Below are positions 1 through 64,000 of a stretch of DNA of 64,000 nt, in pieces. The stretch comes from Parasphingopyxis lamellibrachiae. GTDB lineage: Bacteria; Pseudomonadota; Alphaproteobacteria; Sphingomonadales; Sphingomonadaceae. Position 1 is the first letter of the stretch. Each line of letters starts with the position of its first letter. Where the stretch lies: positions 744,001-808,000 of the forward strand of contig NZ_QRDP01000004.1 of the NCBI RefSeq assembly GCF_003385775.1, given 5' to 3'. The notes below the pieces were generated by a model. That model was not told the DNA's origin and did not search any database. It saw only the letters and a list, made by a program, of their open reading frames with translations. A program made the position numbers and the translations under genes.

Positions 1-1
1 A

Positions 2-97
2 CGGGAACGCGCGTTTGAAGATCAAGACGAACGAGGTGTAGGATTGCACTTCCGCAAGGCGGCCGCCAGCTTCAACGTCGGCAGCGGACAGGTTTAA
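2..97 (+). CDS. C-terminal fragment of an unidentified protein (5' end outside window)
   Basis: An open frame enters from the left edge and gives 31 sense codons before TAA at 95-97. The visible tail includes RERAFEDQDERG and ends in SFNVGSGQV, with codon choice like the neighbouring genes. It stops 8 bases before the convergent helicase gene ends, the normal spacing of convergent genes in this window. I do not recognise the family. It could be a chance open frame because only about 95 bases are visible. Confidence 0.4.
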   Translation, partial: RERAFEDQDERGVGLHFRKAAASFNVGSGQV

Positions 98-105
98 AAG
101 GCGGG

Positions 106-1854
106 CTATGGCCGATTGTGTTTCGGCTTGCCCTTATTCTTTCCTTTGCGCTTGTTCTTGCCTTTATACGACTTGGGTTTGTGATGCCCGGTTTTCGGCC
201 CGCCGCTGCGATGATTCCGCCTGTTTCCGCGATCGGGCGGAGGGCCGGCGGAGGGAATGATCGCGATATTATCTTCTTCGCCGTGCTCACCCTCTTCCTT
301 TGCTACGGTGCGCTTCAGCGCTGCGGCGAACTTCTCTGCCGATTCCTGCTTGATCTCGAAAAAGGTTTCCCCGGGCAGGATTCGGATCGCGCCGACTTCA
401 TCCTTGGTTACATGGCCTCGGCGGCAGAGCAGCGGGAGCAGCCAGCGGGGTTCGGCATTGTGTTTTCGCCCCACGCTCATCCGGAACCAGACGGTATTCT
501 CGAATCCCGGACGCGGGGTGTCACGGCGCGAGTCCGGATTTTTGGACTTGCCCAGCATCTCTTCTGCAACCGGCATTTTCGACCGGTGTGCCTGAACCAG
601 AGCTATGGCAATATCTTCGGGGCTGCGCTCGGCCAGAAGCCGCTCGGCAAGCGCCCGATCCTCGTCATCGCCGTTCACCGGTTCCAGCAATTGCGTCACC
701 AGCCTTTCGCGATCGTTGGCGCGAATGGTTTCGGGGGTTGGCGGATCGATCCAGTCGACAGGGATCTTCGCCCCGCGCAGCATCGATTCAACGCGCTTGC
801 GCCGTTGATAGGGCACGATCAGGACGGCTGTCCCCTTCTTGCCTGCCCGGCCCGTGCGACCGGAGCGATGCTGGAGCGTCTGCGCATCGCGCGGCGTTTC
901 GACATGAATGACGAGGCTGAGTGTCGGCAGATCGAGTCCGCGTGCGGCCACATCGGTTGCCACACAGACCCGGGCGCGCTTGTCCCGCAAGGCCTGCATC
1001 GCCTGATTGCGCTCGCTCTGGCTGTGTTCACCAGACAAGGCGACGGCAGAGAAGCCGCGCTCGATCAGGCTGGAATGCAGGTGCCGGACGCTGTCCCGTG
1101 TGCCGCAGAACAGCATTGCCGATTCCGCTTCATGAAAACGCAGCAGGTTAACGGCGGCATTTTCGATATCGGCCGGGGCAACGACCATCGCCTGATAGCT
1201 GATATCGCCATGGCCCCGATCTTCGCCGACCGTGGAGATGCGCAAGGCATCACGCTGATAGCGTTTGGCGAGATTGATGATCGGCTTGGGAATCGTTGCA
1301 GAGAAGAGCAAGGTGCGGCGCTCGGGCGGCGTTGCATCGAGGATTTCCTCAAGGTCCTCACGAAAGCCCATATCGAGCATTTCATCGGCCTCATCGAGGA
1401 CAACCGCGCACAGCCCGGAAAGGTTGAGCGCACCGCGTTCCAGATGATCGCGCAGCCGGCCCGGCGTTCCCACGACGATATGCGCGCCTTGGTTGAGCGC
1501 ACGACGTTCCTTGGACGGGTCCATGCCGCCGACACAGGTCGCAATCCGCGCACCGGCCTTGCCATAAAGCCACATCAGCTCCCGGCTGACCTGCAGGGCC
1601 AGTTCGCGGGTCGGCGCAATCGCTAGCGCCAGCGGCAGACGCGTTTGCGCGGCCCTGCCATCCTCACCGAGCAGCAGCGGTGCCATAGCGAGGCCGAAAG
1701 CGACAGTCTTGCCCGAGCCGGTCTGCGCGGAAACGATCAGATCGCGCCCTTCCGCTTCGGATTCGAGGACGGCGGCCTGAACCGGCGTGGGTGTGACATA
1801 GTCGCGCGCAGCCAAGGCTTCGGCGAGCAAAGGGGGCAATTTTGAAAAGGGCAT
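106..1854 (-). CDS. DEAD-box ATP-dependent RNA helicase (DeaD/DbpA type)
   Basis: ATP-dependent RNA unwinding enzyme, expected to act in ribosome assembly or RNA turnover in the cytoplasm. Visible motifs in order: Q-motif region TPTPVQ (about 21-26), Walker A AQTGSGKT (43-50), PTREL (81-85), DEAD (154-157) and SAT (185-187), then the C-terminal helicase lobe with HRSGRTGRAG. After about residue 440 comes a segment resembling the DbpA/CsdA RNA-binding domain (NTVWFRMSVGR onward), followed by a Lys/Arg/Gly-rich tail ending KPKHNRP. At 582 residues it has the usual length for this class. An AAGGGGG ribosome site lies just upstream of the ATG. Whether it is functionally DeaD or DbpA cannot be decided from sequence alone. 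Confidence 0.93.
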   Translation of the reverse strand: MPFSKLPPLLAEALAARDYVTPTPVQAAVLESEAEGRDLIVSAQTGSGKTVAFGLAMAPLLLGEDGRAAQTRLPLALAIAPTRELALQVSRELMWLYGKAGARIATCVGGMDPSKERRALNQGAHIVVGTPGRLRDHLERGALNLSGLCAVVLDEADEMLDMGFREDLEEILDATPPERRTLLFSATIPKPIINLAKRYQRDALRISTVGEDRGHGDISYQAMVVAPADIENAAVNLLRFHEAESAMLFCGTRDSVRHLHSSLIERGFSAVALSGEHSQSERNQAMQALRDKRARVCVATDVAARGLDLPTLSLVIHVETPRDAQTLQHRSGRTGRAGKKGTAVLIVPYQRRKRVESMLRGAKIPVDWIDPPTPETIRANDRERLVTQLLEPVNGDDEDRALAERLLAERSPEDIAIALVQAHRSKMPVAEEMLGKSKNPDSRRDTPRPGFENTVWFRMSVGRKHNAEPRWLLPLLCRRGHVTKDEVGAIRILPGETFFEIKQESAEKFAAALKRTVAKEEGEHGEEDNIAIIPSAGPPPDRGNRRNHRSGGPKTGHHKPKSYKGKNKRKGKNKGKPKHNRP

Positions 1855-1970
1855 GGCGCCCCCTTGGCCTGTTGGCCGCCGGGAGCAAGCTTTATTTGCA
1901 TGAAGCAGGTTCGGGATTTGCGTGAAAGCGATGTGGCCAGGCGCCGATTTTCCGTATAGGCGGCGCCGCG

Positions 1971-3851
1971 ATGATCAATTTCAGCAACATCAAAGTGCGC
2001 CTTGGCGGTACCGTGATTCTCGACAGCGCGACCGCTGCGCTGCCGCCCGGCGCGAAGATAGGGCTGATCGGACGCAACGGCGCCGGCAAATCGACGCTGA
2101 TGCGCGCGCTGACCGGCCAGCTTGAGCATGACGACGGCTCGATCGACATGCCGAAAGACACGCGGATCGGCTATCTGGCGCAGGAAGCTCCTGCCGGTCG
2201 GCAATCTCCGCTGGAAACCGTACTCGCCGCCAATGAAGAGCGTGAGGCCCTTCTCGCTGAAGCCGAAGCAGCGACCGATCCGCAAAGGATCAGCGATATC
2301 CATGAGCGGCTGAACGCGATGGACGCCCATGCCGAGCCTGCGCGCGCAGCCCGGATCCTCAGCGGCCTCGGCTTCGATGAAGAAATGCAGGCGCAGCCGC
2401 TGGAGAGTTTTTCAGGTGGATGGCGGATGCGCGTCGCCCTCGCCGCGCTGCTTTTTGTCGAGCCCGATATGCTAATGCTCGACGAGCCGTCGAACCATCT
2501 CGATCTCGAGGCAACGCTCTGGCTGGAGAATTTCCTGCGCGACTATCGCGGCACGATGCTTGTCATCAGCCATGAACGCGATCTCCTTAACAAAGTCGTC
2601 GACCATATCCTGCATCTCCAGGGTGGTAAGACCAGGCTCTACCCGGGCAGCTATGATGCGTTCGAGCGGCAAAGCGCCGAACAGGCAGCTCAAGCCGCCG
2701 GCATTCGCGCCAAGCAACAGGCGGAACGGGACAAGCTACAGGCCTTTGTCGATCGCTGGCGCGCCAAGGCGCATGCCGCAAAACAGGCACAGAGCCGGAT
2801 GAAGGCGCTCGCTCGTATGGCCCCGGTCGAAGCCGCCGTTGAGGATCCGACACTGGTGTTCGGTTTTCCCAGTCCCGGCGAGATGAAACCGCCGATGATC
2901 CTGCTTGAGGATGCATCGGTCGGTTACGAGGAAGGCAAGCCGATCCTCTCGCACCTTTCCCTGCGGATCGATCCGGAAGACCGGGTCGCGTTTCTCGGAC
3001 GGAACGGCAATGGCAAGACGACGCTGGCGCGCCTGATTGCCGGACAACTCGATCCGATGGATGGCGAGATCGCCGTTTCGGGCAAGACCCGCGTCGGCTA
3101 TTTCACCCAGTATCAGGTCGAAGAACTCGACGGTGCCGACACTCCGCTCGATCATATGACGCGAGTTATGCCAGATGCGAAGCCCGGGGCTGTGCGAGCC
3201 CAGCTCGGCCGGTTCGGCTTTTCGGGCGATAAGGCGATCATGGAAGTGCGCAAGCTATCGGGCGGCGAGCGCGCGCGGCTGGCATTGGCACTGATCACGC
3301 GAGACGCCCCTCACCTGCTGATCCTCGATGAGCCAACAAACCATCTGGACGTCGACGCCCGCGAGGCGCTGGTGCAAGCGCTCAACGACTATTCCGGCGC
3401 CGTCGTCATCGTCAGCCATGACCGACACATGCTGGAGCTGACGGCCGATCGGCTCGTTCTTATCGACGATGGTACCGCCACGGAATATGACGGCTCGATC
3501 GACGATTATACCGATTTCGTTCTTCGCAAGAACGAACCGGCTCCCGAGGCGAAATCCGGCGCGCGGAAAAACGCCAAACAGGCGCGCAAGGAAGCCGCCG
3601 AAGCCCGCAAGAAAACGCAGGATCTCCGAAAGACAGCCAAAGACGCTGAAACGCTGATCGCGAAACTCGAAAAGGAGCGTTCGGCCATCGACCATGCGAT
3701 GTTCGCTCCTGACGAAGCAAAGGGCGATCTTGCAAAACTGACGATGACCGAACTCATGGTGAAGCGCGCAGCGCTGGACGAGAAGATTGTCGAACAGGAA
3801 GACGCATGGGCAGCGGCGCAGGAAACGCTGGAAGCGGCAACGGCAAGCTAG
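1971..3851 (+). CDS. ABC-F family ATP-binding cassette protein
   Basis: Soluble tandem-ATPase protein with no membrane segment, of the ABC-F class that acts on ribosomes or translation. The first nucleotide-binding domain has Walker A GRNGAGKST (34-42), signature SFSGGWRMR and Walker B LMLDEPSNHLDLEA. The second has GRNGNGKTT, LSGGERARL and LLILDEPTNHLDVDA. Between them is a charged linker rich in Lys, Ala and Gln, typical of the ABC-F interdomain arm. The tail from about residue 530 is a Lys/Ala/Glu-rich coiled coil. It is 626 residues, normal for the Uup/YheS-like groups. The gene is divergent from the helicase and convergent with the DUF2891 gene, only 4 bases apart. The exact ABC-F subgroup is not resolved. 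Confidence 0.93.
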   Translation: MINFSNIKVRLGGTVILDSATAALPPGAKIGLIGRNGAGKSTLMRALTGQLEHDDGSIDMPKDTRIGYLAQEAPAGRQSPLETVLAANEEREALLAEAEAATDPQRISDIHERLNAMDAHAEPARAARILSGLGFDEEMQAQPLESFSGGWRMRVALAALLFVEPDMLMLDEPSNHLDLEATLWLENFLRDYRGTMLVISHERDLLNKVVDHILHLQGGKTRLYPGSYDAFERQSAEQAAQAAGIRAKQQAERDKLQAFVDRWRAKAHAAKQAQSRMKALARMAPVEAAVEDPTLVFGFPSPGEMKPPMILLEDASVGYEEGKPILSHLSLRIDPEDRVAFLGRNGNGKTTLARLIAGQLDPMDGEIAVSGKTRVGYFTQYQVEELDGADTPLDHMTRVMPDAKPGAVRAQLGRFGFSGDKAIMEVRKLSGGERARLALALITRDAPHLLILDEPTNHLDVDAREALVQALNDYSGAVVIVSHDRHMLELTADRLVLIDDGTATEYDGSIDDYTDFVLRKNEPAPEAKSGARKNAKQARKEAAEARKKTQDLRKTAKDAETLIAKLEKERSAIDHAMFAPDEAKGDLAKLTMTELMVKRAALDEKIVEQEDAWAAAQETLEAATAS

Positions 3852-3855
3852 TGGG

Positions 3856-4860
3856 TTAGGCCATCAGTGCCAGTACCGCAAAGCTCGCCAGCCAGTGTTC
3901 GCCCATATAATCACCCTCGACATGCGGCAGGCTGACCGCAAGATGCCGTTCGGCCAGTTCGTGCGCCTGCGCCGCCCCTTCTGCCGGCAACGCATCCGCA
4001 ATGCTTCGCCAACACCAGGCCCGGCTTAGATTGCAGCCGTCAAGATGCGCGATCTTGCCATCGCTGCGGTCGGAAGGTGCAGCCGGGGTGAACAGGCTTG
4101 TCGGTTGGCCAATATCAAGGCGCGGCAGGAATGCTGCGAACCACTCGCCGAAATCCGCCTTGCCCAGAACGGTGCGCATGCAAAGTGCCTCGATCATCGC
4201 GGAGGAGAGAAACTCGTCACCACCCGGTTCCCAGGCCTGGCAGTCCCGGTCCATGCCATAATAGAATCCGGCCCGTTCATGGATCAATCCGAGCAGGTCA
4301 GGGTCGTTTTCCTCGGCCCAACCATGGGCGAGCACGAGCGCGAAGGCCGTGTTGTAATGAGTGCCTGTACGGATCGGATAGCCCTGTTTGGGCAGGAACA
4401 GTTTGAGCCGCTCGCCAAATTCGCGGGCCAGTGGCTCAAGGTTTGCAACCCAGTCGCGATCCGTGTGCAGGGCTGCTTCGCGGTGCAAAGCCAGCAGCCA
4501 GGCCCACCCATAAGGCCGCTCGAATCCACCCGAATATTCGCGCTCGAGATAGGCCAGCTCCACCGCGACCTTATCTTCGGTCAGCATCGTATCGGCCAGT
4601 TTCTCGACATCCGCCGCAAAAGATTCTTCGGGATGAAGCCGCCGCAGGGTCAGCAGCATCCAATAGCCATGGACGCAGCTGTGCCAGTCGAAACTGCCAT
4701 AGAAGATGGGATGCAGCGCCTTGGGCGTTTGCGCGTCCTCCGGGCCGTTCAGCACATGATCGAGTTTGTGCGGATATTGCTGCGTGACATGGCCAAGCGC
4801 GATGCCGGCAAATTTTACGGCGAGGTCAGCTGTCAGTCGGGGTGTGAGATCGTGTTCCAT
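3856..4860 (-). CDS. DUF2891 family protein
   Basis: 334-residue soluble protein that I recognise as DUF2891 from its helical, Trp/His-rich pattern, including FDWHSCVHGYWML near residue 57, GWAWLLALHRE and GDYMGEHWLASFAVLAL at the end. Biochemical function is not established; the alternating helices and conserved His/Trp residues resemble alpha/alpha-barrel proteins, which is only a suggestion. Its ATG overlaps the stop of the DUF979 gene (TGATG), so it is translationally coupled as the last gene of the 5-oxoprolinase operon. Context suggests a role in use of pyroglutamyl or related substrates. Confidence 0.75.
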   Translation of the reverse strand: MEHDLTPRLTADLAVKFAGIALGHVTQQYPHKLDHVLNGPEDAQTPKALHPIFYGSFDWHSCVHGYWMLLTLRRLHPEESFAADVEKLADTMLTEDKVAVELAYLEREYSGGFERPYGWAWLLALHREAALHTDRDWVANLEPLAREFGERLKLFLPKQGYPIRTGTHYNTAFALVLAHGWAEENDPDLLGLIHERAGFYYGMDRDCQAWEPGGDEFLSSAMIEALCMRTVLGKADFGEWFAAFLPRLDIGQPTSLFTPAAPSDRSDGKIAHLDGCNLSRAWCWRSIADALPAEGAAQAHELAERHLAVSLPHVEGDYMGEHWLASFAVLALMA

Positions 4861-5810
4861 CAGAAGGCCAGAAAGTAGATGAGAAGGATGTTGCAGGCCA
4901 GCAGTGGTATCGCCGTCCAGACTTGCATGCGGATCACGCCATACTGATCCTTGAGCTCAAGCAGCGCCGCCGGGACGATATTGAAGTTCGCCGCCATCGG
5001 CGTCATCAGCGTCCCGCAGAAGCCCGCAAGCATACCGATCGCCCCGATCACCGGCGCATAGCCGCCATAATCCTGAACCAGGATCGGAATGCCAATCGCC
5101 GCTGCCATGACCGGGAAAGCGGCAAAAGCATTGCCCATCACCATGGTAAAGAGTGCCATGCCGAGAGCGTAGATCAGGACGGCGATAAAGATGCTTCCAT
5201 CGGGGATGATCCCGCCAGCTATCTGCCCGATCACATCGCCCACCCCGGCCAGCGCGAAAACGGCACCGAGCGCAGCCAGCATCTGCGGCAACACGGCGGC
5301 CCAGCCAATCGAATCCATCAACCGCCTGCCCTCGTCGATAGGCGCAAGAAGCGGCGGACGGAGCCAGGCCATGCAGACGGCAAGGGCGATCAATACACCC
5401 AGCCCCAGCAGGATCAGCGTTACCCAGCGGGCCTCGAACAGCCCGGACTCGCCGAGCGGTGTGTAATTATAGAGGATCGTACCGGCAAAAGCGGTGACCG
5501 GAATAATCAGCGCCGGCAGAAAGAGCTTGTTGCCGAGTTTTTCGGAAAGACCGAACCTTTCTTCGAGTGATGTGGTCGGCGGATCGCCCCGGCCCAACGC
5601 ACCAATGCCCGCCAGTCCGACCAGCAAGAGCACAAGAATACCGTTGAGAAAATCACCGAGATAGCCGCCAAAAAAGAAGCTGATTGCGAGCAATCCCCAG
5701 AAAGCCGCATTGCCGAAACGCTTGCCATTGTTCCGATCGACCGCGCTGAGCAGCGCAAACAACGTGAAGGCGATCCCGGCAAGGATGTAGAGCCAGTCGA
5801 GCGTAATCAT
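4860..5810 (-). CDS. DUF979 family membrane protein, putative transporter subunit
   Basis: 316-residue very hydrophobic protein with about eight to nine predicted membrane helices, beginning [15 protein letters not shown] and ending ACNILLIYFLAF. I recognise the DUF979 family by sequence and by the adjacent DUF969 partner. The pair resembles the two halves of secondary carriers. No direct functional assignment is known to me. It sits between DUF969 (4-base ATGA overlap) and DUF2891 (1-base overlap), downstream of 5-oxoprolinase. A role as a 5-oxoproline (pyroglutamate) permease is inferred from this operon. Confidence 0.8.
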   Translation of the reverse strand: MITLDWLYILAGIAFTLFALLSAVDRNNGKRFGNAAFWGLLAISFFFGGYLGDFLNGILVLLLVGLAGIGALGRGDPPTTSLEERFGLSEKLGNKLFLPALIIPVTAFAGTILYNYTPLGESGLFEARWVTLILLGLGVLIALAVCMAWLRPPLLAPIDEGRRLMDSIGWAAVLPQMLAALGAVFALAGVGDVIGQIAGGIIPDGSIFIAVLIYALGMALFTMVMGNAFAAFPVMAAAIGIPILVQDYGGYAPVIGAIGMLAGFCGTLMTPMAANFNIVPAALLELKDQYGVIRMQVWTAIPLLACNILLIYFLAF

Positions 5811-6481
5811 TTGCCGTGCCTACCGATCGAGCGATCGAACATCAGCAAGCGCGTGCCATGAATGATGAAGGCGCAGATTGCGGTCGGGATCGCCCAGACC
5901 GATAGCTGGAGCGGCGTCAGCTCAATACCGTAAGTCTGGAATATTCCCTGGATCAGCAGGATCGACGCAATGGCGACGAAGATGTCTTCGCCAAAAAACA
6001 GGCCGACATTGTCGGTCGCTGCGGACATGCCGAGTACTTTTTCACGCGTCTTCTCATCCAGCTTGCCATGCGTTTTTTCCGCTGCGGCCTCGGCCATCGG
6101 CGCAACGAGCGGGCGGACGGTTTGGGCCGGACCGGCGACCGATGTCAGGCCCAGCGCCGCCGTTGCCTGACGGAAGAAAAGATAAAGCAGGAGGAGCCGT
6201 CCCATCGTCGCCCCGCGCATCTTCTCGATCACCGCGCGGGCACGCTGTTGCAGGCCATAACGCTCGAGCAGGCCAATCACCGGCAACACGATCCAGACGA
6301 CGCTGATATAGCGGTTGTCATTGAACGCCGCGCCAAAGGCAGAGATGACTTCGCCCAATCCGAGCCCGCCGAGCAGCCCTGTCGCCAGCGCAGCTATCGT
6401 TACAACAAGCAGAGGGTTGAGTTTCAGCGCGAAGCCGATGACCACGACGAGAATGCCGGATAGGACCAGATACTCACTCAT
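5807..6481 (-). CDS. DUF969 family membrane protein, putative transporter subunit
   Basis: 224-residue integral membrane protein with about five to six helices. Recognisable features are [14 protein letters not shown] near the N-terminus and the central [14 protein letters not shown]. It belongs to DUF969, commonly encoded beside DUF979. The start overlaps the 5-oxoprolinase stop by ATGA and its own end overlaps the DUF979 start by ATGA, so production of the two membrane halves is tied to the enzyme. The substrate is inferred from context to be 5-oxoproline or a related amino acid. Confidence 0.8.
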
Positions 6482-9400
6482 TCACTTTCCCCATATCCGC
6501 CGCCACCCGGTGTTTCGATCACATAGACATCGCCCGGCGCCATCGCCGTCGACGCGGTTGCCGGCAACTCTTCCCGGCTGCCATCCACGCGCACCACATA
6601 GTTGCGGCCCGCCTTTGCATTGCCGCCGCCCGCGATGCCCTGTGGTGGAATGCTGCGTCGGTTGGCGAGCATGTTTGCCTGCATGGCTTCGAGGAACCGC
6701 ACGCGGCGGATCGTGCCATCCCCGCCCCGGTGCCTCCCCTCGCCTCCCGAGCCGGGCCGGACTGCAAAATTTTCCAGGAGTACCGGCAACCGGGCTTCGA
6801 AAATCTCCGGATCAGTCAGACGGCTGTTGGTCATATGCGTCTGGACAGCGCTGGTACCGTCATGGTCGAGGCCTGCGCCGGACCCACCGGCGATGGTCTC
6901 GTAATATTGATAGGTGCCGTTGCCGAAGGTGAAATTGTTCATCGTGCCCTGCGAAGGCGCGAGCCGGCCAGTCGCTGCAAACAGGGCGTCGGTGACGACC
7001 TGGCTCGTTTCGACATTGCCCGCAACAACCGCCGCCGGATACTGCGGATGGAGCATCGAACCTTTAGGAACGATCAGCTCGATCGGCCTGAGACAGCCGT
7101 CGTTCATAGGAATCGCATCGTCGATCAGGGTGCGCAGGACATAGAGGGTCGCGGCGCGCGTAATCGAGTAGGGCGCGTTGAAATTGTCAGGCTGCTGCTC
7201 GCTCGTGCCGGTAAAATCGATGGTCGCCGCGCGGGCTTCATGATCGACGGAGATGGCGACGGACACATGCGCGCCATTGTCCATCTCATAGGTGAAGGCG
7301 CCGTCGCTCAGCTTTTCGATCAGTCGCCGCACGGCCTCTTCGGCATTGGCGAGGACGTGATCCATATAGGCGGCCACGACATCACGGCCATATTCGCCCG
7401 CGATACGCACCAGCTCTTCCGCTCCGCGCGTGCAGGCGGCGAGCTGCGCCTTGAGATCGGAAATATTGCGATCCAGGTTGCGCGCCGGCCAGTCGCCAGC
7501 GCCGAGAATAGCGCGCATTTGGGCCTCGAGAAACCGCCCCTCGTCAACCATCAGGACATTGTCGAGCAATACACCTTCTTCGGTAATGGAGCGGCTGTTC
7601 GACGGCATCGAGCCCGGTGCAATTCCGCCGATATCGGCATGGTGCCCGCGCGCCGCGACAAAGGCGGCTGGCCTATCGTCGCCCGGATGAAAAACCGGAA
7701 TGATAACCGTAATGTCAGGCAGATGCGTGCCCCCGCGATAGGGCGCGTTGAGCACATAGGCATCGCCGCGCCGGATACCGCGACCGTCCGCCGCTTCCCC
7801 ATTCTCCCCCGGGCCGCGCGCCTCGATAATCGTCCGGATACTGTCGCCCATGGATCCGAGATGGACGGGAATGTGCGGGGCGTTGGCGATCAGCGCGCCG
7901 TTCGCATCGAACAGCGCACAGGAAAAATCGAGACGCTCCTTGATGTTCACCGAACTGGCCGTGCTTTGCAGCGCAACCCCCATCTCCTCGGCAATCGCCA
8001 TAAAGAGATTGTTGAAGATTTCGAGCATCACCGGATCGACATCGGTGCCTATCGCATGGGCGTCATCCCGCGCGACTGCTCGGGTCAGGATCAGATTGCC
8101 ATGCGCATCCGCTTCGGCCTGCCATCCCGGTTCGACAAAAGTAGTCGCCGTATCCTCAACGATCGTCGCGGGCCCCGGCACGGCCTTTCCCGGTGCAATC
8201 GCGCCGCGGGAGACAACCGGCGGTGTACCCGGTTCTCCATCCTCGGGCTCGGGGTGTTGCAGGTTGGCGGCTGTTTGCGCGGCCGCGAACCCTTTGTCGG
8301 TATGACCAACCGCTTCGGCAACAAGCGTTTCGACGATCACATCGGCCTTGCTATCGACATAGCCATATCGCGTTTTGTGAAGGGCCTCGAACGCGGTGCG
8401 CATCTGCTCAGGCTTGGCAAGCGGGATATCTAGCGTGCTGTCGCTTCCGGAATAGCGCAGCGCCACACGCCGTGTGAGCGCAATGTCCTCCCGGTCAACG
8501 CCCTGCTCATGCACGGCCGTTTCGGCCTCGTCGGAGAGCGCGGCCATAGCCTCTTCGAAATCCGCCCCAAGCGGCTGGCCGAATGTCACCTCGCGGAGCA
8601 CCGTGACATCGGCCAAACCGATACCATAGGCGGACAGCACTCCTGCAAGCGGATGTATCTGAACGCGCTCAATGCCGAGCCTGTCCGCAACAAGGCAGGC
8701 ATGTTGCCCGCCAGCCCCGCCAAAACATTGCAGCGTATAGTTGGTGACGTCATGGCCGCGCGCTATCGAGATTTTCTTGATCGCATTAGCCATATTGTCG
8801 ACCGCGATACGGATGAACCCACTGGCAATTTCATCCGCCGTCATGCGTTGACCCGTCGCCGCCTCGACTTTTGCCGCAACTTCGGCAAGCCGCTCGGCGA
8901 CCATGGCCGGGTCGATCGGTTCATTGCCATTGGGTCCGAAGACATGTGGAAAGGCTTTGGGATTGATCTTGCCCAGCGCCACATTGCAGTCGGTGACCGT
9001 CAACGGGCCGCCGCGCCGATAACAGGCCGGGCCAGGAACAGCGCCGGCGCTGTCCGGACCGACCCGGAACCGGCCCCCGTCGAAATCGCAGATCGACCCG
9101 CCACCTGCAGCTACGGTGTGGATCTGCAGCATGGGCGCCCGGATTCGGACACCCGCGACGACAGTTTCGTTGGTTCGCTCATACTGTCCGGAAAAATGGG
9201 ATACGTCGGTGGAGGTTCCGCCCATGTCGAACCCGATGATATGGTCGTATCCGGCCTGTGCCGCCGTTTTCGCCATACCGACGATGCCGCCCGCCGGGCC
9301 CGAAAGAATCGCATCCTTGCCGCGAAATGCATGGGCATCGGCGAGCCCGCCGCTCGACTGCATGAACTGGAGCCGGGGGCCATCCCCAATTCCATCCACA

Positions 9401-10062
9401 ACCGTATCCACATAACGGCGGAGCACCGGCGAAAGATAGGCATCCACCACGGTCGTATCGCCGCGCCCGACCAGCTTGATCAGCGGCGCGACTTCATGGC
9501 TCACGGATATCTGCGTGAAACCGACATCGCGCGCGATCTCCGCCAACTTCGCTTCATGATCCTGATATTTCCAGCCATGCATAAGCAGGATCGCGATGGC
9601 CCGATAGCCATCCGAGTAAGCCGCTTTGAAACCGGCCCGCGCGGCAGCCTCATCCAGCGCGGTTTCGATGGTCCCGTCAACGCGGATGCGTTCGTCGACC
9701 TCGATCACATGATCGTAGAGCTGGCTGGGCAGCACAATATGGCGCGCGAAAATCTTCGGCCGAGCCTGGTAACCGATCCGCAGGGCATCGCCGAAGCCGC
9801 GCGTGACGGCCAGCGCAACCCGCTCGCCCTTGCGTTCGAGGAGCGCATTGGTCGCAACCGTTGTCCCCATTTTCACGCTCGCGATCGGGTCGTCCTCATG
9901 CCGCTCGCGCAGCCGCTCGATCGCCGCAACGGCTGCATCTTCATATTGTTCGGGATTTTCCGAGAGCAGCTTTTCGACGTGCAGGCGGCCGTCCGGCGCC
10001 AGGGCTATTACATCGGTAAATGTTCCACCGCGATCAATCGCGAAACGCCACGCCCTCTCCAT
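6478..10062 (-). CDS. 5-oxoprolinase, ATP-hydrolysing (fused HyuA/HyuB domains)
   Basis: Predicted to cleave 5-oxo-L-proline to glutamate with ATP. The N-terminal ~680 residues are a hydantoinase A domain ([14 protein letters not shown] at the start; [24 protein letters not shown]). The C-terminal ~500 residues are a hydantoinase B domain (starting [12 protein letters not shown]; later [25 protein letters not shown] and the final Gly-rich TPGGGGYGE). About 1194 residues, the usual length of the single-chain enzyme. An in-frame TTG lies at 10074, but the ATG at 10062 has AAGG about 5 bases upstream and is preferred. It is the first gene of a four-gene overlapping operon with DUF969, DUF979 and DUF2891. 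N-methylhydantoinase or acetone-carboxylase-like activity is less likely given the A-B fusion. Confidence 0.9.
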
Positions 10063-10101
10063 CTGCGCCTTCAAACAGGCTGACGCGGGGAATACAAGCC
10101 G

Positions 10102-12225
10102 TCAGATTGCATAGAGGCGGGACAGACCGGTAAAAAAGGCAGTCGACGAGAAACGCGTCTGCGCCTGTTCGGATGATTTTCGCGCGACTTGCGCCATCCA
10201 GGCATCGTCAGCGAGCATAGCTCTGCTCCTCACGACAAGCGCGTCGACATCGTCCGGCGGAACCAGCGCACCGGTTTCGCCGTCGCGAAAAGTTTCGCCC
10301 ACGCCGCCCACATCGAAAGCGGCGATCGGCACGCCTGAAAACTGCGCTTCGATCAGCACATTGGGCAAGCCTTCGGTTTTCGAAGTCATCCAGAGCAGGT
10401 CCATCGCCGCCAGATAGTCGGGCACATTCTCGACCTGCCCCGGCATATGGAGCGATGCGGAAAGCCCGGCATCGGCAAAGCGCGCCGTAACCGCTTCGCG
10501 CAGCGGTCCATCGCCTACCATCAGGAATTGCGCCCGCGGTTCCTGCCGGGCAAGCGCGATAGCCGCCTCTGCCCAGAGCAGCGGCTGCTTCACCGCTGCA
10601 AAGCGCATCACGGCTCCGACAACCAGAGCATCCGCCGCGAGCCCCAGCCGGTTTTTGGCGGCCACCTTGTCGGGTGTCGGCGATACCCAGTCGAACCCGT
10701 TATAAAGGACGGCAAAACGCTCATCCTGAGGCACGCGCCACCATTTTACATAGCCTTTGGCGGCAGCCTCGGCGCAGAATATTGTTGTCACGTCCGATCG
10801 CGTCCTGAGCTTCCGGTACGCGGCGGGATAGGCGGCTATGGGCTCCGCGCGGCCGGATCGCGGCACCTCCGGCGCATGATGGAAATGGACGATGATCTTT
10901 GGGCAACCGGCAACCAGGCCCGCATAAGCCGCCAGCAAACCGGTCAGGTCGTTCCACGCATGGATCACGCTGGGCCGGGTTTCACGGATGTGATCGTGGA
11001 GTTTCTGCGCGCGCGCTTTCCAGCTTCCCGGCAGGAGCGAAAAGGGCATTTCCGCTGTACCCTCGCGATCCAGCCGAAGGACATTATCAGCCGTCACGCC
11101 TGCCTCTTCAGCATAAAAGGCCGACGGCGCACCATCGGCATAATCGAGCAGCGCAAGATCCACCCGGTCGAACGCACCGCTGTCCGAAAAATGCCGATAG
11201 GCCCGGGCAAGCATCCGCTCCATCCCGCCGCAACCCAATGTATTGCCGACCATCAGCAGCCGGTTTTCAGGCGCATAGAGGTGGCGATCGGCGGGCCCCC
11301 GCTCGAGCAGCCAGTCAAACGCATTTTCCAGCGGCTCCCTGGCGGCGGCCTCTCCTGCAAGTTGGCGCAGTGCTTCGCGCTCCGCCGAAGGCGCGCCGAA
11401 ATCGGCGGCCGACAGAATGGCAGCGTCGTCCAGCCAGCGATCGCGCTCGGCCGCAAGACGGGCAAGCCGACGGCGGATTTTCGCCCGTTCCTTTGCCCGG
11501 CCCGAGCGCGCATGGGCTTCCAGCAGCAGCAATCGAGCAAGAGCCGGGTAACCAAGTCCGCGATACAGCCGGGCATCGGCAAGCGCCCTTTCCTGTCCCG
11601 GTAGAGCGCTAGCAGTGAATTTCTGGATCGCATCGCGAAACAGGGCGTCGTTTCGATCGAGACCGGCTTTCAGAAGGCCGAGAATGGCCCAGTGCAATGC
11701 CGCCGGCGACGATTTTCGGTCTATCAGGTGCTGCACATAACCGCGGAGCAACGCCATGTCCTTCGCGTCGAGCATGGCGGCGATCTGTTGTGACACCCGT
11801 GTCGGTTTCGGCGTACCGAGCCTCGCGAATACCGAAGGCCGCCCAGACTGTGTCGGCGATGAGAAATCGATGGGAGGCAGCAGTTCGGCAAGCGGGTGCA
11901 TATCGCGGAAAGCGGCAACAGCGTCCTCTACAGCGGAAAAGTCGAACAGGGGCTCGACCGGGTCTTCATCGATATCGCCGCCGTTCACCAAAGCTATCAG
12001 AAACTCGGGTATTTCCGTCATTTGCCCGAGCATATGATCGGCAATACCCCGACGACCAAGATGCAACCCAGCCTCGGCAATGCAAGCCGCCGCTAGCCGG
12101 TCATGCTCTCCGCTGCGGAAAACATCACGCCACAGCGCTATCGCATCGGACCAGCGGCGCAACTGGCTCGCCATGGCAGCTGCGGCGAACGCTCCATCTT
12201 GCGGCAATGGCCGGCGGCCTGTCAT
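10102..12225 (-). CDS. Glycosyltransferase with C-terminal GT4 domain and helical N-terminus
   Basis: The last ~370 residues form a GT-B fold transferase of the GT4 type: NTLGCGGMERMLARAYRH, VIHAWNDLTG, an FCAEAAAKGYV acceptor-side segment and the E-x7-E region EGLPNVLIEAQFSGVPIAAF. The first ~330 residues are Ala/Leu-rich helical repeats resembling TPR-like scaffolds. The longest open frame begins at 12261, but an ATG at 12225 forms an ATGA overlap with the stop of the preceding gene and is preferred (707 residues). It is the last gene of the epimerase/glycosyltransferase operon, pointing to a surface polysaccharide or protein glycosylation role. Donor and acceptor are unknown. Confidence 0.85.
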   Translation of the reverse strand: MTGRRPLPQDGAFAAAAMASQLRRWSDAIALWRDVFRSGEHDRLAAACIAEAGLHLGRRGIADHMLGQMTEIPEFLIALVNGGDIDEDPVEPLFDFSAVEDAVAAFRDMHPLAELLPPIDFSSPTQSGRPSVFARLGTPKPTRVSQQIAAMLDAKDMALLRGYVQHLIDRKSSPAALHWAILGLLKAGLDRNDALFRDAIQKFTASALPGQERALADARLYRGLGYPALARLLLLEAHARSGRAKERAKIRRRLARLAAERDRWLDDAAILSAADFGAPSAEREALRQLAGEAAAREPLENAFDWLLERGPADRHLYAPENRLLMVGNTLGCGGMERMLARAYRHFSDSGAFDRVDLALLDYADGAPSAFYAEEAGVTADNVLRLDREGTAEMPFSLLPGSWKARAQKLHDHIRETRPSVIHAWNDLTGLLAAYAGLVAGCPKIIVHFHHAPEVPRSGRAEPIAAYPAAYRKLRTRSDVTTIFCAEAAAKGYVKWWRVPQDERFAVLYNGFDWVSPTPDKVAAKNRLGLAADALVVGAVMRFAAVKQPLLWAEAAIALARQEPRAQFLMVGDGPLREAVTARFADAGLSASLHMPGQVENVPDYLAAMDLLWMTSKTEGLPNVLIEAQFSGVPIAAFDVGGVGETFRDGETGALVPPDDVDALVVRSRAMLADDAWMAQVARKSSEQAQTRFSSTAFFTGLSRLYAI

Positions 12226-13061
12226 CGGCGACCGACTAGCCGGGCAAAACGAGATCGCCACCGAGCCGCCCAGCCCGCAGTGCGATATAGCCGGTCGATC
12301 TCCCGGCTGCTGCGCTCTGCCTGCCGCTCTAGGTCCCGCTCATGTCGGGCTTTCAGGGCAGCCTCGCGCCCGGCCCGTATCCGTTTTTCGCTCTTCAGCC
12401 GGTCGATTTCGGACCAGGCTTTCGCCGTCTTCGCCCGCCAGCACGCGGCTTCCCGCTCGGTTGCACCGAGTGCAGGTTGTTCGGACGGGGAGAGATAATA
12501 GGCGCCGGTAACCAGTGGCAGCGCCTCGCACATCGCCGATTCAAGCGCCGCGGTAATCTGGGCGCGAAGGTCGGAGACTGTTTGGATGTCGGCGCCCGTA
12601 AGCGCCGCATTTAGATAGCCCGCCTCTATCCAGTAAAATTCAGCGATCGGCGTCTCGTCGCTCGCCGCTTCGTTCACACCAAAAACGGACACCGGCAGCA
12701 TGACCGTTCGCATGGCCTGCACCTGCAACACCGCGAGCCTATCGTGCACCAGTTCCAGCGCAGGCGCAAAATCCTCAATTCCATGAAAGGCAAGCTGCAG
12801 ATAGCGCGCCCGCTCGCGGCTCATTTCCGCTCGAAAAACCTCCACGATATGCTGTGCGTTGCGCCCATCGACGATATGGAGATTTTTGTTCGCGCCGAGC
12901 CTCTCCATCGCCTCATGAGCAACTGTATCGAGACAAAAAACGGTCGTCGGCAGCCCGCCATCGCCCCAGTCGGGCGCATCTTCCGCATCGCGTATCGCCG
13001 CCAGCGCTTCCGCATCGGCAAACCAGTATCGCCGGGCAATCGGTGTGGTCGCATTCGTCAT
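12222..13061 (-). CDS. Unknown protein with C-terminal coiled coil, in glycosyltransferase operon
   Basis: 279 residues, no family recognised. There is no signal peptide or membrane span. The first ~190 residues look like a globular alpha/beta domain (TVFCLDTVAHEAMERL, YLQLAFHGIEDFAPAL, AEFYWIEAGYLNAAL). The last ~80 are highly charged and rich in Arg, Glu and Ala (SEIDRLKSEKRIRAGREA), a probable coiled coil with a basic end. Both gene borders are ATGA overlaps with glycosyltransferase genes, so it is translated with them. A methyltransferase-like or scaffold role is possible, but no motif I can see proves it. Confidence 0.75.
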   Translation of the reverse strand: MTNATTPIARRYWFADAEALAAIRDAEDAPDWGDGGLPTTVFCLDTVAHEAMERLGANKNLHIVDGRNAQHIVEVFRAEMSRERARYLQLAFHGIEDFAPALELVHDRLAVLQVQAMRTVMLPVSVFGVNEAASDETPIAEFYWIEAGYLNAALTGADIQTVSDLRAQITAALESAMCEALPLVTGAYYLSPSEQPALGATEREAACWRAKTAKAWSEIDRLKSEKRIRAGREAALKARHERDLERQAERSSREIDRLYRTAGWAARWRSRFARLVGRR

Positions 13062-14197
13062 TCGCCCTCACCCAGCAAGGCCCGGTGATAGAGCGCACCA
13101 TTGGCATCAGCATCGAAATGCGCCGCCGCATGGCTCAGCGCTTGCTCCCGCGACGCGGTAAAAAGCGCCGGATCGTCATGCCAACGGATAATCGCTTCCG
13201 CTATGCCCCGTGGATCAAGATCGACGAGTTCCACGCCATCCTCAGTTCCGAAATCCCGGGCAAACAGGCCTTGCGACAGGATCGCCGGAAGCCCGCACGT
13301 CATCGCTTCCATCACAACCTGCGGGAAACCTTCGGATCGTGCAGGCAACAACAGTGCGTCGTGATCGCGATAAAGGCCGGGAAGCGCGGCATAATCGTGA
13401 AACCCCAGATAGCGCCGGTTGCCCTCTTCGCGCGCGGCGAAATCGCCGGCGATTGTGAATGTCAGGTCCGGCCGTTCCTCGGCGAGGATCGCGGCTGCGG
13501 CTTCGATCAGATCGATACCCTTTTCTTCACTGTCCCGGCCGACGAAGAGGATATGGTCGCAGCGTTCCGGCGCCCCGGCGCGCGGAGAAAAATGCGCACG
13601 ATCCACGCCCCGGCGGCAAATTCGAATTTTGGAAGAGTCGGAAACGAGCGTTTCCGCCCGCGCACGCTCCGTCCCGCCCATCACGATCACCGTTCGCGCC
13701 GCTTCCGCGGCATAGCGCTCCTGCGCCATGAGAGTGCCGTGAAAAGCGGTAGCGGCAACCGGCCTTCCCTGGGCCTCCTGCACCGCCATTTGCGTGGCGA
13801 TATCGTTCCCGGCAATCCGATAGACGAAATCCACGCCTGCCGCCCGGGCAGCCCTAGCGAGAGCAAAATTATAGCCGATCATCCGTCCGTTGAGGGTGCT
13901 CACAATGTCCGGCGCATGTTCGGCAATTGCTGCACCATAATCGGCCGCAAGCATGTCGGCCGCATGCTCGCCGGCATCATCCAGCGCATCGATCCGCACG
14001 AAGCGCGCACCATGTTCCGTTTCCAGACGCCGGCGATAAATATCGTCTTCGGGCGGAAGATCGCGCATCAGCAGCGTGACGGCCGCCTGTTCGTGCAGAT
14101 TGCCTAGCAGGCTGGGATATTTGTAACTGCCGCGGATTTCCCAGTCGCGCAGGTTGTGCGCGGCATAGGCCGGTTCGAAAAAGGCGATGTTCGTCAC
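13058..14197 (-). CDS. Glycosyltransferase family 4 protein
   Basis: 379-residue GT-B fold transferase. The C-terminal donor domain is clear: ILFVGRDSEEKGIDLIEAA, the LTFTIAGDF strand and E-x7-E region EGFPQVVMEAMTCGLPAIL. The N-terminal half begins MTNIAFFEPAYAAHNL. The start is GTG with no strong ribosome site visible. It follows the epimerase by 39 bases and overlaps the next gene by ATGA. The sugar donor is not determinable from sequence; the neighbouring epimerase suggests a galactose- or uronate-type sugar, which is only inference. Confidence 0.88.
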   Translation of the reverse strand: MTNIAFFEPAYAAHNLRDWEIRGSYKYPSLLGNLHEQAAVTLLMRDLPPEDDIYRRRLETEHGARFVRIDALDDAGEHAADMLAADYGAAIAEHAPDIVSTLNGRMIGYNFALARAARAAGVDFVYRIAGNDIATQMAVQEAQGRPVAATAFHGTLMAQERYAAEAARTVIVMGGTERARAETLVSDSSKIRICRRGVDRAHFSPRAGAPERCDHILFVGRDSEEKGIDLIEAAAAILAEERPDLTFTIAGDFAAREEGNRRYLGFHDYAALPGLYRDHDALLLPARSEGFPQVVMEAMTCGLPAILSQGLFARDFGTEDGVELVDLDPRGIAEAIIRWHDDPALFTASREQALSHAAAHFDADANGALYHRALLGEGE

Positions 14198-14236
14198 GAT
14201 ACGGGGACTGTGCGCAAAAGCGGCGGCGGAAACAAG

Positions 14237-15166
14237 CTAGAGCGCAAGGCGTTCGCGATTGTCGACGAACCAGCGCCAGCTTTCCTCCAATCCGTCGCGC
14301 ACGGCAATCTGCGGGTCATAGCCAAGCGTTTCCCTTGCATGGCCGATATCGCACCAGGTGTGGACAATCTCGCCATCGCGATATGGCTGATAATCGACGG
14401 CAAAATCCCGTCCGCTGATTTCGCGCAGCATGGCGATGATGGCGTTGAGCGGCGTTCCGATACCCGTACCAAGCTGGATCGGGCCGGTTGCCTCCGATTT
14501 CAGCGCCGCGACGATGCCATCGGAAAGATCCTGCGCGTGCACATAATCGCGCGTCTGTTCGCCATCGCCATAAACGATCAATGTCTCGCCTTTCAGGATC
14601 TGCTTGATGAAATGGGCCACCACGCTCCCCTTGTGCCAGGAGCGGGGCCCGTAAACGTTGGAAAAGCGCAGCGAAGCGGCCTTTATGCCGTAACTGGCGG
14701 AATAGGCGGAACAATAGCCCTCCACGGCCAGTTTCGACGCGCCATAGGGCGATGCGGGCGAAGGAATCATGCCCTCATGCACGGGGGGAACGGCTTCGCC
14801 GATGATCGCGCCGCCGGTCGATGCGTTGACGATCCGGTTCACACCTAGCCGCCGCATCGCCTCAAGCACCACAAGGCTGCCGCCAACATTCACATCGAAA
14901 TTGAACTTCGGTTCGGAAATTGATGGAATAACACGTGTATCTGCTGCCAGATGAACAACGGCATCGACGCCGTCGAGCGCCCGTTCGACGGCGTCGGAAT
15001 CGCGAATATCGCCCTTGATAAAGGCGACATCGCAATCGGCAATCGCTTCGCGTGAACCCAGCACTTCGCTGTCGAGCACGACAATGTCGTGTCCGCCCAG
15101 CGCATTCAGCCGGGCGATCAGATTGCTGCCAACGAATCCGGCACCGCCGGTCACGAGAATCTTCAT
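14237..15166 (-). CDS. NAD-dependent nucleotide-sugar epimerase/dehydratase
   Basis: Extended short-chain dehydrogenase/reductase. Rossmann motif GGAGFVGSNLIARL lies at the N-terminus, the VVHLAADTRV region follows, and the catalytic Y-x3-K is in SPYGASKLAVEGY near residue 145. RFSNVYGPR and YGDGEQTRDYVHAQDL are typical of UDP-glucose 4-epimerase and its relatives. About 309 residues from ATG 15166; a GTG at 15178 is also in frame. First gene of the minus-strand glycan operon and divergent from the 15347 glycosyltransferase. The exact sugar (galactose, glucuronate or other) cannot be decided here. Confidence 0.9.
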   Translation of the reverse strand: MKILVTGGAGFVGSNLIARLNALGGHDIVVLDSEVLGSREAIADCDVAFIKGDIRDSDAVERALDGVDAVVHLAADTRVIPSISEPKFNFDVNVGGSLVVLEAMRRLGVNRIVNASTGGAIIGEAVPPVHEGMIPSPASPYGASKLAVEGYCSAYSASYGIKAASLRFSNVYGPRSWHKGSVVAHFIKQILKGETLIVYGDGEQTRDYVHAQDLSDGIVAALKSEATGPIQLGTGIGTPLNAIIAMLREISGRDFAVDYQPYRDGEIVHTWCDIGHARETLGYDPQIAVRDGLEESWRWFVDNRERLAL

Positions 15167-15346
15167 GAATAGGCTCACTTCTTGTGCTGCGTGTCCGCTA
15201 TCGATTGTTGGGCGCGATTGCTAGTGCCCCATCGGCAGAGCCGTATGCCGGTCTCGCAGTGAATGCAGCATTTTACGCGGCCTCACTCGTGCGGATCCGC
15301 GATATTTCGGGGTGGGAAAATTCCTCACACGCGGTAAGGACGGAAT

Positions 15347-17938
15347 ATGCAGCGCGATCAGTTCACCGTCGGTACCTTTCCGTCGCTCGATTCCTTTCAG
15401 AGCGCCGACGGGGGCAAGCTCCGTGTCCTGATTGCTACCGAAGAGATTGTCGGTCCCGTCCGCAATGGCGGAATCGCCTCAACCTATTATCATCTCGCAC
15501 GCGGCCTGGCCGCAGAAGGCCATGACGTCACCGTCTGCTATCTCAAGGGCTGCGAGGTCGAGAATGAGACGGCTGAACACTGGATCGAGCATTATGCACA
15601 ATTTGGGATAACCTTCGTCCCCCTGCCTGGTCTCGGCGAACCTCTCGCCGGGGCGAGCGCCAAATGGCAGGCGCGCTGGCTATCCTTTTACCGCTGGCTC
15701 AGAGACAGCGAACGCTTCGATATCGTGCACAGCTCCGAATGGCGGGGCGGCGCATTTTACGCGCTCCAGGCGAAGCGCCTCGGCCTCGCCTTCCAGGACA
15801 CGCTGTTCGTGACCAAGACATCGTCTCCCTATATCTGGAACCGCCACTATCAGATGCAACCGATCGACAATGTCGACCTGCTGATAGCCAGCTTTGCCGA
15901 ACAGAAATGCGTCGAATGGGCGGATATCGTGGTCGGCGGCAGCGCGCACCTGCTCAGCTTCATGGACCATATCGGCTATGCGCTGCCCGAGGGCCGCACC
16001 TATGTGCAGCCCAATATCGTCGATTTTTCAGAAGTTGTCGTCGAAGACCAGCGCGTCGAAAGGAGATTCGGCGATCTCGTAAAGGCGCGCGAACTCGTCT
16101 TTTTCGGTCGGCTGGAGCCGCGCAAAGGGCTCGATCTGTTCGTATTGGCCATCGATATGCTCGTTGCGCAGGGCATTGCGATCGACCGCATCACTTTTCT
16201 CGGCAAACCCGGCGAACCGCTGGCAACCCAGCAGGGCATGCAGCCGCTGGATTTTATTCGCGAGCGCGCCGAACACTGGCCTTTTCCGATCGATATCGTC
16301 ACCGACAGAAACCAGCCGGAAGCGCTGTCGCTGATGTGCTCGCGCGACATGATCGCCGTCATGCCTTCGCTGATCGAGAATTCGACAATGGCGGTCTATG
16401 AGGCACTGGTTCACAAAATTCCCTTCATTGCGACCGAAGTTGGCGGCACCGCCGAGCTGATCGATCCGGCGGATCATGGTGCAGCGCTCGTCCCGCCCGA
16501 CACCGAGGCGCTGGCGCTGCGCATCGGAAATGCGCTCGAAACCGGGCAGCCGCTGGCCCATCCCGCGTTCGACAATGACGCCAACCTTGCCACCTGGTAT
16601 GGCTTCCATCGCTATGTCGCCGCCCAAGGCATGGCCGCGCTGGCACCGGATATCACAGTTGCCGAAGCCCACGAAACTGTCGCGCTGATCGTCTATGCCG
16701 CAACCTCGAAGGAGGTCGACGACGCCGTTCGCCAGGCGTTGGAAACCGAAGATATCGACAGGATCGAGCTGTATGCGGCGGCCCCGGTCAGCGCCTCGGC
16801 GCGCGGGGCTATCGACCAGTTCCCGGCAGGAAAGCTCGCCCTGCACGATGTGATCGGCACATCGGCCGGAGCCTGTTTCAACACCGCGCTCGCCACCGTC
16901 GAGGCCGATATCTTCACCTTCCAGGCGGCCCATGATGCTGGATATACACCTGAATTGGCCGCAATGCTCCGTGCGGCCAGCGCCGCGCAGCCTGGATCCC
17001 TGTTCACGAGCTTGTTCGCCTTTTCGGCCGATGCCGAAGGCGGCGATCCGGACACGGTCTTCGCGCCGCTTGGCGGAGATCCGGCCAGCCAGACGCTAAC
17101 CGGAGCGGCTTATGGCCTCGAACTGGTTGCCGGTCGCGCTTCGACCTTTCGCGATCTGGGGCCTTTCGAAGCCTATCGCGTGCCCAGGGGCATGGTGCAT
17201 GAATATATCACCCGCGCCGCCCAGCACCGCCGCGACCTTTTCGTCATACCGGAGACACTTGTCACGCATGGTGGCGACTATGCGGGGATTGTAGATCAGA
17301 GCGGCCATGGTGCCTATCTGGCACAAAAGGCGATGATCGACACCGCCGCCCTCCCTACCCGGAAACTACTGCTTCACAAACCTGCCGCCGCGCGCGCGCA
17401 GGGCAATAGCGGGCGCATCATTCTTGGCCGCGCGCACAAGAATGACGGCGAAACGGCCTGGCTCACCAATGTAGAAAAGATGGGCAAGCTTTCCTCCGCC
17501 CCGCCCAATCGTCATCATGTGCTGCTCGGATTCGATTGCGACGCAGCGCGCCTCGATTTCGCCGTCCTGCACCAAGGTGCCCTGGTCATCCGCGCCAATG
17601 GCGAGGCCGTTCGGGAAGAGCGTAATTTCGGGAGCCGCGACAGGTTTACGCAGGACAGTATCGATCTGCTGCCGTTCCTCGACGACAGCGACCGGTTGCG
17701 GCTTCGCATTGAGTTCACCCGCAGCAATATACAGCGTTTTGCCTCGATCCTGGCCCAGCGCATTGAGGACGGCATCTATTTCCTGAGCGCTCGCAGCCCG
17801 ATTTACTGGGACGGAGATTTTGCCGAAGCCCTGTCCCTGATCGGAGGAGACAGGCCATCCGCCAAGCTCCCTCCGTTACGGCGTCTGGCGGGGAAAAAAC
17901 CCTCGCTCGCCAGCCGGCTGCGGGAAGCTTTGCGTTAG
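15347..17938 (+). CDS. Large glycosyltransferase: GT4 domain plus degenerate GT-A-like C-terminal half
   Basis: 863 residues. Residues ~20-430 form a GT4 transferase: GGIASTYYHLARGLAAEGH, VFFGRLEPRKGLDLFVLAID and E-x7-E segment ENSTMAVYEALVHKIPFIA. Residues ~440-660 resemble a GT2/GT-A fold (NTALATVEADIFTFQAAHDA), but the place where a DXD metal motif is expected reads QAAHDAG, so that half may be inactive or may bind substrate. The final ~200 residues are a beta-rich unknown domain. An AAGGA ribosome site precedes the ATG. It is divergent from the epimerase operon and probably part of the same surface-glycan pathway. Confidence 0.85.
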   Translation: MQRDQFTVGTFPSLDSFQSADGGKLRVLIATEEIVGPVRNGGIASTYYHLARGLAAEGHDVTVCYLKGCEVENETAEHWIEHYAQFGITFVPLPGLGEPLAGASAKWQARWLSFYRWLRDSERFDIVHSSEWRGGAFYALQAKRLGLAFQDTLFVTKTSSPYIWNRHYQMQPIDNVDLLIASFAEQKCVEWADIVVGGSAHLLSFMDHIGYALPEGRTYVQPNIVDFSEVVVEDQRVERRFGDLVKARELVFFGRLEPRKGLDLFVLAIDMLVAQGIAIDRITFLGKPGEPLATQQGMQPLDFIRERAEHWPFPIDIVTDRNQPEALSLMCSRDMIAVMPSLIENSTMAVYEALVHKIPFIATEVGGTAELIDPADHGAALVPPDTEALALRIGNALETGQPLAHPAFDNDANLATWYGFHRYVAAQGMAALAPDITVAEAHETVALIVYAATSKEVDDAVRQALETEDIDRIELYAAAPVSASARGAIDQFPAGKLALHDVIGTSAGACFNTALATVEADIFTFQAAHDAGYTPELAAMLRAASAAQPGSLFTSLFAFSADAEGGDPDTVFAPLGGDPASQTLTGAAYGLELVAGRASTFRDLGPFEAYRVPRGMVHEYITRAAQHRRDLFVIPETLVTHGGDYAGIVDQSGHGAYLAQKAMIDTAALPTRKLLLHKPAAARAQGNSGRIILGRAHKNDGETAWLTNVEKMGKLSSAPPNRHHVLLGFDCDAARLDFAVLHQGALVIRANGEAVREERNFGSRDRFTQDSIDLLPFLDDSDRLRLRIEFTRSNIQRFASILAQRIEDGIYFLSARSPIYWDGDFAEALSLIGGDRPSAKLPPLRRLAGKKPSLASRLREALR

Positions 17939-18121
17939 CCAACGCCGTTTCGACGCATGAGGGTCGACAGGGTTAACTGCCTCACATTCTACCCTTACCG
18001 AGAAGCAGCGCTGGATTCCTTAGCCCTGCGGGGTATAGATGGCGCACGGTCGCATGATCTGGAATTGCGAACCGGCCAGTGCGTCGGGTGCGCGATGACA
18101 TCGGTGTTCGAGGGGGATTGC

Positions 18122-21100
18122 ATGCGTTGGTTAGTCAGTTTTGTAGGGATGACAGCCCTTTTTGCGACCATGGTGCCTGCGCCGGCATCCGCCCAAAGCA
18201 CTCAACCAAGCCTTGAAGACAGCTTTCGCCTCGGGTCAGGCTCGGGCCTTTTGTGCCAGGTGCAATCGCGCCTTACCGATCCCGCACTCGGAACGATGTT
18301 CGACCGGGCCTATTCCATCGTCTGCCGCGACGCCGCCGAACCGGTCGGACAGATATATGCCCTGCGCAGTAACGGCGTGCCGGATCCGGTCGCCCGCCTG
18401 ACGCAGCTGCGCGCGCCCAACGTAGGTTGCGACGGAGCCGAAACGGCGACGGATCTGGAAACGATCGGCAATACGCAAAGGCTGGACTGCAGGCTGAACT
18501 CCGCGCCGGTCGGCTATACCGTCTACCGGCATCAGCGCGACGACACCGTCTATATCGCGGAAGGACTTGCGGGCTATGATAGCGCGCTGAGGCTGGGATT
18601 GCGAACAATCGTCACCGATCAGATCCTGCCGGGAACCCTGGCCATCGCAACAACCGGAATGGGTGATGCTGCCGCCTTTGCGCGAGTCCAGGCGGGCACG
18701 CTGGACAGCGATCAGGCGCTTGCCGAAGGGTATCGCCGGAACAATAGCGGCGATTATGCCGAAGCAGCCGAATTCTTCGAGACCTTGTTCCGGCGCAACG
18801 CTGCGGAGACCGATCCGGAAGCCACCGAACGCGCCGGGGAGTATCTGATCAACCAGGCGCTTCAACAGTCCAATCTCGGGGCCTTCGAAACGGCCGATGC
18901 CACCTATGCCCGCGCGCTCGCCATCCCGAGCGCCAGCCCGACCCAATTGCGCCTCCGCCGGAATTTCCGGGCGCTGCACCTTCTGAACCAGCAGCGAACG
19001 GATGAAGCGCTGGCAATTCTGGACCAAGGCCTTGCAGCGCTGATGACACCAGCCACGGGCGGAGAGCAGGCCGCGATCACCGACGCCACATCGCAACAGA
19101 TCAACAGCGGCGCCGAATTTGCCCGTCAGCTGGGTGGTGAGGAAAGCGAACGGCTTACGGTTACCGAGCGCGCCATCATTCTCGATGCACAGGCCCAGCA
19201 ATTGCGTGGATCGATCTTGCGCATGCAAGGCCATGAGGACAGGGCTATCGCGGCCCTTGCCGAAGCGCTGGAGTCAATGGAAACAGTGCGCGACGGACGG
19301 GTCCGGTCGACGGCTCGGCTCCGTGCCCAGGCCCTGACGGAACTGGCGGGTATCGATGAAACGCGCGGCAATATGGGATCGGCCGAGGCGCGCCTGCGCC
19401 AGGCCCTCAATCTGCTGGATGTACAATACCCGCTGACCATCGCCACCAGTGCGGCCAAGGCCCGGCTTGCCGCTTTTTTCGCACGGCGCGGAGAGACGGA
19501 CACTGCACTCGCGCTCTTCTCCGAAGTCGTTTCCGAAAATAGCGGCCGGGCAACACCGCGCACCAGCCTGGAAAATCAGCTGCTGCCTTATTTCGAACTC
19601 CTCCTCGGCCAGATGGATGCCAATCCCGCACTTGTCGGCGATTTCTTTCTCGCGAGCGAAACGCTCGTCCGACCCGGCGTCGCCAATACGCAGGCCGTAC
19701 TCGCGCGCGAGCTGAGCAACGGGAATGATGAAGCCGCCCGGCTGTTTCGACAGTCGGTCACGCTGACCCGGGCGATTGAAGCCGCGCGCACCGAACTGGG
19801 ACGCCTGCGCACCCGTGAACAGCAGGATCATGCGACCGTCGCGCAGATCGGGGCGCTTCAGGGCGAACTGGACGGATTGACGGCCGAGCAGGCTGCCACA
19901 CAGGCCGAGCTCGGACGCTATCCCCGATATCAGGCCGTTTCGACGGAAGCGCTCGATATTGGCGATCTGCAGGCAAGCCTGCAGCCGGGCGAAGCCTATT
20001 TGAAACTGAACGAGGTGGCCGGTCAGGTCTATGCCATATTCGTGACCAACGAGACGGCCCTGGCATATCGCGCCGGTATCGATGCTGACACGCTTGACCA
20101 GCGGGTCACCGCGCTGCGCGAGACCATTTCGACGATCGAGGACGGGGTGCGGCTTACCTACCCCTTCAATGTTCGCCTTGCGCATCAGCTGTTCGGCGAA
20201 CTGATTGGCCCGGCATCGGCGAGGCTCGCGGGGATCGAACATTTGATCTTCGAACCCGATGGGGCGATGCTTCGTCTGCCTGCGAACCTCCTGGTCACGG
20301 ACGAGGCTGGCGTAACAGCCTATGAACAGCGCGTGGCCAGTGCGGGCGGCGACTTGTTCGACTTTTCCGGCGTCGCCTGGCTGGGGCGCGAACGGGCGAT
20401 CAGCACGGCGCTCTCCGCGCGCGGCTTTCGCGATGTCCGCAACCTGCCGCCATCGAGCGCATCCCGGCAGTATCTGGGGCTGGGAGAAAATGCCCCGCCA
20501 AGGGCGCGTATCCGCCCCGCGAGCCTTGACCGGGGCCAGAGCGATCCGCGCTGTGGCTGGCCGCTCAGTTTCTGGAACGCCCCCATCTCGGCGCGCGAAT
20601 TGCGGACCGCGCTGCGCCTTGTAGGCGATGAAGGTTCGGCGATCATAACCGGAGGGGATTTCACCGATAGCGCAATCAGCGAGCAGCCCAATCTCAACGA
20701 TTACCGCATCCTGCATTTCGCCACCCATGGCCTGGTCACGCAGGCCCGGCCGGACTGCCCGCCCCTGCCCGCACTGCTGACCTCGTTCGCCGATGGCGAT
20801 TCGTCGGACGGCCTGCTGGAATTCGGTGAGATATTCGACCTCAAACTTGATGCCGATCTCGTTATCCTCTCCGCTTGCGATACGGCCAGCGCGGCCGGGG
20901 TGGCAGCTTCGGAAGCCGCTGGCGTTACCGGCGGAACATCGGCGCTGGACGGGCTTGTCCGCGCATTTGTCGGCGCGGGCAGCCGAACCGTGATTGCCAG
21001 CCACTGGCCGGCGCCCGACGATTTCGGCGCCACGGAGAGATTGATAACCGGCCTGTTCGAGGTAGGGCCGAATGTTGCGCTCGGCGCAAGCATGCGATCC

Positions 21101-21205
21101 GCTCAACAGCAGCTAATGGACGATCCGGATACCTCGCACCCCTATTACTGGGCTGGCTTTGCGATCATCGGCGATGCCACCCAGCCTCTGGTTCACGCCA
21201 ACTGA
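18122..21205 (+). CDS. Exported TPR protein with C-terminal CHAT (caspase-like) peptidase domain
   Basis: The open frame extends back to 17957, but ATG 18122 has AGGGGG about 5 bases upstream and opens a clear signal peptide (MRWLVSFVGMTALFATM, ending PASAQS). That gives 1027 residues. Residues ~200-480 are TPR-like helical repeats. The last ~350 are a CHAT domain with its catalytic pair present: His869 in HFATHG and Cys919 in LSACDTA, followed by GLVRAFVGAGSRTVIASHW. CHAT proteins are caspase-like peptidases, so a periplasmic protease or scaffold is predicted. It is followed after 36 bases by a CHASE2 cyclase and then a two-partner secretion pair, suggesting one functional unit. The target is unknown. 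Confidence 0.88.
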   Translation: MRWLVSFVGMTALFATMVPAPASAQSTQPSLEDSFRLGSGSGLLCQVQSRLTDPALGTMFDRAYSIVCRDAAEPVGQIYALRSNGVPDPVARLTQLRAPNVGCDGAETATDLETIGNTQRLDCRLNSAPVGYTVYRHQRDDTVYIAEGLAGYDSALRLGLRTIVTDQILPGTLAIATTGMGDAAAFARVQAGTLDSDQALAEGYRRNNSGDYAEAAEFFETLFRRNAAETDPEATERAGEYLINQALQQSNLGAFETADATYARALAIPSASPTQLRLRRNFRALHLLNQQRTDEALAILDQGLAALMTPATGGEQAAITDATSQQINSGAEFARQLGGEESERLTVTERAIILDAQAQQLRGSILRMQGHEDRAIAALAEALESMETVRDGRVRSTARLRAQALTELAGIDETRGNMGSAEARLRQALNLLDVQYPLTIATSAAKARLAAFFARRGETDTALALFSEVVSENSGRATPRTSLENQLLPYFELLLGQMDANPALVGDFFLASETLVRPGVANTQAVLARELSNGNDEAARLFRQSVTLTRAIEAARTELGRLRTREQQDHATVAQIGALQGELDGLTAEQAATQAELGRYPRYQAVSTEALDIGDLQASLQPGEAYLKLNEVAGQVYAIFVTNETALAYRAGIDADTLDQRVTALRETISTIEDGVRLTYPFNVRLAHQLFGELIGPASARLAGIEHLIFEPDGAMLRLPANLLVTDEAGVTAYEQRVASAGGDLFDFSGVAWLGRERAISTALSARGFRDVRNLPPSSASRQYLGLGENAPPRARIRPASLDRGQSDPRCGWPLSFWNAPISARELRTALRLVGDEGSAIITGGDFTDSAISEQPNLNDYRILHFATHGLVTQARPDCPPLPALLTSFADGDSSDGLLEFGEIFDLKLDADLVILSACDTASAAGVAASEAAGVTGGTSALDGLVRAFVGAGSRTVIASHWPAPDDFGATERLITGLFEVGPNVALGASMRSAQQQLMDDPDTSHPYYWAGFAIIGDATQPLVHAN

Positions 21206-21241
21206 TGCCCGATCAACACAATCAGAACGGCACATCCTGTC

Positions 21242-23290
21242 ATGAGTAAAGCGGCCGAAGACAGCCCGTTCTGGACGCGCATGCGCCGCGCCAGACGCGA
21301 GATCGGCCCCCTCAGGATGGTCGCCAGCCTTACCCTGCTCATCCTTGCCCTGTTCATCGCGCGGTACAGTTGGGCCATGCCCTTCACCGACGAGATCGAA
21401 CGGGTACTGTTCGATGTCCGCGCCAGCTATGCAATGGAGCAGGTCGAGGAAGACGACCGCATTGTCATCATCGTTTATGATGAGAACACGCTATTCGATA
21501 CCGGTGTCCGCTCACCGCTCGACCGCGATATTCTTGCCCGGGCGCTGACCAACATCGATGCCCTGTCGCCCCGCTCGATCGGTGTCGACATCCTGATCGA
21601 CCAGCCCACCCCCAATGACGAGATTCTGGCCGAGGCGCTGCGGGGCATGACCACGCCCACCTATCTGGCGTTCGTCAGCATGGAAAATAATCCCCTGGAG
21701 ATCCAACCGCGCCAGGAGGATTTCAGGCAGGCTTTTTTCGACAGCGTGGACACGGAGGCCATCGATACCGCCAGCGTGTTCCTGCTGACCGATCAGGACA
21801 ATGTGAACCGCAGCTGGCCTGACCAGCCGCGCAACATTCCGCCCCTTCTCGCCAATGCGCTCGCGCCCGGCAATGACGCGTATCGCGACCATCGCGGCAG
21901 CATCGTCTATCGTCGGCCGCTCTATGAGGGCGGCGCAGTCTTCACGATGCTGCCCATAGACTTTTTCGCCGACCCCGAAACCGCGGCCGGCATGGCCGAC
22001 TTTGTCGCCGGTCGCTACGTGCTGATCGGCACCGACCTGCAGGACAGGGACCGGTTTGAAACGCCATTGTCGCGCATTACCGGCTCGGTCACGGGAGAAC
22101 AGGCAGCCGAGGGGGAATCGGCGCTGACGACGCTCCCCGGGGTCGAGGTGCACGCCCATCTCCTCGCCCAGATGCTGGATGGAATCATCATGACACCGAT
22201 CCCGGGCTGGGCGCTCTGGGCGATGGCTATCCTCGTCGTAGCCTGCGGTGCCCTGACCAGCCTTAGCGACTTCCGGCTGTGGAAACTGGCGCTGCTGATC
22301 TTCGTCCAGGCAGCCTGCCTGATCGTCATCCCCTTCACGCTCCACCGGACGGGAATGGATACGCAGAACCTGCCGGTGTTCGGCGGTATCGCCGGCTGGA
22401 TCATCGCCTTCACTACGATCGGGGCGGCGGCCCGTTCGGTAGGTGCCGAACAGCGCCAATATGTGCAGGGGGCGCTCAACAAATATCTGCCCGCCGATGT
22501 CGCCACGCAGATCGTCGCGGACCCCGAACGCCTCTCGCTGCGCGGGGAGAAACGCGCCATCTATGCCGTTTTCACGGACCTTGAAGGCTTTACGAAGCTC
22601 AGCCACGCGATCGAACCGGAAATGGTCGCCACGCTGCTCAACAACTATCTCGACAAGATGAGCGAGATCGTCCTCGAATATGGCGGCACGATCGACAAAT
22701 TCGTCGGCGATGCCGTGGTCGCTTTCTGGGGCGCTCCCATCGCCCGGCCCGACGATGCCGAGCGCGCCGCGCAATGCGGGATCGCGATGTGGCGCTTTGG
22801 CGAAGAATTTCGCAACACTGTGCCCGAAGGTGTGCCACCGATCGGCTGTACGCGCGTGGGCCTCCATTATGGCGAGGCGATTGTCGGCAATTTCGGCGGC
22901 GAGGAGCGCATACAATATACAGCCCTCGGCGATGCCATGAATACGGCGGCCCGGCTCGAAAGCGCCAACAAACAGACCAAGACGGTGATGCTTGCCAGCT
23001 ATGAGGCGATCGAGACGGTCACGAAGGCGAATTTCCGCTGTTTGGGCCGCGTCACCCTTTCCGGCCGGGCGACGCCGGTCAAAATTTACGAACCTGTGCT
23101 CGAAATCACGGAAGGTTCAGCTTCAATGCTCGATACGCTGTATCAGGAATTTGAGAAAGGGAATGAACAGGCCCGCGAGAAAATTGCTGAGCTGGCGGCT
23201 GAAAATCCCGCCGACAAAGCGTTGCAAAATTTCGCGGAACGCCTGATCAATACGGAACCAGGAGGCAGTTATGTTTTTCAAAGCAAATAG
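21242..23290 (+). CDS. CHASE2-domain membrane adenylate/guanylate cyclase (class III)
   Basis: Predicted to make cAMP (or cGMP) in response to an extracytoplasmic signal. One membrane helix near residues 22-42 is followed by a periplasmic CHASE2 sensor (~45-310, with SPRSIGVDILIDQPT), three more helices (~318-400) and a cytoplasmic class III cyclase domain. Metal-binding aspartates are D446 in FTDLEGFT and D490 in KFVGDAVVAFWG; K486 is the usual purine-selecting Lys of adenylate cyclases, and ALGDAMNTAARLE holds the transition-state Asn/Arg. 682 residues, normal for the architecture. It lies between the CHAT gene and a FecR-like gene that overlaps its 3' end by 20 bases. Confidence 0.92.
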   Translation: MSKAAEDSPFWTRMRRARREIGPLRMVASLTLLILALFIARYSWAMPFTDEIERVLFDVRASYAMEQVEEDDRIVIIVYDENTLFDTGVRSPLDRDILARALTNIDALSPRSIGVDILIDQPTPNDEILAEALRGMTTPTYLAFVSMENNPLEIQPRQEDFRQAFFDSVDTEAIDTASVFLLTDQDNVNRSWPDQPRNIPPLLANALAPGNDAYRDHRGSIVYRRPLYEGGAVFTMLPIDFFADPETAAGMADFVAGRYVLIGTDLQDRDRFETPLSRITGSVTGEQAAEGESALTTLPGVEVHAHLLAQMLDGIIMTPIPGWALWAMAILVVACGALTSLSDFRLWKLALLIFVQAACLIVIPFTLHRTGMDTQNLPVFGGIAGWIIAFTTIGAAARSVGAEQRQYVQGALNKYLPADVATQIVADPERLSLRGEKRAIYAVFTDLEGFTKLSHAIEPEMVATLLNNYLDKMSEIVLEYGGTIDKFVGDAVVAFWGAPIARPDDAERAAQCGIAMWRFGEEFRNTVPEGVPPIGCTRVGLHYGEAIVGNFGGEERIQYTALGDAMNTAARLESANKQTKTVMLASYEAIETVTKANFRCLGRVTLSGRATPVKIYEPVLEITEGSASMLDTLYQEFEKGNEQAREKIAELAAENPADKALQNFAERLINTEPGGSYVFQSK

Positions 23291-23990
23291 ATCGACGCTT
23301 TATGCGATTATGGGCCTTGCGCTTGCATCGACGGGCAGCGCGGCGCTGGCCGACGTTCTCGTTACCCGTTCGTCCGGCACCATTGCCCGCGAAATACCGC
23401 GCGGAACGCGGCTCAGCGATACCCAAGCCCTGCGCCTGAGCGCCGGCGACCGGGTAACCGTGCTGACCAGCAGCGGGACCCGCCAGTTCAACGGTCCCGG
23501 CCGCTTTCGCATCAACGGACCCGTCCGCGTCGCATCCGGCGGCGTAACGACCCGTGGCAATAACGGCACGGCACGAACCGGGGTAAGCCGTGGCACAGAT
23601 ATCGTGATACGCACCCCGTGGCAGGTCAACATTATAGAAGGGGGGCCTTTTTGTGTCGTCGACAGCCAGCCCCTGGAACTTTGGCGCGGCAATGCCTCTA
23701 TCGATGCGGAAGTCACCGTTACCCGCGTTGCAGACGGAGAAAGCATGACCGTCTCGATGGCCGAAGGCGAACATACCCAAAGCTGGCCCGCAGGCCTGGC
23801 TGTAACCGGTGGCACATACACGGTGGCGATCCAGGGCAGCACAGCCCATGCACAAATGGAATTCGTGCCACTGAGCGTTGATGCCGACGATTCCGTGGCG
23901 GTCGGCCAGGCGTTGCTGTCCAACGAGTGCGACGGCCAGCTGGATGCCATGACGGTCAGGCCGCAAGTAGCGCTGACATCCGGCAACTGA
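23271..23990 (+). CDS. Exported FecR-like protein
   Basis: 239 residues with a signal peptide (about the first 27 residues, ending SAALA). The mature N-terminal part has the short beta-strand pattern of FecR/DUF-type sensor domains (GDRVTVLTSSGTRQFNGPG). The rest is beta-rich with two cysteines (GPFCVVDS and SNECDGQ) that could pair in the periplasm. The start lies 20 bases inside the end of the cyclase gene, so the two are translated together. FecR-like proteins often sit beside CHASE2 proteins, and a regulatory partner role is inferred. The family match is by pattern only. Confidence 0.72.
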   Translation: MFFKANRSTLYAIMGLALASTGSAALADVLVTRSSGTIAREIPRGTRLSDTQALRLSAGDRVTVLTSSGTRQFNGPGRFRINGPVRVASGGVTTRGNNGTARTGVSRGTDIVIRTPWQVNIIEGGPFCVVDSQPLELWRGNASIDAEVTVTRVADGESMTVSMAEGEHTQSWPAGLAVTGGTYTVAIQGSTAHAQMEFVPLSVDADDSVAVGQALLSNECDGQLDAMTVRPQVALTSGN

Positions 23991-24048
23991 GGCGGAAAGG
24001 CCGGTTGCAGCTGTTTTGACTGCTTGCTAGTCCGGCCGGATGCCGAAG

Positions 24049-24138
24049 TTCGGACCGCTGCACAGCAACCCACCTTGTTTGGTCGCAAAGGTGGTTAACA
24101 GCGGTCTGAATATAGGAATGGGGCGATATGTGCCCCAT
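24049..24138 (+). promoter_or_regulatory. Structured leader upstream of the two-partner secretion genes
   Basis: In the 226 bases between the FecR-like gene and tpsB, a 12-bp stem (24049-24060 with 24099-24110, one G.U pair) encloses an inner stem (24067-24076 with 24088-24096, one bulged C). A second perfect 7-bp stem, ATGGGGC/GCCCCAT, lies at 24118-24124 and 24132-24138. No T-run follows either, so they do not look like simple terminators. A cis-regulatory RNA or a stabilising 5' structure is the likeliest reading; the pairing is seen, the function inferred. Confidence 0.5.
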
Positions 24139-24216
24139 GGGAAAGAAAAAGCGACCACCAGATATTCCTGAACCTGGAATAGAAACGGAGGCGCTGGTCT
24201 GCGGGGGGAGTGCAGC

Positions 24217-25968
24217 GTGTCACTGCGAGTATTCGGATTTATAGCACTGGCGGCAATAGTAGCGGCCGAACCCGGCGTCGCCGTTGCACAGTCGGGGCCG
24301 GCACCAACCCGCGAAGAAATCCAGCCGGACCGGCTGACGCCCGGCACCGGTCAACCGGCAGACAGGCTGGAGGTTGAAGGCGGGATCGAACGCGCGCCCT
24401 GCCCCCTTGCCCAACCCCAGTTCGCCGCTATTCGATTCCGGTTGAGCGACGCGGTTTTCGCCAATCTGAGGGGCATTTCCGCCGACAGAATACGCCCGGC
24501 CTTTGCCGATTATCTCGGGCAGGAAGTGCCCATCTCGATCGTTTGCGAGATACGCGATCGAGCGGCTTCGATCCTGCGTTCGGAAGGTTATCTCGCGGCG
24601 GTGCAGGTTCCGCCGCAACAGATAGGCGATGACGGTATCGTCCGCTTCGATGTGCTGATGGCGTCGATGTCGCGGATTCAGGTCCGCGGCGATGCCGGCA
24701 ATTCTGAAAACCTGATCGCGCGCTATTTGCGGCCGCTTGGCGAGATGGAGGTGTTCAACCAGCGCGAAGCCGAACGCAGCCTCTTGCTGGCCCGCAACCT
24801 GCCAGGCTTCGAAACCCGCCTGACGCTGCGGCCGGCCGAAGGCGTGCCGGGCGAAGTGATTGGCGATGTCCGGGTCGAGCGGACGCCCTTCATCCTTGAG
24901 GGCAATATCCAGAATTACGCGTCGCGCTCGACCGGCCGTTTCGGGGGACAGATTCGCGCCCAGATCAACGATGTCACCGGGCTCGGCGACAGCACCACTC
25001 TTGCGGTCTTCTCAAGCGCCGATTTCAACGAACAACTGGTGCTCAATGCCAGTCACAGCTTCGCGATCGGCGATAGCGGCTTGCGGCTTGGCGGAACGTT
25101 CACCTATGCTTGGAACGACCCGACTGTCGGCGGCGTCAGTCCGTTCGACACTCAGACGCTGGTGACGGGTTTCGACCTCAGTTACCCCTTCATACTGGAT
25201 CAGGCGACCAGCCTGGTTGGCACGGCCGGTTTCGATTTCATCGACCAGGATGTGCGTTTCGGCGGCGCGGCGCTGAACCGGGACAAACTGCGCGTCGCCT
25301 ATGCAAGGGCCGCCCTCTATACTTCGGATCGGCGCAGCATCGATGGCGTTGGCGGTTATAGCGCAGCAGAACCGCGCTGGCGGTTCGGCATTGCCGGAGA
25401 AGTGCGACAGGGCCTCGATATCTTCGACGCGACGGAGCCCGGTTTTCCGGTAAATGGCGTGCCGCAAACCCGCGCCGCAGGCAAAGCAGACGCCACGGTT
25501 TTGCGCATTGACGGCCTTGCAGAGCTCAGACCGACTCCGGATATCGCCTTCGTTATCGAACCCCGGCTGCAATGGACCAGCGATCCGCTGCTCTCTTACG
25601 AGGAATTCTCCGGCGGCAACTATACTGTCGGGCGCGGTTTCGATCCCGGTTCGGTGATCGGCGATCGCGGCATCGGCTTCCGGTACGAATTCCGCTATGG
25701 AAGTGCACTGCCCCGGACGCGCGAAAGCTGGGCGTTTCAGCCTTACGGCTTTTTCGATGCAGCATGGGTTGGCAATGAAGACCCTGCGGCGCTGGGCGGT
25801 ACAGGCAGTGACGAACTCTATTCAACAGGCGTAGGCCTGCGCGCCAATTACGGAGACCGGGTGCGGCTGGATACGACCTTCGCCATCCCGCTGAACCGCA
25901 CGAATTTCCAGGCGAACAGGCCGAGTCCGCGCCTGCTCCTTTCGCTTCTGCTGCGGTTTGCACACTGA
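24217..25968 (+). CDS. TpsB outer-membrane transporter (ShlB/FhaC/HecB family)
   Basis: Outer-membrane beta-barrel that exports the partner TpsA protein (two-partner, type Vb secretion). GTG start with GGGGGGAG about 7 bases upstream. A signal peptide occupies the first ~26 residues (ending VAVAQS). Residues ~60-200 match a POTRA-type domain (the segment containing VFNQREAERSLLLARNLPGF), followed by a ShlB barrel domain with the FRYEFRYGS region and a terminal strand ending LLRFAH. 583 residues, standard length. The downstream FHA-like gene begins at or just past its stop, so this is a normal tpsB-tpsA operon. Confidence 0.92.
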   Translation: MSLRVFGFIALAAIVAAEPGVAVAQSGPAPTREEIQPDRLTPGTGQPADRLEVEGGIERAPCPLAQPQFAAIRFRLSDAVFANLRGISADRIRPAFADYLGQEVPISIVCEIRDRAASILRSEGYLAAVQVPPQQIGDDGIVRFDVLMASMSRIQVRGDAGNSENLIARYLRPLGEMEVFNQREAERSLLLARNLPGFETRLTLRPAEGVPGEVIGDVRVERTPFILEGNIQNYASRSTGRFGGQIRAQINDVTGLGDSTTLAVFSSADFNEQLVLNASHSFAIGDSGLRLGGTFTYAWNDPTVGGVSPFDTQTLVTGFDLSYPFILDQATSLVGTAGFDFIDQDVRFGGAALNRDKLRVAYARAALYTSDRRSIDGVGGYSAAEPRWRFGIAGEVRQGLDIFDATEPGFPVNGVPQTRAAGKADATVLRIDGLAELRPTPDIAFVIEPRLQWTSDPLLSYEEFSGGNYTVGRGFDPGSVIGDRGIGFRYEFRYGSALPRTRESWAFQPYGFFDAAWVGNEDPAALGGTGSDELYSTGVGLRANYGDRVRLDTTFAIPLNRTNFQANRPSPRLLLSLLLRFAH

Positions 25969-26005
25969 CATGCAAACCGAAAAAGGAACCCCGAGGACAC
26001 AGAAT

Positions 26006-29000
26006 ATGATCGATACCGGATCAACCGCACAGCGATCGAAACGTTCCGCCAAGGCCATGTTCCGCGGCGGATGCGCGATCGCAGCGCTGATCGGTTCGAT
26101 CGGCGCCATGGCTCCGGCCCATGCCCAGATCGACGGACGCCCCGGCGGCATGATCGTCGAGAATATTCCGCATGCGCCGCCTGCGACTATGATTGTCGAG
26201 AATATTCCGCATGTCCGCGCGCCCGGTTTTGCGCCCGTAAACACCCCATTCGCCACGACCATGACTCCCGGAGAGAGCGTCCTCGCCACAGCCCGCTATG
26301 ATAACACCCAGATCAGTTTCACACCCGGCGCGGCCGAAGATCTGGTTACCGTTACCAGCAGTGAAGCGATCATTGACTGGACGACCTCTACATTGGGCTC
26401 TGTCGGGTCCGAAGTCACTTTTTTGGGGGATGGAAGCAATTTACGTTTCAGCAGCGACGGATCGTCTTTCACAGTTCTCAACCGTATTTCAACGGGTGCA
26501 ATCGACAGTCCAGTCCGTTTCGATGGCACAGTAACCAGTCAGATAAGTGGTGTGACTGGCGGCAATATCTGGTTCTACAGCGCTGGCGGCATCGTCATCG
26601 GCGGCACAGGCTCGTTCGATGTCGGCAGCCTGGTGCTCACAACCGATAATATCGATACGAGCGGAGGACTATTAGGCACTGACGGCGAAATCCGCTTCCG
26701 GGGCACTGCGGACAGCAGCGCCGCCGTCGTCATCGAATCCGGCGCGCTGATCGATGCGCTGAACGAAGACAGCTATGTCGCGCTGGTGGCACCGCGCGTC
26801 GTCCAGGGCGGCGATGTTACTGTCAATGGATCGACCGCCTATGTCGCCGCCGAACAGGCCGATCTGACAATCAACGAAGGCCTGTTCGATATCGTCGTCA
26901 CTATGGGCACGACCGATGCCAACGGCGTTGTTCATACGGGCACCACAACCGGGCCCGCCGAAGTACCGACGCCGGCCGGAGTGGGTGGAACGCCCCCTGC
27001 CGTACCCGATCCGCACGCCATCTATCTCATGGCGGTTGCAAAGAACGATGCTGTCACGATGCTCGTTTCGGGTAATCTCGGCTACACCGCCGCCGTCGGC
27101 GCAACCCAGGAAGATGGCGAAATCATCCTCAGCGGCGGCTATAATGTCTTTTCGGGTGGATCGTCCGATGCCCCGGCGGTCGTATTTGCGGGCGATCCGG
27201 TCAACGGCAATGCCGTGAACATCGAATTCGGAAGCGCCGACCTCACCCTGACAAACGACATGACCGGGCAGACGACGGGCACCATCGACCTGACGTTCAG
27301 CGGAGCCACCTTCGAAGCGCAGCAGGGCCTGACGCTGCGGTCCGACGAAGCCATTGGCCTTACGCTCGCCAATGGAGGGCTTTCCGTCGGCGGCAATCTT
27401 GTCCTCGATGTCAGTGCAACCGGCGCGACCGACCTTACGCCGGGATCGGACGGGGAGGATGCGAACGGCGGAACCATTTCGCTCGATATCGACAATGGCG
27501 GGGTGCTCAGCGCCGGTAATATCAGTTTGCTGGCCAATGCCACGGCCGGCCTTGGAACCAACAGCGCGGGCACGGCAACGGGCGGGGCTATCGATATTTC
27601 CCTGTCGGGCACCGGCGCGATCACCACGGGCATCATGCTGGCGACCGCCATCGCGATCGATGCCACCGATTCCAGCAACCTGCAGCCCACGATCGGCGGC
27701 GATTCGATCGGTGGCACGATAACCCTGAATGCATCCGGAGGAATACTGACCGCCGCCCAACTCGCGCTCGATACCTCTGCAACGGCGGCCTCGAGCGGTT
27801 CCAGTTCCCAAACCAGCAATGACGCGACCGCAGGGACGATTTCAGCGAATTTCACCGGCGGCACACATGCCATCGATTTCCTGACGCTGCAGACAAGGGC
27901 CCAGGCAGCCACGTCTTTCGATGCCACCGGAAACGCGCAAGACGGCCTCGCGGCAGGCGGCTCGGCATCGCTGCTCGTCGATGGCGCCACGCTCACCATT
28001 GCCAATAGCCTTCGCGTCGACGCCCAGACCAATGGCCAGACATCGCTGGCAACGGCCGGCAGTACCAGCCTGACTGTACGCAACAGCGCAACGCTGGATA
28101 TTGGCGACTCTCTCGACATTTCGACCTCCGCATCAGGCGGCAATCTCGGTGTCGAGAACCAGGCGGGAACGATCGACATCCTCGCCGATGGCGCCAGCCT
28201 GACCTTTGACGACCTGTCCCTGGACGCCTTCTCCCAGCTCGGCGATTTTGGCGGGTCAAACCCTGCAGATGCCGCAGCCGGCGGGTCGATCGCGATCACG
28301 TCGACCGGCGGCGGCCAGATCGTGGGAGACGGCTTTGCGACGATAAACGTCAACGCCAATGCGACCACTGCCAGCGACGGTGCTACCGGCCGGGGTGGAT
28401 CCATAGTGTTCGACGCCAATGGTGGAACAATCCAGATAGGCGGCTCAAGCTTCGTCGATGCCAGCGGTGTCGGCAATTCCAATTCCGATCCCGCCGATCT
28501 GGCCAATCGCGGCCTGGGCACGGGGGGCACGATCACCTATCGGGTCCGCAATGCCGGAACTATGAGTTTCGCCAATGTTTTCGCCAATTCCGACGGCTCC
28601 GTGCAGTTCGACGTCGAAGGCGGCGGGGCAGAGCCGGTTGGCGAAGGCGGCCTCGGCTTCGGCGGCCAGGTGATTTTCGACCTGATCGACGGGACCTTCA
28701 CTGCAAACACCTTCAACATCGGCGCGAATGGCTCGGGCGGACCGGGCGGCGGCGATGTCATCGCCGTTCCCGCCCTCGCGACCCCTGCCCCGTTCGAGCT
28801 GGATTATAGCGCCCGCCCCGCGGGCTTCGGCCCGGTTGGCGTCACACCGTTCGCCCTGCCCGTCGACCCGGCGGCAAATGGCGGAAACGGCACCGGCGGC
28901 ACGGTCACTTTCAATCTCAACGGCGGCACGGCGACGGTCGCCAACCTGACAGTATCGGCCAATGGGTTTGGCGGAGCCGGCGGCACCGGCGACGGCGATC

Positions 29001-32000
29001 TGGGGATCGGCGCGGGCAATGGCGGCAACGGGATCGGCGGTGCGGCAACGTTCAACGCCATCAACGGATCGCTCACTATCACCGGAACACTCACCGTCGC
29101 CTCGAACGGCACCGGTGGCAATGGCGGGTTCGGGGATGGCGCCGATGCCGGCAGCGGCGGTAACGGCCTCGGCGGAACCGCAACGTTCGACCTGGATGGC
29201 AGTGCGACCATCGATTCCTCCATCGTGCTTGTCGCAACCGACGGGTTCGGCGGCGATGGCGGTAGCGCAGGGCAATCGTTCGGCGGGCTGGACGGTGGCC
29301 CCGGCGGCGATGGCGGCAGCGGCACGGGCGGCGATGCGACCTTCAACAACACGGCCGGCACAATCAGCTTTGGCACATTGACCGCGCAGTCGATCGGAAC
29401 AGGCGGCAGCGGCGGCGACAATTTCGGCATATCGGTCGGCGATGCCGTCGACGATGGCGGCGCAGGTGGCGACGGCATCGGCGGCAATGCGAACATCAAT
29501 CTCAATCAAGACGATCTTACAGGCCCGTCTTATACTGTCGAAGCCAATGGCGTGGGCGGAGTGGGCGGCAGCGGTCTCGATGCGGGCGATGGCGGCAACG
29601 CATTCGGCGGTACTGCAGCGCTGAATATAAACAATGCCCAGGTCCAGCTGGACGATCCGACCGTGCGGGCCATCGCAACCGGCGGCAATGGCAGTTTCTC
29701 GGACGGAATCGGCGGCGATGGCGGCGATGGCGGCTCTGCAACGGGCGGCGTGGCCCGGATAGAGGTTAGCGGCGCGAACGGCTCCATTCCGATCACTTTC
29801 ATCATTCTCGAATCCGACGGAACCGGTGGTAGTGGAGGCGATGGCGGCGCCACGGCGTTCGGCAGCGGCGGAACGGCCGGCAATGGCGGCAGCGGCGGCG
29901 ACGCTACAGGCGGCAGTTCCGAACTGGTCGCGCGAACCGGCGGAACCATGACGATCGTCAACGCCGGTTTTGTCGTTTCCAGCACAGGCACCGGCGGAGC
30001 CGGCGGCACGGGCGGCAATATCGACATGATCGGCGGCGGTGTTGCCGGCGATGGCGGCGACGGCGGCAACGGCACCGGCGGTTCGCCCACCCTGCTTGCC
30101 CAGGGCGGAACGATCGCGGCCAGCGATATCTCCCTGACTGGTGCCGGTACCGGCGGCGATGGGGGCGCGGGCGGCACCGATCTGGTCGTCCAGATCGGCG
30201 CGGACGGCAATGGCGGCGATGGCATAGGCGGCAACCCCGTCATCGAAGTCCAGGAAGGCAGCCCCGGCATCATAACGCTCGGCGCAACATCGATGCTGGC
30301 CAACGGAACCGGCGGCACGGGCACGCTCGGCGGTTCCAGCTTTGGCGGCCGTATAGACATAATCGATACGTCGACCGATCCGGCTGGTCTCATCACGATG
30401 GACTCGCTTACCGCGAGCGCGCTGACGAGTTCAAGCGGAGCAACCAGCGGCTTCTTTATGTCCGCAAATAGCGGCCCGATTTCCGTTGCGGGTGACGTTA
30501 CCATCAATGTCGGCGGCAATGCCGAATTCGCGTTCGACGGAACCGGCCAGATGACGGCCGGCGGCAATATGAGCGTCACCAGCGGCGCTTCCATTCTGGT
30601 CAGCCATACGAACAATGGCGTGCCGACCGATTCCCTCGATATCGTCGGCACATTCACTGCAAGCGCACAGGCCGACTTCAACGCCATGGCCGGATCGCGG
30701 ATCGCCTCTGGTGACGTGACCGATATTCGAGCGGAAGGAGATGCTTCGGCAGCGGACCTTACAGCCTTTGGCCGGATCGACCTTTCCGCAGGCCAGAACG
30801 CGACGCTGGGCAATGGCGCTGTAACAGGCGGGTCGCTGGCGGTTGTCCGGATCGATGCCGGGTCGGACGACGATCCCACCAATCCGCTTTATGACCCGCA
30901 ATATAATGCGGCGATCACCGGCACGGTCAGTTCAACCGGCAATGTGCGGGTTTTTGCCGGAGGTAACGCAATATTCCGGAACGGCTCGACGACCAGCGCC
31001 GACAATCGCGTCGACGTGCAAACCGGTGATGACATCATTGTCGAGAGTGGTGCAACTGTCAGCGCCGGCCTCAACCCAGGCACAGCGCCAGATCCTTCCG
31101 ATCCCTTCAATGACCAGGCTATTGTGAATCTGAACGCAGGCGGCCTCAGTCCCAGCCTCCTATCGCCGATTTTGACGCCGATCTCATCGATCATTGTCGC
31201 GGGCACACTGGAAGCCACCAATACAGCGGTTGTGCTCAACGCCGATGCGATCGACGGGCTCGGCGGCGCCATAAACGCCAGCTCGATCAGCGCTGATGTC
31301 AACAACGCGCCGCCCAACGGCGTGGCTCAGTCCGACGACACCGGGTTGCTCAGCGCCAACTGCCTGGAAGGCAATATCTGCCTTGGAACGCTTGGCGCGG
31401 ACAATCGGGTTGAAATCGGCCAGTCCGGCGTACCGATCAGCGCGACCATCGAGGGCGGCTCCGTCGGAGCGGATACCATCCTGATCACGACGCGCCGCGA
31501 TCTTGTTATCGGCACAGACGGTATCGTCTCGACCTTTGACGGACCATCGGGAATTCTGTTCGAATCGACAGAAGGCAATGTCGAACTGCGCTCCGTCGTG
31601 ATCAGCAGCGATCCGCTGCAAATTTCCGCAGCCAACGGCAGCCTGCTCGGCACGGGAATCCTGAGAAGCTCCAACGATATCGGCATCACGGTAGCCGGGG
31701 ATATTGTTGCCGCAGGCATATTCGCCGGCAGGGAATTAACGACCGTCGCGAATATCGGCGGCGGGCTGGAAGGCACCTATTCCGTTCCAGGCAGCATCGA
31801 TGTCGGAACGTTCAGCCAGGGCGTGGGCGATGCAAATATAGATGCCGGAGGGAATATTGCTTTCGGCCAGGTCGACGTATCTGCGGGCAACGACATCATC
31901 TTGCTAGCGCCGAGCGGCAATGTATTCCTGGGCGCCACGTCAGGTGCGGCCAACATCTCCATCTTCGGCGTAAATGTCGAAATCGGGAGCATCGATGCGG

Positions 32001-34774
32001 ATGATCTGATCGATATCGGTGCCAGTACCGACATTTTTGGAAACGATGCCGTAGCGGGCGGCGATATCGATCTCACAGCCGGTGGATCGGTCGACCTCGC
32101 TTCGCTGGATGCTGGAGGCACGCTCACCGCAGATGCCGGCGGCAGCATTTCGCTGACGGATGGTAGCGCGGGGAGCGATATCCAGTTTTCCGCAAGTGAC
32201 ATCGGCGCTGACGCGCTTTCCGCAGGCAACATGATCGACCTGCAAAGCGGTGGCGGTGTGAGCCTGGGCGCTGCGGACGCGGGATCGGATATCCTGATCG
32301 ATGCGGGCGCCAGCGTGACGGCAGGCGCGATCGACGCGGCCGGCGATGTGAACATCGTGGCCGGCGGCGCGGTGAGCGTTACATCGCTTGACGGTGCCTT
32401 TGTCGATCTCGACTCCGGTGCGGTGCTCACCGTCGAAGCCGTGAACGCCTTGCGGCTCGATGCAACGGCCAGCGTCCTCGATTTCGGCACCATCGCACTC
32501 GCTTCCAATGGCTTGGCGACAAGCGGTTCGGCCGATCTGACGGCAACAGCCGGGGCAATTGTCATCGATACTCTGGATGCAGCCCGAAATGTCGCGCTCA
32601 GCGCAACCGGAGATATCGGTTTCACTACCCTGTCGGCGGGTGGGACCGTAACGGCCGATTCCGGCGGCAGTCTGAGATTCACGACCGTGAGCGGTGAAGC
32701 TATCGACCTTACCGCAAGCGTCATGATTGCGGGAACCACGGCGATCACCCCGACGGATACCGGGATCGCCAACGATATCGCGATGGATGCTGGCGGCATT
32801 ATTGATATCAGCACCGTTTCGGCCAATGGCGACGTAGTCCTCAACGCGGACGGAACGGTTTCGATCGATACGCTCTCCGGCCAGTTCCTAGCGGTTACGT
32901 CTGACCAGGCGATCAATCTGGGCTCGATTGCCGGGGTGTCGCTCAATGCCAATGGGTCGTCAGTCGATTTCGGCGACGCAGTCATCACGAACAGCGCGCG
33001 CGCAGGCAGCGGGACTGTGGATCTGGTTGCCGCTTCGGGAAATATCAATTTTACGCAGATCGATGCAGCCGGCGACATCGGCATGAATGCCGCGGGGGCG
33101 ATTATCGGTGCCACGATCGTTGGCGGCGGCGACATGCTGCTCGCCGGCGCCGACGGCATCAACCTCCAGCTTTTGCACTCGGACGGCCAAGTGGAATTGC
33201 GTTCGACAAACGGCGCTGTCGTCGTGAGTTCCGACATCCGCGTCGCTGGCACATTGACCGCCAGCGGCGGAGCGATCTTGCTGAATGCGCTGGGCGAACT
33301 GGCGGTAACCGATGCGCGCGCGACGAATGGCGATATCGACATCATCACCGGAGGCGACCTGAAAGTCGATCAGGCCCTGTCGACCGGGAACATCGCCCTT
33401 ACAAGCACTGGAGGATTTGTTGCAGCAGGCAATCTGCGGGCCGGGCAGGCAAGCGTCAGCCCGGCAAGCGCAAACGCTGGCGGAAACCAGACACCGTTTG
33501 GAAGCGTCGTCGGCTCGCCTGGTGCCGGCGATATCACGATCACCGCCGCGACCGACGCCATCATTACCAGTGATGTCGTTGCCGCCAACGGCCTGTTTAT
33601 TTCGGCAGGCGGATTGATCGACATCCAAGCCCTCGCCACAGGGGTTTTCGTCGAAACGTCCAGCGCCGATCTCGATATCGGAACCTCAGGCCAGCTCGGA
33701 ACGTCGAACCTCACGCAGGATATACTGATTGTCAGCGCCGGCGCGAACGCGATGATATTGGGCGGTCCGGCAGTTACTGGCGCCTTCAACATCGATGCTT
33801 CGGAATTCGAACGTATTCATTCAGGCGGGGACCTGACCATCTTTGCCGCTGCCATCAACAGTGGCGGGCCATCACTGATCGTGGAAGATTTGACTGCACA
33901 GGTCGCGACCGGCGCAGGCGGAACGCAGGACGGCAATATCGGGACAGCAGGCACACTCAGCATTTCCACGGAAGGCGATATCCGCGTTAACGGTGCGCTC
34001 GCTCTCACCGGAGCCACGACGAACACCATACTCGAAATGATGGCCGATCAGGAAATCCGGGTTAACGCCAATGGCGGAAATATCGCCGTTACCGATGCCA
34101 ATGGCGGGCTTGCCGGCCAGCTCAATCTTTCGGCCCAAACCATTCTCGCGGCAACCGATGCCGCTGCCGACGATATCGCCGGTGCGTCGGTTGCCGACGC
34201 GGATATCCGCCTTGCCAACAGCGACGGTATCGACCGGGATGACGGCTTCTTCCAGGCAGGCGGCATTACTTTCACCGCAGATAGCGGCGTCTTTATCCAG
34301 AATAGCGTGGCAGGAACCGATTTTGATGATCGCCGCGGGTTCGTTGTTGGAGATGGCGGCATCACCATTGCCAGCGCTTCAACTGGAAACATGATCGACA
34401 TCGCCGTCAACGGCATTCAACGGCAAAGCAATGGCACAATCGTGACCGGCATTGCCATGATCGCACAAACCACCCTCAGCACGGGCTTCTCGTCCGCCTC
34501 GACGATAAATGGCTGCCTGATTGCGGCACCGACCACGTGCGGAGCGCCACCTCCTCCGCCGGATACGCCCGAGCTTCTCGACGATCCCGTGCAGGATCTT
34601 GTCGAGGAAGAGATCGAGGAAAAACCGGAAGTGCAGCAGCCAACGACGCCGCTGATCGAAACGGTTGAGATCAACCCCAATCGCGAAGGCCCGCTGATCG
34701 ACGATCCGGTGACGGGATCCGGCAATGACGATCTCTGGATCCGAGGTCCTGTCAGCGCCGGGAATGACGATTAG
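26006..34774 (+). CDS. TpsA filamentous-haemagglutinin-like giant exoprotein
   Basis: About 2922 residues from ATG 26006, which has GAGGA 8 bases upstream; in-frame ATGs at 25958 and 25970 overlap tpsB. A long signal peptide ends near PAHAQ. The haemagglutination-activity (TPS) domain follows: AAEDLVTVTSSEAIIDW, then GGNIWFYSAGGIVIGG and SFDVGSLVLTT. The body is a beta-helix of short Gly/Asn/Asp repeats with a Gly-rich block near residues 930-1440 and later stretches like AGGDIDLTAGGSVDLASLD. The C-terminus is Pro/Glu-rich and ends SAGNDD. Expected to be secreted as a surface fibre or adhesin by the upstream TpsB. No toxin domain is seen at the C-terminus, so a contact-inhibition CdiA role is not supported. 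Confidence 0.9.
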   Translation: MIDTGSTAQRSKRSAKAMFRGGCAIAALIGSIGAMAPAHAQIDGRPGGMIVENIPHAPPATMIVENIPHVRAPGFAPVNTPFATTMTPGESVLATARYDNTQISFTPGAAEDLVTVTSSEAIIDWTTSTLGSVGSEVTFLGDGSNLRFSSDGSSFTVLNRISTGAIDSPVRFDGTVTSQISGVTGGNIWFYSAGGIVIGGTGSFDVGSLVLTTDNIDTSGGLLGTDGEIRFRGTADSSAAVVIESGALIDALNEDSYVALVAPRVVQGGDVTVNGSTAYVAAEQADLTINEGLFDIVVTMGTTDANGVVHTGTTTGPAEVPTPAGVGGTPPAVPDPHAIYLMAVAKNDAVTMLVSGNLGYTAAVGATQEDGEIILSGGYNVFSGGSSDAPAVVFAGDPVNGNAVNIEFGSADLTLTNDMTGQTTGTIDLTFSGATFEAQQGLTLRSDEAIGLTLANGGLSVGGNLVLDVSATGATDLTPGSDGEDANGGTISLDIDNGGVLSAGNISLLANATAGLGTNSAGTATGGAIDISLSGTGAITTGIMLATAIAIDATDSSNLQPTIGGDSIGGTITLNASGGILTAAQLALDTSATAASSGSSSQTSNDATAGTISANFTGGTHAIDFLTLQTRAQAATSFDATGNAQDGLAAGGSASLLVDGATLTIANSLRVDAQTNGQTSLATAGSTSLTVRNSATLDIGDSLDISTSASGGNLGVENQAGTIDILADGASLTFDDLSLDAFSQLGDFGGSNPADAAAGGSIAITSTGGGQIVGDGFATINVNANATTASDGATGRGGSIVFDANGGTIQIGGSSFVDASGVGNSNSDPADLANRGLGTGGTITYRVRNAGTMSFANVFANSDGSVQFDVEGGGAEPVGEGGLGFGGQVIFDLIDGTFTANTFNIGANGSGGPGGGDVIAVPALATPAPFELDYSARPAGFGPVGVTPFALPVDPAANGGNGTGGTVTFNLNGGTATVANLTVSANGFGGAGGTGDGDLGIGAGNGGNGIGGAATFNAINGSLTITGTLTVASNGTGGNGGFGDGADAGSGGNGLGGTATFDLDGSATIDSSIVLVATDGFGGDGGSAGQSFGGLDGGPGGDGGSGTGGDATFNNTAGTISFGTLTAQSIGTGGSGGDNFGISVGDAVDDGGAGGDGIGGNANINLNQDDLTGPSYTVEANGVGGVGGSGLDAGDGGNAFGGTAALNINNAQVQLDDPTVRAIATGGNGSFSDGIGGDGGDGGSATGGVARIEVSGANGSIPITFIILESDGTGGSGGDGGATAFGSGGTAGNGGSGGDATGGSSELVARTGGTMTIVNAGFVVSSTGTGGAGGTGGNIDMIGGGVAGDGGDGGNGTGGSPTLLAQGGTIAASDISLTGAGTGGDGGAGGTDLVVQIGADGNGGDGIGGNPVIEVQEGSPGIITLGATSMLANGTGGTGTLGGSSFGGRIDIIDTSTDPAGLITMDSLTASALTSSSGATSGFFMSANSGPISVAGDVTINVGGNAEFAFDGTGQMTAGGNMSVTSGASILVSHTNNGVPTDSLDIVGTFTASAQADFNAMAGSRIASGDVTDIRAEGDASAADLTAFGRIDLSAGQNATLGNGAVTGGSLAVVRIDAGSDDDPTNPLYDPQYNAAITGTVSSTGNVRVFAGGNAIFRNGSTTSADNRVDVQTGDDIIVESGATVSAGLNPGTAPDPSDPFNDQAIVNLNAGGLSPSLLSPILTPISSIIVAGTLEATNTAVVLNADAIDGLGGAINASSISADVNNAPPNGVAQSDDTGLLSANCLEGNICLGTLGADNRVEIGQSGVPISATIEGGSVGADTILITTRRDLVIGTDGIVSTFDGPSGILFESTEGNVELRSVVISSDPLQISAANGSLLGTGILRSSNDIGITVAGDIVAAGIFAGRELTTVANIGGGLEGTYSVPGSIDVGTFSQGVGDANIDAGGNIAFGQVDVSAGNDIILLAPSGNVFLGATSGAANISIFGVNVEIGSIDADDLIDIGASTDIFGNDAVAGGDIDLTAGGSVDLASLDAGGTLTADAGGSISLTDGSAGSDIQFSASDIGADALSAGNMIDLQSGGGVSLGAADAGSDILIDAGASVTAGAIDAAGDVNIVAGGAVSVTSLDGAFVDLDSGAVLTVEAVNALRLDATASVLDFGTIALASNGLATSGSADLTATAGAIVIDTLDAARNVALSATGDIGFTTLSAGGTVTADSGGSLRFTTVSGEAIDLTASVMIAGTTAITPTDTGIANDIAMDAGGIIDISTVSANGDVVLNADGTVSIDTLSGQFLAVTSDQAINLGSIAGVSLNANGSSVDFGDAVITNSARAGSGTVDLVAASGNINFTQIDAAGDIGMNAAGAIIGATIVGGGDMLLAGADGINLQLLHSDGQVELRSTNGAVVVSSDIRVAGTLTASGGAILLNALGELAVTDARATNGDIDIITGGDLKVDQALSTGNIALTSTGGFVAAGNLRAGQASVSPASANAGGNQTPFGSVVGSPGAGDITITAATDAIITSDVVAANGLFISAGGLIDIQALATGVFVETSSADLDIGTSGQLGTSNLTQDILIVSAGANAMILGGPAVTGAFNIDASEFERIHSGGDLTIFAAAINSGGPSLIVEDLTAQVATGAGGTQDGNIGTAGTLSISTEGDIRVNGALALTGATTNTILEMMADQEIRVNANGGNIAVTDANGGLAGQLNLSAQTILAATDAAADDIAGASVADADIRLANSDGIDRDDGFFQAGGITFTADSGVFIQNSVAGTDFDDRRGFVVGDGGITIASASTGNMIDIAVNGIQRQSNGTIVTGIAMIAQTTLSTGFSSASTINGCLIAAPTTCGAPPPPPDTPELLDDPVQDLVEEEIEEKPEVQQPTTPLIETVEINPNREGPLIDDPVTGSGNDDLWIRGPVSAGNDD
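26150..26213 (+). repeat. Tandem 39-bp repeat encoding MIVENIPH twice
   Basis: Two nearly identical 25-base units start 39 bases apart (26150 and 26189), differing at one third-codon position. Each encodes MIVENIPH, separated by APPAT, immediately after the signal peptide of the giant exoprotein. It could be a recent duplication or a processing or recognition element near the mature N-terminus. Confidence 0.8.
28860..30330 (+). repeat. Gly/Asn-rich repetitive block inside the giant exoprotein
   Basis: Roughly 1.5 kb of degenerate GGCGGCAAYGGC-like DNA encoding units such as GGNGTGGTVTFNLNGG, GGNGIGGAATFNAING and GGDGGSGTGGDATF, each followed by a short hydrophobic strand. Period is about 35-50 residues. 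It resembles PGRS-type glycine repeats and the turns of a parallel beta-helix. Copies are diverged, so this is a protein-level repeat, not a recent DNA duplication. Confidence 0.75.
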
Positions 34775-34809
34775 GGTCAGGATAAGTGACGGCCATGCGT
34801 GAAACATTT

Positions 34810-34828
34810 GACCTCGCCGCGCGAGGTC
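34810..34828 (+). other. Inverted repeat between tpsA and cysS
   Basis: A perfect 7-bp stem GACCTCG/CGAGGTC with a 5-base loop lies 36 bases after the tpsA stop and ends 16 bases before the cysS start codon. There is no T-run, so an intrinsic terminator is doubtful; it may be a weak terminator or a structure affecting cysS translation. Confidence 0.35.
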
Positions 34829-34844
34829 GGCATCGCTGCCATCC

Positions 34845-36293
34845 ATGACCGAGAGCCACTCCGCCCCGCTCACCCTGTTCAACAGCCTGACACGCCAGGC
34901 CGAACCTTTTGTGCCCGTCCATCCGGGCGAAGCGCGCGTCTATACCTGCGGGCCGACCGTCTACAACTTCCAGCATATCGGAAATATGCGCGCCTATATT
35001 TTCGCCGATACGCTGGGTCGCGTGCTTTCGTGGAAGGGTTACAAGCTCACCCATATCATCAACATCACCGATGTCGGCCACCTGACATCCGATGCCGATG
35101 CCGGCGACGACAAGATGGAAAAGGCGGCGAGCGCGGCGGGCAAATCGGCCTGGGACATCGCCAAATTCTACACCGATGCCTATTGGCGCGACATCGAGCG
35201 GCTCAACATCCGCCAGCCCGCCAAATGGTCGATCGCCACCGAACATGTCGAAGCGATGATCGATTTCGCGAAAAGCATCGCGGACAAACATTGTTACGAG
35301 CTCGAGAGCGGCCTCTATTTCGATACATCGACCGTGCCCGGTTATGGCAGTCTGGCGCGCGCAAACACGGACGATGGCGAAAGCCGGATCGATCCGGTCG
35401 AAGGCAAGCGGCACGCCACGGATTTCGCCATATGGCGGAAAACGCCTGCGGGCGAAACACGGCAGATGGAATGGGATTCGCCCTGGGGAAAGGGAGCGCC
35501 GGGCTGGCATCTGGAATGCTCCGTCATGAGCAAGATGTATCTCGGCGAGACATTCGACATCCATACCGGCGGGATCGATCACCGCGAGATCCATCATCCG
35601 AACGAAATAGCGCAAAACCAGGCGCACAGCTGCTCGGCCGATACCGGCGCGAACATCTGGATGCACAATAATTTCCTGGTGGATCGCGGCGGCAAGATGT
35701 CGAAATCCGCAGGCGAGTTTCTGACTCTGCAATGGCTGGTCGACAGGGGCGTCCATCCCCTCGCCTATCGCCTGATGTGCCTGCAGGCCCATTATCGCAG
35801 CGAGCTGGAATTCACGTTCGACAATCTGCTGGCCGCGCTCACGCGGATCAAACGGATGGTCATGGCGGTCGAACAGTTGAAGGCTCAAACCGAACCGGCC
35901 GACCGGTGCACGCATCCGCGACTGCGCGAAAGGCTCGATGCGTTCGATGCGGCGGTATCCGACGATCTGAACACGCCGAAGGCGCTGACCCATCTCGATG
36001 AAATTCTGGCGCACAAGAAGATCGACCGGGGCGAGAAACTGGCTGCGGTCAGCGAGGCCGACGCGGTTCTCGGGCTCAACCTGTTAACGCTTAACCGCAC
36101 CGACCTTCGTATCCGTCCGACAGATGCCGAAATCGACGAAACAGAAATCGAGCGTCAGCTCGATCTGCGCCGGGATGCCAAAGCCAGCAAGAATTTCCCT
36201 GCCGCCGATGCCATCCGCGACGATCTCGCCGCACGGGGCGTCGAGATCATGGATGGCGATCCGCTGCGCTGGGACTGGAGGATTACCGCATGA
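34845..36293 (+). CDS. cysS: Cysteinyl-tRNA synthetase
   Basis: Charges tRNA-Cys with cysteine. Class I synthetase signatures are clear: HIGH-type HIGN in FQHIGNMRAY, KMSKS in GGKMSKSAGEF, and zinc ligands in YTCGPTVYN, LECSVMS and GGIDHREIHHPNE. 482 residues, the standard length. The stop overlaps the next gene's start by ATGA, coupling it to a 2-hydroxyacid dehydrogenase. No T-box or other leader element was recognised upstream apart from the short inverted repeat. Confidence 0.97.
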   Translation: MTESHSAPLTLFNSLTRQAEPFVPVHPGEARVYTCGPTVYNFQHIGNMRAYIFADTLGRVLSWKGYKLTHIINITDVGHLTSDADAGDDKMEKAASAAGKSAWDIAKFYTDAYWRDIERLNIRQPAKWSIATEHVEAMIDFAKSIADKHCYELESGLYFDTSTVPGYGSLARANTDDGESRIDPVEGKRHATDFAIWRKTPAGETRQMEWDSPWGKGAPGWHLECSVMSKMYLGETFDIHTGGIDHREIHHPNEIAQNQAHSCSADTGANIWMHNNFLVDRGGKMSKSAGEFLTLQWLVDRGVHPLAYRLMCLQAHYRSELEFTFDNLLAALTRIKRMVMAVEQLKAQTEPADRCTHPRLRERLDAFDAAVSDDLNTPKALTHLDEILAHKKIDRGEKLAAVSEADAVLGLNLLTLNRTDLRIRPTDAEIDETEIERQLDLRRDAKASKNFPAADAIRDDLAARGVEIMDGDPLRWDWRITA

Positions 36294-37240
36294 CCGCTTT
36301 GTTGAAAGCCGCCCTGCCCGGGCTCGTCCGGCCGATGGTGGAACCGCATATCGAGGGGCTCGACGTGACATGGTTCATGTCGACAGAAGAGGCGGAGCAG
36401 GCCGCCAAGACGGCCGAAATCGGCTGGTTCGATATGTACGACAAGCTCCGGATGCGCGCGATTATCGAGAGCGCTGAAAATCTCAAATGGCTGAACACCA
36501 TTTATGCAGGGCTCGATCATTTCCCGCTCGAAACCCTGCGCAGCCGCGGGACGACGCTCACCAACGGGGCAGGCATCAATGCCATTCCGATTGCCGAGTT
36601 CGTTGTCATGGGCATGCTCGCCGCAGCCAAGCGGCTGGACACTATCCTGGAAGCGCAAGCCGACAAGACGACGCTCAACGGACCGCCCGGAACGGTCGAA
36701 CTGTTCGAAGGCAAGGCGCTGATTATCGGCTATGGCGCCATCGGACAGCAAATCGCGAAAACGCTATCCGGCTTTAACATGGATGTCACGGCCGTGCGCC
36801 GGACGCCGGACAGCGATCCGGTAATCATCGGCGCCGACGAATGGCGCGCCAGGCTGGCCGAGTTCGACTGGGTGATCCTTGCCGCGCCCGCTACCGACGA
36901 AACCCGGCACATGATTGGCGCGGAAGAGCTGGCGGCGATGAAAAATTCCGCCTGGCTGATCAATGTCGCGCGCGGCACGCTGGTCGATCAAATCGCGCTC
37001 GCCAGCGCCCTGACAAGCAAGACCATTGGCGGTGCCATTCTCGACACCGTAGAGCCCGAGCCCCTGCCCGCCGACGACGCGCTCTGGGATACACCCAACA
37101 CATTTCTCACCATGCATCTTTCCGGCAATGCGACGAGCCGCATGTTCGAGCGGGCCGCCAAGCGCTTCGTCGAAAATTTTGCCTTGTATCGCAACGGTGA
37201 AACCATGGTCGCAGAGGCAAATCTCGATTTGGGTTATTGA
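36290..37240 (+). CDS. D-2-hydroxyacid dehydrogenase (NAD(P)-dependent)
   Basis: 316 residues. The nucleotide-binding loop GYGAIGQQIAKTL lies mid-protein. The catalytic Arg/Glu/His set of the family is visible in NVARGTLVDQ, LDTVEPEPL and TMHLSGNATS. Probably reduces a 2-oxoacid such as glyoxylate or hydroxypyruvate; the exact substrate is unknown. Overlaps cysS by ATGA and is followed 77 bases later by an acetolactate-synthase-type gene. Confidence 0.88.
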   Translation: MTALLKAALPGLVRPMVEPHIEGLDVTWFMSTEEAEQAAKTAEIGWFDMYDKLRMRAIIESAENLKWLNTIYAGLDHFPLETLRSRGTTLTNGAGINAIPIAEFVVMGMLAAAKRLDTILEAQADKTTLNGPPGTVELFEGKALIIGYGAIGQQIAKTLSGFNMDVTAVRRTPDSDPVIIGADEWRARLAEFDWVILAAPATDETRHMIGAEELAAMKNSAWLINVARGTLVDQIALASALTSKTIGGAILDTVEPEPLPADDALWDTPNTFLTMHLSGNATSRMFERAAKRFVENFALYRNGETMVAEANLDLGY

Positions 37241-37317
37241 CGGGTGACGCATGGGAAATGCGCGTGTAACGTCTCGACGGGTCAGCCGAACATAGTGTGC
37301 AACAGGGGGTAATCACG

Positions 37318-38967
<1,650 letters not shown>

Positions 38968-38991
38968 AGGCAAATTCATGCTGTTCAGCGC

Positions 38992-39020
38992 TTGCCAGCA
39001 CGGGCTGGAACGAACATAAG
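38992..39020 (+). promoter_or_regulatory. Candidate sigma-70-type promoter of the plus-strand cytochrome operon
   Basis: TTGCCA at 38992-38997 and CATAAG at 39015-39020, separated by 17 bases, match the -35 and -10 consensus in 5/6 and 4/6 positions. It lies after the ThDP-enzyme stop and ~80 bases before the pentaheme cytochrome start. Confidence 0.45.
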
Positions 39021-39051
39021 TTTTCCTGGACGGGGGTCGCAAATTTCGATC

Positions 39052-39067
39052 GGAAGCTTCGGCTTCC
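39052..39067 (+). other. UUCG-tetraloop hairpin in the leader of the cytochrome operon
   Basis: Perfect 6-bp stem GGAAGC/GCTTCC closed by TTCG, 34 bases before the first cytochrome start. No clear T-run follows. It may stabilise the 5' end of the mRNA or act as a weak terminator of the upstream gene. Confidence 0.45.
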
Positions 39068-39101
39068 AAGCTTTGCTGAGCACCATGCCAAGGGGAGGCA
39101 T

Positions 39102-40496
39102 ATGGCGCGGAAAACGAACTGGGCGATCGGACTGGCGGCACTCGCTGCGGCCATCGGCTTTTCCGTAGGGATCGGCCAGTCCAACGACGCGTCTGCTACG
39201 GCCGCTCAAATCAGCGCAAACACGCATGTCGGCGTCGCAAGTTGCGGCGGCACGACCTGTCACGGTCGGCAAGAGGCCGATGGCGCCGTTGTCCGGCAAG
39301 ACGAACTGATGCGGTGGCAGGAACCATCCAGCGCAACCGGCTCGCATAGCCGGGCCTATGCCATACTCACCAATCCACGCTCGCAGCGTATCGCCAATGA
39401 GCTTGGTATAGGCAATCCGACCAGCGCGACCATGTGCCTGGGCTGTCACAGCGATTATGTGCCCGCAGCACGGCGCGGGCCGCGCTTCCAGCTTTCAGAC
39501 GGAGTAAGCTGCGAATCCTGCCATGGCGGCGCTGGCGGCGGCGATGCCGGTTGGCTCGCCAGCCACTATGCCGTCGGCAATACGCACAGCGCCAATGTCG
39601 CGCGCGGCCTCTATCCGCTCGACAATGCGCGGGCGCGGGCCTCGCTCTGCCTGAACTGCCATTTCGGCAGCACTGGCGAAGGCCAGTTCGTCAATCACCG
39701 GATCATGGCCGCCGGCCATCCGCGCCTTGTCTTCGAGCTCGATCTCTTCTCGACGCTGCAGCAGCACCATGACGAGGACGGTGACTATGCCCGCCGCAAG
39801 GGCCGGACCAACCATGTGCAGATGTGGGCGGTAGGCCAGGCGACGGCGCTCGAACGATCGCTGACCCTGTTCCAGAACCAGCGCCTGGGCACGGAAGGCA
39901 TATTCCCCGAATTCGTCTTTTTCGACTGCCACACCTGCCATCGCCGAATCTATGACGATCCCAATGCCCGTCCTACCGGCGTTGCCAATCCGGCGCGACC
40001 GATCCCCAACGGATTTCCCGCCTATCAGGACGAAAACATGATCATGCTATCGGCTGCGGCGCGCGTAGTCGCACCGGGCGCTGCAGATCGCTTCGACCGA
40101 GACAGCCGCGCTTTCCATGGCGCGCTCGCCGAAGGACGCAGCGCAGGGATGGCGGCCGCTGCCAGGCTGAGAGATAGCGCCCGGCAACTTGCCAACGCCT
40201 TCGCCTCCGCCAGTTTCACCCGGCAACAGAATTTCGCGATCATCAACGCCGTGTCGTCCGAAGCGATCCGGTCGCGCTACACCGATTATGAGGGCAGCGT
40301 ACAGGCAGTGATGGCCACCGATACGCTGCTCAACGCGATGGTGAGCCAGGGCACTATCGATGAAAGCCAGGTCGGCGGCATCCGCGCGGATATCAACGCC
40401 GCCTATGCTGCGGTGCGCGAACCCAATGCGTATCGCCCGCTGGAATTCAGGCAGGCTCTGGGAAGGGCCTCTGCGGCAATCGGACGGTTGCGGTGA
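39102..40496 (+). CDS. Pentaheme cytochrome c (cytochrome c-554-like)
   Basis: 464 residues. A signal peptide or anchor occupies the first ~33 residues (TNWAIGLAALAAAIGFSVG). Five haem c attachment sites: an unusual CX4CH at residue 48 (CGGTTCH) and CXXCH at 112, 137, 183 and 276 (CLGCH, CESCH, CLNCH, CHTCH). The GVASCGGTTCHG start is typical of cytochrome c-554/NrfB-like multihaem electron carriers, suggesting a periplasmic shuttle. AAGGGGAGG lies upstream of the ATG. First gene of a four-gene operon; the next gene starts inside its stop (GTGA). Electron donor and acceptor are inferred from neighbours only. Confidence 0.9.
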   Translation: MARKTNWAIGLAALAAAIGFSVGIGQSNDASATAAQISANTHVGVASCGGTTCHGRQEADGAVVRQDELMRWQEPSSATGSHSRAYAILTNPRSQRIANELGIGNPTSATMCLGCHSDYVPAARRGPRFQLSDGVSCESCHGGAGGGDAGWLASHYAVGNTHSANVARGLYPLDNARARASLCLNCHFGSTGEGQFVNHRIMAAGHPRLVFELDLFSTLQQHHDEDGDYARRKGRTNHVQMWAVGQATALERSLTLFQNQRLGTEGIFPEFVFFDCHTCHRRIYDDPNARPTGVANPARPIPNGFPAYQDENMIMLSAAARVVAPGAADRFDRDSRAFHGALAEGRSAGMAAAARLRDSARQLANAFASASFTRQQNFAIINAVSSEAIRSRYTDYEGSVQAVMATDTLLNAMVSQGTIDESQVGGIRADINAAYAAVREPNAYRPLEFRQALGRASAAIGRLR

Positions 40497-42505
40497 AGAT
40501 GGGCTCGAAGCTGACGGCGCTACTTACGGCCAGCGCCTTTGTTCTCGCATCCTGCGGCGGTGGAGGTGGTGGCGGAACGCCCGGCAACACCCAGGGAAAC
40601 CCCGCGCCGCCGCCACCCCCGCCTCCTCCGCCAGCGACAACGCAATATTCGGTTCCCGCCCAGCTATCGCTCTCCACCGCGGATGTGCAGCAGATCATCG
40701 CGCAGGCCGCCGGCGAAGCGAATGCGCGCGGCCTGCCCGTCGCTATCGCCGTGGTCGACCGGGTGGGCAATGTGCTCGCCGTCTACGCGATGACCGGCGC
40801 CGACCTTTCACTGACCGTCCCGGCTCCATCCGGCACCAATTTCGACTTGCAGGGCACGGCCCTTCCCGCGCCCGCTGCGGCAGCCGGCGCAATCGCCAAG
40901 GCGATCACCGGGGCTTATCTCTCCTCCGGCGGCAATGCGTTCTCGACACGGACGGCGAGCGAGATCGTGCAGCAGCATTTTCCTCCCGCGCCGACCACAG
41001 TCGGCCTTGAAAGCGGACCGCTGTTCGGCGTGCAGTTCAGCGCGCTGCCCTGTTCCGATCTTGTCTCCCGCTTTACCGGCGTTGCGGGTCCCAATGCGCT
41101 GATCGGGCCGAAACGCTCGCCGCTGGGGCTGTCCGCCGATCCCGGCGGTTTCCCGCTGTACCGGAATGGCGTCGTCATTGGCGGCGTCGGGGTGATGGGC
41201 GACGGGATTTACGGGTTCGATCCCAACCGGCTCGACAATGACAATAGCGACGAGGAGGCGATCGGGCTTGCGGCAACGGTCGGCTTCGAACCGCCCGCAT
41301 CGATCCGCGCCAACCGCATTCCGGTGGACGGCACGACGCTCAAATTTTCCGATGCCGATACCGGCGATTTCCGGAGCAACCCGGCAGCGCCGCCAGCTTT
41401 CGCATCGATTGCCGGGGGGCTGGCCGATGTGCCCGGCTATTTCGTCGCCGCTGGCGGCATTCTCGCCGGATCGGCCTATGGCAGCGAAGCTTCGGGCATC
41501 CGCGCCTCGACCGCCGGCGAATTCAGCATTCGCGACGCCTTTATCCTGTCCGACGGTTCGGGCGCAAACCGCTTCCCGATCCGCGCCGCGACCGACGCCG
41601 CCGATGTCACCACCCCGCTGACCGCCGGCGAAGTGACCGCACTGCTCGAAGAAGCCTTTATCATCATGCGCCGCGCCCGGGCGCAGATCCGCCGGCCGCT
41701 GGACAGTCGGGCACAGGTAACGATCTCAATTGTCGATACGCATGGCGAGATACTGGGCATTGTCCGTTCGCCCGACGCCCCGATTTTCGGCATCGACGTG
41801 TCGCTCCAGAAAGCACGGACCGCCGCCTTTTTTTCCGGCGCGCAGGCCGGCCTGCTTTTGCAGGGCAATACCAGCGGTATCCCGTCGAACCGGGCCGACA
41901 TCAGGAGCTTCACCCAGGCGACGCGCGATTTCCTTGGCGATCCCAATGCTCTGACCGGTACCTTCGCCTTTGCCGATCGTTCGGGCGGCAATCTCTCGCG
42001 TCCCTTTTTCCCGGACGGCGAGGTGGGCCGGCCCCAGGGGCCGCTCTCCCGGCCGATCGCCAGTTTCAATCCTTTCTCGACCGGTCTGCAATCGGCGCTG
42101 GTGCTCGAGAATATCCTGGACCATGTCGGCTTCATTCTGGGTGGAGGGGTAGGCCCCGACACGCCGGCACGCTGCACGGCAACGCCTGATGTTGCGCCGG
42201 GCCAGAATCCGCTCGAAAACGGCATACAGATCTTCCCCGGTTCGGTTCCCATTTATCGCGGCAACGCGCTGGTTGGCGGGATCGGTGTGTCGGGCGACGG
42301 CATCGATCAGGATGACATGATCAGCTTCCTCGGCACGCATAATGCCTCGCTCCGGGTCGGCGGCATCAACAATGCGCCCCCCGCCATCCGCGCGGACCGG
42401 ATAGTCGTCAATGTTGGCGGCAACGATGTCCGGCTGCGCTATGTCAGCTGCCCTTTCGCTCCGTTCCTCGACACGGACGAAAACAATGTCTGCCAGGGCT
42501 TATAG
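40493..42505 (+). CDS. Lipoprotein with two GlcG/HbpS-type domains
   Basis: 670 residues; starts at GTG 40493 (GTGA overlap) or ATG 40499. The lipobox LASC ends a lipoprotein signal, followed by a Gly then Pro spacer (GGGGGGGT, then PPPPPPPP), so it is tethered to a membrane. Two copies of the GlcG/HbpS (DUF336) fold are visible: LSTADVQQIIAQAAGEAN with AIAVVDRVGNVLAVY, and LTAGEVTALLEEAF with ISIVDTHGEILGIVR. Each carries a long insertion. HbpS-type proteins bind haem or cobalamin-like cofactors. Located between two cytochrome-operon genes, it may bind haem or dock cytochromes; this is inference. Its length, about four times a single domain, is unusual. Confidence 0.8.
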   Translation: MKMGSKLTALLTASAFVLASCGGGGGGGTPGNTQGNPAPPPPPPPPPATTQYSVPAQLSLSTADVQQIIAQAAGEANARGLPVAIAVVDRVGNVLAVYAMTGADLSLTVPAPSGTNFDLQGTALPAPAAAAGAIAKAITGAYLSSGGNAFSTRTASEIVQQHFPPAPTTVGLESGPLFGVQFSALPCSDLVSRFTGVAGPNALIGPKRSPLGLSADPGGFPLYRNGVVIGGVGVMGDGIYGFDPNRLDNDNSDEEAIGLAATVGFEPPASIRANRIPVDGTTLKFSDADTGDFRSNPAAPPAFASIAGGLADVPGYFVAAGGILAGSAYGSEASGIRASTAGEFSIRDAFILSDGSGANRFPIRAATDAADVTTPLTAGEVTALLEEAFIIMRRARAQIRRPLDSRAQVTISIVDTHGEILGIVRSPDAPIFGIDVSLQKARTAAFFSGAQAGLLLQGNTSGIPSNRADIRSFTQATRDFLGDPNALTGTFAFADRSGGNLSRPFFPDGEVGRPQGPLSRPIASFNPFSTGLQSALVLENILDHVGFILGGGVGPDTPARCTATPDVAPGQNPLENGIQIFPGSVPIYRGNALVGGIGVSGDGIDQDDMISFLGTHNASLRVGGINNAPPAIRADRIVVNVGGNDVRLRYVSCPFAPFLDTDENNVCQGL

Positions 42506-42507
42506 GC

Positions 42508-44445
42508 ATGTCGGCCATTGCCCCTCTGATCTGCATCGCGGTGGCCGCGCAGGGGCCGGGCGCCTATGGGCCTCCGACTCCGTTTTCCTCGACGCTCGCT
42601 TTTTCCATGGCGGCGGCCGAACCGGGCGGCAGCGCAATGCGCCGCCGGATACCGGGCGAAGATGAAACCGGCCTCAACGAAATCCAGATCGAAGACGGGA
42701 CGGAACCGGGCGATGCCGACGAAACCATCATCGACGGCCGCCGCCGGCCCGGCGTGCCGCAGTCCAATCTTCCCGACCCGGTAACCCAGGAAAATATCGG
42801 TGCCGTACGCGCACCGCCACCCCAGGCCTTTCCCGGTGACGAGTTTCCAGTCCCCGATCGCTGGCGGATCGTCGAATCCATCGGCGTTAACGAGAATTTC
42901 CTCGACCCCTATAACCAGAACACGTTGAAGGGCGACCGACCGATCCCGCTCGGCGACCTGCCGGACTGGCTGCCGATCAATGGCGACGACTGGTTCTTCA
43001 TCGTCAACGCGGTGTCCGACACGGTGATCGAACCGCGCAGCTTCCCGACACCCGTCGGCGTCCAGACCACAACGGAACCCGACAGCCTCGACGTGTTCGG
43101 CCAGGCCGACAGCCTTGTGCTGGCGCAAACCTTCATCACCGGGGTCGCCCTGCTCAAAGGGTCGACCGCCTATCGGCCGCCCGATGTCGAATACCGGGTC
43201 ACGCTGGCGACCCAGTTCAACTATGTCGACGTCAACGAGCGCCGGATCCTGTTCGTCGAACCGAGCCGCCCCAGCCATCGTTTCGACTGGTTTACCGGGG
43301 TCCAGGAACTCTTCATCGACTATCACTTCCGCAACACGTCGCGGCGCTATGACTTCGATTCCATCCGGGTCGGAGTGCAGCCGTTCAACGCCGATTTCCG
43401 GGGCTTCCTGTTTCAGGACAACCAGCTTGGCGTTCGCTTTTTCGGCACGAGAGACAATAACCGGCTGCAATATAATCTCGCTGCTTTCATGCGGCTCGAA
43501 AAGGACACCAATTCGGGGCTGAACGATCTCTTTGCGACGCCGCGTTCGGACTATGTCTTTCACGCCAATCTGTTTCGGCAGGATCTGCCGGTCGCCGGCC
43601 TCACCAGCCAGTTCAGCGTCACCTATAATATGAACCGCGAACGCACCGATGTGGAAATCGACGACAACGGTTTCCCTGTACGACCGGCACTGCTCGGCAC
43701 GTTGCGCGGCCGCAACTATGACGTGCTCTATCTCGGTTATAATGCGGACGGGCGCATCGGCCGGATCAATGTGTCCGGCTCCACCTATCTCGCGCTCGGC
43801 GAGGATCGGAGCAGCTTCTTTACCGACGAGCCGGCGGATATCTTCGCCTATTTCGGAGCGGCCGAGCTCAGCTACGATGTCGACTGGATGCGCTTTCGCC
43901 TCTCGGGCCTCTATGCGAGCGGCGACGGCGATCCCTATGACAATACCGAGCGCGGCTTCGATGCGATTTTCGAAAACCCGATCTTTGCCGGCGCGGACAC
44001 CAGTTACTGGATCCGGCAGGTCATTCCTTTTGCCGGCGGCGGGCGTGCGATCGGTGTGAACGGACGCAACGGCATATTGAATTCGCTGCGCTCGTCCAAG
44101 GAGCAGGGTCAGTCCAATTTCAACAATCCTGGAACGATATTGCTCGGCGTCGGTGCGGATTTCGATATCGCCCCTTCCCTGCGCCTGTCGGCCAATGCGA
44201 ACCATCTCTGGTTCGAGGATACGGCCAGCCTGCAAGCGTTGCGCAATGAAGGCAGCATTCCGTCATCAATCGGCTATGACCTGTCGGCTGCTGCAATATG
44301 GCGCCCGCTGTCCACGCAGAATATCGTGCTTCGACTGTCGGGCGCCGTTTTCGAAGCTAGCGATGGCTTTTCCGACCTGTTTGCACAGGATAGGCGCTCG
44401 GGCACCTATTACTCCGTCCTCTTCAACGCGATACTTACCTACTGA
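42508..44445 (+). CDS. Putative outer-membrane beta-barrel protein of the cytochrome operon
   Basis: 645 residues, no named family recognised. The N-terminus has a short hydrophobic segment (SAIAPLICIAVAAQGPGA) that could be a signal peptide, then an Asp/Glu/Arg-rich region (~40-130). From ~170 on, alternating amphipathic strands rich in Tyr, Phe, Arg and Asp, such as YRVTLATQFNYVDVNE and DVDWMRFRLSGLYASG, end in YYSVLFNAILTY, which looks like a beta-barrel. Position between a haem-binding-type lipoprotein and a giant multihaem cytochrome suggests the porin of a porin-cytochrome conduit, comparable in role but not clearly homologous to MtrB/PioB. It starts 2 bases after the previous stop and overlaps the next start by 1 base. 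Confidence 0.72.
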   Translation: MSAIAPLICIAVAAQGPGAYGPPTPFSSTLAFSMAAAEPGGSAMRRRIPGEDETGLNEIQIEDGTEPGDADETIIDGRRRPGVPQSNLPDPVTQENIGAVRAPPPQAFPGDEFPVPDRWRIVESIGVNENFLDPYNQNTLKGDRPIPLGDLPDWLPINGDDWFFIVNAVSDTVIEPRSFPTPVGVQTTTEPDSLDVFGQADSLVLAQTFITGVALLKGSTAYRPPDVEYRVTLATQFNYVDVNERRILFVEPSRPSHRFDWFTGVQELFIDYHFRNTSRRYDFDSIRVGVQPFNADFRGFLFQDNQLGVRFFGTRDNNRLQYNLAAFMRLEKDTNSGLNDLFATPRSDYVFHANLFRQDLPVAGLTSQFSVTYNMNRERTDVEIDDNGFPVRPALLGTLRGRNYDVLYLGYNADGRIGRINVSGSTYLALGEDRSSFFTDEPADIFAYFGAAELSYDVDWMRFRLSGLYASGDGDPYDNTERGFDAIFENPIFAGADTSYWIRQVIPFAGGGRAIGVNGRNGILNSLRSSKEQGQSNFNNPGTILLGVGADFDIAPSLRLSANANHLWFEDTASLQALRNEGSIPSSIGYDLSAAAIWRPLSTQNIVLRLSGAVFEASDGFSDLFAQDRRSGTYYSVLFNAILTY

Positions 44446-47400
44446 TGACAAGCTGGCTTTCCCTTCCGCGTATCGCGATGCTGCTGGCCGCGGCAACCAT
44501 CCTGTTCGCCATTGTTGCAAGCCCCGGCGGCGCTGCGGGCGGCGAGACCGCTGTAGTGCGGGACTATGTGGCGGCGGGCGTTCTGGCAGATCCCGCACCG
44601 CGCAATCAAGACGAAGCTGCCGTACTGGAAAAAAGCTCTGGCTGCCTCACCTGCCATGCCTATCGGAACGAAGATGGCACGCTGATCGAAGACCATGAAT
44701 CGCGCGCGACTGCGGAATATATCGATCGCATGTCGATGCATTCCACGCCTGCCGTCAATCTGGGTTGCACCGACTGCCATGGCGGGAACTGGCGCGAAGC
44801 GCGCCCCGATACCGTGCCCGACGACCCCGAAAACCCGGAGTATCTTGCGGTTCAGTATCGCGCGCACGTGCTACCGCTTTACCCGGACAGCTGGCACTTC
44901 CCGTCGAGCGCCAATCCGAACCGTTCCTACACATTGCTGTCCCGCGAAAGCCCGGAATATATCCGCTTCGTCAATCCGTCCGACTATCGCGTGGTGCGCG
45001 AGGCGTGCGGTGCCTGCCATATCGAGGTGATTGAGGCGGCCGAGCGGTCACTGATGGCAACCGGCGCGATGCTTTGGGGCGGAGCATCCTATAATAACGG
45101 CATCCTTCCCTACCGGAACTATATCCTGGGCAGCGCCTATACGCGCGATGGCGAACCGGCGAGTGTCGTCTCCCCCAGAACCGCCCATGGAGCGGACGAC
45201 GAAGCCATCAATCCACTCGACAGCAGTCGCATCACTGCCGCGGACCGAGCACGCGGCGTATTGCCCGGTTTTGTCCCACTCCCGACCTGGCACGTTGTTC
45301 CGCCCGGCGATATTTTCCGCGTGTTCGAACGCGGCGGCCGCAACATCGCAACACAGTTTCCCGAGATCGGCATTCCCAATATCGGCGGCAATATCCAGCG
45401 GCTTGAGGAACCCGGCCGACCGGACTTGCGCCAGTCCAATCGCGGCCCCGGCACCGGCCTGCGCGTTTCGATCCCGGTTCTCAACATCCACAAGACCCGC
45501 CTCAACGATCCGTTCACATGGTTCATGGGCACGAACGACCAGCCCGGCGATTATCGCCATTCGGGCTGTGCGTCCTGCCATGTCGTCTATGCCAATGACC
45601 GCGAACCGCGCCATTCGCTGACCTATTCGCAATTTGGCAGGGACGGACAGTCGGCCACGGCCGATCCCACGATCAACCGGCTACGCGAAGGCCAGCATCG
45701 TTCCGACGCACATGAAGAGCCGGAAGTCGATGTCTCGATGGAGCCCGGGCAGTGCGGTGCAGCCTTTGACAGGGTTGCCGCGAGCATCCGCGCGCAGCGC
45801 AGCGGAAGCGAGCATCACGACGAGGAAAGTCCAGAAGGCGAAACGCATGACGGCGTCGGCGGCCCCGGGGAAGCCGGTCATGCTTCAGCCCCGGCCCCCT
45901 TTGCCGAACGTGAGCGCGGTCATCCGATCCAGCATGCCTTCACCCGTTCGATCCCGACTTCGCAGTGCATGAACTGCCACATGCATCAGCCGAACATGTT
46001 CCTGAACAGCTTCCTCGGTTATACGATGTGGGACTATGAGAGCGATGCGCCGCTGATGTGGCCGCAAGACCAGATCTACCGCACCGCCGAACAGATGTTC
46101 GCGATCCTCGACCGTAATCCCGAAATGGCTGCTGTTCGCGGGTGCTGGGGCGATATCGACTTTGTCCGCAACGTTACCGATCTGATCAATCCCGAGGCAC
46201 GGACGACGCAATTTGCCGATTATCACGGCCATGGCTGGAATTTCCGGGCGATCTTCCGCCGCGACCGGGACGGCAATATGCTGGACGAAGACGGCAATAT
46301 TCTCGACCCGGACGACCCCGAACTGTTCCGGCGCGAAGGCGAAGGCCAGTTTGTCGAGGTCGGCACCAATCCGGGCCGTTCCGTGCATATGATGGATATC
46401 CATGCCGAGATCGGCATGCAGTGCGCGGACTGCCATTTCGCGCAAGACAGCCATGGCAACGGGCTGATCTATGGCGAAGTGGCGAGCGCGGTCGAGATTG
46501 GCTGTGCGGATTGCCACGGCACTGCCGACGAATATCCGACGCTGCGGACATCCGGGCCGGCCGCGCCTCCGTCCGGCACCAACCTGACCCTGTTGCGCAA
46601 CCCGGACGGCCAGCGCCGTTTCGAATGGATGCGCGACAATGAAGGTCGCCGGATACTCGTCCAGAGATCAATCATCGATCCCGAACTGGAATGGGAAGTG
46701 AGCCTTGTCCGCGACACGGTCGACCGGACTCATCCCGATTTCAACGAAGCCTCCGCGCGATCGAAGCTGATGGGACGGGGCGGCGCCGAAAGCGGCGTGT
46801 TCGAGTTCGGCCCTGGCATCCTGCGCGAAGACCGCGCGCACCGTGACGACGAAATGGCCTGCTTCACCTGTCATCTGAGCTGGACGACATCGTGCGGCGG
46901 TTGCCATCTGCCGATCGAGGCCAATGCGCTGACCTCCAGCCATCATTATGACGGTCTGCAGTCCCGCAATTTCGCGACCTACAACCCGCAGGTCGCCCGC
47001 GACCAGATGTTCCAGCTTGGCCGTCATCAGGATACGCGCGGCAATATCATCGCGCCCGTCCGCTCCAGTTCGGCGCTGGTGCTGAGCTCGACCAATATCA
47101 ACCGCGAGCGCATCTATGTACAACAGCCGCCGATATCGGCCTCGGGCTATTCGAGCCAGGCTTTTGCGCCGCATTTCCCGCACACCGTCCGCCGAACGGA
47201 AACCAAGCAATGCACCGATTGCCACCTGTCCGAAGCAAACGACAATAATGCGATCATGGCGCAGCTGCTGCTGCAGGGAACCAATTTCGTCAATTTCGTC
47301 GGACTCAACGCATGGGTTGGCAACGAACGAGGATTCCAGGCCATCCGCGTAACCGAATGGGACGAACCCCAGGCCGTGTTCGGTTCCTATCTCCATCGCT

Positions 47401-48755
47401 TCGCCTATCCCGATTACTGGCGCATTCATGTCGAGGATCATGACCGGGAGCTGCGCGAGTTCCGGCGGGGACGGATATTCGATGCCGACCTGTCGGGAGA
47501 AACCCGGGCGTTGGAAGAAATCGAACATATCACGCAGGGCACGAACGGCGCAGCCCAGTGCCTCCAGCTGCGCGGCGAATATATGTTTGTCGCCGAAGGA
47601 CGGGGCGGCTTCCAAGTTTATGATGTCGCCAGCATTGCGAACAAGGGCTTTTCAGAGCGGATCATTACCGCGCCCTTCTCTCCGCTGGGCCATGACACGC
47701 GCGTGGATTCGGAGAACGCCACCTGCATGGCGCTGCCGACCAACCAGAATATCGCGCCGACCCGCCAGGAACGCATGGCCAGCATCATGGTCACCGAGGC
47801 CGACGGCACGGAACGCAGCCTGCTCGACATCAACCGGGAGCAGCGCTTCCATCCCATCTATAACTATGCCGTGGTCACGGACAGCGTGGAGGGCATGTTC
47901 CTCGTCAATGTGAACACGATGGCCGATGGCGAGCTGCGCAACAACTTCCTCGATCGCGCGGTGACGTGGAACGAGAATGGTGTGCTGAACGGCGCCCGTC
48001 ATATCGTTCTTGGCGGCCATTATGCCTATATCGCGGCGGATGCCGGAATGGTTGTCGTCGATCTCGATAATCCGCTCGAACCGCGTCATGTGACCACCAT
48101 TCCGCTCAACGACGCACGGGCCTCGGCCCTGCAGTTCCGTTATCTCTGGGTCACGACGGCGGAAGGTGTACAGCTTATCGACGTGACCAGTCTCGAAGAA
48201 CCGCGCCTGATTCCGGAAGCCACCTTCCCGCTCGCCGATGCGCGGCGGCTTTATGTTGCGCGGACCTATGCCTATGTGGCGGCCGGACACGACGGGCTCG
48301 TTATCCTCAACGTCACCAATCCCGAAGCACCGGTGGAACACAGCCGGTTCGCCCGGGAAGGCGAAACGCCGGACACCAATGACGTGATTGTTGGCACAAC
48401 CAATGCCTCGCTCTTCGCCTATATCGCAGATGGAGTGAACGGGATGAAGGTGTTGCAGCTGACAAGCCCGTCGAGCCAGCCCAATTTCTATGGCTTCTCG
48501 CCCGCGCCGGTGCCGGAAATGATCGCCTGGGTACGGACATCCTCGCCCGCCCTCGCCCTTTCCAAAGGGCTGGACCGGGATCGCGGTGTCGATGAAACTG
48601 GCGGCCAGATGGCTATTTTCGGCCGGCAAGGATCCCGGCCCTTTACCCGCAGCGAAATGGAACGGCTGTTCCTCAACAGCCGCCGGGTGCCCTACCGGGT
48701 CAGCGACGAAGTCAATATGGACAATTGGGTGACGGCGGCTTTCGCCCGGCGCTGA
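44445..48755 (+). CDS. Giant decaheme cytochrome c with C-terminal LVIVD-type propeller
   Basis: 1436 residues. An N-terminal signal or anchor (IAMLLAAATILFAIVAS) is followed by ten CXXCH sites at residues 67, 108, 188, 375, 508, 660, 687, 806, 817 and 923. Widely spaced haems suggest several folded modules and a long electron wire. From ~1010 onward, repeats like MVVVDLDNPLEPRHV, VQLIDVTSLEEPRLI and LVILNVTNPEAPVEH match the LVIVD beta-propeller pattern, often a protein- or substrate-docking surface. No lipobox was seen. Last gene of the plus-strand operon; it ends 3 bases from the convergent phosphodiesterase gene. Terminal reductase and conduit roles are both possible. Confidence 0.88.
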   Translation: MTSWLSLPRIAMLLAAATILFAIVASPGGAAGGETAVVRDYVAAGVLADPAPRNQDEAAVLEKSSGCLTCHAYRNEDGTLIEDHESRATAEYIDRMSMHSTPAVNLGCTDCHGGNWREARPDTVPDDPENPEYLAVQYRAHVLPLYPDSWHFPSSANPNRSYTLLSRESPEYIRFVNPSDYRVVREACGACHIEVIEAAERSLMATGAMLWGGASYNNGILPYRNYILGSAYTRDGEPASVVSPRTAHGADDEAINPLDSSRITAADRARGVLPGFVPLPTWHVVPPGDIFRVFERGGRNIATQFPEIGIPNIGGNIQRLEEPGRPDLRQSNRGPGTGLRVSIPVLNIHKTRLNDPFTWFMGTNDQPGDYRHSGCASCHVVYANDREPRHSLTYSQFGRDGQSATADPTINRLREGQHRSDAHEEPEVDVSMEPGQCGAAFDRVAASIRAQRSGSEHHDEESPEGETHDGVGGPGEAGHASAPAPFAERERGHPIQHAFTRSIPTSQCMNCHMHQPNMFLNSFLGYTMWDYESDAPLMWPQDQIYRTAEQMFAILDRNPEMAAVRGCWGDIDFVRNVTDLINPEARTTQFADYHGHGWNFRAIFRRDRDGNMLDEDGNILDPDDPELFRREGEGQFVEVGTNPGRSVHMMDIHAEIGMQCADCHFAQDSHGNGLIYGEVASAVEIGCADCHGTADEYPTLRTSGPAAPPSGTNLTLLRNPDGQRRFEWMRDNEGRRILVQRSIIDPELEWEVSLVRDTVDRTHPDFNEASARSKLMGRGGAESGVFEFGPGILREDRAHRDDEMACFTCHLSWTTSCGGCHLPIEANALTSSHHYDGLQSRNFATYNPQVARDQMFQLGRHQDTRGNIIAPVRSSSALVLSSTNINRERIYVQQPPISASGYSSQAFAPHFPHTVRRTETKQCTDCHLSEANDNNAIMAQLLLQGTNFVNFVGLNAWVGNERGFQAIRVTEWDEPQAVFGSYLHRFAYPDYWRIHVEDHDRELREFRRGRIFDADLSGETRALEEIEHITQGTNGAAQCLQLRGEYMFVAEGRGGFQVYDVASIANKGFSERIITAPFSPLGHDTRVDSENATCMALPTNQNIAPTRQERMASIMVTEADGTERSLLDINREQRFHPIYNYAVVTDSVEGMFLVNVNTMADGELRNNFLDRAVTWNENGVLNGARHIVLGGHYAYIAADAGMVVVDLDNPLEPRHVTTIPLNDARASALQFRYLWVTTAEGVQLIDVTSLEEPRLIPEATFPLADARRLYVARTYAYVAAGHDGLVILNVTNPEAPVEHSRFAREGETPDTNDVIVGTTNASLFAYIADGVNGMKVLQLTSPSSQPNFYGFSPAPVPEMIAWVRTSSPALALSKGLDRDRGVDETGGQMAIFGRQGSRPFTRSEMERLFLNSRRVPYRVSDEVNMDNWVTAAFARR

Positions 48756-48758
48756 CCG

Positions 48759-49622
48759 CTATTTGCGGTCGTTCGCATGTTCTTCGAGAAGATATCTCAC
48801 CAGCGGCTGCATCGTCTCGTCATAGCGGGCGAGTTGGACATGGTCGTCCGCGTTGCAAAGATGCGAGATCAGGGCGGCACCATTCCAATAATGGAGCGCA
48901 TAGGCGGCCGGATCGGCGACGATCATCGGGCGATTGTCCGGTTTCGCCGGATCGATCGGCCTGAGGTCGAGCGCCACTTGCGGCGCGGTTGACGGTGTAA
49001 CCGCGAGCGGAAGCCCGGCCCAACCTGTCACGATTGGCCGGTGGATATGGCCGGCAATCAGGCCGATAACATTGTTTGCGGGGGCCAGAGCGTCGCGCAA
49101 ATTGGTCACCCATTGTGCTTCGGGCTCGCTCGTCATCCAGGGGATTCCCGTTTCGATCGGCGGGTGGTGCAGCACGATCAGCGTTGGTTTGTCGCGTTCC
49201 TCTGCAAGCCGCTCGCTGAGCCATGATGCGCGCGTGTCACAAAATGCGCCGCCATGCCGGCCCGGCTCCAGCGTATCGAGAACAATCATCCGGATCGGCC
49301 AGCGATCTTCGTCGATTACATATTGAACAAAGCCGTCGGACTTGGGCACTTCGGGAAAGAGCTTCGCAAAGCCGTCGCGATCGTCATGGTTACCCATACA
49401 GGGCCAGACGGGAAAGGGGCAGCGGCCAAAGGCCGATTTCAGCCGCCGATAGCTGTCGGTATCGCCCTTGTCGGTAAGATCGCCGGTCGCGAGCAACAGA
49501 TCGGGAAGTGGCTCCATCTCACAGAGCCGTTCCAGCACCTGATCGAGCCGGCGACGGTTGAATTCCGCCGGGTCGTCCGGATCGAAACCCAGATGAATGT
49601 CGGTTATCTGTGCAATCAGCAT
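48759..49622 (-). CDS. Metallophosphoesterase, CpdA/GpdQ-type (putative cyclic nucleotide phosphodiesterase)
   Basis: 287 residues with the full binuclear metal set: D8 and H10 in ITDIHLG, GDLTDKGD, GNHDDRDG, HHPPIETG and GHIHRP. This is the class III cyclic-nucleotide phosphodiesterase group (CpdA, GpdQ, Rv0805), which hydrolyses cAMP and other phosphodiesters. It is the last gene of the minus-strand operon that begins with a protein carrying two cyclic-nucleotide-binding domains, so cAMP or cGMP removal is a sensible proposal. It starts 55 bases after the FHA-cytochrome stop. Other phosphodiesters (glycerophosphodiester) cannot be excluded. Confidence 0.87.
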   Translation of the reverse strand: MLIAQITDIHLGFDPDDPAEFNRRRLDQVLERLCEMEPLPDLLLATGDLTDKGDTDSYRRLKSAFGRCPFPVWPCMGNHDDRDGFAKLFPEVPKSDGFVQYVIDEDRWPIRMIVLDTLEPGRHGGAFCDTRASWLSERLAEERDKPTLIVLHHPPIETGIPWMTSEPEAQWVTNLRDALAPANNVIGLIAGHIHRPIVTGWAGLPLAVTPSTAPQVALDLRPIDPAKPDNRPMIVADPAAYALHYWNGAALISHLCNADDHVQLARYDETMQPLVRYLLEEHANDRK

Positions 49623-49677
49623 GGAGCTGGGGTTTCCCTATCTGCCATGCGCCCTCCCTGTTCCGACTCTCTATTGC

Positions 49678-51516
49678 TCAGCGGTCTCCACGGGGGTTGA
49701 TCGCCAACCCTCCATAATCCCGAACGCTGCGCGGCCTTTGACCGCGATTATTCCGTGCGCGGACAAGATAAGGTGCCGCATCGTCTGCATGATAGCTGTG
49801 ACACATAGCACAGGTAGAGACGATTTCGTTGCCGCCCGCCACGGCCCCGGCATGGCAATCCCTGCATGTTTCGATTCCCGGCAACAGCACGTCGCTGGCT
49901 TCCTCGGATTCCGACGCGACATGGCAGGTCGAACAATCCTCCGTTTCATGCGCCGCATGATCGAACCACCCATCATGCATATAGCGCGAAATCTGGCGAA
50001 CCGGGACAATGTCGAAAGCGAGCGAGGCGCGCGTCGGCGGACGTTCCACCTCATGGCAATCGAAGCAGGCGCCGTCGCGTGAGAATACCGCGCGGATAGC
50101 TGAGTCCGCCTGGGCGTACCGCGTACGCGCAGCGAACTGATACCGGCCAACGGTTCGCGCACGGCTGTCATCGCCCGGCCGGCGACGCTCCATGCCGGAA
50201 AGATCGATCGGGCGGCGGGGCGAAGTTCCGCGATAAAAGGCCCGGATGTCGGCGATGACCATTTCCGGCTCGCCATGGCGCAAAGTGCGGACCGTTCCGC
50301 CGATGCGATCGAAGGCAAGGCTGTGGCACATCTGGCAATTGGCTTCCATCGAGATCGGTTCAAAGCGCGTTCCGTCCGGTGTCGCGACATGGCAGTCCGC
50401 ACAATCGAGCGCTTCACCGAAGCCATATTCATCGCTCAACCGTTGCGCCATCCGCGCCACGCCGTTGGTGTCCGAAAGATGCAGCTCATGCGGAAATTTG
50501 AGGCCGGTATTTTCCTGCGGTTCATCGTCGATGCTGACCCGGCGATAGCGCGCCATGCCATTCTCGTCAGCCGGCCTCGTCATGATGCGGGGGCGGAACT
50601 CGGGATGATCGCTGCCGAAATCATGCGCATTTAGCAGACTGGTTTCGGTGAGCCGGGTATCGAGATCAGTGTGGCAATCGGCACAGAATTGCTGCGGAGC
50701 CGCCGCCATCCGGCCTGCACCTTCATGTTCGACATGGCATGATGCGCAGCTGCGCTCGGGCCGGTTGAACGCCGTTGCAACTGTTCGCAGGAAGCTACGA
50801 CCGAAGCCAAGTTCCGGTTCCGCCGTCGCCATCAGATCGGCCTCGGCATGATCGGGTATGTCGGTATGGCATTCCACACAGGCGCTGTCGCGGACCGAGA
50901 CAAAGGCCTCGACATGGCAGGACTGGCAGTCGTTGGCGAGATTGGCATGCCCGTCGGACATCGCCCCGCTCACCCAGAGTGTATCGGCGTGAAAGCCGTC
51001 CGCGCGCTGCTCGACACCCTTGCTCGAATAATAGGAATAGATGGGAAAGGCGAGGCAGGAGAGGAGGATCAGCGCGACGAAAACCCAGGAAGTGATCCGC
51101 TTGCCAGGGACCACGCCGGCCAGCGAGAACATCCGGTGCGCTTTGACTTTGTCCGCACTTTCTTCGCGATCGACGGTGATGGCGATTCGGCCCTCTTCGC
51201 CCTCACCATCGCCGATCCCGATGCTCAGCCGGTGCGGTCCGATACGCACCGTTCCGCCGCGCACCGCGCTGATATCCGCCCGCGTCGTCGACCGGCCATT
51301 GACGGTAACCGGCAGATTTTCCTCGGTAACGATGGTGACCTGGCTTTTGCCCGAAAGCTGGATTGTTGCATGATGCAGTGTCACACCGAGATCGCTCAGA
51401 ACGATATCGCACTCGGCGCTGCGGCCGATTTTCAGCGTATCGGAATCAACGGTCTTCGCCCGGATGATCTCCCGACCCCCCGACGTGCGCGAACGATATT
51501 TGACGACAAAGCTCAT
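49678..51516 (-). CDS. FHA-domain membrane decaheme cytochrome c
   Basis: 612 residues from ATG 51516, which sits 7 bases after the upstream stop with AGGGG in between; the frame can be read from 51579 but that would overlap the cytochrome b gene. An N-terminal cytoplasmic FHA domain (~28-98, with GRSAECDIVLSDLGVTLHHA) normally binds phosphothreonine. One membrane helix (~142-163, SWVFVALILLSCLAFPIY) follows, then a periplasmic region with ten CXXCH sites (CQSCH at 197, CVECH at 213, then CASCH, CADCH, CADCH, CQMCH, CFDCH, CSTCH, CRDCH, CAMCH). A signalling domain fused to a multihaem wire is unusual. It likely receives electrons from the adjacent cytochrome b. Confidence 0.9.
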   Translation of the reverse strand: MSFVVKYRSRTSGGREIIRAKTVDSDTLKIGRSAECDIVLSDLGVTLHHATIQLSGKSQVTIVTEENLPVTVNGRSTTRADISAVRGGTVRIGPHRLSIGIGDGEGEEGRIAITVDREESADKVKAHRMFSLAGVVPGKRITSWVFVALILLSCLAFPIYSYYSSKGVEQRADGFHADTLWVSGAMSDGHANLANDCQSCHVEAFVSVRDSACVECHTDIPDHAEADLMATAEPELGFGRSFLRTVATAFNRPERSCASCHVEHEGAGRMAAAPQQFCADCHTDLDTRLTETSLLNAHDFGSDHPEFRPRIMTRPADENGMARYRRVSIDDEPQENTGLKFPHELHLSDTNGVARMAQRLSDEYGFGEALDCADCHVATPDGTRFEPISMEANCQMCHSLAFDRIGGTVRTLRHGEPEMVIADIRAFYRGTSPRRPIDLSGMERRRPGDDSRARTVGRYQFAARTRYAQADSAIRAVFSRDGACFDCHEVERPPTRASLAFDIVPVRQISRYMHDGWFDHAAHETEDCSTCHVASESEEASDVLLPGIETCRDCHAGAVAGGNEIVSTCAMCHSYHADDAAPYLVRARNNRGQRPRSVRDYGGLAINPRGDR

Positions 51517-51523
51517 CGCACCC

Positions 51524-52435
51524 CTACCAGTAGAAAAATACGCTGACGATATGCGCAGACAGTGCCGCAAGCAGCGCAAAGGTCATCGGAACATGGATAT
51601 ACAGCCAGATCTGAAGCAGAGCCTTGATCCGCAAATGCCTGCGGATGCGCGAAAGCGCCGCCTGTTTGCGCGCCAAAAGTGCCTCGAGCCGATCGTAAAG
51701 TTCGTCAAGCGACCGGTCTCCGTGCGAAGAGCGCGCCCGGAAATCGGCCAGACCGCGCGCCGTTCCCCCGCCGCGATATTTGCCGCTCAGCCTTTGCCCG
51801 ATCCCGCCATCGAACGGCGTTTCGTCGATCGCCTCCTGGATGACAGCCGCGCCGTCCGCATCGAGCGGCTGCGCGGTATCGAACAGCTGACGATCGATAT
51901 CGGTTACCGTTTCCAGCATCTGTGCTTCGGTCGTCTCATCGCGATTACTGCTGAGCTGACGCGGCAGAATACCATAAACCGTTATCCCGAAAATGCCGGT
52001 GACGATAACGATCATCATCAGCACCCAGGCCAGGGTATGGACGTTCCATCCTAACTGGAAGCCGGTGTGCAACGTCCCGATCACGACAAGCGACAGGCCG
52101 AGATAGACATGCGCCGATGTCCACCCCTTGAGCGACCAGCGACCGGGCGTCATCGCACGCTTGCGGACCCCGAGCATCGTCAGCCACAGGATGAGACCGC
52201 CACCCGCCGTTCCCAGGGTGTAGCCGAGCCAGCTGCCGCCATTGTGCCGCGGCTCTACATCGATCAGCACATAAGCGATGATCAGGGTGACCGAAATGCC
52301 GAGCGCCATTTTCCCCCAATAGCTACCGCGATATCGCCATACGCCCTCATGCCGGGCTCCTGTCGAGACCGTGCTCCGCTCGACCTCGTCGGTTTCGGCC
52401 AAATCCGTGCCCACGTCTGCTCTCCGGGTCGCCAT
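51524..52435 (-). CDS. Membrane cytochrome b-type protein
   Basis: 303 residues with about five membrane helices (~43-60, 69-90, 107-127, 134-157, 273-300) and a soluble loop (~160-270). Candidate haem b ligands are H109, H123, H133, H281 and H295 in AHVYLGLSLVVIGTLHTGF, NVHTLAWVL and IHVPMTFALLAALSAHIV, the pattern of di-haem b quinone/electron-transfer subunits. It lies 2 bases after the oxidoreductase stop and 7 bases before the decaheme start. It would pass electrons across or into the membrane between the Fe-S protein and periplasmic cytochromes. Family name not recognised. Confidence 0.82.
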   Translation of the reverse strand: MATRRADVGTDLAETDEVERSTVSTGARHEGVWRYRGSYWGKMALGISVTLIIAYVLIDVEPRHNGGSWLGYTLGTAGGGLILWLTMLGVRKRAMTPGRWSLKGWTSAHVYLGLSLVVIGTLHTGFQLGWNVHTLAWVLMMIVIVTGIFGITVYGILPRQLSSNRDETTEAQMLETVTDIDRQLFDTAQPLDADGAAVIQEAIDETPFDGGIGQRLSGKYRGGGTARGLADFRARSSHGDRSLDELYDRLEALLARKQAALSRIRRHLRIKALLQIWLYIHVPMTFALLAALSAHIVSVFFYW

Positions 52436-52437
52436 GC

Positions 52438-54882
52438 TCAGCCTTGCTCCGTTTCAAGCCGGGCAACCGACAGGAATTCTTCCGGCGCAACCCGAATGGC
52501 GGCGCCCGTCGGGCAGGCCCGCACACAAGCCGGCCCCCCCTTGATGCCTGCACACATGTCGCATTTGATCGCCTGTTTGGGCGTGTCTTCGGCCACTCTC
52601 TCCTCAATCCAGTCATGTTCCGGTTCGCCCGGTCCCGGCCCTGAACCGAAAAACAGCCAGCTCAGCAATGACGGTTTGGGTGGCGGCACTTTTTCCATGC
52701 GGATCACGCCATACGGGCAGTTTCTCTGGCAGTTGCCGCAACCGATGCAGGTATCGTCGATAAACACCTCGCCATCATCACCGCGATGGATCGCGTTGGG
52801 CGGGCAATCGGCCATGCAGTGCGGGTGCTCGCAATGGCGGCAGCTGGTCGGAACATGGAGATGCGCATAGGTCCGCCCCGCCTCGCGGTTGAGCCGCGAC
52901 AGTCCCTCATGGCTATCGGCACAGGCCTTCTCGCAATTGTCGCAGCCGACGCACAGATTTTCATCGATCAGCAGGACATCCGTCGCTTCGCCAATGCCGT
53001 TCTCGACCAGGAAGGAGGATATCGAACTGTACATGTCGACAACGCCGGAGAAGCTGTCCTTTTTCGCCTCGACGAAATTGTTCACATTTTCGCGCGCTTC
53101 GACATCGCTTCGGGCGCGTGCAAGCAGCTCGGGATTCTTCTCAAGCAATGCTCGGAAGGCATGGCCATCGACCTTGATGACTTCCGATTTGATCGCCGCG
53201 CGCACCGTTGCCGTGCGCGGCGTATCGTCGAGCACCGCCATTTCACCGACATAGGAGCCGGCCGGCAGGTAGGAGAGGAATACCGGTTTGCGCCCGACCA
53301 TCTTCTCGACGACCATTGAGCCTGAACGGATCACATAGAGATCGATACCGGTATCGCCCTCTTCGATGATCGCCTCGCCGGCCTTGATCGTCATGATCTC
53401 GGCGCTGTCTACGATTTCGGCAATGTCTTCCTTGGTCAGCCCGGAACCGAACATCTGCAACAATTGCCGTTCGGTCGCAATCCGCGTGATGGCATCCCGT
53501 GCGGGCGGAACCTGACTTTGCAGCTTGAGCGCGGCCATGCGCGGAATTTCGACACAAATGGAATCTTCCGCCGCAACAACCGTCGAGCCGCGGCGACGCC
53601 CCGAAACCAGGCCCACCTCGCCGACGATTGAGCCGCATTCGATGCCGACCGTTTTCGACGGATCATCGGCATCGACCTGCACCAGCACCGATCCGCTGGC
53701 TATTGCGAAGAGTGAAGATCCGGGATCGGCACGGTCGAACAAAGTCTCGCCGCGTCGATAAGCCCTGACTTCACTGTCGAGCATGAATTCGCGCATCTGA
53801 AGCGGCGTCATGGGTTCCAGGATCGTGACGCTACTGCGCAGGAATTCGAGCCATTCGTCGACGCTTTTGCGGCCGGGCAAATTCTTGAACTTGGCTTCGA
53901 GGATCGGTTCGTCGGCGGGTTTGAGCGTCGTGTTGCCATTGATGAACTCGACCACGTCATGGCCCTGGTTCATGCAATGCTTGATCAGCGGATAACCGGC
54001 CAGCGCGCCGATCACATACACGCCCTTCTTGCTGCTTTCGAAGGTCGGCGAAAGCACCGGGAAGGCATTGCGGTCCGGGCCCGAAAATTCGGCGCCGCAG
54101 GCCTCCACAAAAGCCCGCGGCGGGGCCGAGCCCATCCGCGCGATGACACGATCGCATCGTATCTTGGTTTCCCCGTCGCGCGTATCGAAGGTTATCTCCC
54201 CCGTGCCGATATGCGAGGCCGTGGTTTCGGTGAGTATGGAAATGCGTCCGGCATCGCCCGCCGCCAGCAGCGCTTTGACATTGGCCCCCTTGGCCGTCGC
54301 GAATTCGGGGCCCCGGTTGACGAGAGTAACGCTGTTATTCTGTTCGGGGTCAGCCGCAAGCCCCAGAGCATTCTCGATACCGGCATCGCCACCACCGATA
54401 ATCGTGATATGCTCGTCTACATATTCGCCGGGATCATCGAGCGTATACTGAACGACCGCACCGTCATCGACGGGGCAGCGCACCAGATTAGGATTGCCCT
54501 GAGTGCCGATGGCCAGAATGATATTTTCAGCCGAAACCGTCTCGCCATCGGCAAAGGTGATCCGAAAGTTGCCGGCATCTCCCTCGACAGCTTTTACTTC
54601 CGAATTGAGCCTGACATTGACATCATGACCGGCGGTTTGCTCGTCCCATGTGCCGAGCACGACCTCGCGCTTTCCGGCTTCGAAATCCATGTCCGAGCGC
54701 AGCACAAGCTGGCTCGGCGTGGCCATCACATGCTTGCCCTTCTGATATTTGTAAATCGTATCGGAAAGGTGGTCGGTCTTCTCGATCAGGATGTGCGATA
54801 CGCCAAGCTGCGCGGCACGGGCTGCGGCGCTCAGGCCCGCCGGCCCCGACCCGACAATAGCGATACGATATGCGTCCGCCAA
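52438..54882 (-). CDS. FAD/NAD(P) oxidoreductase fused to two cyclic-nucleotide-binding domains and a 16-Cys ferredoxin
   Basis: 814 residues from a TTG at 54882 with AGGGGG 5 bases upstream; the frame can extend to 54972, but that segment looks non-coding. Residues ~5-330 are a thioredoxin-reductase-like fold: FAD motif GSGPAG at 11-16 and NAD(P) motif GGGDAG at 163-168, with no redox CXXC. Two CNB domains follow (~365-455, ~475-585); the second has the phosphate-binding cassette GEMAVLDDTPRTATV, the first a degenerate one (GEVGLVSGRRRGSTV). The C-terminus carries 16 Cys in four [4Fe-4S] patterns (644-654, 681-693, 712-722, 774-790) like DmsB/NrfC. Predicted to move NAD(P)H electrons to the cytochrome b under cyclic-nucleotide control. 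The same fold without CXXC occurs in ferredoxin reductases, so the direction of flow is not proven. Confidence 0.9.
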   Translation of the reverse strand: MADAYRIAIVGSGPAGLSAAARAAQLGVSHILIEKTDHLSDTIYKYQKGKHVMATPSQLVLRSDMDFEAGKREVVLGTWDEQTAGHDVNVRLNSEVKAVEGDAGNFRITFADGETVSAENIILAIGTQGNPNLVRCPVDDGAVVQYTLDDPGEYVDEHITIIGGGDAGIENALGLAADPEQNNSVTLVNRGPEFATAKGANVKALLAAGDAGRISILTETTASHIGTGEITFDTRDGETKIRCDRVIARMGSAPPRAFVEACGAEFSGPDRNAFPVLSPTFESSKKGVYVIGALAGYPLIKHCMNQGHDVVEFINGNTTLKPADEPILEAKFKNLPGRKSVDEWLEFLRSSVTILEPMTPLQMREFMLDSEVRAYRRGETLFDRADPGSSLFAIASGSVLVQVDADDPSKTVGIECGSIVGEVGLVSGRRRGSTVVAAEDSICVEIPRMAALKLQSQVPPARDAITRIATERQLLQMFGSGLTKEDIAEIVDSAEIMTIKAGEAIIEEGDTGIDLYVIRSGSMVVEKMVGRKPVFLSYLPAGSYVGEMAVLDDTPRTATVRAAIKSEVIKVDGHAFRALLEKNPELLARARSDVEARENVNNFVEAKKDSFSGVVDMYSSISSFLVENGIGEATDVLLIDENLCVGCDNCEKACADSHEGLSRLNREAGRTYAHLHVPTSCRHCEHPHCMADCPPNAIHRGDDGEVFIDDTCIGCGNCQRNCPYGVIRMEKVPPPKPSLLSWLFFGSGPGPGEPEHDWIEERVAEDTPKQAIKCDMCAGIKGGPACVRACPTGAAIRVAPEEFLSVARLETEQG

Positions 54883-54887
54883 TAAAA

Positions 54888-54893
54888 CCCCCT
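54888..54893 (-). promoter_or_regulatory. Ribosome binding site deciding a TTG start
   Basis: Reads AGGGGG on the minus strand, 5 bases (TTTTA) before a TTG that immediately precedes the FAD-binding strand of the oxidoreductase fusion. It sets the start at 54882 rather than at an upstream in-frame codon. Confidence 0.6.
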
Positions 54894-55208
54894 GCCGTCC
54901 AACTGCCCCATAGATGGCCGGGTTTACCCCATGCTCATCCCGTAAACTGTGCGCCCGGGCACACCCTAACATCTTTGCCCGGACAAGCTAGAGCTATTGG
55001 AGGAAAGTCTTGCTTAATGCGAACCGGTTAGCGGAAAAGCTGACACTATCCGATGGGCGTCGCGGCGCAAATCGATGCCGTGCGACGATTCGACGAGGCC
55101 GCATGGCTACCGCGACGGATATAGCTTCCCCGCCTCGATCGGCCGACTGCAATAGCCGCGGTAAATTCCTGCTGGACATGAATCCCCGATTTGTAGACAT
55201 CATCCTGC

Positions 55209-56180
55209 ATGACATCAGACAAAGACACAGCAAAATCCACGAGCGGCAATATGGCCCGCTACGCCCTGATTGCGGCGGCGGCCGTTGCGACCTTCTCTAT
55301 CGGCTTCGCGATTGCCCGGGGAGATGACAGGGGCGCGGCCGTAAGCGGCGCGCCCGAAGGCACGGACCAGGCGGCGGCTATGGGCAACGCCGAACTCGCC
55401 CAAGCTATCCCGCAGCTCGAGGCGCGGCTCGAAGCCAACCCCGAGGATGAGGAAGGCTGGGCGCTACTCGGCCTCTCCTATTTCCAGACCGGTCGGTATC
55501 CGGAAGCGGCCCGCGCCTATGGTCAGGCGAGCGAGCTGAACCCGACACTGGCGCGCTATCATGCGGCCCGCGGCGAAGCGCTGGCCCTAGCGGCGGACGA
55601 AGGATTCCCGGAAGAAGCACAGCAAGCCTTCGCCCGCGCCCTGGAACTCGATCCAGCCGATCCCCGCGCGCGCTATTTCGAAGGCGTTCGCAAAGACATT
55701 GCTGGCGATCATGCAGGCGCGATCGATGACTGGATTGCATTGCTTGGCGATACGCCGGCAGGCGCCCCGTGGGAGCCCGATCTGCGCCGCCTGATTGCAG
55801 AAGTTTCGGCCGAACACGACATCGATGTCGAAGGCCGCGTGCCGCCGCCGGGAACTCGCGCGCAAACCAATGTTCCCGCCGCGGCCACCCAGGCTATTCC
55901 GGGCCCGAGTCCAGCGGAAATGCGGGCGGCAAGTAACTTGCCGCAGGGCCAGCAGGACATGATGATCGAAGATATGGTCAATGGCCTCGATCAGCGCCTG
56001 ACCGCCAATCCGAACGACCCGGACGGCTGGATCATGCTGATGCGGTCCCGCATGCAGTTGGGCCAGTCAGCGCAAGCCGGGGGCGCGTGGCGCCGGGCGC
56101 GAGAGGCCGTTGCGGGGAATTCCGCACAGCTCGAACGGATCAATGCGGCGGCGCGCGCACTCGGCGTGCCCGAAGCCTAG
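55209..56180 (+). CDS. CcmI/CycH-like cytochrome c maturation TPR protein
   Basis: 323 residues. A membrane helix near the N-terminus (ARYALIAAAAVATFSIGFAIA) is followed by TPR repeats (~65-190: PEDEEGWALLGLSYFQTGRY and PDDPRARYFEG-like units; and ~240-310: PNDPDGWIMLMRSRMQLGQ). This is the layout of the periplasmic part of CcmI/CycH, which holds apo-cytochrome c for haem attachment. Start at ATG 55209; an internal ATG at 55251 is possible. Its position next to 25 haem c sites fits. It is shorter than a full CcmI, like the NrfG/CcmH-C type. Its stop TAG shares the CTAG palindrome with the convergent TetR stop. Confidence 0.82.
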   Translation: MTSDKDTAKSTSGNMARYALIAAAAVATFSIGFAIARGDDRGAAVSGAPEGTDQAAAMGNAELAQAIPQLEARLEANPEDEEGWALLGLSYFQTGRYPEAARAYGQASELNPTLARYHAARGEALALAADEGFPEEAQQAFARALELDPADPRARYFEGVRKDIAGDHAGAIDDWIALLGDTPAGAPWEPDLRRLIAEVSAEHDIDVEGRVPPPGTRAQTNVPAAATQAIPGPSPAEMRAASNLPQGQQDMMIEDMVNGLDQRLTANPNDPDGWIMLMRSRMQLGQSAQAGGAWRRAREAVAGNSAQLERINAAARALGVPEA

Positions 56181-56776
56181 TCCTGTACGCGGCGCCAGTT
56201 GCCAAACTGGTCGACAGCCGCGTTGATAAGGTCAGGATCGTTGGGAATCTGGCCGCCAAGGACGAGTTGCGCCAGACCGTGAACCAGCGCCATCGCCTGT
56301 ATTGCGACGACATCCTGCGCCCGCTTGCTCGCCCCATCGGGCAGCAACGAGGCGATATTCTCCCTTAGCGACACCCCCGGCCTGGCCTGTGCCGCCCGGG
56401 CGCGCGCCTCTTCACCGGGCGCATCGGACATATATTTGGTCATCACACCGAACAGCGCCGGGTTGGCGACGGCAAAATGAACATAGGCCTGTCCGGTAGC
56501 GCGAAACGATTCTTCCCTCGACGATTTGGCCGCCGCCGCAGCCTCCTGCGCATCGAACAGCTTTTCATACCCGGCAAGGGCAAGCGCGCGCATAAGCGCA
56601 TCCTTGTCCGGGAAGTGTCGATAGACGGCCGTTGCGCTCACGCCGGTTTCGCGCGCCACTTCCCGCAGGCCGATATCGCCATGCGCTTTCGTTTTCAGCA
56701 AGTGCAGCCCCGTCTCGATGAGTGCGCTGCGCAAGTCGCCATGATGATAGGCTTGTCGGTTTGCCAATTCTTCCAT
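56177..56776 (-). CDS. TetR/AcrR family transcriptional regulator
   Basis: 199 residues. The N-terminal helix-turn-helix domain includes LRSALIETGLHLL and the recognition helix region GVSATAVYRHFPDKDALM. The rest is a ligand-binding helical domain. It faces the carotenoid oxygenase gene across a 77-base gap that holds a perfect inverted repeat overlapping its own start codon, so it probably represses both itself and that gene. Effector unknown. Confidence 0.92.
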   Translation of the reverse strand: MEELANRQAYHHGDLRSALIETGLHLLKTKAHGDIGLREVARETGVSATAVYRHFPDKDALMRALALAGYEKLFDAQEAAAAAKSSREESFRATGQAYVHFAVANPALFGVMTKYMSDAPGEEARARAAQARPGVSLRENIASLLPDGASKRAQDVVAIQAMALVHGLAQLVLGGQIPNDPDLINAAVDQFGNWRRVQD

Positions 56777-56816
56777 GTTGACACTGTTACCATTGCTGAG
56801 TTAACAGTGTCAACAT
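56775..56816. promoter_or_regulatory. Probable TetR operator (perfect 15-bp inverted repeat, 12-base spacer)
   Basis: Left arm ATGTTGACACTGTTA at 56775-56789 and its exact reverse complement at 56802-56816. The right arm contains its own near-palindrome GTTAACA-G-TGTCAAC (56800-56814), the usual shape of a TetR site; the left arm has a weaker copy. TTGACA occurs in both directions inside the arms, so divergent -35 elements may lie within the operator, which would give mutual repression. Confidence 0.8.
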
Positions 56817-56853
56817 AACGAATCGCCCATCTGCTCACGCAAGGAATTCCGCC

Positions 56854-58290
56854 ATGGCCAGCGCAATCGAAAAGACTATCCGCAAGACCGTAACGTCCGG
56901 TATCATGGGCGTCTCAAAAGTCAGCGCTGCCCTGAAGACCCGCAGCGACGACCATCCCTATCTCACCGGCGTCCACAAACCGATGGAAGCCGAACTCACA
57001 TTGACCGAACTGGAGGTCGACGGCGCAATTCCGGCGGAACTGGACGGGCGCTATCTCCGTATTGGCCCCAATCCGGTAACCCCGCCAAACGCCGCCACCT
57101 ATCACTGGTTTCTCGGCGACGGCATGGCGCATGGCCTCAGAATCCGGAACGGCAAGGCCGAATGGTATCGCAACCGCTGGATCCGTTCCGAAGCCGTGAG
57201 CCGGGCCCTGGGCGAACCGATGGTGCCCTGCCCCGAAGATCGCGAACGCGGCAGCGCCAACACCAATATCGTGGGTCAGAACGGCCGCACCTGGGCCATC
57301 GTTGAAGCCGGCAACAGCCCGGTCGAGCTCAGCGAAGAACTGGAAACGCTCGCCATCAACCCGTTTGACGGCACGCTCAAAGGCCCCTTCTCCGCCCATC
57401 CGCATCTCGATCCGGAATCCGGCGAGATGCACTCCATCTGTTACAAGGGCGATGTTGCGGACACTGTATGGCACACGGTGGTCGGGCCGGATGGCAAGGT
57501 CGTGCGCGAAGAACCGATTTCCGTCGAGCATGGACCGAGCATCCATGACTGCGCGATAACGAAGAACTACGTGATCGTCCTCGACCTGCCCGTCACTTTC
57601 TCGATGAAAACGCTGATCAGCGGACATGGCTTTCCCTATCGCTGGAACCCGGATCATAAGGCCCGGGTCGGCCTGATGCCGCGCAGCGGAAGCAACGCCG
57701 ATGTCATCTGGCACGATGTCGCCCCCTGCTATGCATTCCATCCCTGCAACGCCTTCGAGAATGCGGACGGCAGCATAACCATGGATATCGTGACGCATGA
57801 CCGGATGTTCGCAGAAGGATATGACGGCCCGGATGGCTCGCAAAGCGCGTTCGAACGCTGGACGATTGATGCCAAGGGCGGAGTCGTCGAGCGCAGCGTT
57901 ATCGACGACACTAACCAGGAATTCCCGCGCTTCGATGAAAGGTTGACCGGCAAGCCATATCGCTACGCCTATTGCATGGCCAGCGAAGACAGCGAGAGCG
58001 TTCCGGGCCTGATCAACGATACGCGCCTGTTCAAATATGATCTCGAAGCGGGAACCCGCGAAACGCATGATTTCGGTGCGCACCGCCATCCCGGCGAATT
58101 CGTCTTCGTTCCGCGCGGCGCAGGCGAGCAAGAGGGCTGGCTGGTCGGCCTGGTGGTCGACATGAACACGGATAGTACGGACTTCGCGATCCTCGACGCC
58201 GCGAACTTTACCGGCGATCCGGTGGCGCGGGTCCGCCTGCCCCACCGCATTCCGCCAGGGTTCCACGGTAACTGGGTGGATGCTGCCTGA
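56854..58290 (+). CDS. Carotenoid oxygenase family (non-haem iron dioxygenase)
   Basis: 478 residues. The four His ligands of the seven-bladed propeller iron centre are visible: H182 in AHPHLD, H231 in IHDCAIT, H296 in FHPCNAFE and H471 in FHGNW. Other typical segments are YHWFLGDGMAHG and GRYLRIGPNP. Cleaves double bonds of carotenoids or stilbene-like aromatics; in sphingomonad-type bacteria, lignostilbene and carotenoid cleavage are both known. Substrate undecided. Controlled, by position, through the adjacent TetR operator. Confidence 0.92.
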   Translation: MASAIEKTIRKTVTSGIMGVSKVSAALKTRSDDHPYLTGVHKPMEAELTLTELEVDGAIPAELDGRYLRIGPNPVTPPNAATYHWFLGDGMAHGLRIRNGKAEWYRNRWIRSEAVSRALGEPMVPCPEDRERGSANTNIVGQNGRTWAIVEAGNSPVELSEELETLAINPFDGTLKGPFSAHPHLDPESGEMHSICYKGDVADTVWHTVVGPDGKVVREEPISVEHGPSIHDCAITKNYVIVLDLPVTFSMKTLISGHGFPYRWNPDHKARVGLMPRSGSNADVIWHDVAPCYAFHPCNAFENADGSITMDIVTHDRMFAEGYDGPDGSQSAFERWTIDAKGGVVERSVIDDTNQEFPRFDERLTGKPYRYAYCMASEDSESVPGLINDTRLFKYDLEAGTRETHDFGAHRHPGEFVFVPRGAGEQEGWLVGLVVDMNTDSTDFAILDAANFTGDPVARVRLPHRIPPGFHGNWVDAA

Positions 58291-58430
58291 GCCCGGCCTG
58301 ACAGCCGCCGCTCCCTGTATCGGCGCGAGTTGGCCAAAACCCGTGCTTTTCCGCAAACAAGCAAAAGCCCGTTGCAATCGCAGATGGGCTCCGTCATGGA
58401 TTTGCCCGCAATCACCCTGTGGATAATGTT

Positions 58431-59810
58431 ATGACGAAGCAATGGACCCCGAATAGCTGGCGCGATGCCAATGGCATCCAGATGCCGAGCTATACCGACG
58501 CGAAAGCTCTGGCCGGTGTGGAAGACAGCCTCGCCAGCTGTCCGCCGCTGATCTTTGCCGGTGAAGCACGCCAATTGCGCAACGATCTATCGGAAGTGGC
58601 CGAAGGGAAAGCCTTCCTGCTGCAGGGCGGCGACTGCGCCGAGAGCTTTGCCGAGTTCAACCCGACCAATATCCGCGACACGTTTCGCGTCATCCTGCAG
58701 ATGGCGGTTGTCCTCACCTATGCTTCGAAAGTACCGGTCGTGAAGGTCGGCCGGATGGCCGGGCAATTTGCCAAACCGCGCTCGTCCGATGTCGAGGAGC
58801 AGGACGGCGTCACCCTGCCCTCCTATCGCGGCGACATCGTCAACGATATCGGCTTCAGCGAGGAATCGCGCATACCCGATCCGCAGCGCATGATCCGCGC
58901 TTACTCGCAGGCTTCGGCCACGCTCAATCTGCTGCGCGCCTATGCCAGCGGCGGTTATGCGAACCTCCACCAGGTGCATAGCTGGACGCTCGATTTCATG
59001 GGCAAAAGCCCTTGGGCCGCCCGGTTCGAGGAACTGGCCGGCCGCATCGGCGATGCGCTTCAGTTCATGGACGCATGCGGCATCGACGCCGACCGCGTAC
59101 CGCAGCTTAACGGCACGCAATTCTATGTGTCGCACGAAGCCCTGCTGCTCCCCTATGAGGAAGCGCTGACCCGCCGCGACAGCCAGAGCGGCGACTGGTA
59201 CGACACGTCCGCCCATTTCCTGTGGATCGGCGACCGGACACGGTTCGAGGACAGCGCCCATGTCGAATATTTCCGCGGCATCGCGAATCCGATCGGCATG
59301 AAGTGCGGGCCAAGCCTCGATCCCGACGATCTGCTGAAACTGCTCGACACGCTCGATCCGGAGCGCTCACCCGGTCGCATCACCCTGATCAGCCGCTTCG
59401 GCCATGACAAGGTCGAGGAAGGCCTCGCCCCGCTCGTCCGCGCGGTGAAAGCCGAAGGCCATCCGGTCATCTGGTCCTGCGATCCGATGCACGGCAACAC
59501 TATCAAGGCGGACAGCGGGTACAAGACCCGGCCGTTCGAACGCATCCTTGCCGAGGTGAAGGACTTCTTCGCCGTTCACCGCGCCGAGGGCACCTATGGC
59601 GGCGGCATCCATTGCGAGATGACCGGCCAGAATGTCACCGAATGCACGGGCGGAGCGATCGACGTCACCGATCAGGATCTCGGCGACCGCTACCACACCC
59701 ATTGCGATCCGCGCCTCAACGCAGGGCAAAGCATCGAACTGGCCTTCCTGCTGGCCGAAATGCTGAATGAAGAGGGTATGCGGCGCGACAAGGAAGCCGA
59801 AGCGGCCTAA
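58431..59810 (+). CDS. Class II 3-deoxy-D-arabino-heptulosonate-7-phosphate (DAHP) synthase
   Basis: First step of the shikimate pathway: PEP plus erythrose 4-phosphate to DAHP. 459 residues from ATG 58431; a GTG at 58419 is in frame. Class II (plant/mycobacterial) hallmarks: [31 protein letters not shown]-type [14 protein letters not shown] and CDPMHGNT; metal-site Cys/His/Glu/Asp in [21 protein letters not shown] and HCDPRLN. Normal length. No regulatory leader was recognised in the 140 bases upstream. Confidence 0.95.
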
Positions 59811-59865
59811 GGCTGGGCCAGTTTCTGGCGGCTCAACACTGCTGACAGAAATCCCGCATCTTGGC

Positions 59866-60546
59866 TTAAACAACCTCGGGCATCACCGCTTCTTCGCGCG
59901 CAATTTCGCTGGCGATATGGCGAAAGGCTTTCTCGAAAATCGCGGGCGGCTGGCCGCCATTGATCACATATTCGCCGTTGACGATAATCGTCGGGACGGA
60001 CTGGACGCCGCGCCCGCGTTGATGGGATTGGGACTGGCGGACATGCCCGGCATAGTCGTCACCAGCCACGATCTCGCACGCCCGCCCGCGGTCCAGCCCG
60101 ACAGATTCAGCGATTCCAGCGAGCGTCTCATGGTCGCCCATATTCTTGCCATCGGTAAAATAGGCCTCGAACAGCGCATGTTTGAGCGCCCGCTGTTTGC
60201 CCTCTTCCATCGCCCATTCGAGCAGACGGTGCGCATCGAAGGTGTTGTAAACGCGAAAGCCTTCGCCCGTGTTCATCGTGAAACCCGCCTCTTCGGCCCG
60301 CGCCCGAATCTCGCCGCCCCGGTTCTTCGCCTCTTCGGTTGAAATTCCGTATTTGGTCGCGAAATAGGCCGCCCGATCCATACCCTCGGGCGGCATGTCC
60401 GGATTGAGCTCGAACGGTTCGAAGCGGACATAGGCCTCGATATCATCGCCGATATTGGCGAGTGCAGCTTCCATATTGCGTAGCCCCACAACGCACCAGG
60501 GGCAGGATATATCGGATATGAAATCGATCTTGAGTTGCGTAGCCAT
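59866..60546 (-). CDS. DsbA-family oxidoreductase (FrnE-like)
   Basis: 226 residues from ATG 60546, preceded by GAGAGGAAGG; a longer frame to 60597 exists but lacks a ribosome site. Thioredoxin-like fold with CPWC active site (SDISCPWCVVGL) near the N-terminus and cis-Pro segment VQSVPTIIVNGEY. No signal peptide, so cytoplasmic like FrnE, which handles dithiol/disulphide exchange. Convergent with the DAHP synthase. Confidence 0.9.
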   Translation of the reverse strand: MATQLKIDFISDISCPWCVVGLRNMEAALANIGDDIEAYVRFEPFELNPDMPPEGMDRAAYFATKYGISTEEAKNRGGEIRARAEEAGFTMNTGEGFRVYNTFDAHRLLEWAMEEGKQRALKHALFEAYFTDGKNMGDHETLAGIAESVGLDRGRACEIVAGDDYAGHVRQSQSHQRGRGVQSVPTIIVNGEYVINGGQPPAIFEKAFRHIASEIAREEAVMPEVV

Positions 60547-60633
60547 GCTGCCTTCCTCTCTTGTGCCTGCAATGCGGGGGCCGGTGCTGGGACTCACCGG
60601 GAAGCCCGATCATAGCATATTCCCGGCGATGAG

Positions 60634-60662
60634 TTGACCTCTCCCTGCCCACCCCCTAAATC
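60634..60662 (+). promoter_or_regulatory. Candidate promoter for tRNA-Glu
   Basis: TTGACC at 60634-60639, 17-base spacer, TAAATC at 60657-60662, with the tRNA 5' end 27 bases further on. 5/6 match at -35 and 3/6 at -10. Confidence 0.45.
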
Positions 60663-60689
60663 GACCCGCCCGCAAGCACTGCTTGCCAA

Positions 60690-60764
60690 GGCCCCTTCGT
60701 CTAGCGGTTAGGACGCGGCCCTCTCACGGCTGAAACACGGGTTCGATTCCCGTAGGGGTCACCA
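60690..60764 (+). tRNA. tRNA-Glu (anticodon CUC)
   Basis: 75-base cloverleaf. Acceptor stem GGCCCCT pairs with AGGGGTC (G2.U71 wobble), D-loop CTAGCGGTTAGGAC, anticodon loop CTCTCAC with CUC reading GAG, T-arm ACGGGTTCGATTCCCGT, discriminator A and an encoded CCA end. Lies 3 bases from the end of the convergent cytochrome b561 gene. Confidence 0.95.
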
Positions 60765-60767
60765 TCC

Positions 60768-61295
60768 TCATCGCCACATGCGCCGCAGCAGGCCATCGCG
60801 TTTGACAAAATGATGATGCAGGGCAGCACCGGCGTGAAAAACGAACAGCGCGATGAACAGGCGTGCGCCGACCCCATGGGGAATGCGCGGTCCAAAGTCC
60901 CGGAAATCAGGCAGTGTTTCACCCGTTCCACCGAAAATTATCAGGCCGGCGCCGGAAAGCACCATCATCGCGATACCGCTGGCCCCCATTCCGAAAATCA
61001 CGACGTAGAACAGGAAATGCACGCCGCGAGAAACGCGATCCTGCCAATCCGGCATGGGTACGGGATCCGGTTTTCTGTCGGCAAGCAACCACCAGCCAGC
61101 GCGCGCGGCGGTGAGCAGGAGAATAACGATACCACACGGCACATGGGCGCGCAGAACAGCGGCCTTAGCGGCAGTATCTTCCATCCCTGCCGCCAGAAAA
61201 CCCGAGCCAGCCAGCGCTATGATGAAAAGAACGCTAAGCCAGTGGATAGTCACGGCCACGGCACCATAAGCTGATTGCGTACTTTTGAGCGGCAT
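60768..61295 (-). CDS. Cytochrome b561-type membrane protein
   Basis: 175 residues from ATG 61295, with AAAGGAC about 7 bases upstream; a longer reading to 61328 is unlikely. Four membrane helices with haem-ligand His in VTIHWLSVLF, LRAHVPCGIV, RGVHFLFYVV and FVFHAGAALHHHF. Resembles bacterial YodB/CybB quinol-oxidising b561 proteins. It follows the ABM monooxygenase by 20 bases in a MarR-headed operon, suggesting a redox-stress or quinone-linked function. Confidence 0.9.
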   Translation of the reverse strand: MPLKSTQSAYGAVAVTIHWLSVLFIIALAGSGFLAAGMEDTAAKAAVLRAHVPCGIVILLLTAARAGWWLLADRKPDPVPMPDWQDRVSRGVHFLFYVVIFGMGASGIAMMVLSGAGLIIFGGTGETLPDFRDFGPRIPHGVGARLFIALFVFHAGAALHHHFVKRDGLLRRMWR

Positions 61296-61315
61296 AGAGA
61301 TGTCCTTTCGTGGCG

Positions 61316-61687
61316 CTAAGCGACACAATGCCCCGGCACGCCAAGCTTCTTGAAGAGATGAGGCGAAGCGATTGCGCTTGCGGGATAATCGGCGATGCGC
61401 TTTTGAAATTCAGGATTGGTGAAGGCATTGCGGAAGCACTCCACACTCTCCCAGACGGCATAATTGACGAAGGTCCCGCTGCCGCCGATCGCTTTATGCA
61501 GCTGGGTCGAGATATAGCCGGGCTGCGCCCGCATAAACTCGGCATCGTGGGTCCAGGCCGCGAGCAGCTCGTTTTCGTCGGCGGGGTCGACGGTGAAAAC
61601 GTTGATCAGAACGATCGATCCATCTTCTTTTGTCTGCATCTGATCGGCGAGACTGAAATTTTCGTTGAGCTCTTTAAAACTTGGCAC
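61316..61687 (-). CDS. Antibiotic-biosynthesis-monooxygenase (ABM) domain protein
   Basis: 123 residues from GTG 61687, with GGAG 6 bases upstream. Single ferredoxin-like ABM domain: IVLINVFTVDPADENELL, MRAQPGYISTQLHKA and NYAVWESVECFRNAF. Such proteins act as cofactor-free monooxygenases or haem/quinone-handling enzymes. It follows the MarR gene by 10 bases and precedes a cytochrome b561, so probably regulated by that MarR. Substrate unknown. Confidence 0.85.
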   Translation of the reverse strand: MPSFKELNENFSLADQMQTKEDGSIVLINVFTVDPADENELLAAWTHDAEFMRAQPGYISTQLHKAIGGSGTFVNYAVWESVECFRNAFTNPEFQKRIADYPASAIASPHLFKKLGVPGHCVA

Positions 61688-61697
61688 AATGTATCTC

Positions 61698-62165
61698 CTA
61701 TTCGGGTTTGTGGATTTCCGAGCGATCGCGGATGGTGCGCAATGTCTGCAGCGCCTGTTCGAGCTCCCCTTCACCGAGTGTTCTCGAGATCCGGTTGACC
61801 CATTGCGCTTGAGCCTTGTCGATCTTGGCCATCACCTTCTCTCCGGCCTTGCTGATCGAAAAGAGCGGTGCGCGTTTGTGATCGAGATTGCGTTCGGCGA
61901 TCACCAGTTCCATTTTTTCCAGGTCATTGACGATCCGCTGGACGCCTTGACGGGCGAGCCCCATCCGGCGGGCGATCTGCGATACAGTCAGCGCCTGTCC
62001 CGCCAGCTCCACAGCCCCCATCACCTGCCAACGTGCGCTGGTCAGCCCATGCGGCCTGGTGAGATCGTTGCCGATATCCAGCATCTCGCCATTGACCCTG
62101 AATATCTCCAGAATCAGCTCTGTCAGTATTTCGCCCCGGCGTGTTCGTTTTTCCATAAGGCGCAT
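61698..62165 (-). CDS. MarR family transcriptional regulator
   Basis: 155 residues if started at ATG 62165 (ATG 62156 also possible). The frame can be read from 62192, but that codon lies inside the inverted repeat. Winged-helix region: LTSARWQVMGAVELAG, SQIARRMGLARQGVQRIV and the wing NLDHKRAPLFSISKAG. First gene of a three-gene operon with ABM monooxygenase and cytochrome b561. No strong ribosome site was seen, so leaderless or weak initiation is possible. Inducer unknown. Confidence 0.88.
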   Translation of the reverse strand: MRLMEKRTRRGEILTELILEIFRVNGEMLDIGNDLTRPHGLTSARWQVMGAVELAGQALTVSQIARRMGLARQGVQRIVNDLEKMELVIAERNLDHKRAPLFSISKAGEKVMAKIDKAQAQWVNRISRTLGEGELEQALQTLRTIRDRSEIHKPE

Positions 62166-62172
62166 GTTGTCG

Positions 62173-62194
62173 TATTGACAATATGTTGTCAATA
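62173..62194. promoter_or_regulatory. Probable MarR operator (perfect 9-bp inverted repeat)
   Basis: TATTGACAA at 62173-62181 and TTGTCAATA at 62186-62194 with a TATG spacer, directly upstream of the likely MarR start. An AT-rich stretch just beyond (62195-62235) fits a promoter. Autoregulation is inferred. Confidence 0.7.
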
Positions 62195-62616
62195 GGTTTC
62201 TTATGCCTATTTTAGAATAGTTTACAGAATTTATCTTCTACCTGGCGGAAAAAGCTGACGAAATTTCCGGCACGGGTTTGTAACCAGGAGGAGATGGCTT
62301 CCACCGACTGTTGCCATCGCGGCCCGCTCACCGGTCGACGGCACGCCGGATATTCAGGAGCCCGCCCGCGTTTCGCGCGTTTACATCCGGCTCCGGGCCG
62401 TCACGCTGTTCGGTCAGGCCGGCGGGGGCCAATCTCGACATCCGGAACGTCCCGAAACAGGATGTTCGGACTTCTATCGAGCGCCTGACGGCTCGGCGAT
62501 CGACGTGCTCTGCGATGAGCGCGGTCGGCGCTTCTCTTTCAGGCCGAGGACGACTTTCCGGACATCATGTTAAGGGCCGGCGCGGCTTCCAGGCCGCATC
62601 CGATCCCGCAAACGCG
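62195..62616. other. Intergenic region, no gene supported
   Basis: About 420 bases between the MarR promoter and the convergent end of the gamma-glutamyltransferase gene. The first ~45 bases are AT-rich and include a short dyad CTATT-TTAG-AATAG. The rest is GC-rich with open frames on the plus strand only. A possible ATG at 62294 has AGGAGG too close to it (about 4 bases), and its 64-residue product resembles nothing known. It may hold a decayed gene. Confidence 0.5.
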
Positions 62617-64000
62617 TCAATAGCCGAGGGCCTGGCCGTCCTTGCGCATTTCGGTCGCGCCCGAATAGACGCCGGTTTCCGGATCGCGAATGATCGCCTG
62701 ATAGCCGCCGAACATCACGCCATTCTCGACGACTTCGACATTGTGGCCCATTGCGCGCAGTCGCTCGATCGTCTCTTCCGAAATGCCCGGTTCGACATGA
62801 AGCGTTCCGAGCAGCTCGGCGCCCGTGCCTTCAAGGTCCTGGGTCGGCTGGCGGCCGCCATCATGGTTGAGCCTCGCGGCATCGCCCGCCTCCTGCACAT
62901 TCATACCGTAATCGACCATGTTGATGAGGACCTGGACATGGCCCTGAGGCTGCATTCCGCCACCCATCAGCCCGAAGCTCATATGCGGCGCGCCATTGCG
63001 CATCACAAAGGCCGGGATGATCGTGTGGAAAGGTCGTTTGCCCGGTGCATAGACATTGGGATGATCGGGATCGAGCGAGAAGAGCTCGCCGCGATCCTGG
63101 AACATGAAGCCCAGCCCGTCAGCCACAAGGCCCGATCCCATGCCGCGATAGTTGGACTGGATCAGCGAGACCATCATGCCGCTGGAATCGGCGACGGTCA
63201 GATAGGTGGTATCGCCCTCCCCTTCGAGCCGCGGATCGCCGGGCTGGAACGCCGGATTGGCGCGCGTCGCATCGATCTCGGCAAAGCGGCGGCGGCCATA
63301 TTCCTCCGACAACAGACCCTCGACCGGGATATCGGCAAAGGCGGGATCGGCATAGAATCGCGCCAGATCCTCGAAGGCCAGGCGCTTCGCTTCGGTGATG
63401 TAATGCAGCACCTCCGCCGAGCCGCGCGGCCATTGGGTCAGGTCCACATTGCGCAGGATGTTGACCATCTGGAGCGCGGCAAAGCCCTGCCCGTTCGGCG
63501 GCAATTCGCACAGCTCGTAACCGTCGCGATATTCGACGCAGCCCGGCGCCACCCATTCGCTGCGATGCGCCGCGAAATCCTCAAGCCGCAGATCGCCGCC
63601 GATCCGCCGCATATAGGCATCGATCGTCCGGGCTATCTCGCCTTCGTAAAAGGCATTGCGCCCGCCCTCCGCAATCATGCGAAGCGTGTTGGCGAGATCG
63701 GGATTGCGGAACATCTCTCCGGCCTCGGGCGCGCCATCGGCAAAATAGGTAGCGCGCGCATTGTCGAACTCGCCGATCATGTCGAGCCGCTCCTCGAACC
63801 GGGCGAGGTTGCGCTCCAGATAATAGGCGATCACCGGCGAAACGGGATGGCCGTTTTCCGCATAGTCAATTGCCGGTGCGAGAATGTCCGCCATCGGTAG
63901 CCTGCCGAACCGGCCATGCAGCTCGAACCAGCCATCGACCGTGCCCGGCACGCTGACCGGCAGATGGCCGAAGGGCGGAATGGAATCGGCATCGCCCAGC
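62617..64000 (-). CDS. Gamma-glutamyltransferase family protein (5' end outside window)
   Basis: At least 460 residues visible; the frame runs off the right edge with no start codon, as shown by continuous coding through SIPPFGHLPVSVPGTVDGW. GGT signs: PGTVDGWFELHGRFG, the autoprocessing nucleophile Thr in GDTTYLTVADSSG (codons near 63205-63210), NYRGMGSGL and GLMGGGMQPQGH near the end. The last motif is more like the YwrD-type group than classical E. coli GGT. It would cleave gamma-glutamyl compounds such as glutathione. Signal peptide not visible. Confidence 0.92.
   Translation of the reverse strand, partial: LGDADSIPPFGHLPVSVPGTVDGWFELHGRFGRLPMADILAPAIDYAENGHPVSPVIAYYLERNLARFEERLDMIGEFDNARATYFADGAPEAGEMFRNPDLANTLRMIAEGGRNAFYEGEIARTIDAYMRRIGGDLRLEDFAAHRSEWVAPGCVEYRDGYELCELPPNGQGFAALQMVNILRNVDLTQWPRGSAEVLHYITEAKRLAFEDLARFYADPAFADIPVEGLLSEEYGRRRFAEIDATRANPAFQPGDPRLEGEGDTTYLTVADSSGMMVSLIQSNYRGMGSGLVADGLGFMFQDRGELFSLDPDHPNVYAPGKRPFHTIIPAFVMRNGAPHMSFGLMGGGMQPQGHVQVLINMVDYGMNVQEAGDAARLNHDGGRQPTQDLEGTGAELLGTLHVEPGISEETIERLRAMGHNVEVVENGVMFGGYQAIIRDPETGVYSGATEMRKDGQALGY

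Follow-up and report, generated by a model that had tools for sequence, protein, structure and literature searches.

We find that a flavoprotein-ferredoxin fusion with two tandem CNB domains (A), a five-helix cytochrome b (B) and an FHA-decahaem protein (C) form a conserved gene set, A-B-C, and that the set which recurs in many proteobacteria is A-B-C together with the output genes G-F-E and often H. We interpret this gene set as a cyclic-nucleotide-gated transmembrane electron conduit, a reading to which we give a probability of about 0.6. The locus was analysed in a window of 64,000 nucleotides from Parasphingopyxis lamellibrachiae (Sphingomonadaceae; contig NZ_QRDP01000004.1, positions 744,001 to 808,000); its features are listed in Table 1. 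The gene order, domains, cofactor ligands, nucleotide cassettes and co-occurrence that we draw on can all be read directly from sequence.

In the mechanism we propose, NAD(P)H would reduce the flavin of A, and the four iron-sulfur clusters of the same protein would hand electrons to B, whose two haems would carry them across the inner membrane. The ten-haem domain of C, in the periplasm, would take them over from B and pass them to the output cytochromes H and E, held by or near the barrel F and the lipoprotein G. The CNB pair lies between the flavin and ferredoxin modules of one chain, and nucleotide binding may move these modules so that electrons are either passed or blocked. In the Sphingomonadaceae-containing clade the neighbouring cyclase probably makes the signal, and the phosphodiesterase D may remove it. 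A gate makes sense in such a system: left open, the path would be a drain on NAD(P)H and on the membrane potential. Of this scheme, the gating, the direction of the electrons and their final acceptor are the parts that we infer, together with the identity of the ligand and the roles of D, of the FHA domain and of the cyclase.

Table 1. Genes and protein regions of the locus, in positions of the window.
Feature	Position	Strand	Remarks
A, flavin/NAD(P)-CNB1-CNB2-16-Cys ferredoxin fusion	52438..54882	-	814 aa, TTG start; proposed electron entry, putative gate
A residues 1-335, FAD/NAD(P)H oxidoreductase domain (YpdA/TrxR-like)	53878..54882	-	PF07992/PF13738; structure matches 7a7b_A, 7a76_A
CNB1, about residues 366-470 of A	53473..53787	-	invariant residues include G421, E422, R429, R431
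CNB2, about residues 484-597 of A	53092..53433	-	invariant residues only G521, G546, E547, R556
A residues 636-806, four [4Fe-4S]-type Cys sets	52465..52977	-	16 Cys conserved
B, five-helix cytochrome b	51524..52435	-	303 aa
C, FHA + single hydrophobic helix (by eye) + decahaem domain	49678..51516	-	612 aa
D, calcineurin-like phosphodiesterase, GpdQ/Rv0805 relative	48759..49622	-	287 aa; clade-specific
E, decahaem cytochrome, C-terminal LVIVD repeats	44445..48755	+	10 CxxCH; N-terminus signal-peptide-like (by eye)
F, beta-barrel, AlgE-like	42508..44445	+	18 strands in predicted model
G, protein with HbpS-like stretches	40493..42505	+	N-terminus lipobox-like (by eye)
H, pentahaem cytochrome c554-like	39102..40496	+	one CX4CH + four CX2CH
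CHASE2 class III nucleotide cyclase	21242..23290	+	candidate ligand maker; putative link to A
J, CcmH/CycH-like TPR protein (c-type cytochrome maturation)	55209..56180	+	divergent neighbour of A

Results

A-B-C is conserved across loci and genomes

A preliminary description of this DNA had reported four minus-strand genes, A to D, separated by 2, 7 and 55 bases, and both the spacing and the domain content are borne out by the open reading frames and by domain searches. The arrangement is not a chance one, since order and content recur across whole genomes. Of the 111 distinct loci in which the sequence continues for over 3.5 kb past A, 99 have B and C downstream of A, on the same strand, comprising 26/26 loci of the clade and 73/85 others. 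A search of the genomes behind 11 of the 12 exceptions found a strong B in every one (E about 2e-100 or better); in the twelfth, G347, B and C adjoin its other copy of A. In 7 of these 12 exceptional non-clade loci A follows E or H instead, and in four loci (L080, L169, L181 and L182) it stands apart from every known partner within the examined stretch. To regard the four genes as the whole system, as had been proposed, captures the recurrent A-B-C set and misses the output genes, which lie on the plus strand (39102-48755) and run convergently with A-B-C-D. The cyclase gene at 21242-23290 had likewise been overlooked. On its other side, A is adjoined by J in most family loci according to the locus comparison, and a start codon is aligned with the start of A in 14 of 16 other rows.

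The named carriers of A include Sphingobium, Solimonas and Dokdonella, and all 12 of the A-bearing records in a plasmid collection are Sphingobium replicons of 0.88-1.28 Mb. In two Sphingobium records the genes are annotated as 'cyclic nucleotide-binding domain-containing protein', 'cytochrome c3 family protein' or 'hypothetical protein', and no description of the gene system was found in the part of one open-licence literature library that was covered.

The entry proteins retain their cofactor ligands

The redox modules of A are strongly conserved. The glycines of both nucleotide-binding stretches of the flavoprotein domain are kept in the alignment, as are the 16 ferredoxin cysteines, save for gaps in one or two of 138 rows. 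The flavoprotein part scores below the cut-off of the YpdA model (118.3 bits against 339.9); the ferredoxin region likewise scores under that of the DmsB-family model (59.3 against 214.1), so A is not a DmsB equivalog. No NrfD/DmsC membrane subunit was found encoded with A; B follows it instead, and in L110 and L111 (two genomes, one genus) A and B are fused in one reading frame. The 1262-aa A proteins of L191 and L192 were considered as further fusions and rejected, as by eye they look like an over-long upstream frame; in the tree analysis such rows were trimmed to their final 830 residues.

The only Pfam match of B is a sub-threshold one to the cytochrome b561 family PF01292 (22.9 bits, cut-off 30.1); the same search gave no ferric-reductase-like membrane domain, a profile search of PDB sequences gave no match, and a Foldseek comparison of the B model with the PDB returned nothing at E <= 0.001. 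Five long helices, which we read as the membrane helices, stand out in the predicted model (mean pLDDT 87). Five histidines (H109, H123, H133, H281 and H295) are invariant in 57 rows. An RKR between helices 2 and 3 is also invariant and would fit a loop on the inner side. C matches the FHA family PF00498 (27.5 bits, cut-off 20.7) as well as c-type haem families, and its ten CxxCH motifs are invariant in 17/17 aligned rows. The binding loop of FHA domains, which bind phosphothreonine, is marked by Gly-Arg and Ser-x-x-His (the SRxH motif); in the 17-row alignment G31, R32 and H49 of C are invariant and the Ser of SRxH is not conserved, which counts against our reading; the role of this domain is putative.

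The phosphodiesterase is a clade-specific addition

Of the 28 loci of the Sphingomonadaceae-containing clade 26 carry D, and in the two others the contig is cut inside A; outside the clade D is present in 0/105 loci. It is thus a clade-specific add-on, and the proposal that the system is in general reset by its own phosphodiesterase is not supported. The preliminary description had named homologous clusters without the CNB domains or without the phosphodiesterase gene as evidence against it: clusters without D are what we find outside the clade, and none without CNB domains were seen, since the homologues examined carry these domains within A.

Within the clade, D may serve as an off-switch. 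The competing possibility, to which we give slightly less than even odds, is that its substrate is a 2',3'-cyclic nucleotide or some other phosphodiester and that it sits in the operon for another reason. D is a clear member of PF00149 (73.7 bits, cut-off 21.5), and D8, H10, D48, N78, H79, H152, H192 and H194, which we take to be metal-ligand positions, are invariant in 17 rows. Of the curated models it fits SpdA best (144.8 bits, cut-off 400) and CpdA less well (85.5 bits, cut-off 225), in both cases below the equivalog cut-off. SpdA is, by its name, a 2',3'-cyclic-nucleotide enzyme. The better score against SpdA and the absence of D from all 105 non-clade loci favour the competing possibility. 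Against it, the closest solved relatives of D include Rv0805, which cleaves both 2',3'- and 3',5'-cyclic nucleotides, and in L112 a relative of D adjoins a gene similar to the CHASE2 cyclase.

Output genes and possible acceptors

E is found in 19/19 A-bearing genomes of the family, even where the two genes are far apart (G032, G010) or on separate contigs (G029), and also in two family genomes that are 66-67% complete and in which A was not found. All ten CxxCH motifs are present in 28/28 complete copies. F adjoins E in the compared loci and has no Pfam match; the best PDB matches of its predicted model are AlgE, followed by MOMP and Occ/OprD porins. As an AlgE-like 18-strand barrel, F is probably an outer-membrane protein. 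We had expected a barrel like MtrB and did not find one in the 18-strand, AlgE-like model, as MtrB/PioB barrels have about 26-28 strands; because F is not of the MtrB type, any passage of electrons through the outer membrane is hypothetical. A second type of output accompanies A in 9 loci, where pentahaem proteins occur with a protein of 520-550 aa that is barrel-like by eye.

The identity of F bears on where the electrons end up. Instead of leading to the cell exterior, the module may work as a regulated reductase in which E or H handles a soluble substrate of the periplasm or the outer membrane as the acceptor. We regard this alternative as a serious one at somewhat less than even odds. An AlgE/OprD-like 18-strand porin would suit the passage of small molecules better than the sheathing of a decahaem protein, and the occurrence of A with the second output points the same way. 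It is opposed by the character of the output cytochromes: domain and curated-family searches matched E to no catalytic family, the CxxCK motif was not found in it, and a comparison with PDB sequences gave nothing for E and only a weak match (E 0.0057) for H.

The nucleotide pockets and the cyclase

A matches PF00027 in two stretches with 113.7 bits (cut-off 27.5), and in the search of its own genome the two copies score 67.3 and 55.5 bits. Across 117 A representatives just 4 of the 114 positions of CNB2 are invariant, three of which (G546, E547 and R556) we take to be nucleotide-pocket positions; CNB1 retains their counterparts. The pairs E422/R431 and E547/R556, presumably the Glu and Arg of the phosphate-binding cassettes, are present in 137/138 aligned rows, and the remaining row is a contig fragment without this region. 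With pocket residues invariant in CNB2 and their counterparts kept in CNB1, cyclic-nucleotide binding by both domains is very likely. This conservation points to selection on the pocket and does not in itself establish that binding gates electrons. The most likely candidate ligand is 3',5'-cAMP.

A possible source of the ligand is the class III cyclase of the window (PF00211, 65.2 bits, cut-off 21.9; CHASE2, 92.3 bits), in which D446, K486, D490, T560, N567 and R571, read from motifs and taken by us as the catalytic residues, are all present. With two incomplete genomes set aside, class III cyclases occur in 19/19 A-bearing and 2/15 A-lacking genomes of the family, or 11/11 and 2/15 when counted by genus, and in 26/26 and 163/263 of a class sample, tests that ignore kinship; at class level, genome size is probably a confounder. 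Reading by hand, we find a cyclase gene no more than 30 kb from E or A in 12 of the 14 genomes that could be assessed (all but G010 and G023), and in L033 and L036 a CHASE2 cyclase lies upstream of H on the same strand. The cyclase of the window is nearer to CHAT/two-partner-secretion genes than to A, and may in truth belong with these. Outside the clade, 5/80 named loci, one itself a clade member, carry a cyclase-like gene close to A, which by our estimate is not clearly above chance and is therefore not counted as support.

It is unlikely, in our judgement, that the CNB domains bind some other ligand, or merely hold A together, so that 3',5'-cyclic nucleotides do not switch electron flow. 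CNB folds can serve other ligands, the ligand of A is one whose identity we infer, and the scarcity of cyclase-like neighbours, along with genome-wide counts that cover Alphaproteobacteria and not Gamma- or Betaproteobacteria, leaves room for this alternative. It has to contend with the nucleotide phosphate/ribose pocket being among the invariant residues of both domains, and with cyclases that track A within the family.

Control at the level of transcription was considered as well. A CRP-like inverted repeat upstream of A (TGTGC-N6-GCACA, 54948-54963) has two mismatches to the consensus, and was rejected as evidence for cAMP control of transcription since the window holds 11 sites as good as this and the repeat was not found in the 14 relatives checked. 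Promoter and terminator scans gave sites no more numerous than in shuffles.

Discussion

The cyclic-nucleotide-gated path from NAD(P)H to periplasmic haem of the preliminary description is thus partly supported, through the co-conservation of A-B-C, the conserved CNB cassettes, the A-B fusions and the tracking by cyclases; the reset by its own phosphodiesterase is not supported as a general feature. That electrons run inward, an external or periplasmic donor reducing the cytochromes and A making NAD(P)H, is improbable: all parts are reversible in principle and multihaem systems for electron uptake exist, but no energy-coupling site was recognised, NAD(P)H and low-potential clusters would make the outward direction downhill, and Sphingobium, Solimonas and Dokdonella are aerobic heterotrophs.

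The gated conduit that we favour resembles several known systems in part. Like the Mtr/porin-cytochrome conduits (MtrCAB with CymA), it clusters an inner-membrane entry with a decahaem protein of the periplasm, a barrel and a second decahaem protein. The entry there is CymA, a NapC-type quinol oxidase, whereas here it would be an NAD(P)H flavoprotein with a cytochrome b, the entry protein carries tandem nucleotide-binding domains, and the barrel is 18-stranded and AlgE-like instead of MtrB. The 16-Cys ferredoxins DmsB, NrfC and HycB likewise use four [4Fe-4S] Cys sets to feed a membrane partner, but that of A is joined to a flavin and two CNB domains, and its partner is a cytochrome b and not NrfD/DmsC. 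YpdA/Bdr and TrxR-like flavoproteins align with A in their FAD and NAD(P) domains over residues 6-295; in A, unlike in these, the flavin domain would be the entry to iron-sulfur clusters. NADPH oxidases and transmembrane ferric reductases are alike in working, with NAD(P)H, flavin, two transmembrane haems and second-messenger control (Ca2+ in NOX5), yet Pfam gives no sequence relation, and an iron-sulfur relay and multihaem output are found here. The CNB cassette is that of PKG, PKA regulatory subunits, CRP and the CNB-fused acetyltransferase Pat (tandem-domain PKG and PKA chains are among the best solved-structure matches of A, and CRP and Pat models match too); in those proteins it controls kinases, transcription or acetylation, whereas in A the pair sits between two redox modules. 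D, finally, is a relative of GpdQ, Rv0805, CpdA and SpdA with intact metal-ligand positions, below the curated cut-offs of the last two.

In its fullest form the circuit would run from a periplasm-sensing CHASE2 cyclase through cAMP to the CNB pair, which would close the contact between A and the cytochrome b and let electrons pass through the ten-haem proteins to the cell surface, with a dedicated phosphodiesterase ending the pulse in one clade. We hold this whole chain only tentatively and, taken as a whole, think it improbable. If true, it would be a ligand-gated electron channel, comparable to the ligand-gated ion channels, with a core that is widespread in Proteobacteria.

Regulation of gene expression is a known control on electron export in bacteria, exercised by cAMP-CRP in Shewanella. 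Strictly conserved cyclic-nucleotide pockets inside a redox protein could control the current directly and fast. The question of gating can be reduced to one purified protein, itself a potential part for bioelectronic switches. Genes annotated generically or as 'hypothetical protein' in the two Sphingobium records acquire a predicted job, and the carriers take in genera rarely regarded as electroactive, pollutant-degrading sphingomonads included.

Gene layout of the window

The preliminary description placed four minus-strand genes (A to D) 2, 7 and 55 bases apart; we confirm both coordinates and gaps, and its domain reading of the four is matched by domain searches, by the CxxCH count for C and by a model of B. 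The plus-strand output genes H, G, F and E converge on this set, and a gap of three bases separates E from D. A CcmH-like TPR gene adjoins A and, farther out, a CHAT protein and two-partner-secretion genes lie near the CHASE2 cyclase. A Pfam search finds no match for either the small protein or the 2938-aa protein of the row at 17957-34774. In two Sphingobium records (L021, L022), H is directly adjoined by a large protein that is 32% identical to the C-terminal portion of the 2938-aa protein. We also see an inverted repeat, TGTGC-N6-GCACA, at 54948-54963, 65 bases upstream of A; it is CRP-like with two mismatches, and was not found in the 14 relatives checked.

Genes of the module and its surroundings, in window coordinates
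Feature	Coordinates	Strand	Content
A	52438-54882	minus	flavin/NAD(P) domain, two CNB domains and 16-Cys ferredoxin in a single chain
B	51524-52435	minus	five-helix cytochrome b
C	49678-51516	minus	FHA domain, hydrophobic helix (by eye), ten CxxCH
D	48759-49622	minus	calcineurin-like phosphodiesterase
H, G, F, E	together 39102-48755	plus	pentahaem (H), HbpS-like (G), barrel (F), decahaem with LVIVD repeats (E)
CHASE2 cyclase	21242-23290		PF05226 92.3 bits, PF00211 65.2 bits
Secretion-gene row	17957-34774		CHAT-TPR protein, CHASE2 cyclase, small protein, ShlB/FhaC-type transporter, 2938-aa protein

Conservation of A, B and C

Among 60 relatives searched, A is matched in 20 and the full fusion is present in 19; the genome G050 was rejected as a carrier, its 31% match covering part of the flavin domain only. 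We compared the neighbourhoods of 18 non-window A genomes of the family (19 neighbourhoods, G008 being split on two contigs) and the two Sphingobium records, and find that the order A-B-C-D is kept wherever the contig reaches. E, F, G and H converge with it in most of these; in loci L035 and L037 they do not adjoin. We find the fusion in 26/289 class-sample genomes, one of which (G066) carries it in two partial pieces, and in 15/398 of the phylum sample. A scan of named genomes gives at least 535 relatives among 591 stretches, and we used 80 of these loci. By record title, the named matches listed span Alpha-, Gamma- and Betaproteobacteria and include Rhodospirillaceae, SAR116, Lysobacter, Dokdonella, Tahibacter, Solimonas, Nevskia, Alcanivorax and Burkholderiales bins. 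Other titles (L129, L160, L161, L169, L188, L194) name Marinimicrobia, Mesoflavibacter, Klebsiella, Mycobacteriaceae and Bordetella; these records may be mislabelled metagenome bins, and L129, the only one of the six placed on the A tree, stands beside a Rhodobacteraceae row.

How much of the four-gene order, which the preliminary description proposed to seek across genomes, holds at this distance? We pooled 137 loci (133 with distinct A) and scored those whose DNA extends >3.5 kb downstream of A. On the same strand, B and C come after A in 26/26 from the Sphingomonadaceae-containing clade and in 73/85 others; this part of the order stands, while D is found in 0/105 non-clade loci. Seven of the 12 exceptions have A after E or H instead, with the order C-G-F-E-H-A in L143, L167 and L176 and part of it in L164, L191, L192 and L195; several titles among these seven name Betaproteobacteria. 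The other five (L080, L109, L169, L181, L182) have A without B or C in the locus. Searching the whole genomes behind 11 of the exceptions and behind L188, we find B in 12/12 (E about 2e-100 or better); provided that the contigs correspond, it would sit just upstream of the locus, adjoining C, in L143, L167, L176, L188 and L192. The remaining exception, L109, comes from G347, whose other A copy (L108) has B and C. B thus goes with A even when it is not the next gene, which removes one objection to reading the module as an electron conduit. The two A copies of G347 differ. L164 also contains A twice, and B is found twice in its genome. In two genomes of one genus, A and B form one protein in one frame, of 1118-1123 aa (L110:3052-6420, L111:8001-11354).

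Conservation of the CNB domains

Matches to curated models and solved structures relate the CNB domains of A to PKA, PKG and CRP. In an alignment of 138 A rows (134 distinct, as some genomes are in two collections), all but one row, a contig fragment, have E422, R431, E547 and R556 (137/138). To score invariance, 132 of the 134 distinct rows are long enough, with identity to the window's A down to 42%. With near-copies (≥90%) dropped, 117 rows remain, in which only 4/114 positions of CNB2 are invariant (G521, G546, E547, R556) and 9/105 of CNB1, including G421, E422 and R431. G546, E547, R556 and their CNB1 counterparts correspond to cassette positions that hold phosphate and ribose in PKA, PKG and CRP. 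This pattern is that of selection for nucleotide binding, and it is silent on which nucleotide or what effect.

Output genes

E is present in 19/19 A-bearing genomes among the 60; the only genomes with E and no found A, G006 and G031, have a completeness of 66-67%. E and A are about 620 and 90 kb apart on the same contig in G010 and G032, and on separate contigs in G029; co-occurrence without linkage, tested for E only, argues for joint function. Among the non-clade loci (105, of which many are truncated at a contig end), E is seen in 66, F in 66, G in 67 and H in 38. F is modelled as an 18-strand barrel (mean pLDDT 71, first 140 residues poor) with AlgE as best match (E 4.5e-17, TM 0.44 by query length); it is not of the MtrB kind, and we therefore claim no path through the outer membrane. 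Nine loci (L083, L085, L154, L160, L161, L166, L168, L171, L175) carry a different output set in place of G-F-E in the stretch seen, made up of a protein of ~520-550 aa, barrel-like by eye, and pentahaem cytochromes. Between C and G, 14 loci (L069, L070, L076, L077, L079, L081, L118, L121, L123, L129, L133, L137, L138, L149) have a small secreted-looking protein, alike by eye; a Pfam search of two (L076, L133) gives no match.

Phosphodiesterase and cyclases

D is present in 26/28 clade loci, the misses (L029, L039) being contigs that end inside A. Of these 26 copies, 25 share the strand of A and are no more than 8 kb from it. In L112, from an alphaproteobacterium outside the family, D is a few genes farther and adjoins a gene that resembles the CHASE2 cyclase. 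The profile search behind the non-clade count (E 0.001) gives no match. On a quick midpoint-rooted tree of 62 A proteins, D-bearing loci cluster in a single group of 18 rows (support 99), and L113, which lacks D, branches just outside it; within the group, the tree does not fix the position of L112. A single gain of D is the simplest account. The alignment shows the metal-ligand positions of D to be intact, its solved relatives are Rv0805 and GpdQ (2zo9, listed as 'Phosphohydrolase'), and it scores under both the SpdA and CpdA cut-offs.

PF00211 class III cyclases occur in 19/19 genomes of the window's family with A vs 2/15 without (Fisher 1.1e-7, or 1.0e-6 if two incomplete genomes with E and cyclase and no found A count as lacking A) and, by genus, in 11/11 vs 2/15 (2.0e-5), with kinship ignored throughout. 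Other families of the order have the cyclase in 8/24 genomes and the fusion in 0/24. In the class sample the counts are 26/26 vs 163/263 (1.3e-5), where kinship is again ignored and genome size probably confounds. A cyclase lies <30 kb from E or A in 12/14 A-bearing genomes with long enough contigs (7/9 genera; G001, G002, G008, G025 and G029 were too fragmented), the exceptions being G010 and G023; in L033 and L036 the CHASE2 cyclase precedes H and shares its strand. The genes separating the window's cyclase from the module include cysS and two metabolic genes, and it is nearer the secretion genes, so that its link to A is putative. Two genomes from outside the family also have a CHASE2-cyclase-like gene close to A (L109:2934-6209, L112:17804-19663).

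A possible gated conduit

The analysis shows domains, order, ligand conservation and co-occurrence, and we infer direction, gating, ligand, acceptor and the roles of D, FHA and cyclase; to the module being a nucleotide-gated outward electron conduit we give a probability of about 0.6. Assigned by register, the histidine pairs of B (H109/H123 on helix 3, H281/H295 on helix 5) would suit one haem per membrane side. The Arg/Lys loop that joins helices 2 and 3 is probably inside, as is the large domain that separates helix 4 from helix 5. A would dock on this inner side of B, as the natural A-B fusion suggests, and electrons would reach the haems of C after B. With the flavin module on one side and the ferredoxin module on the other, the CNB pair would be placed to open or close the contact.

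Searches of one open-licence library of papers list no such system, and passages of a review of iron-sulfur flavoenzymes mention neither 'cyclic nucleotide' nor 'cAMP' (PMC8097209). Conduits to multihaem cytochromes are already known; one that is gated directly by a nucleotide would be new, at the far edge of this kind.
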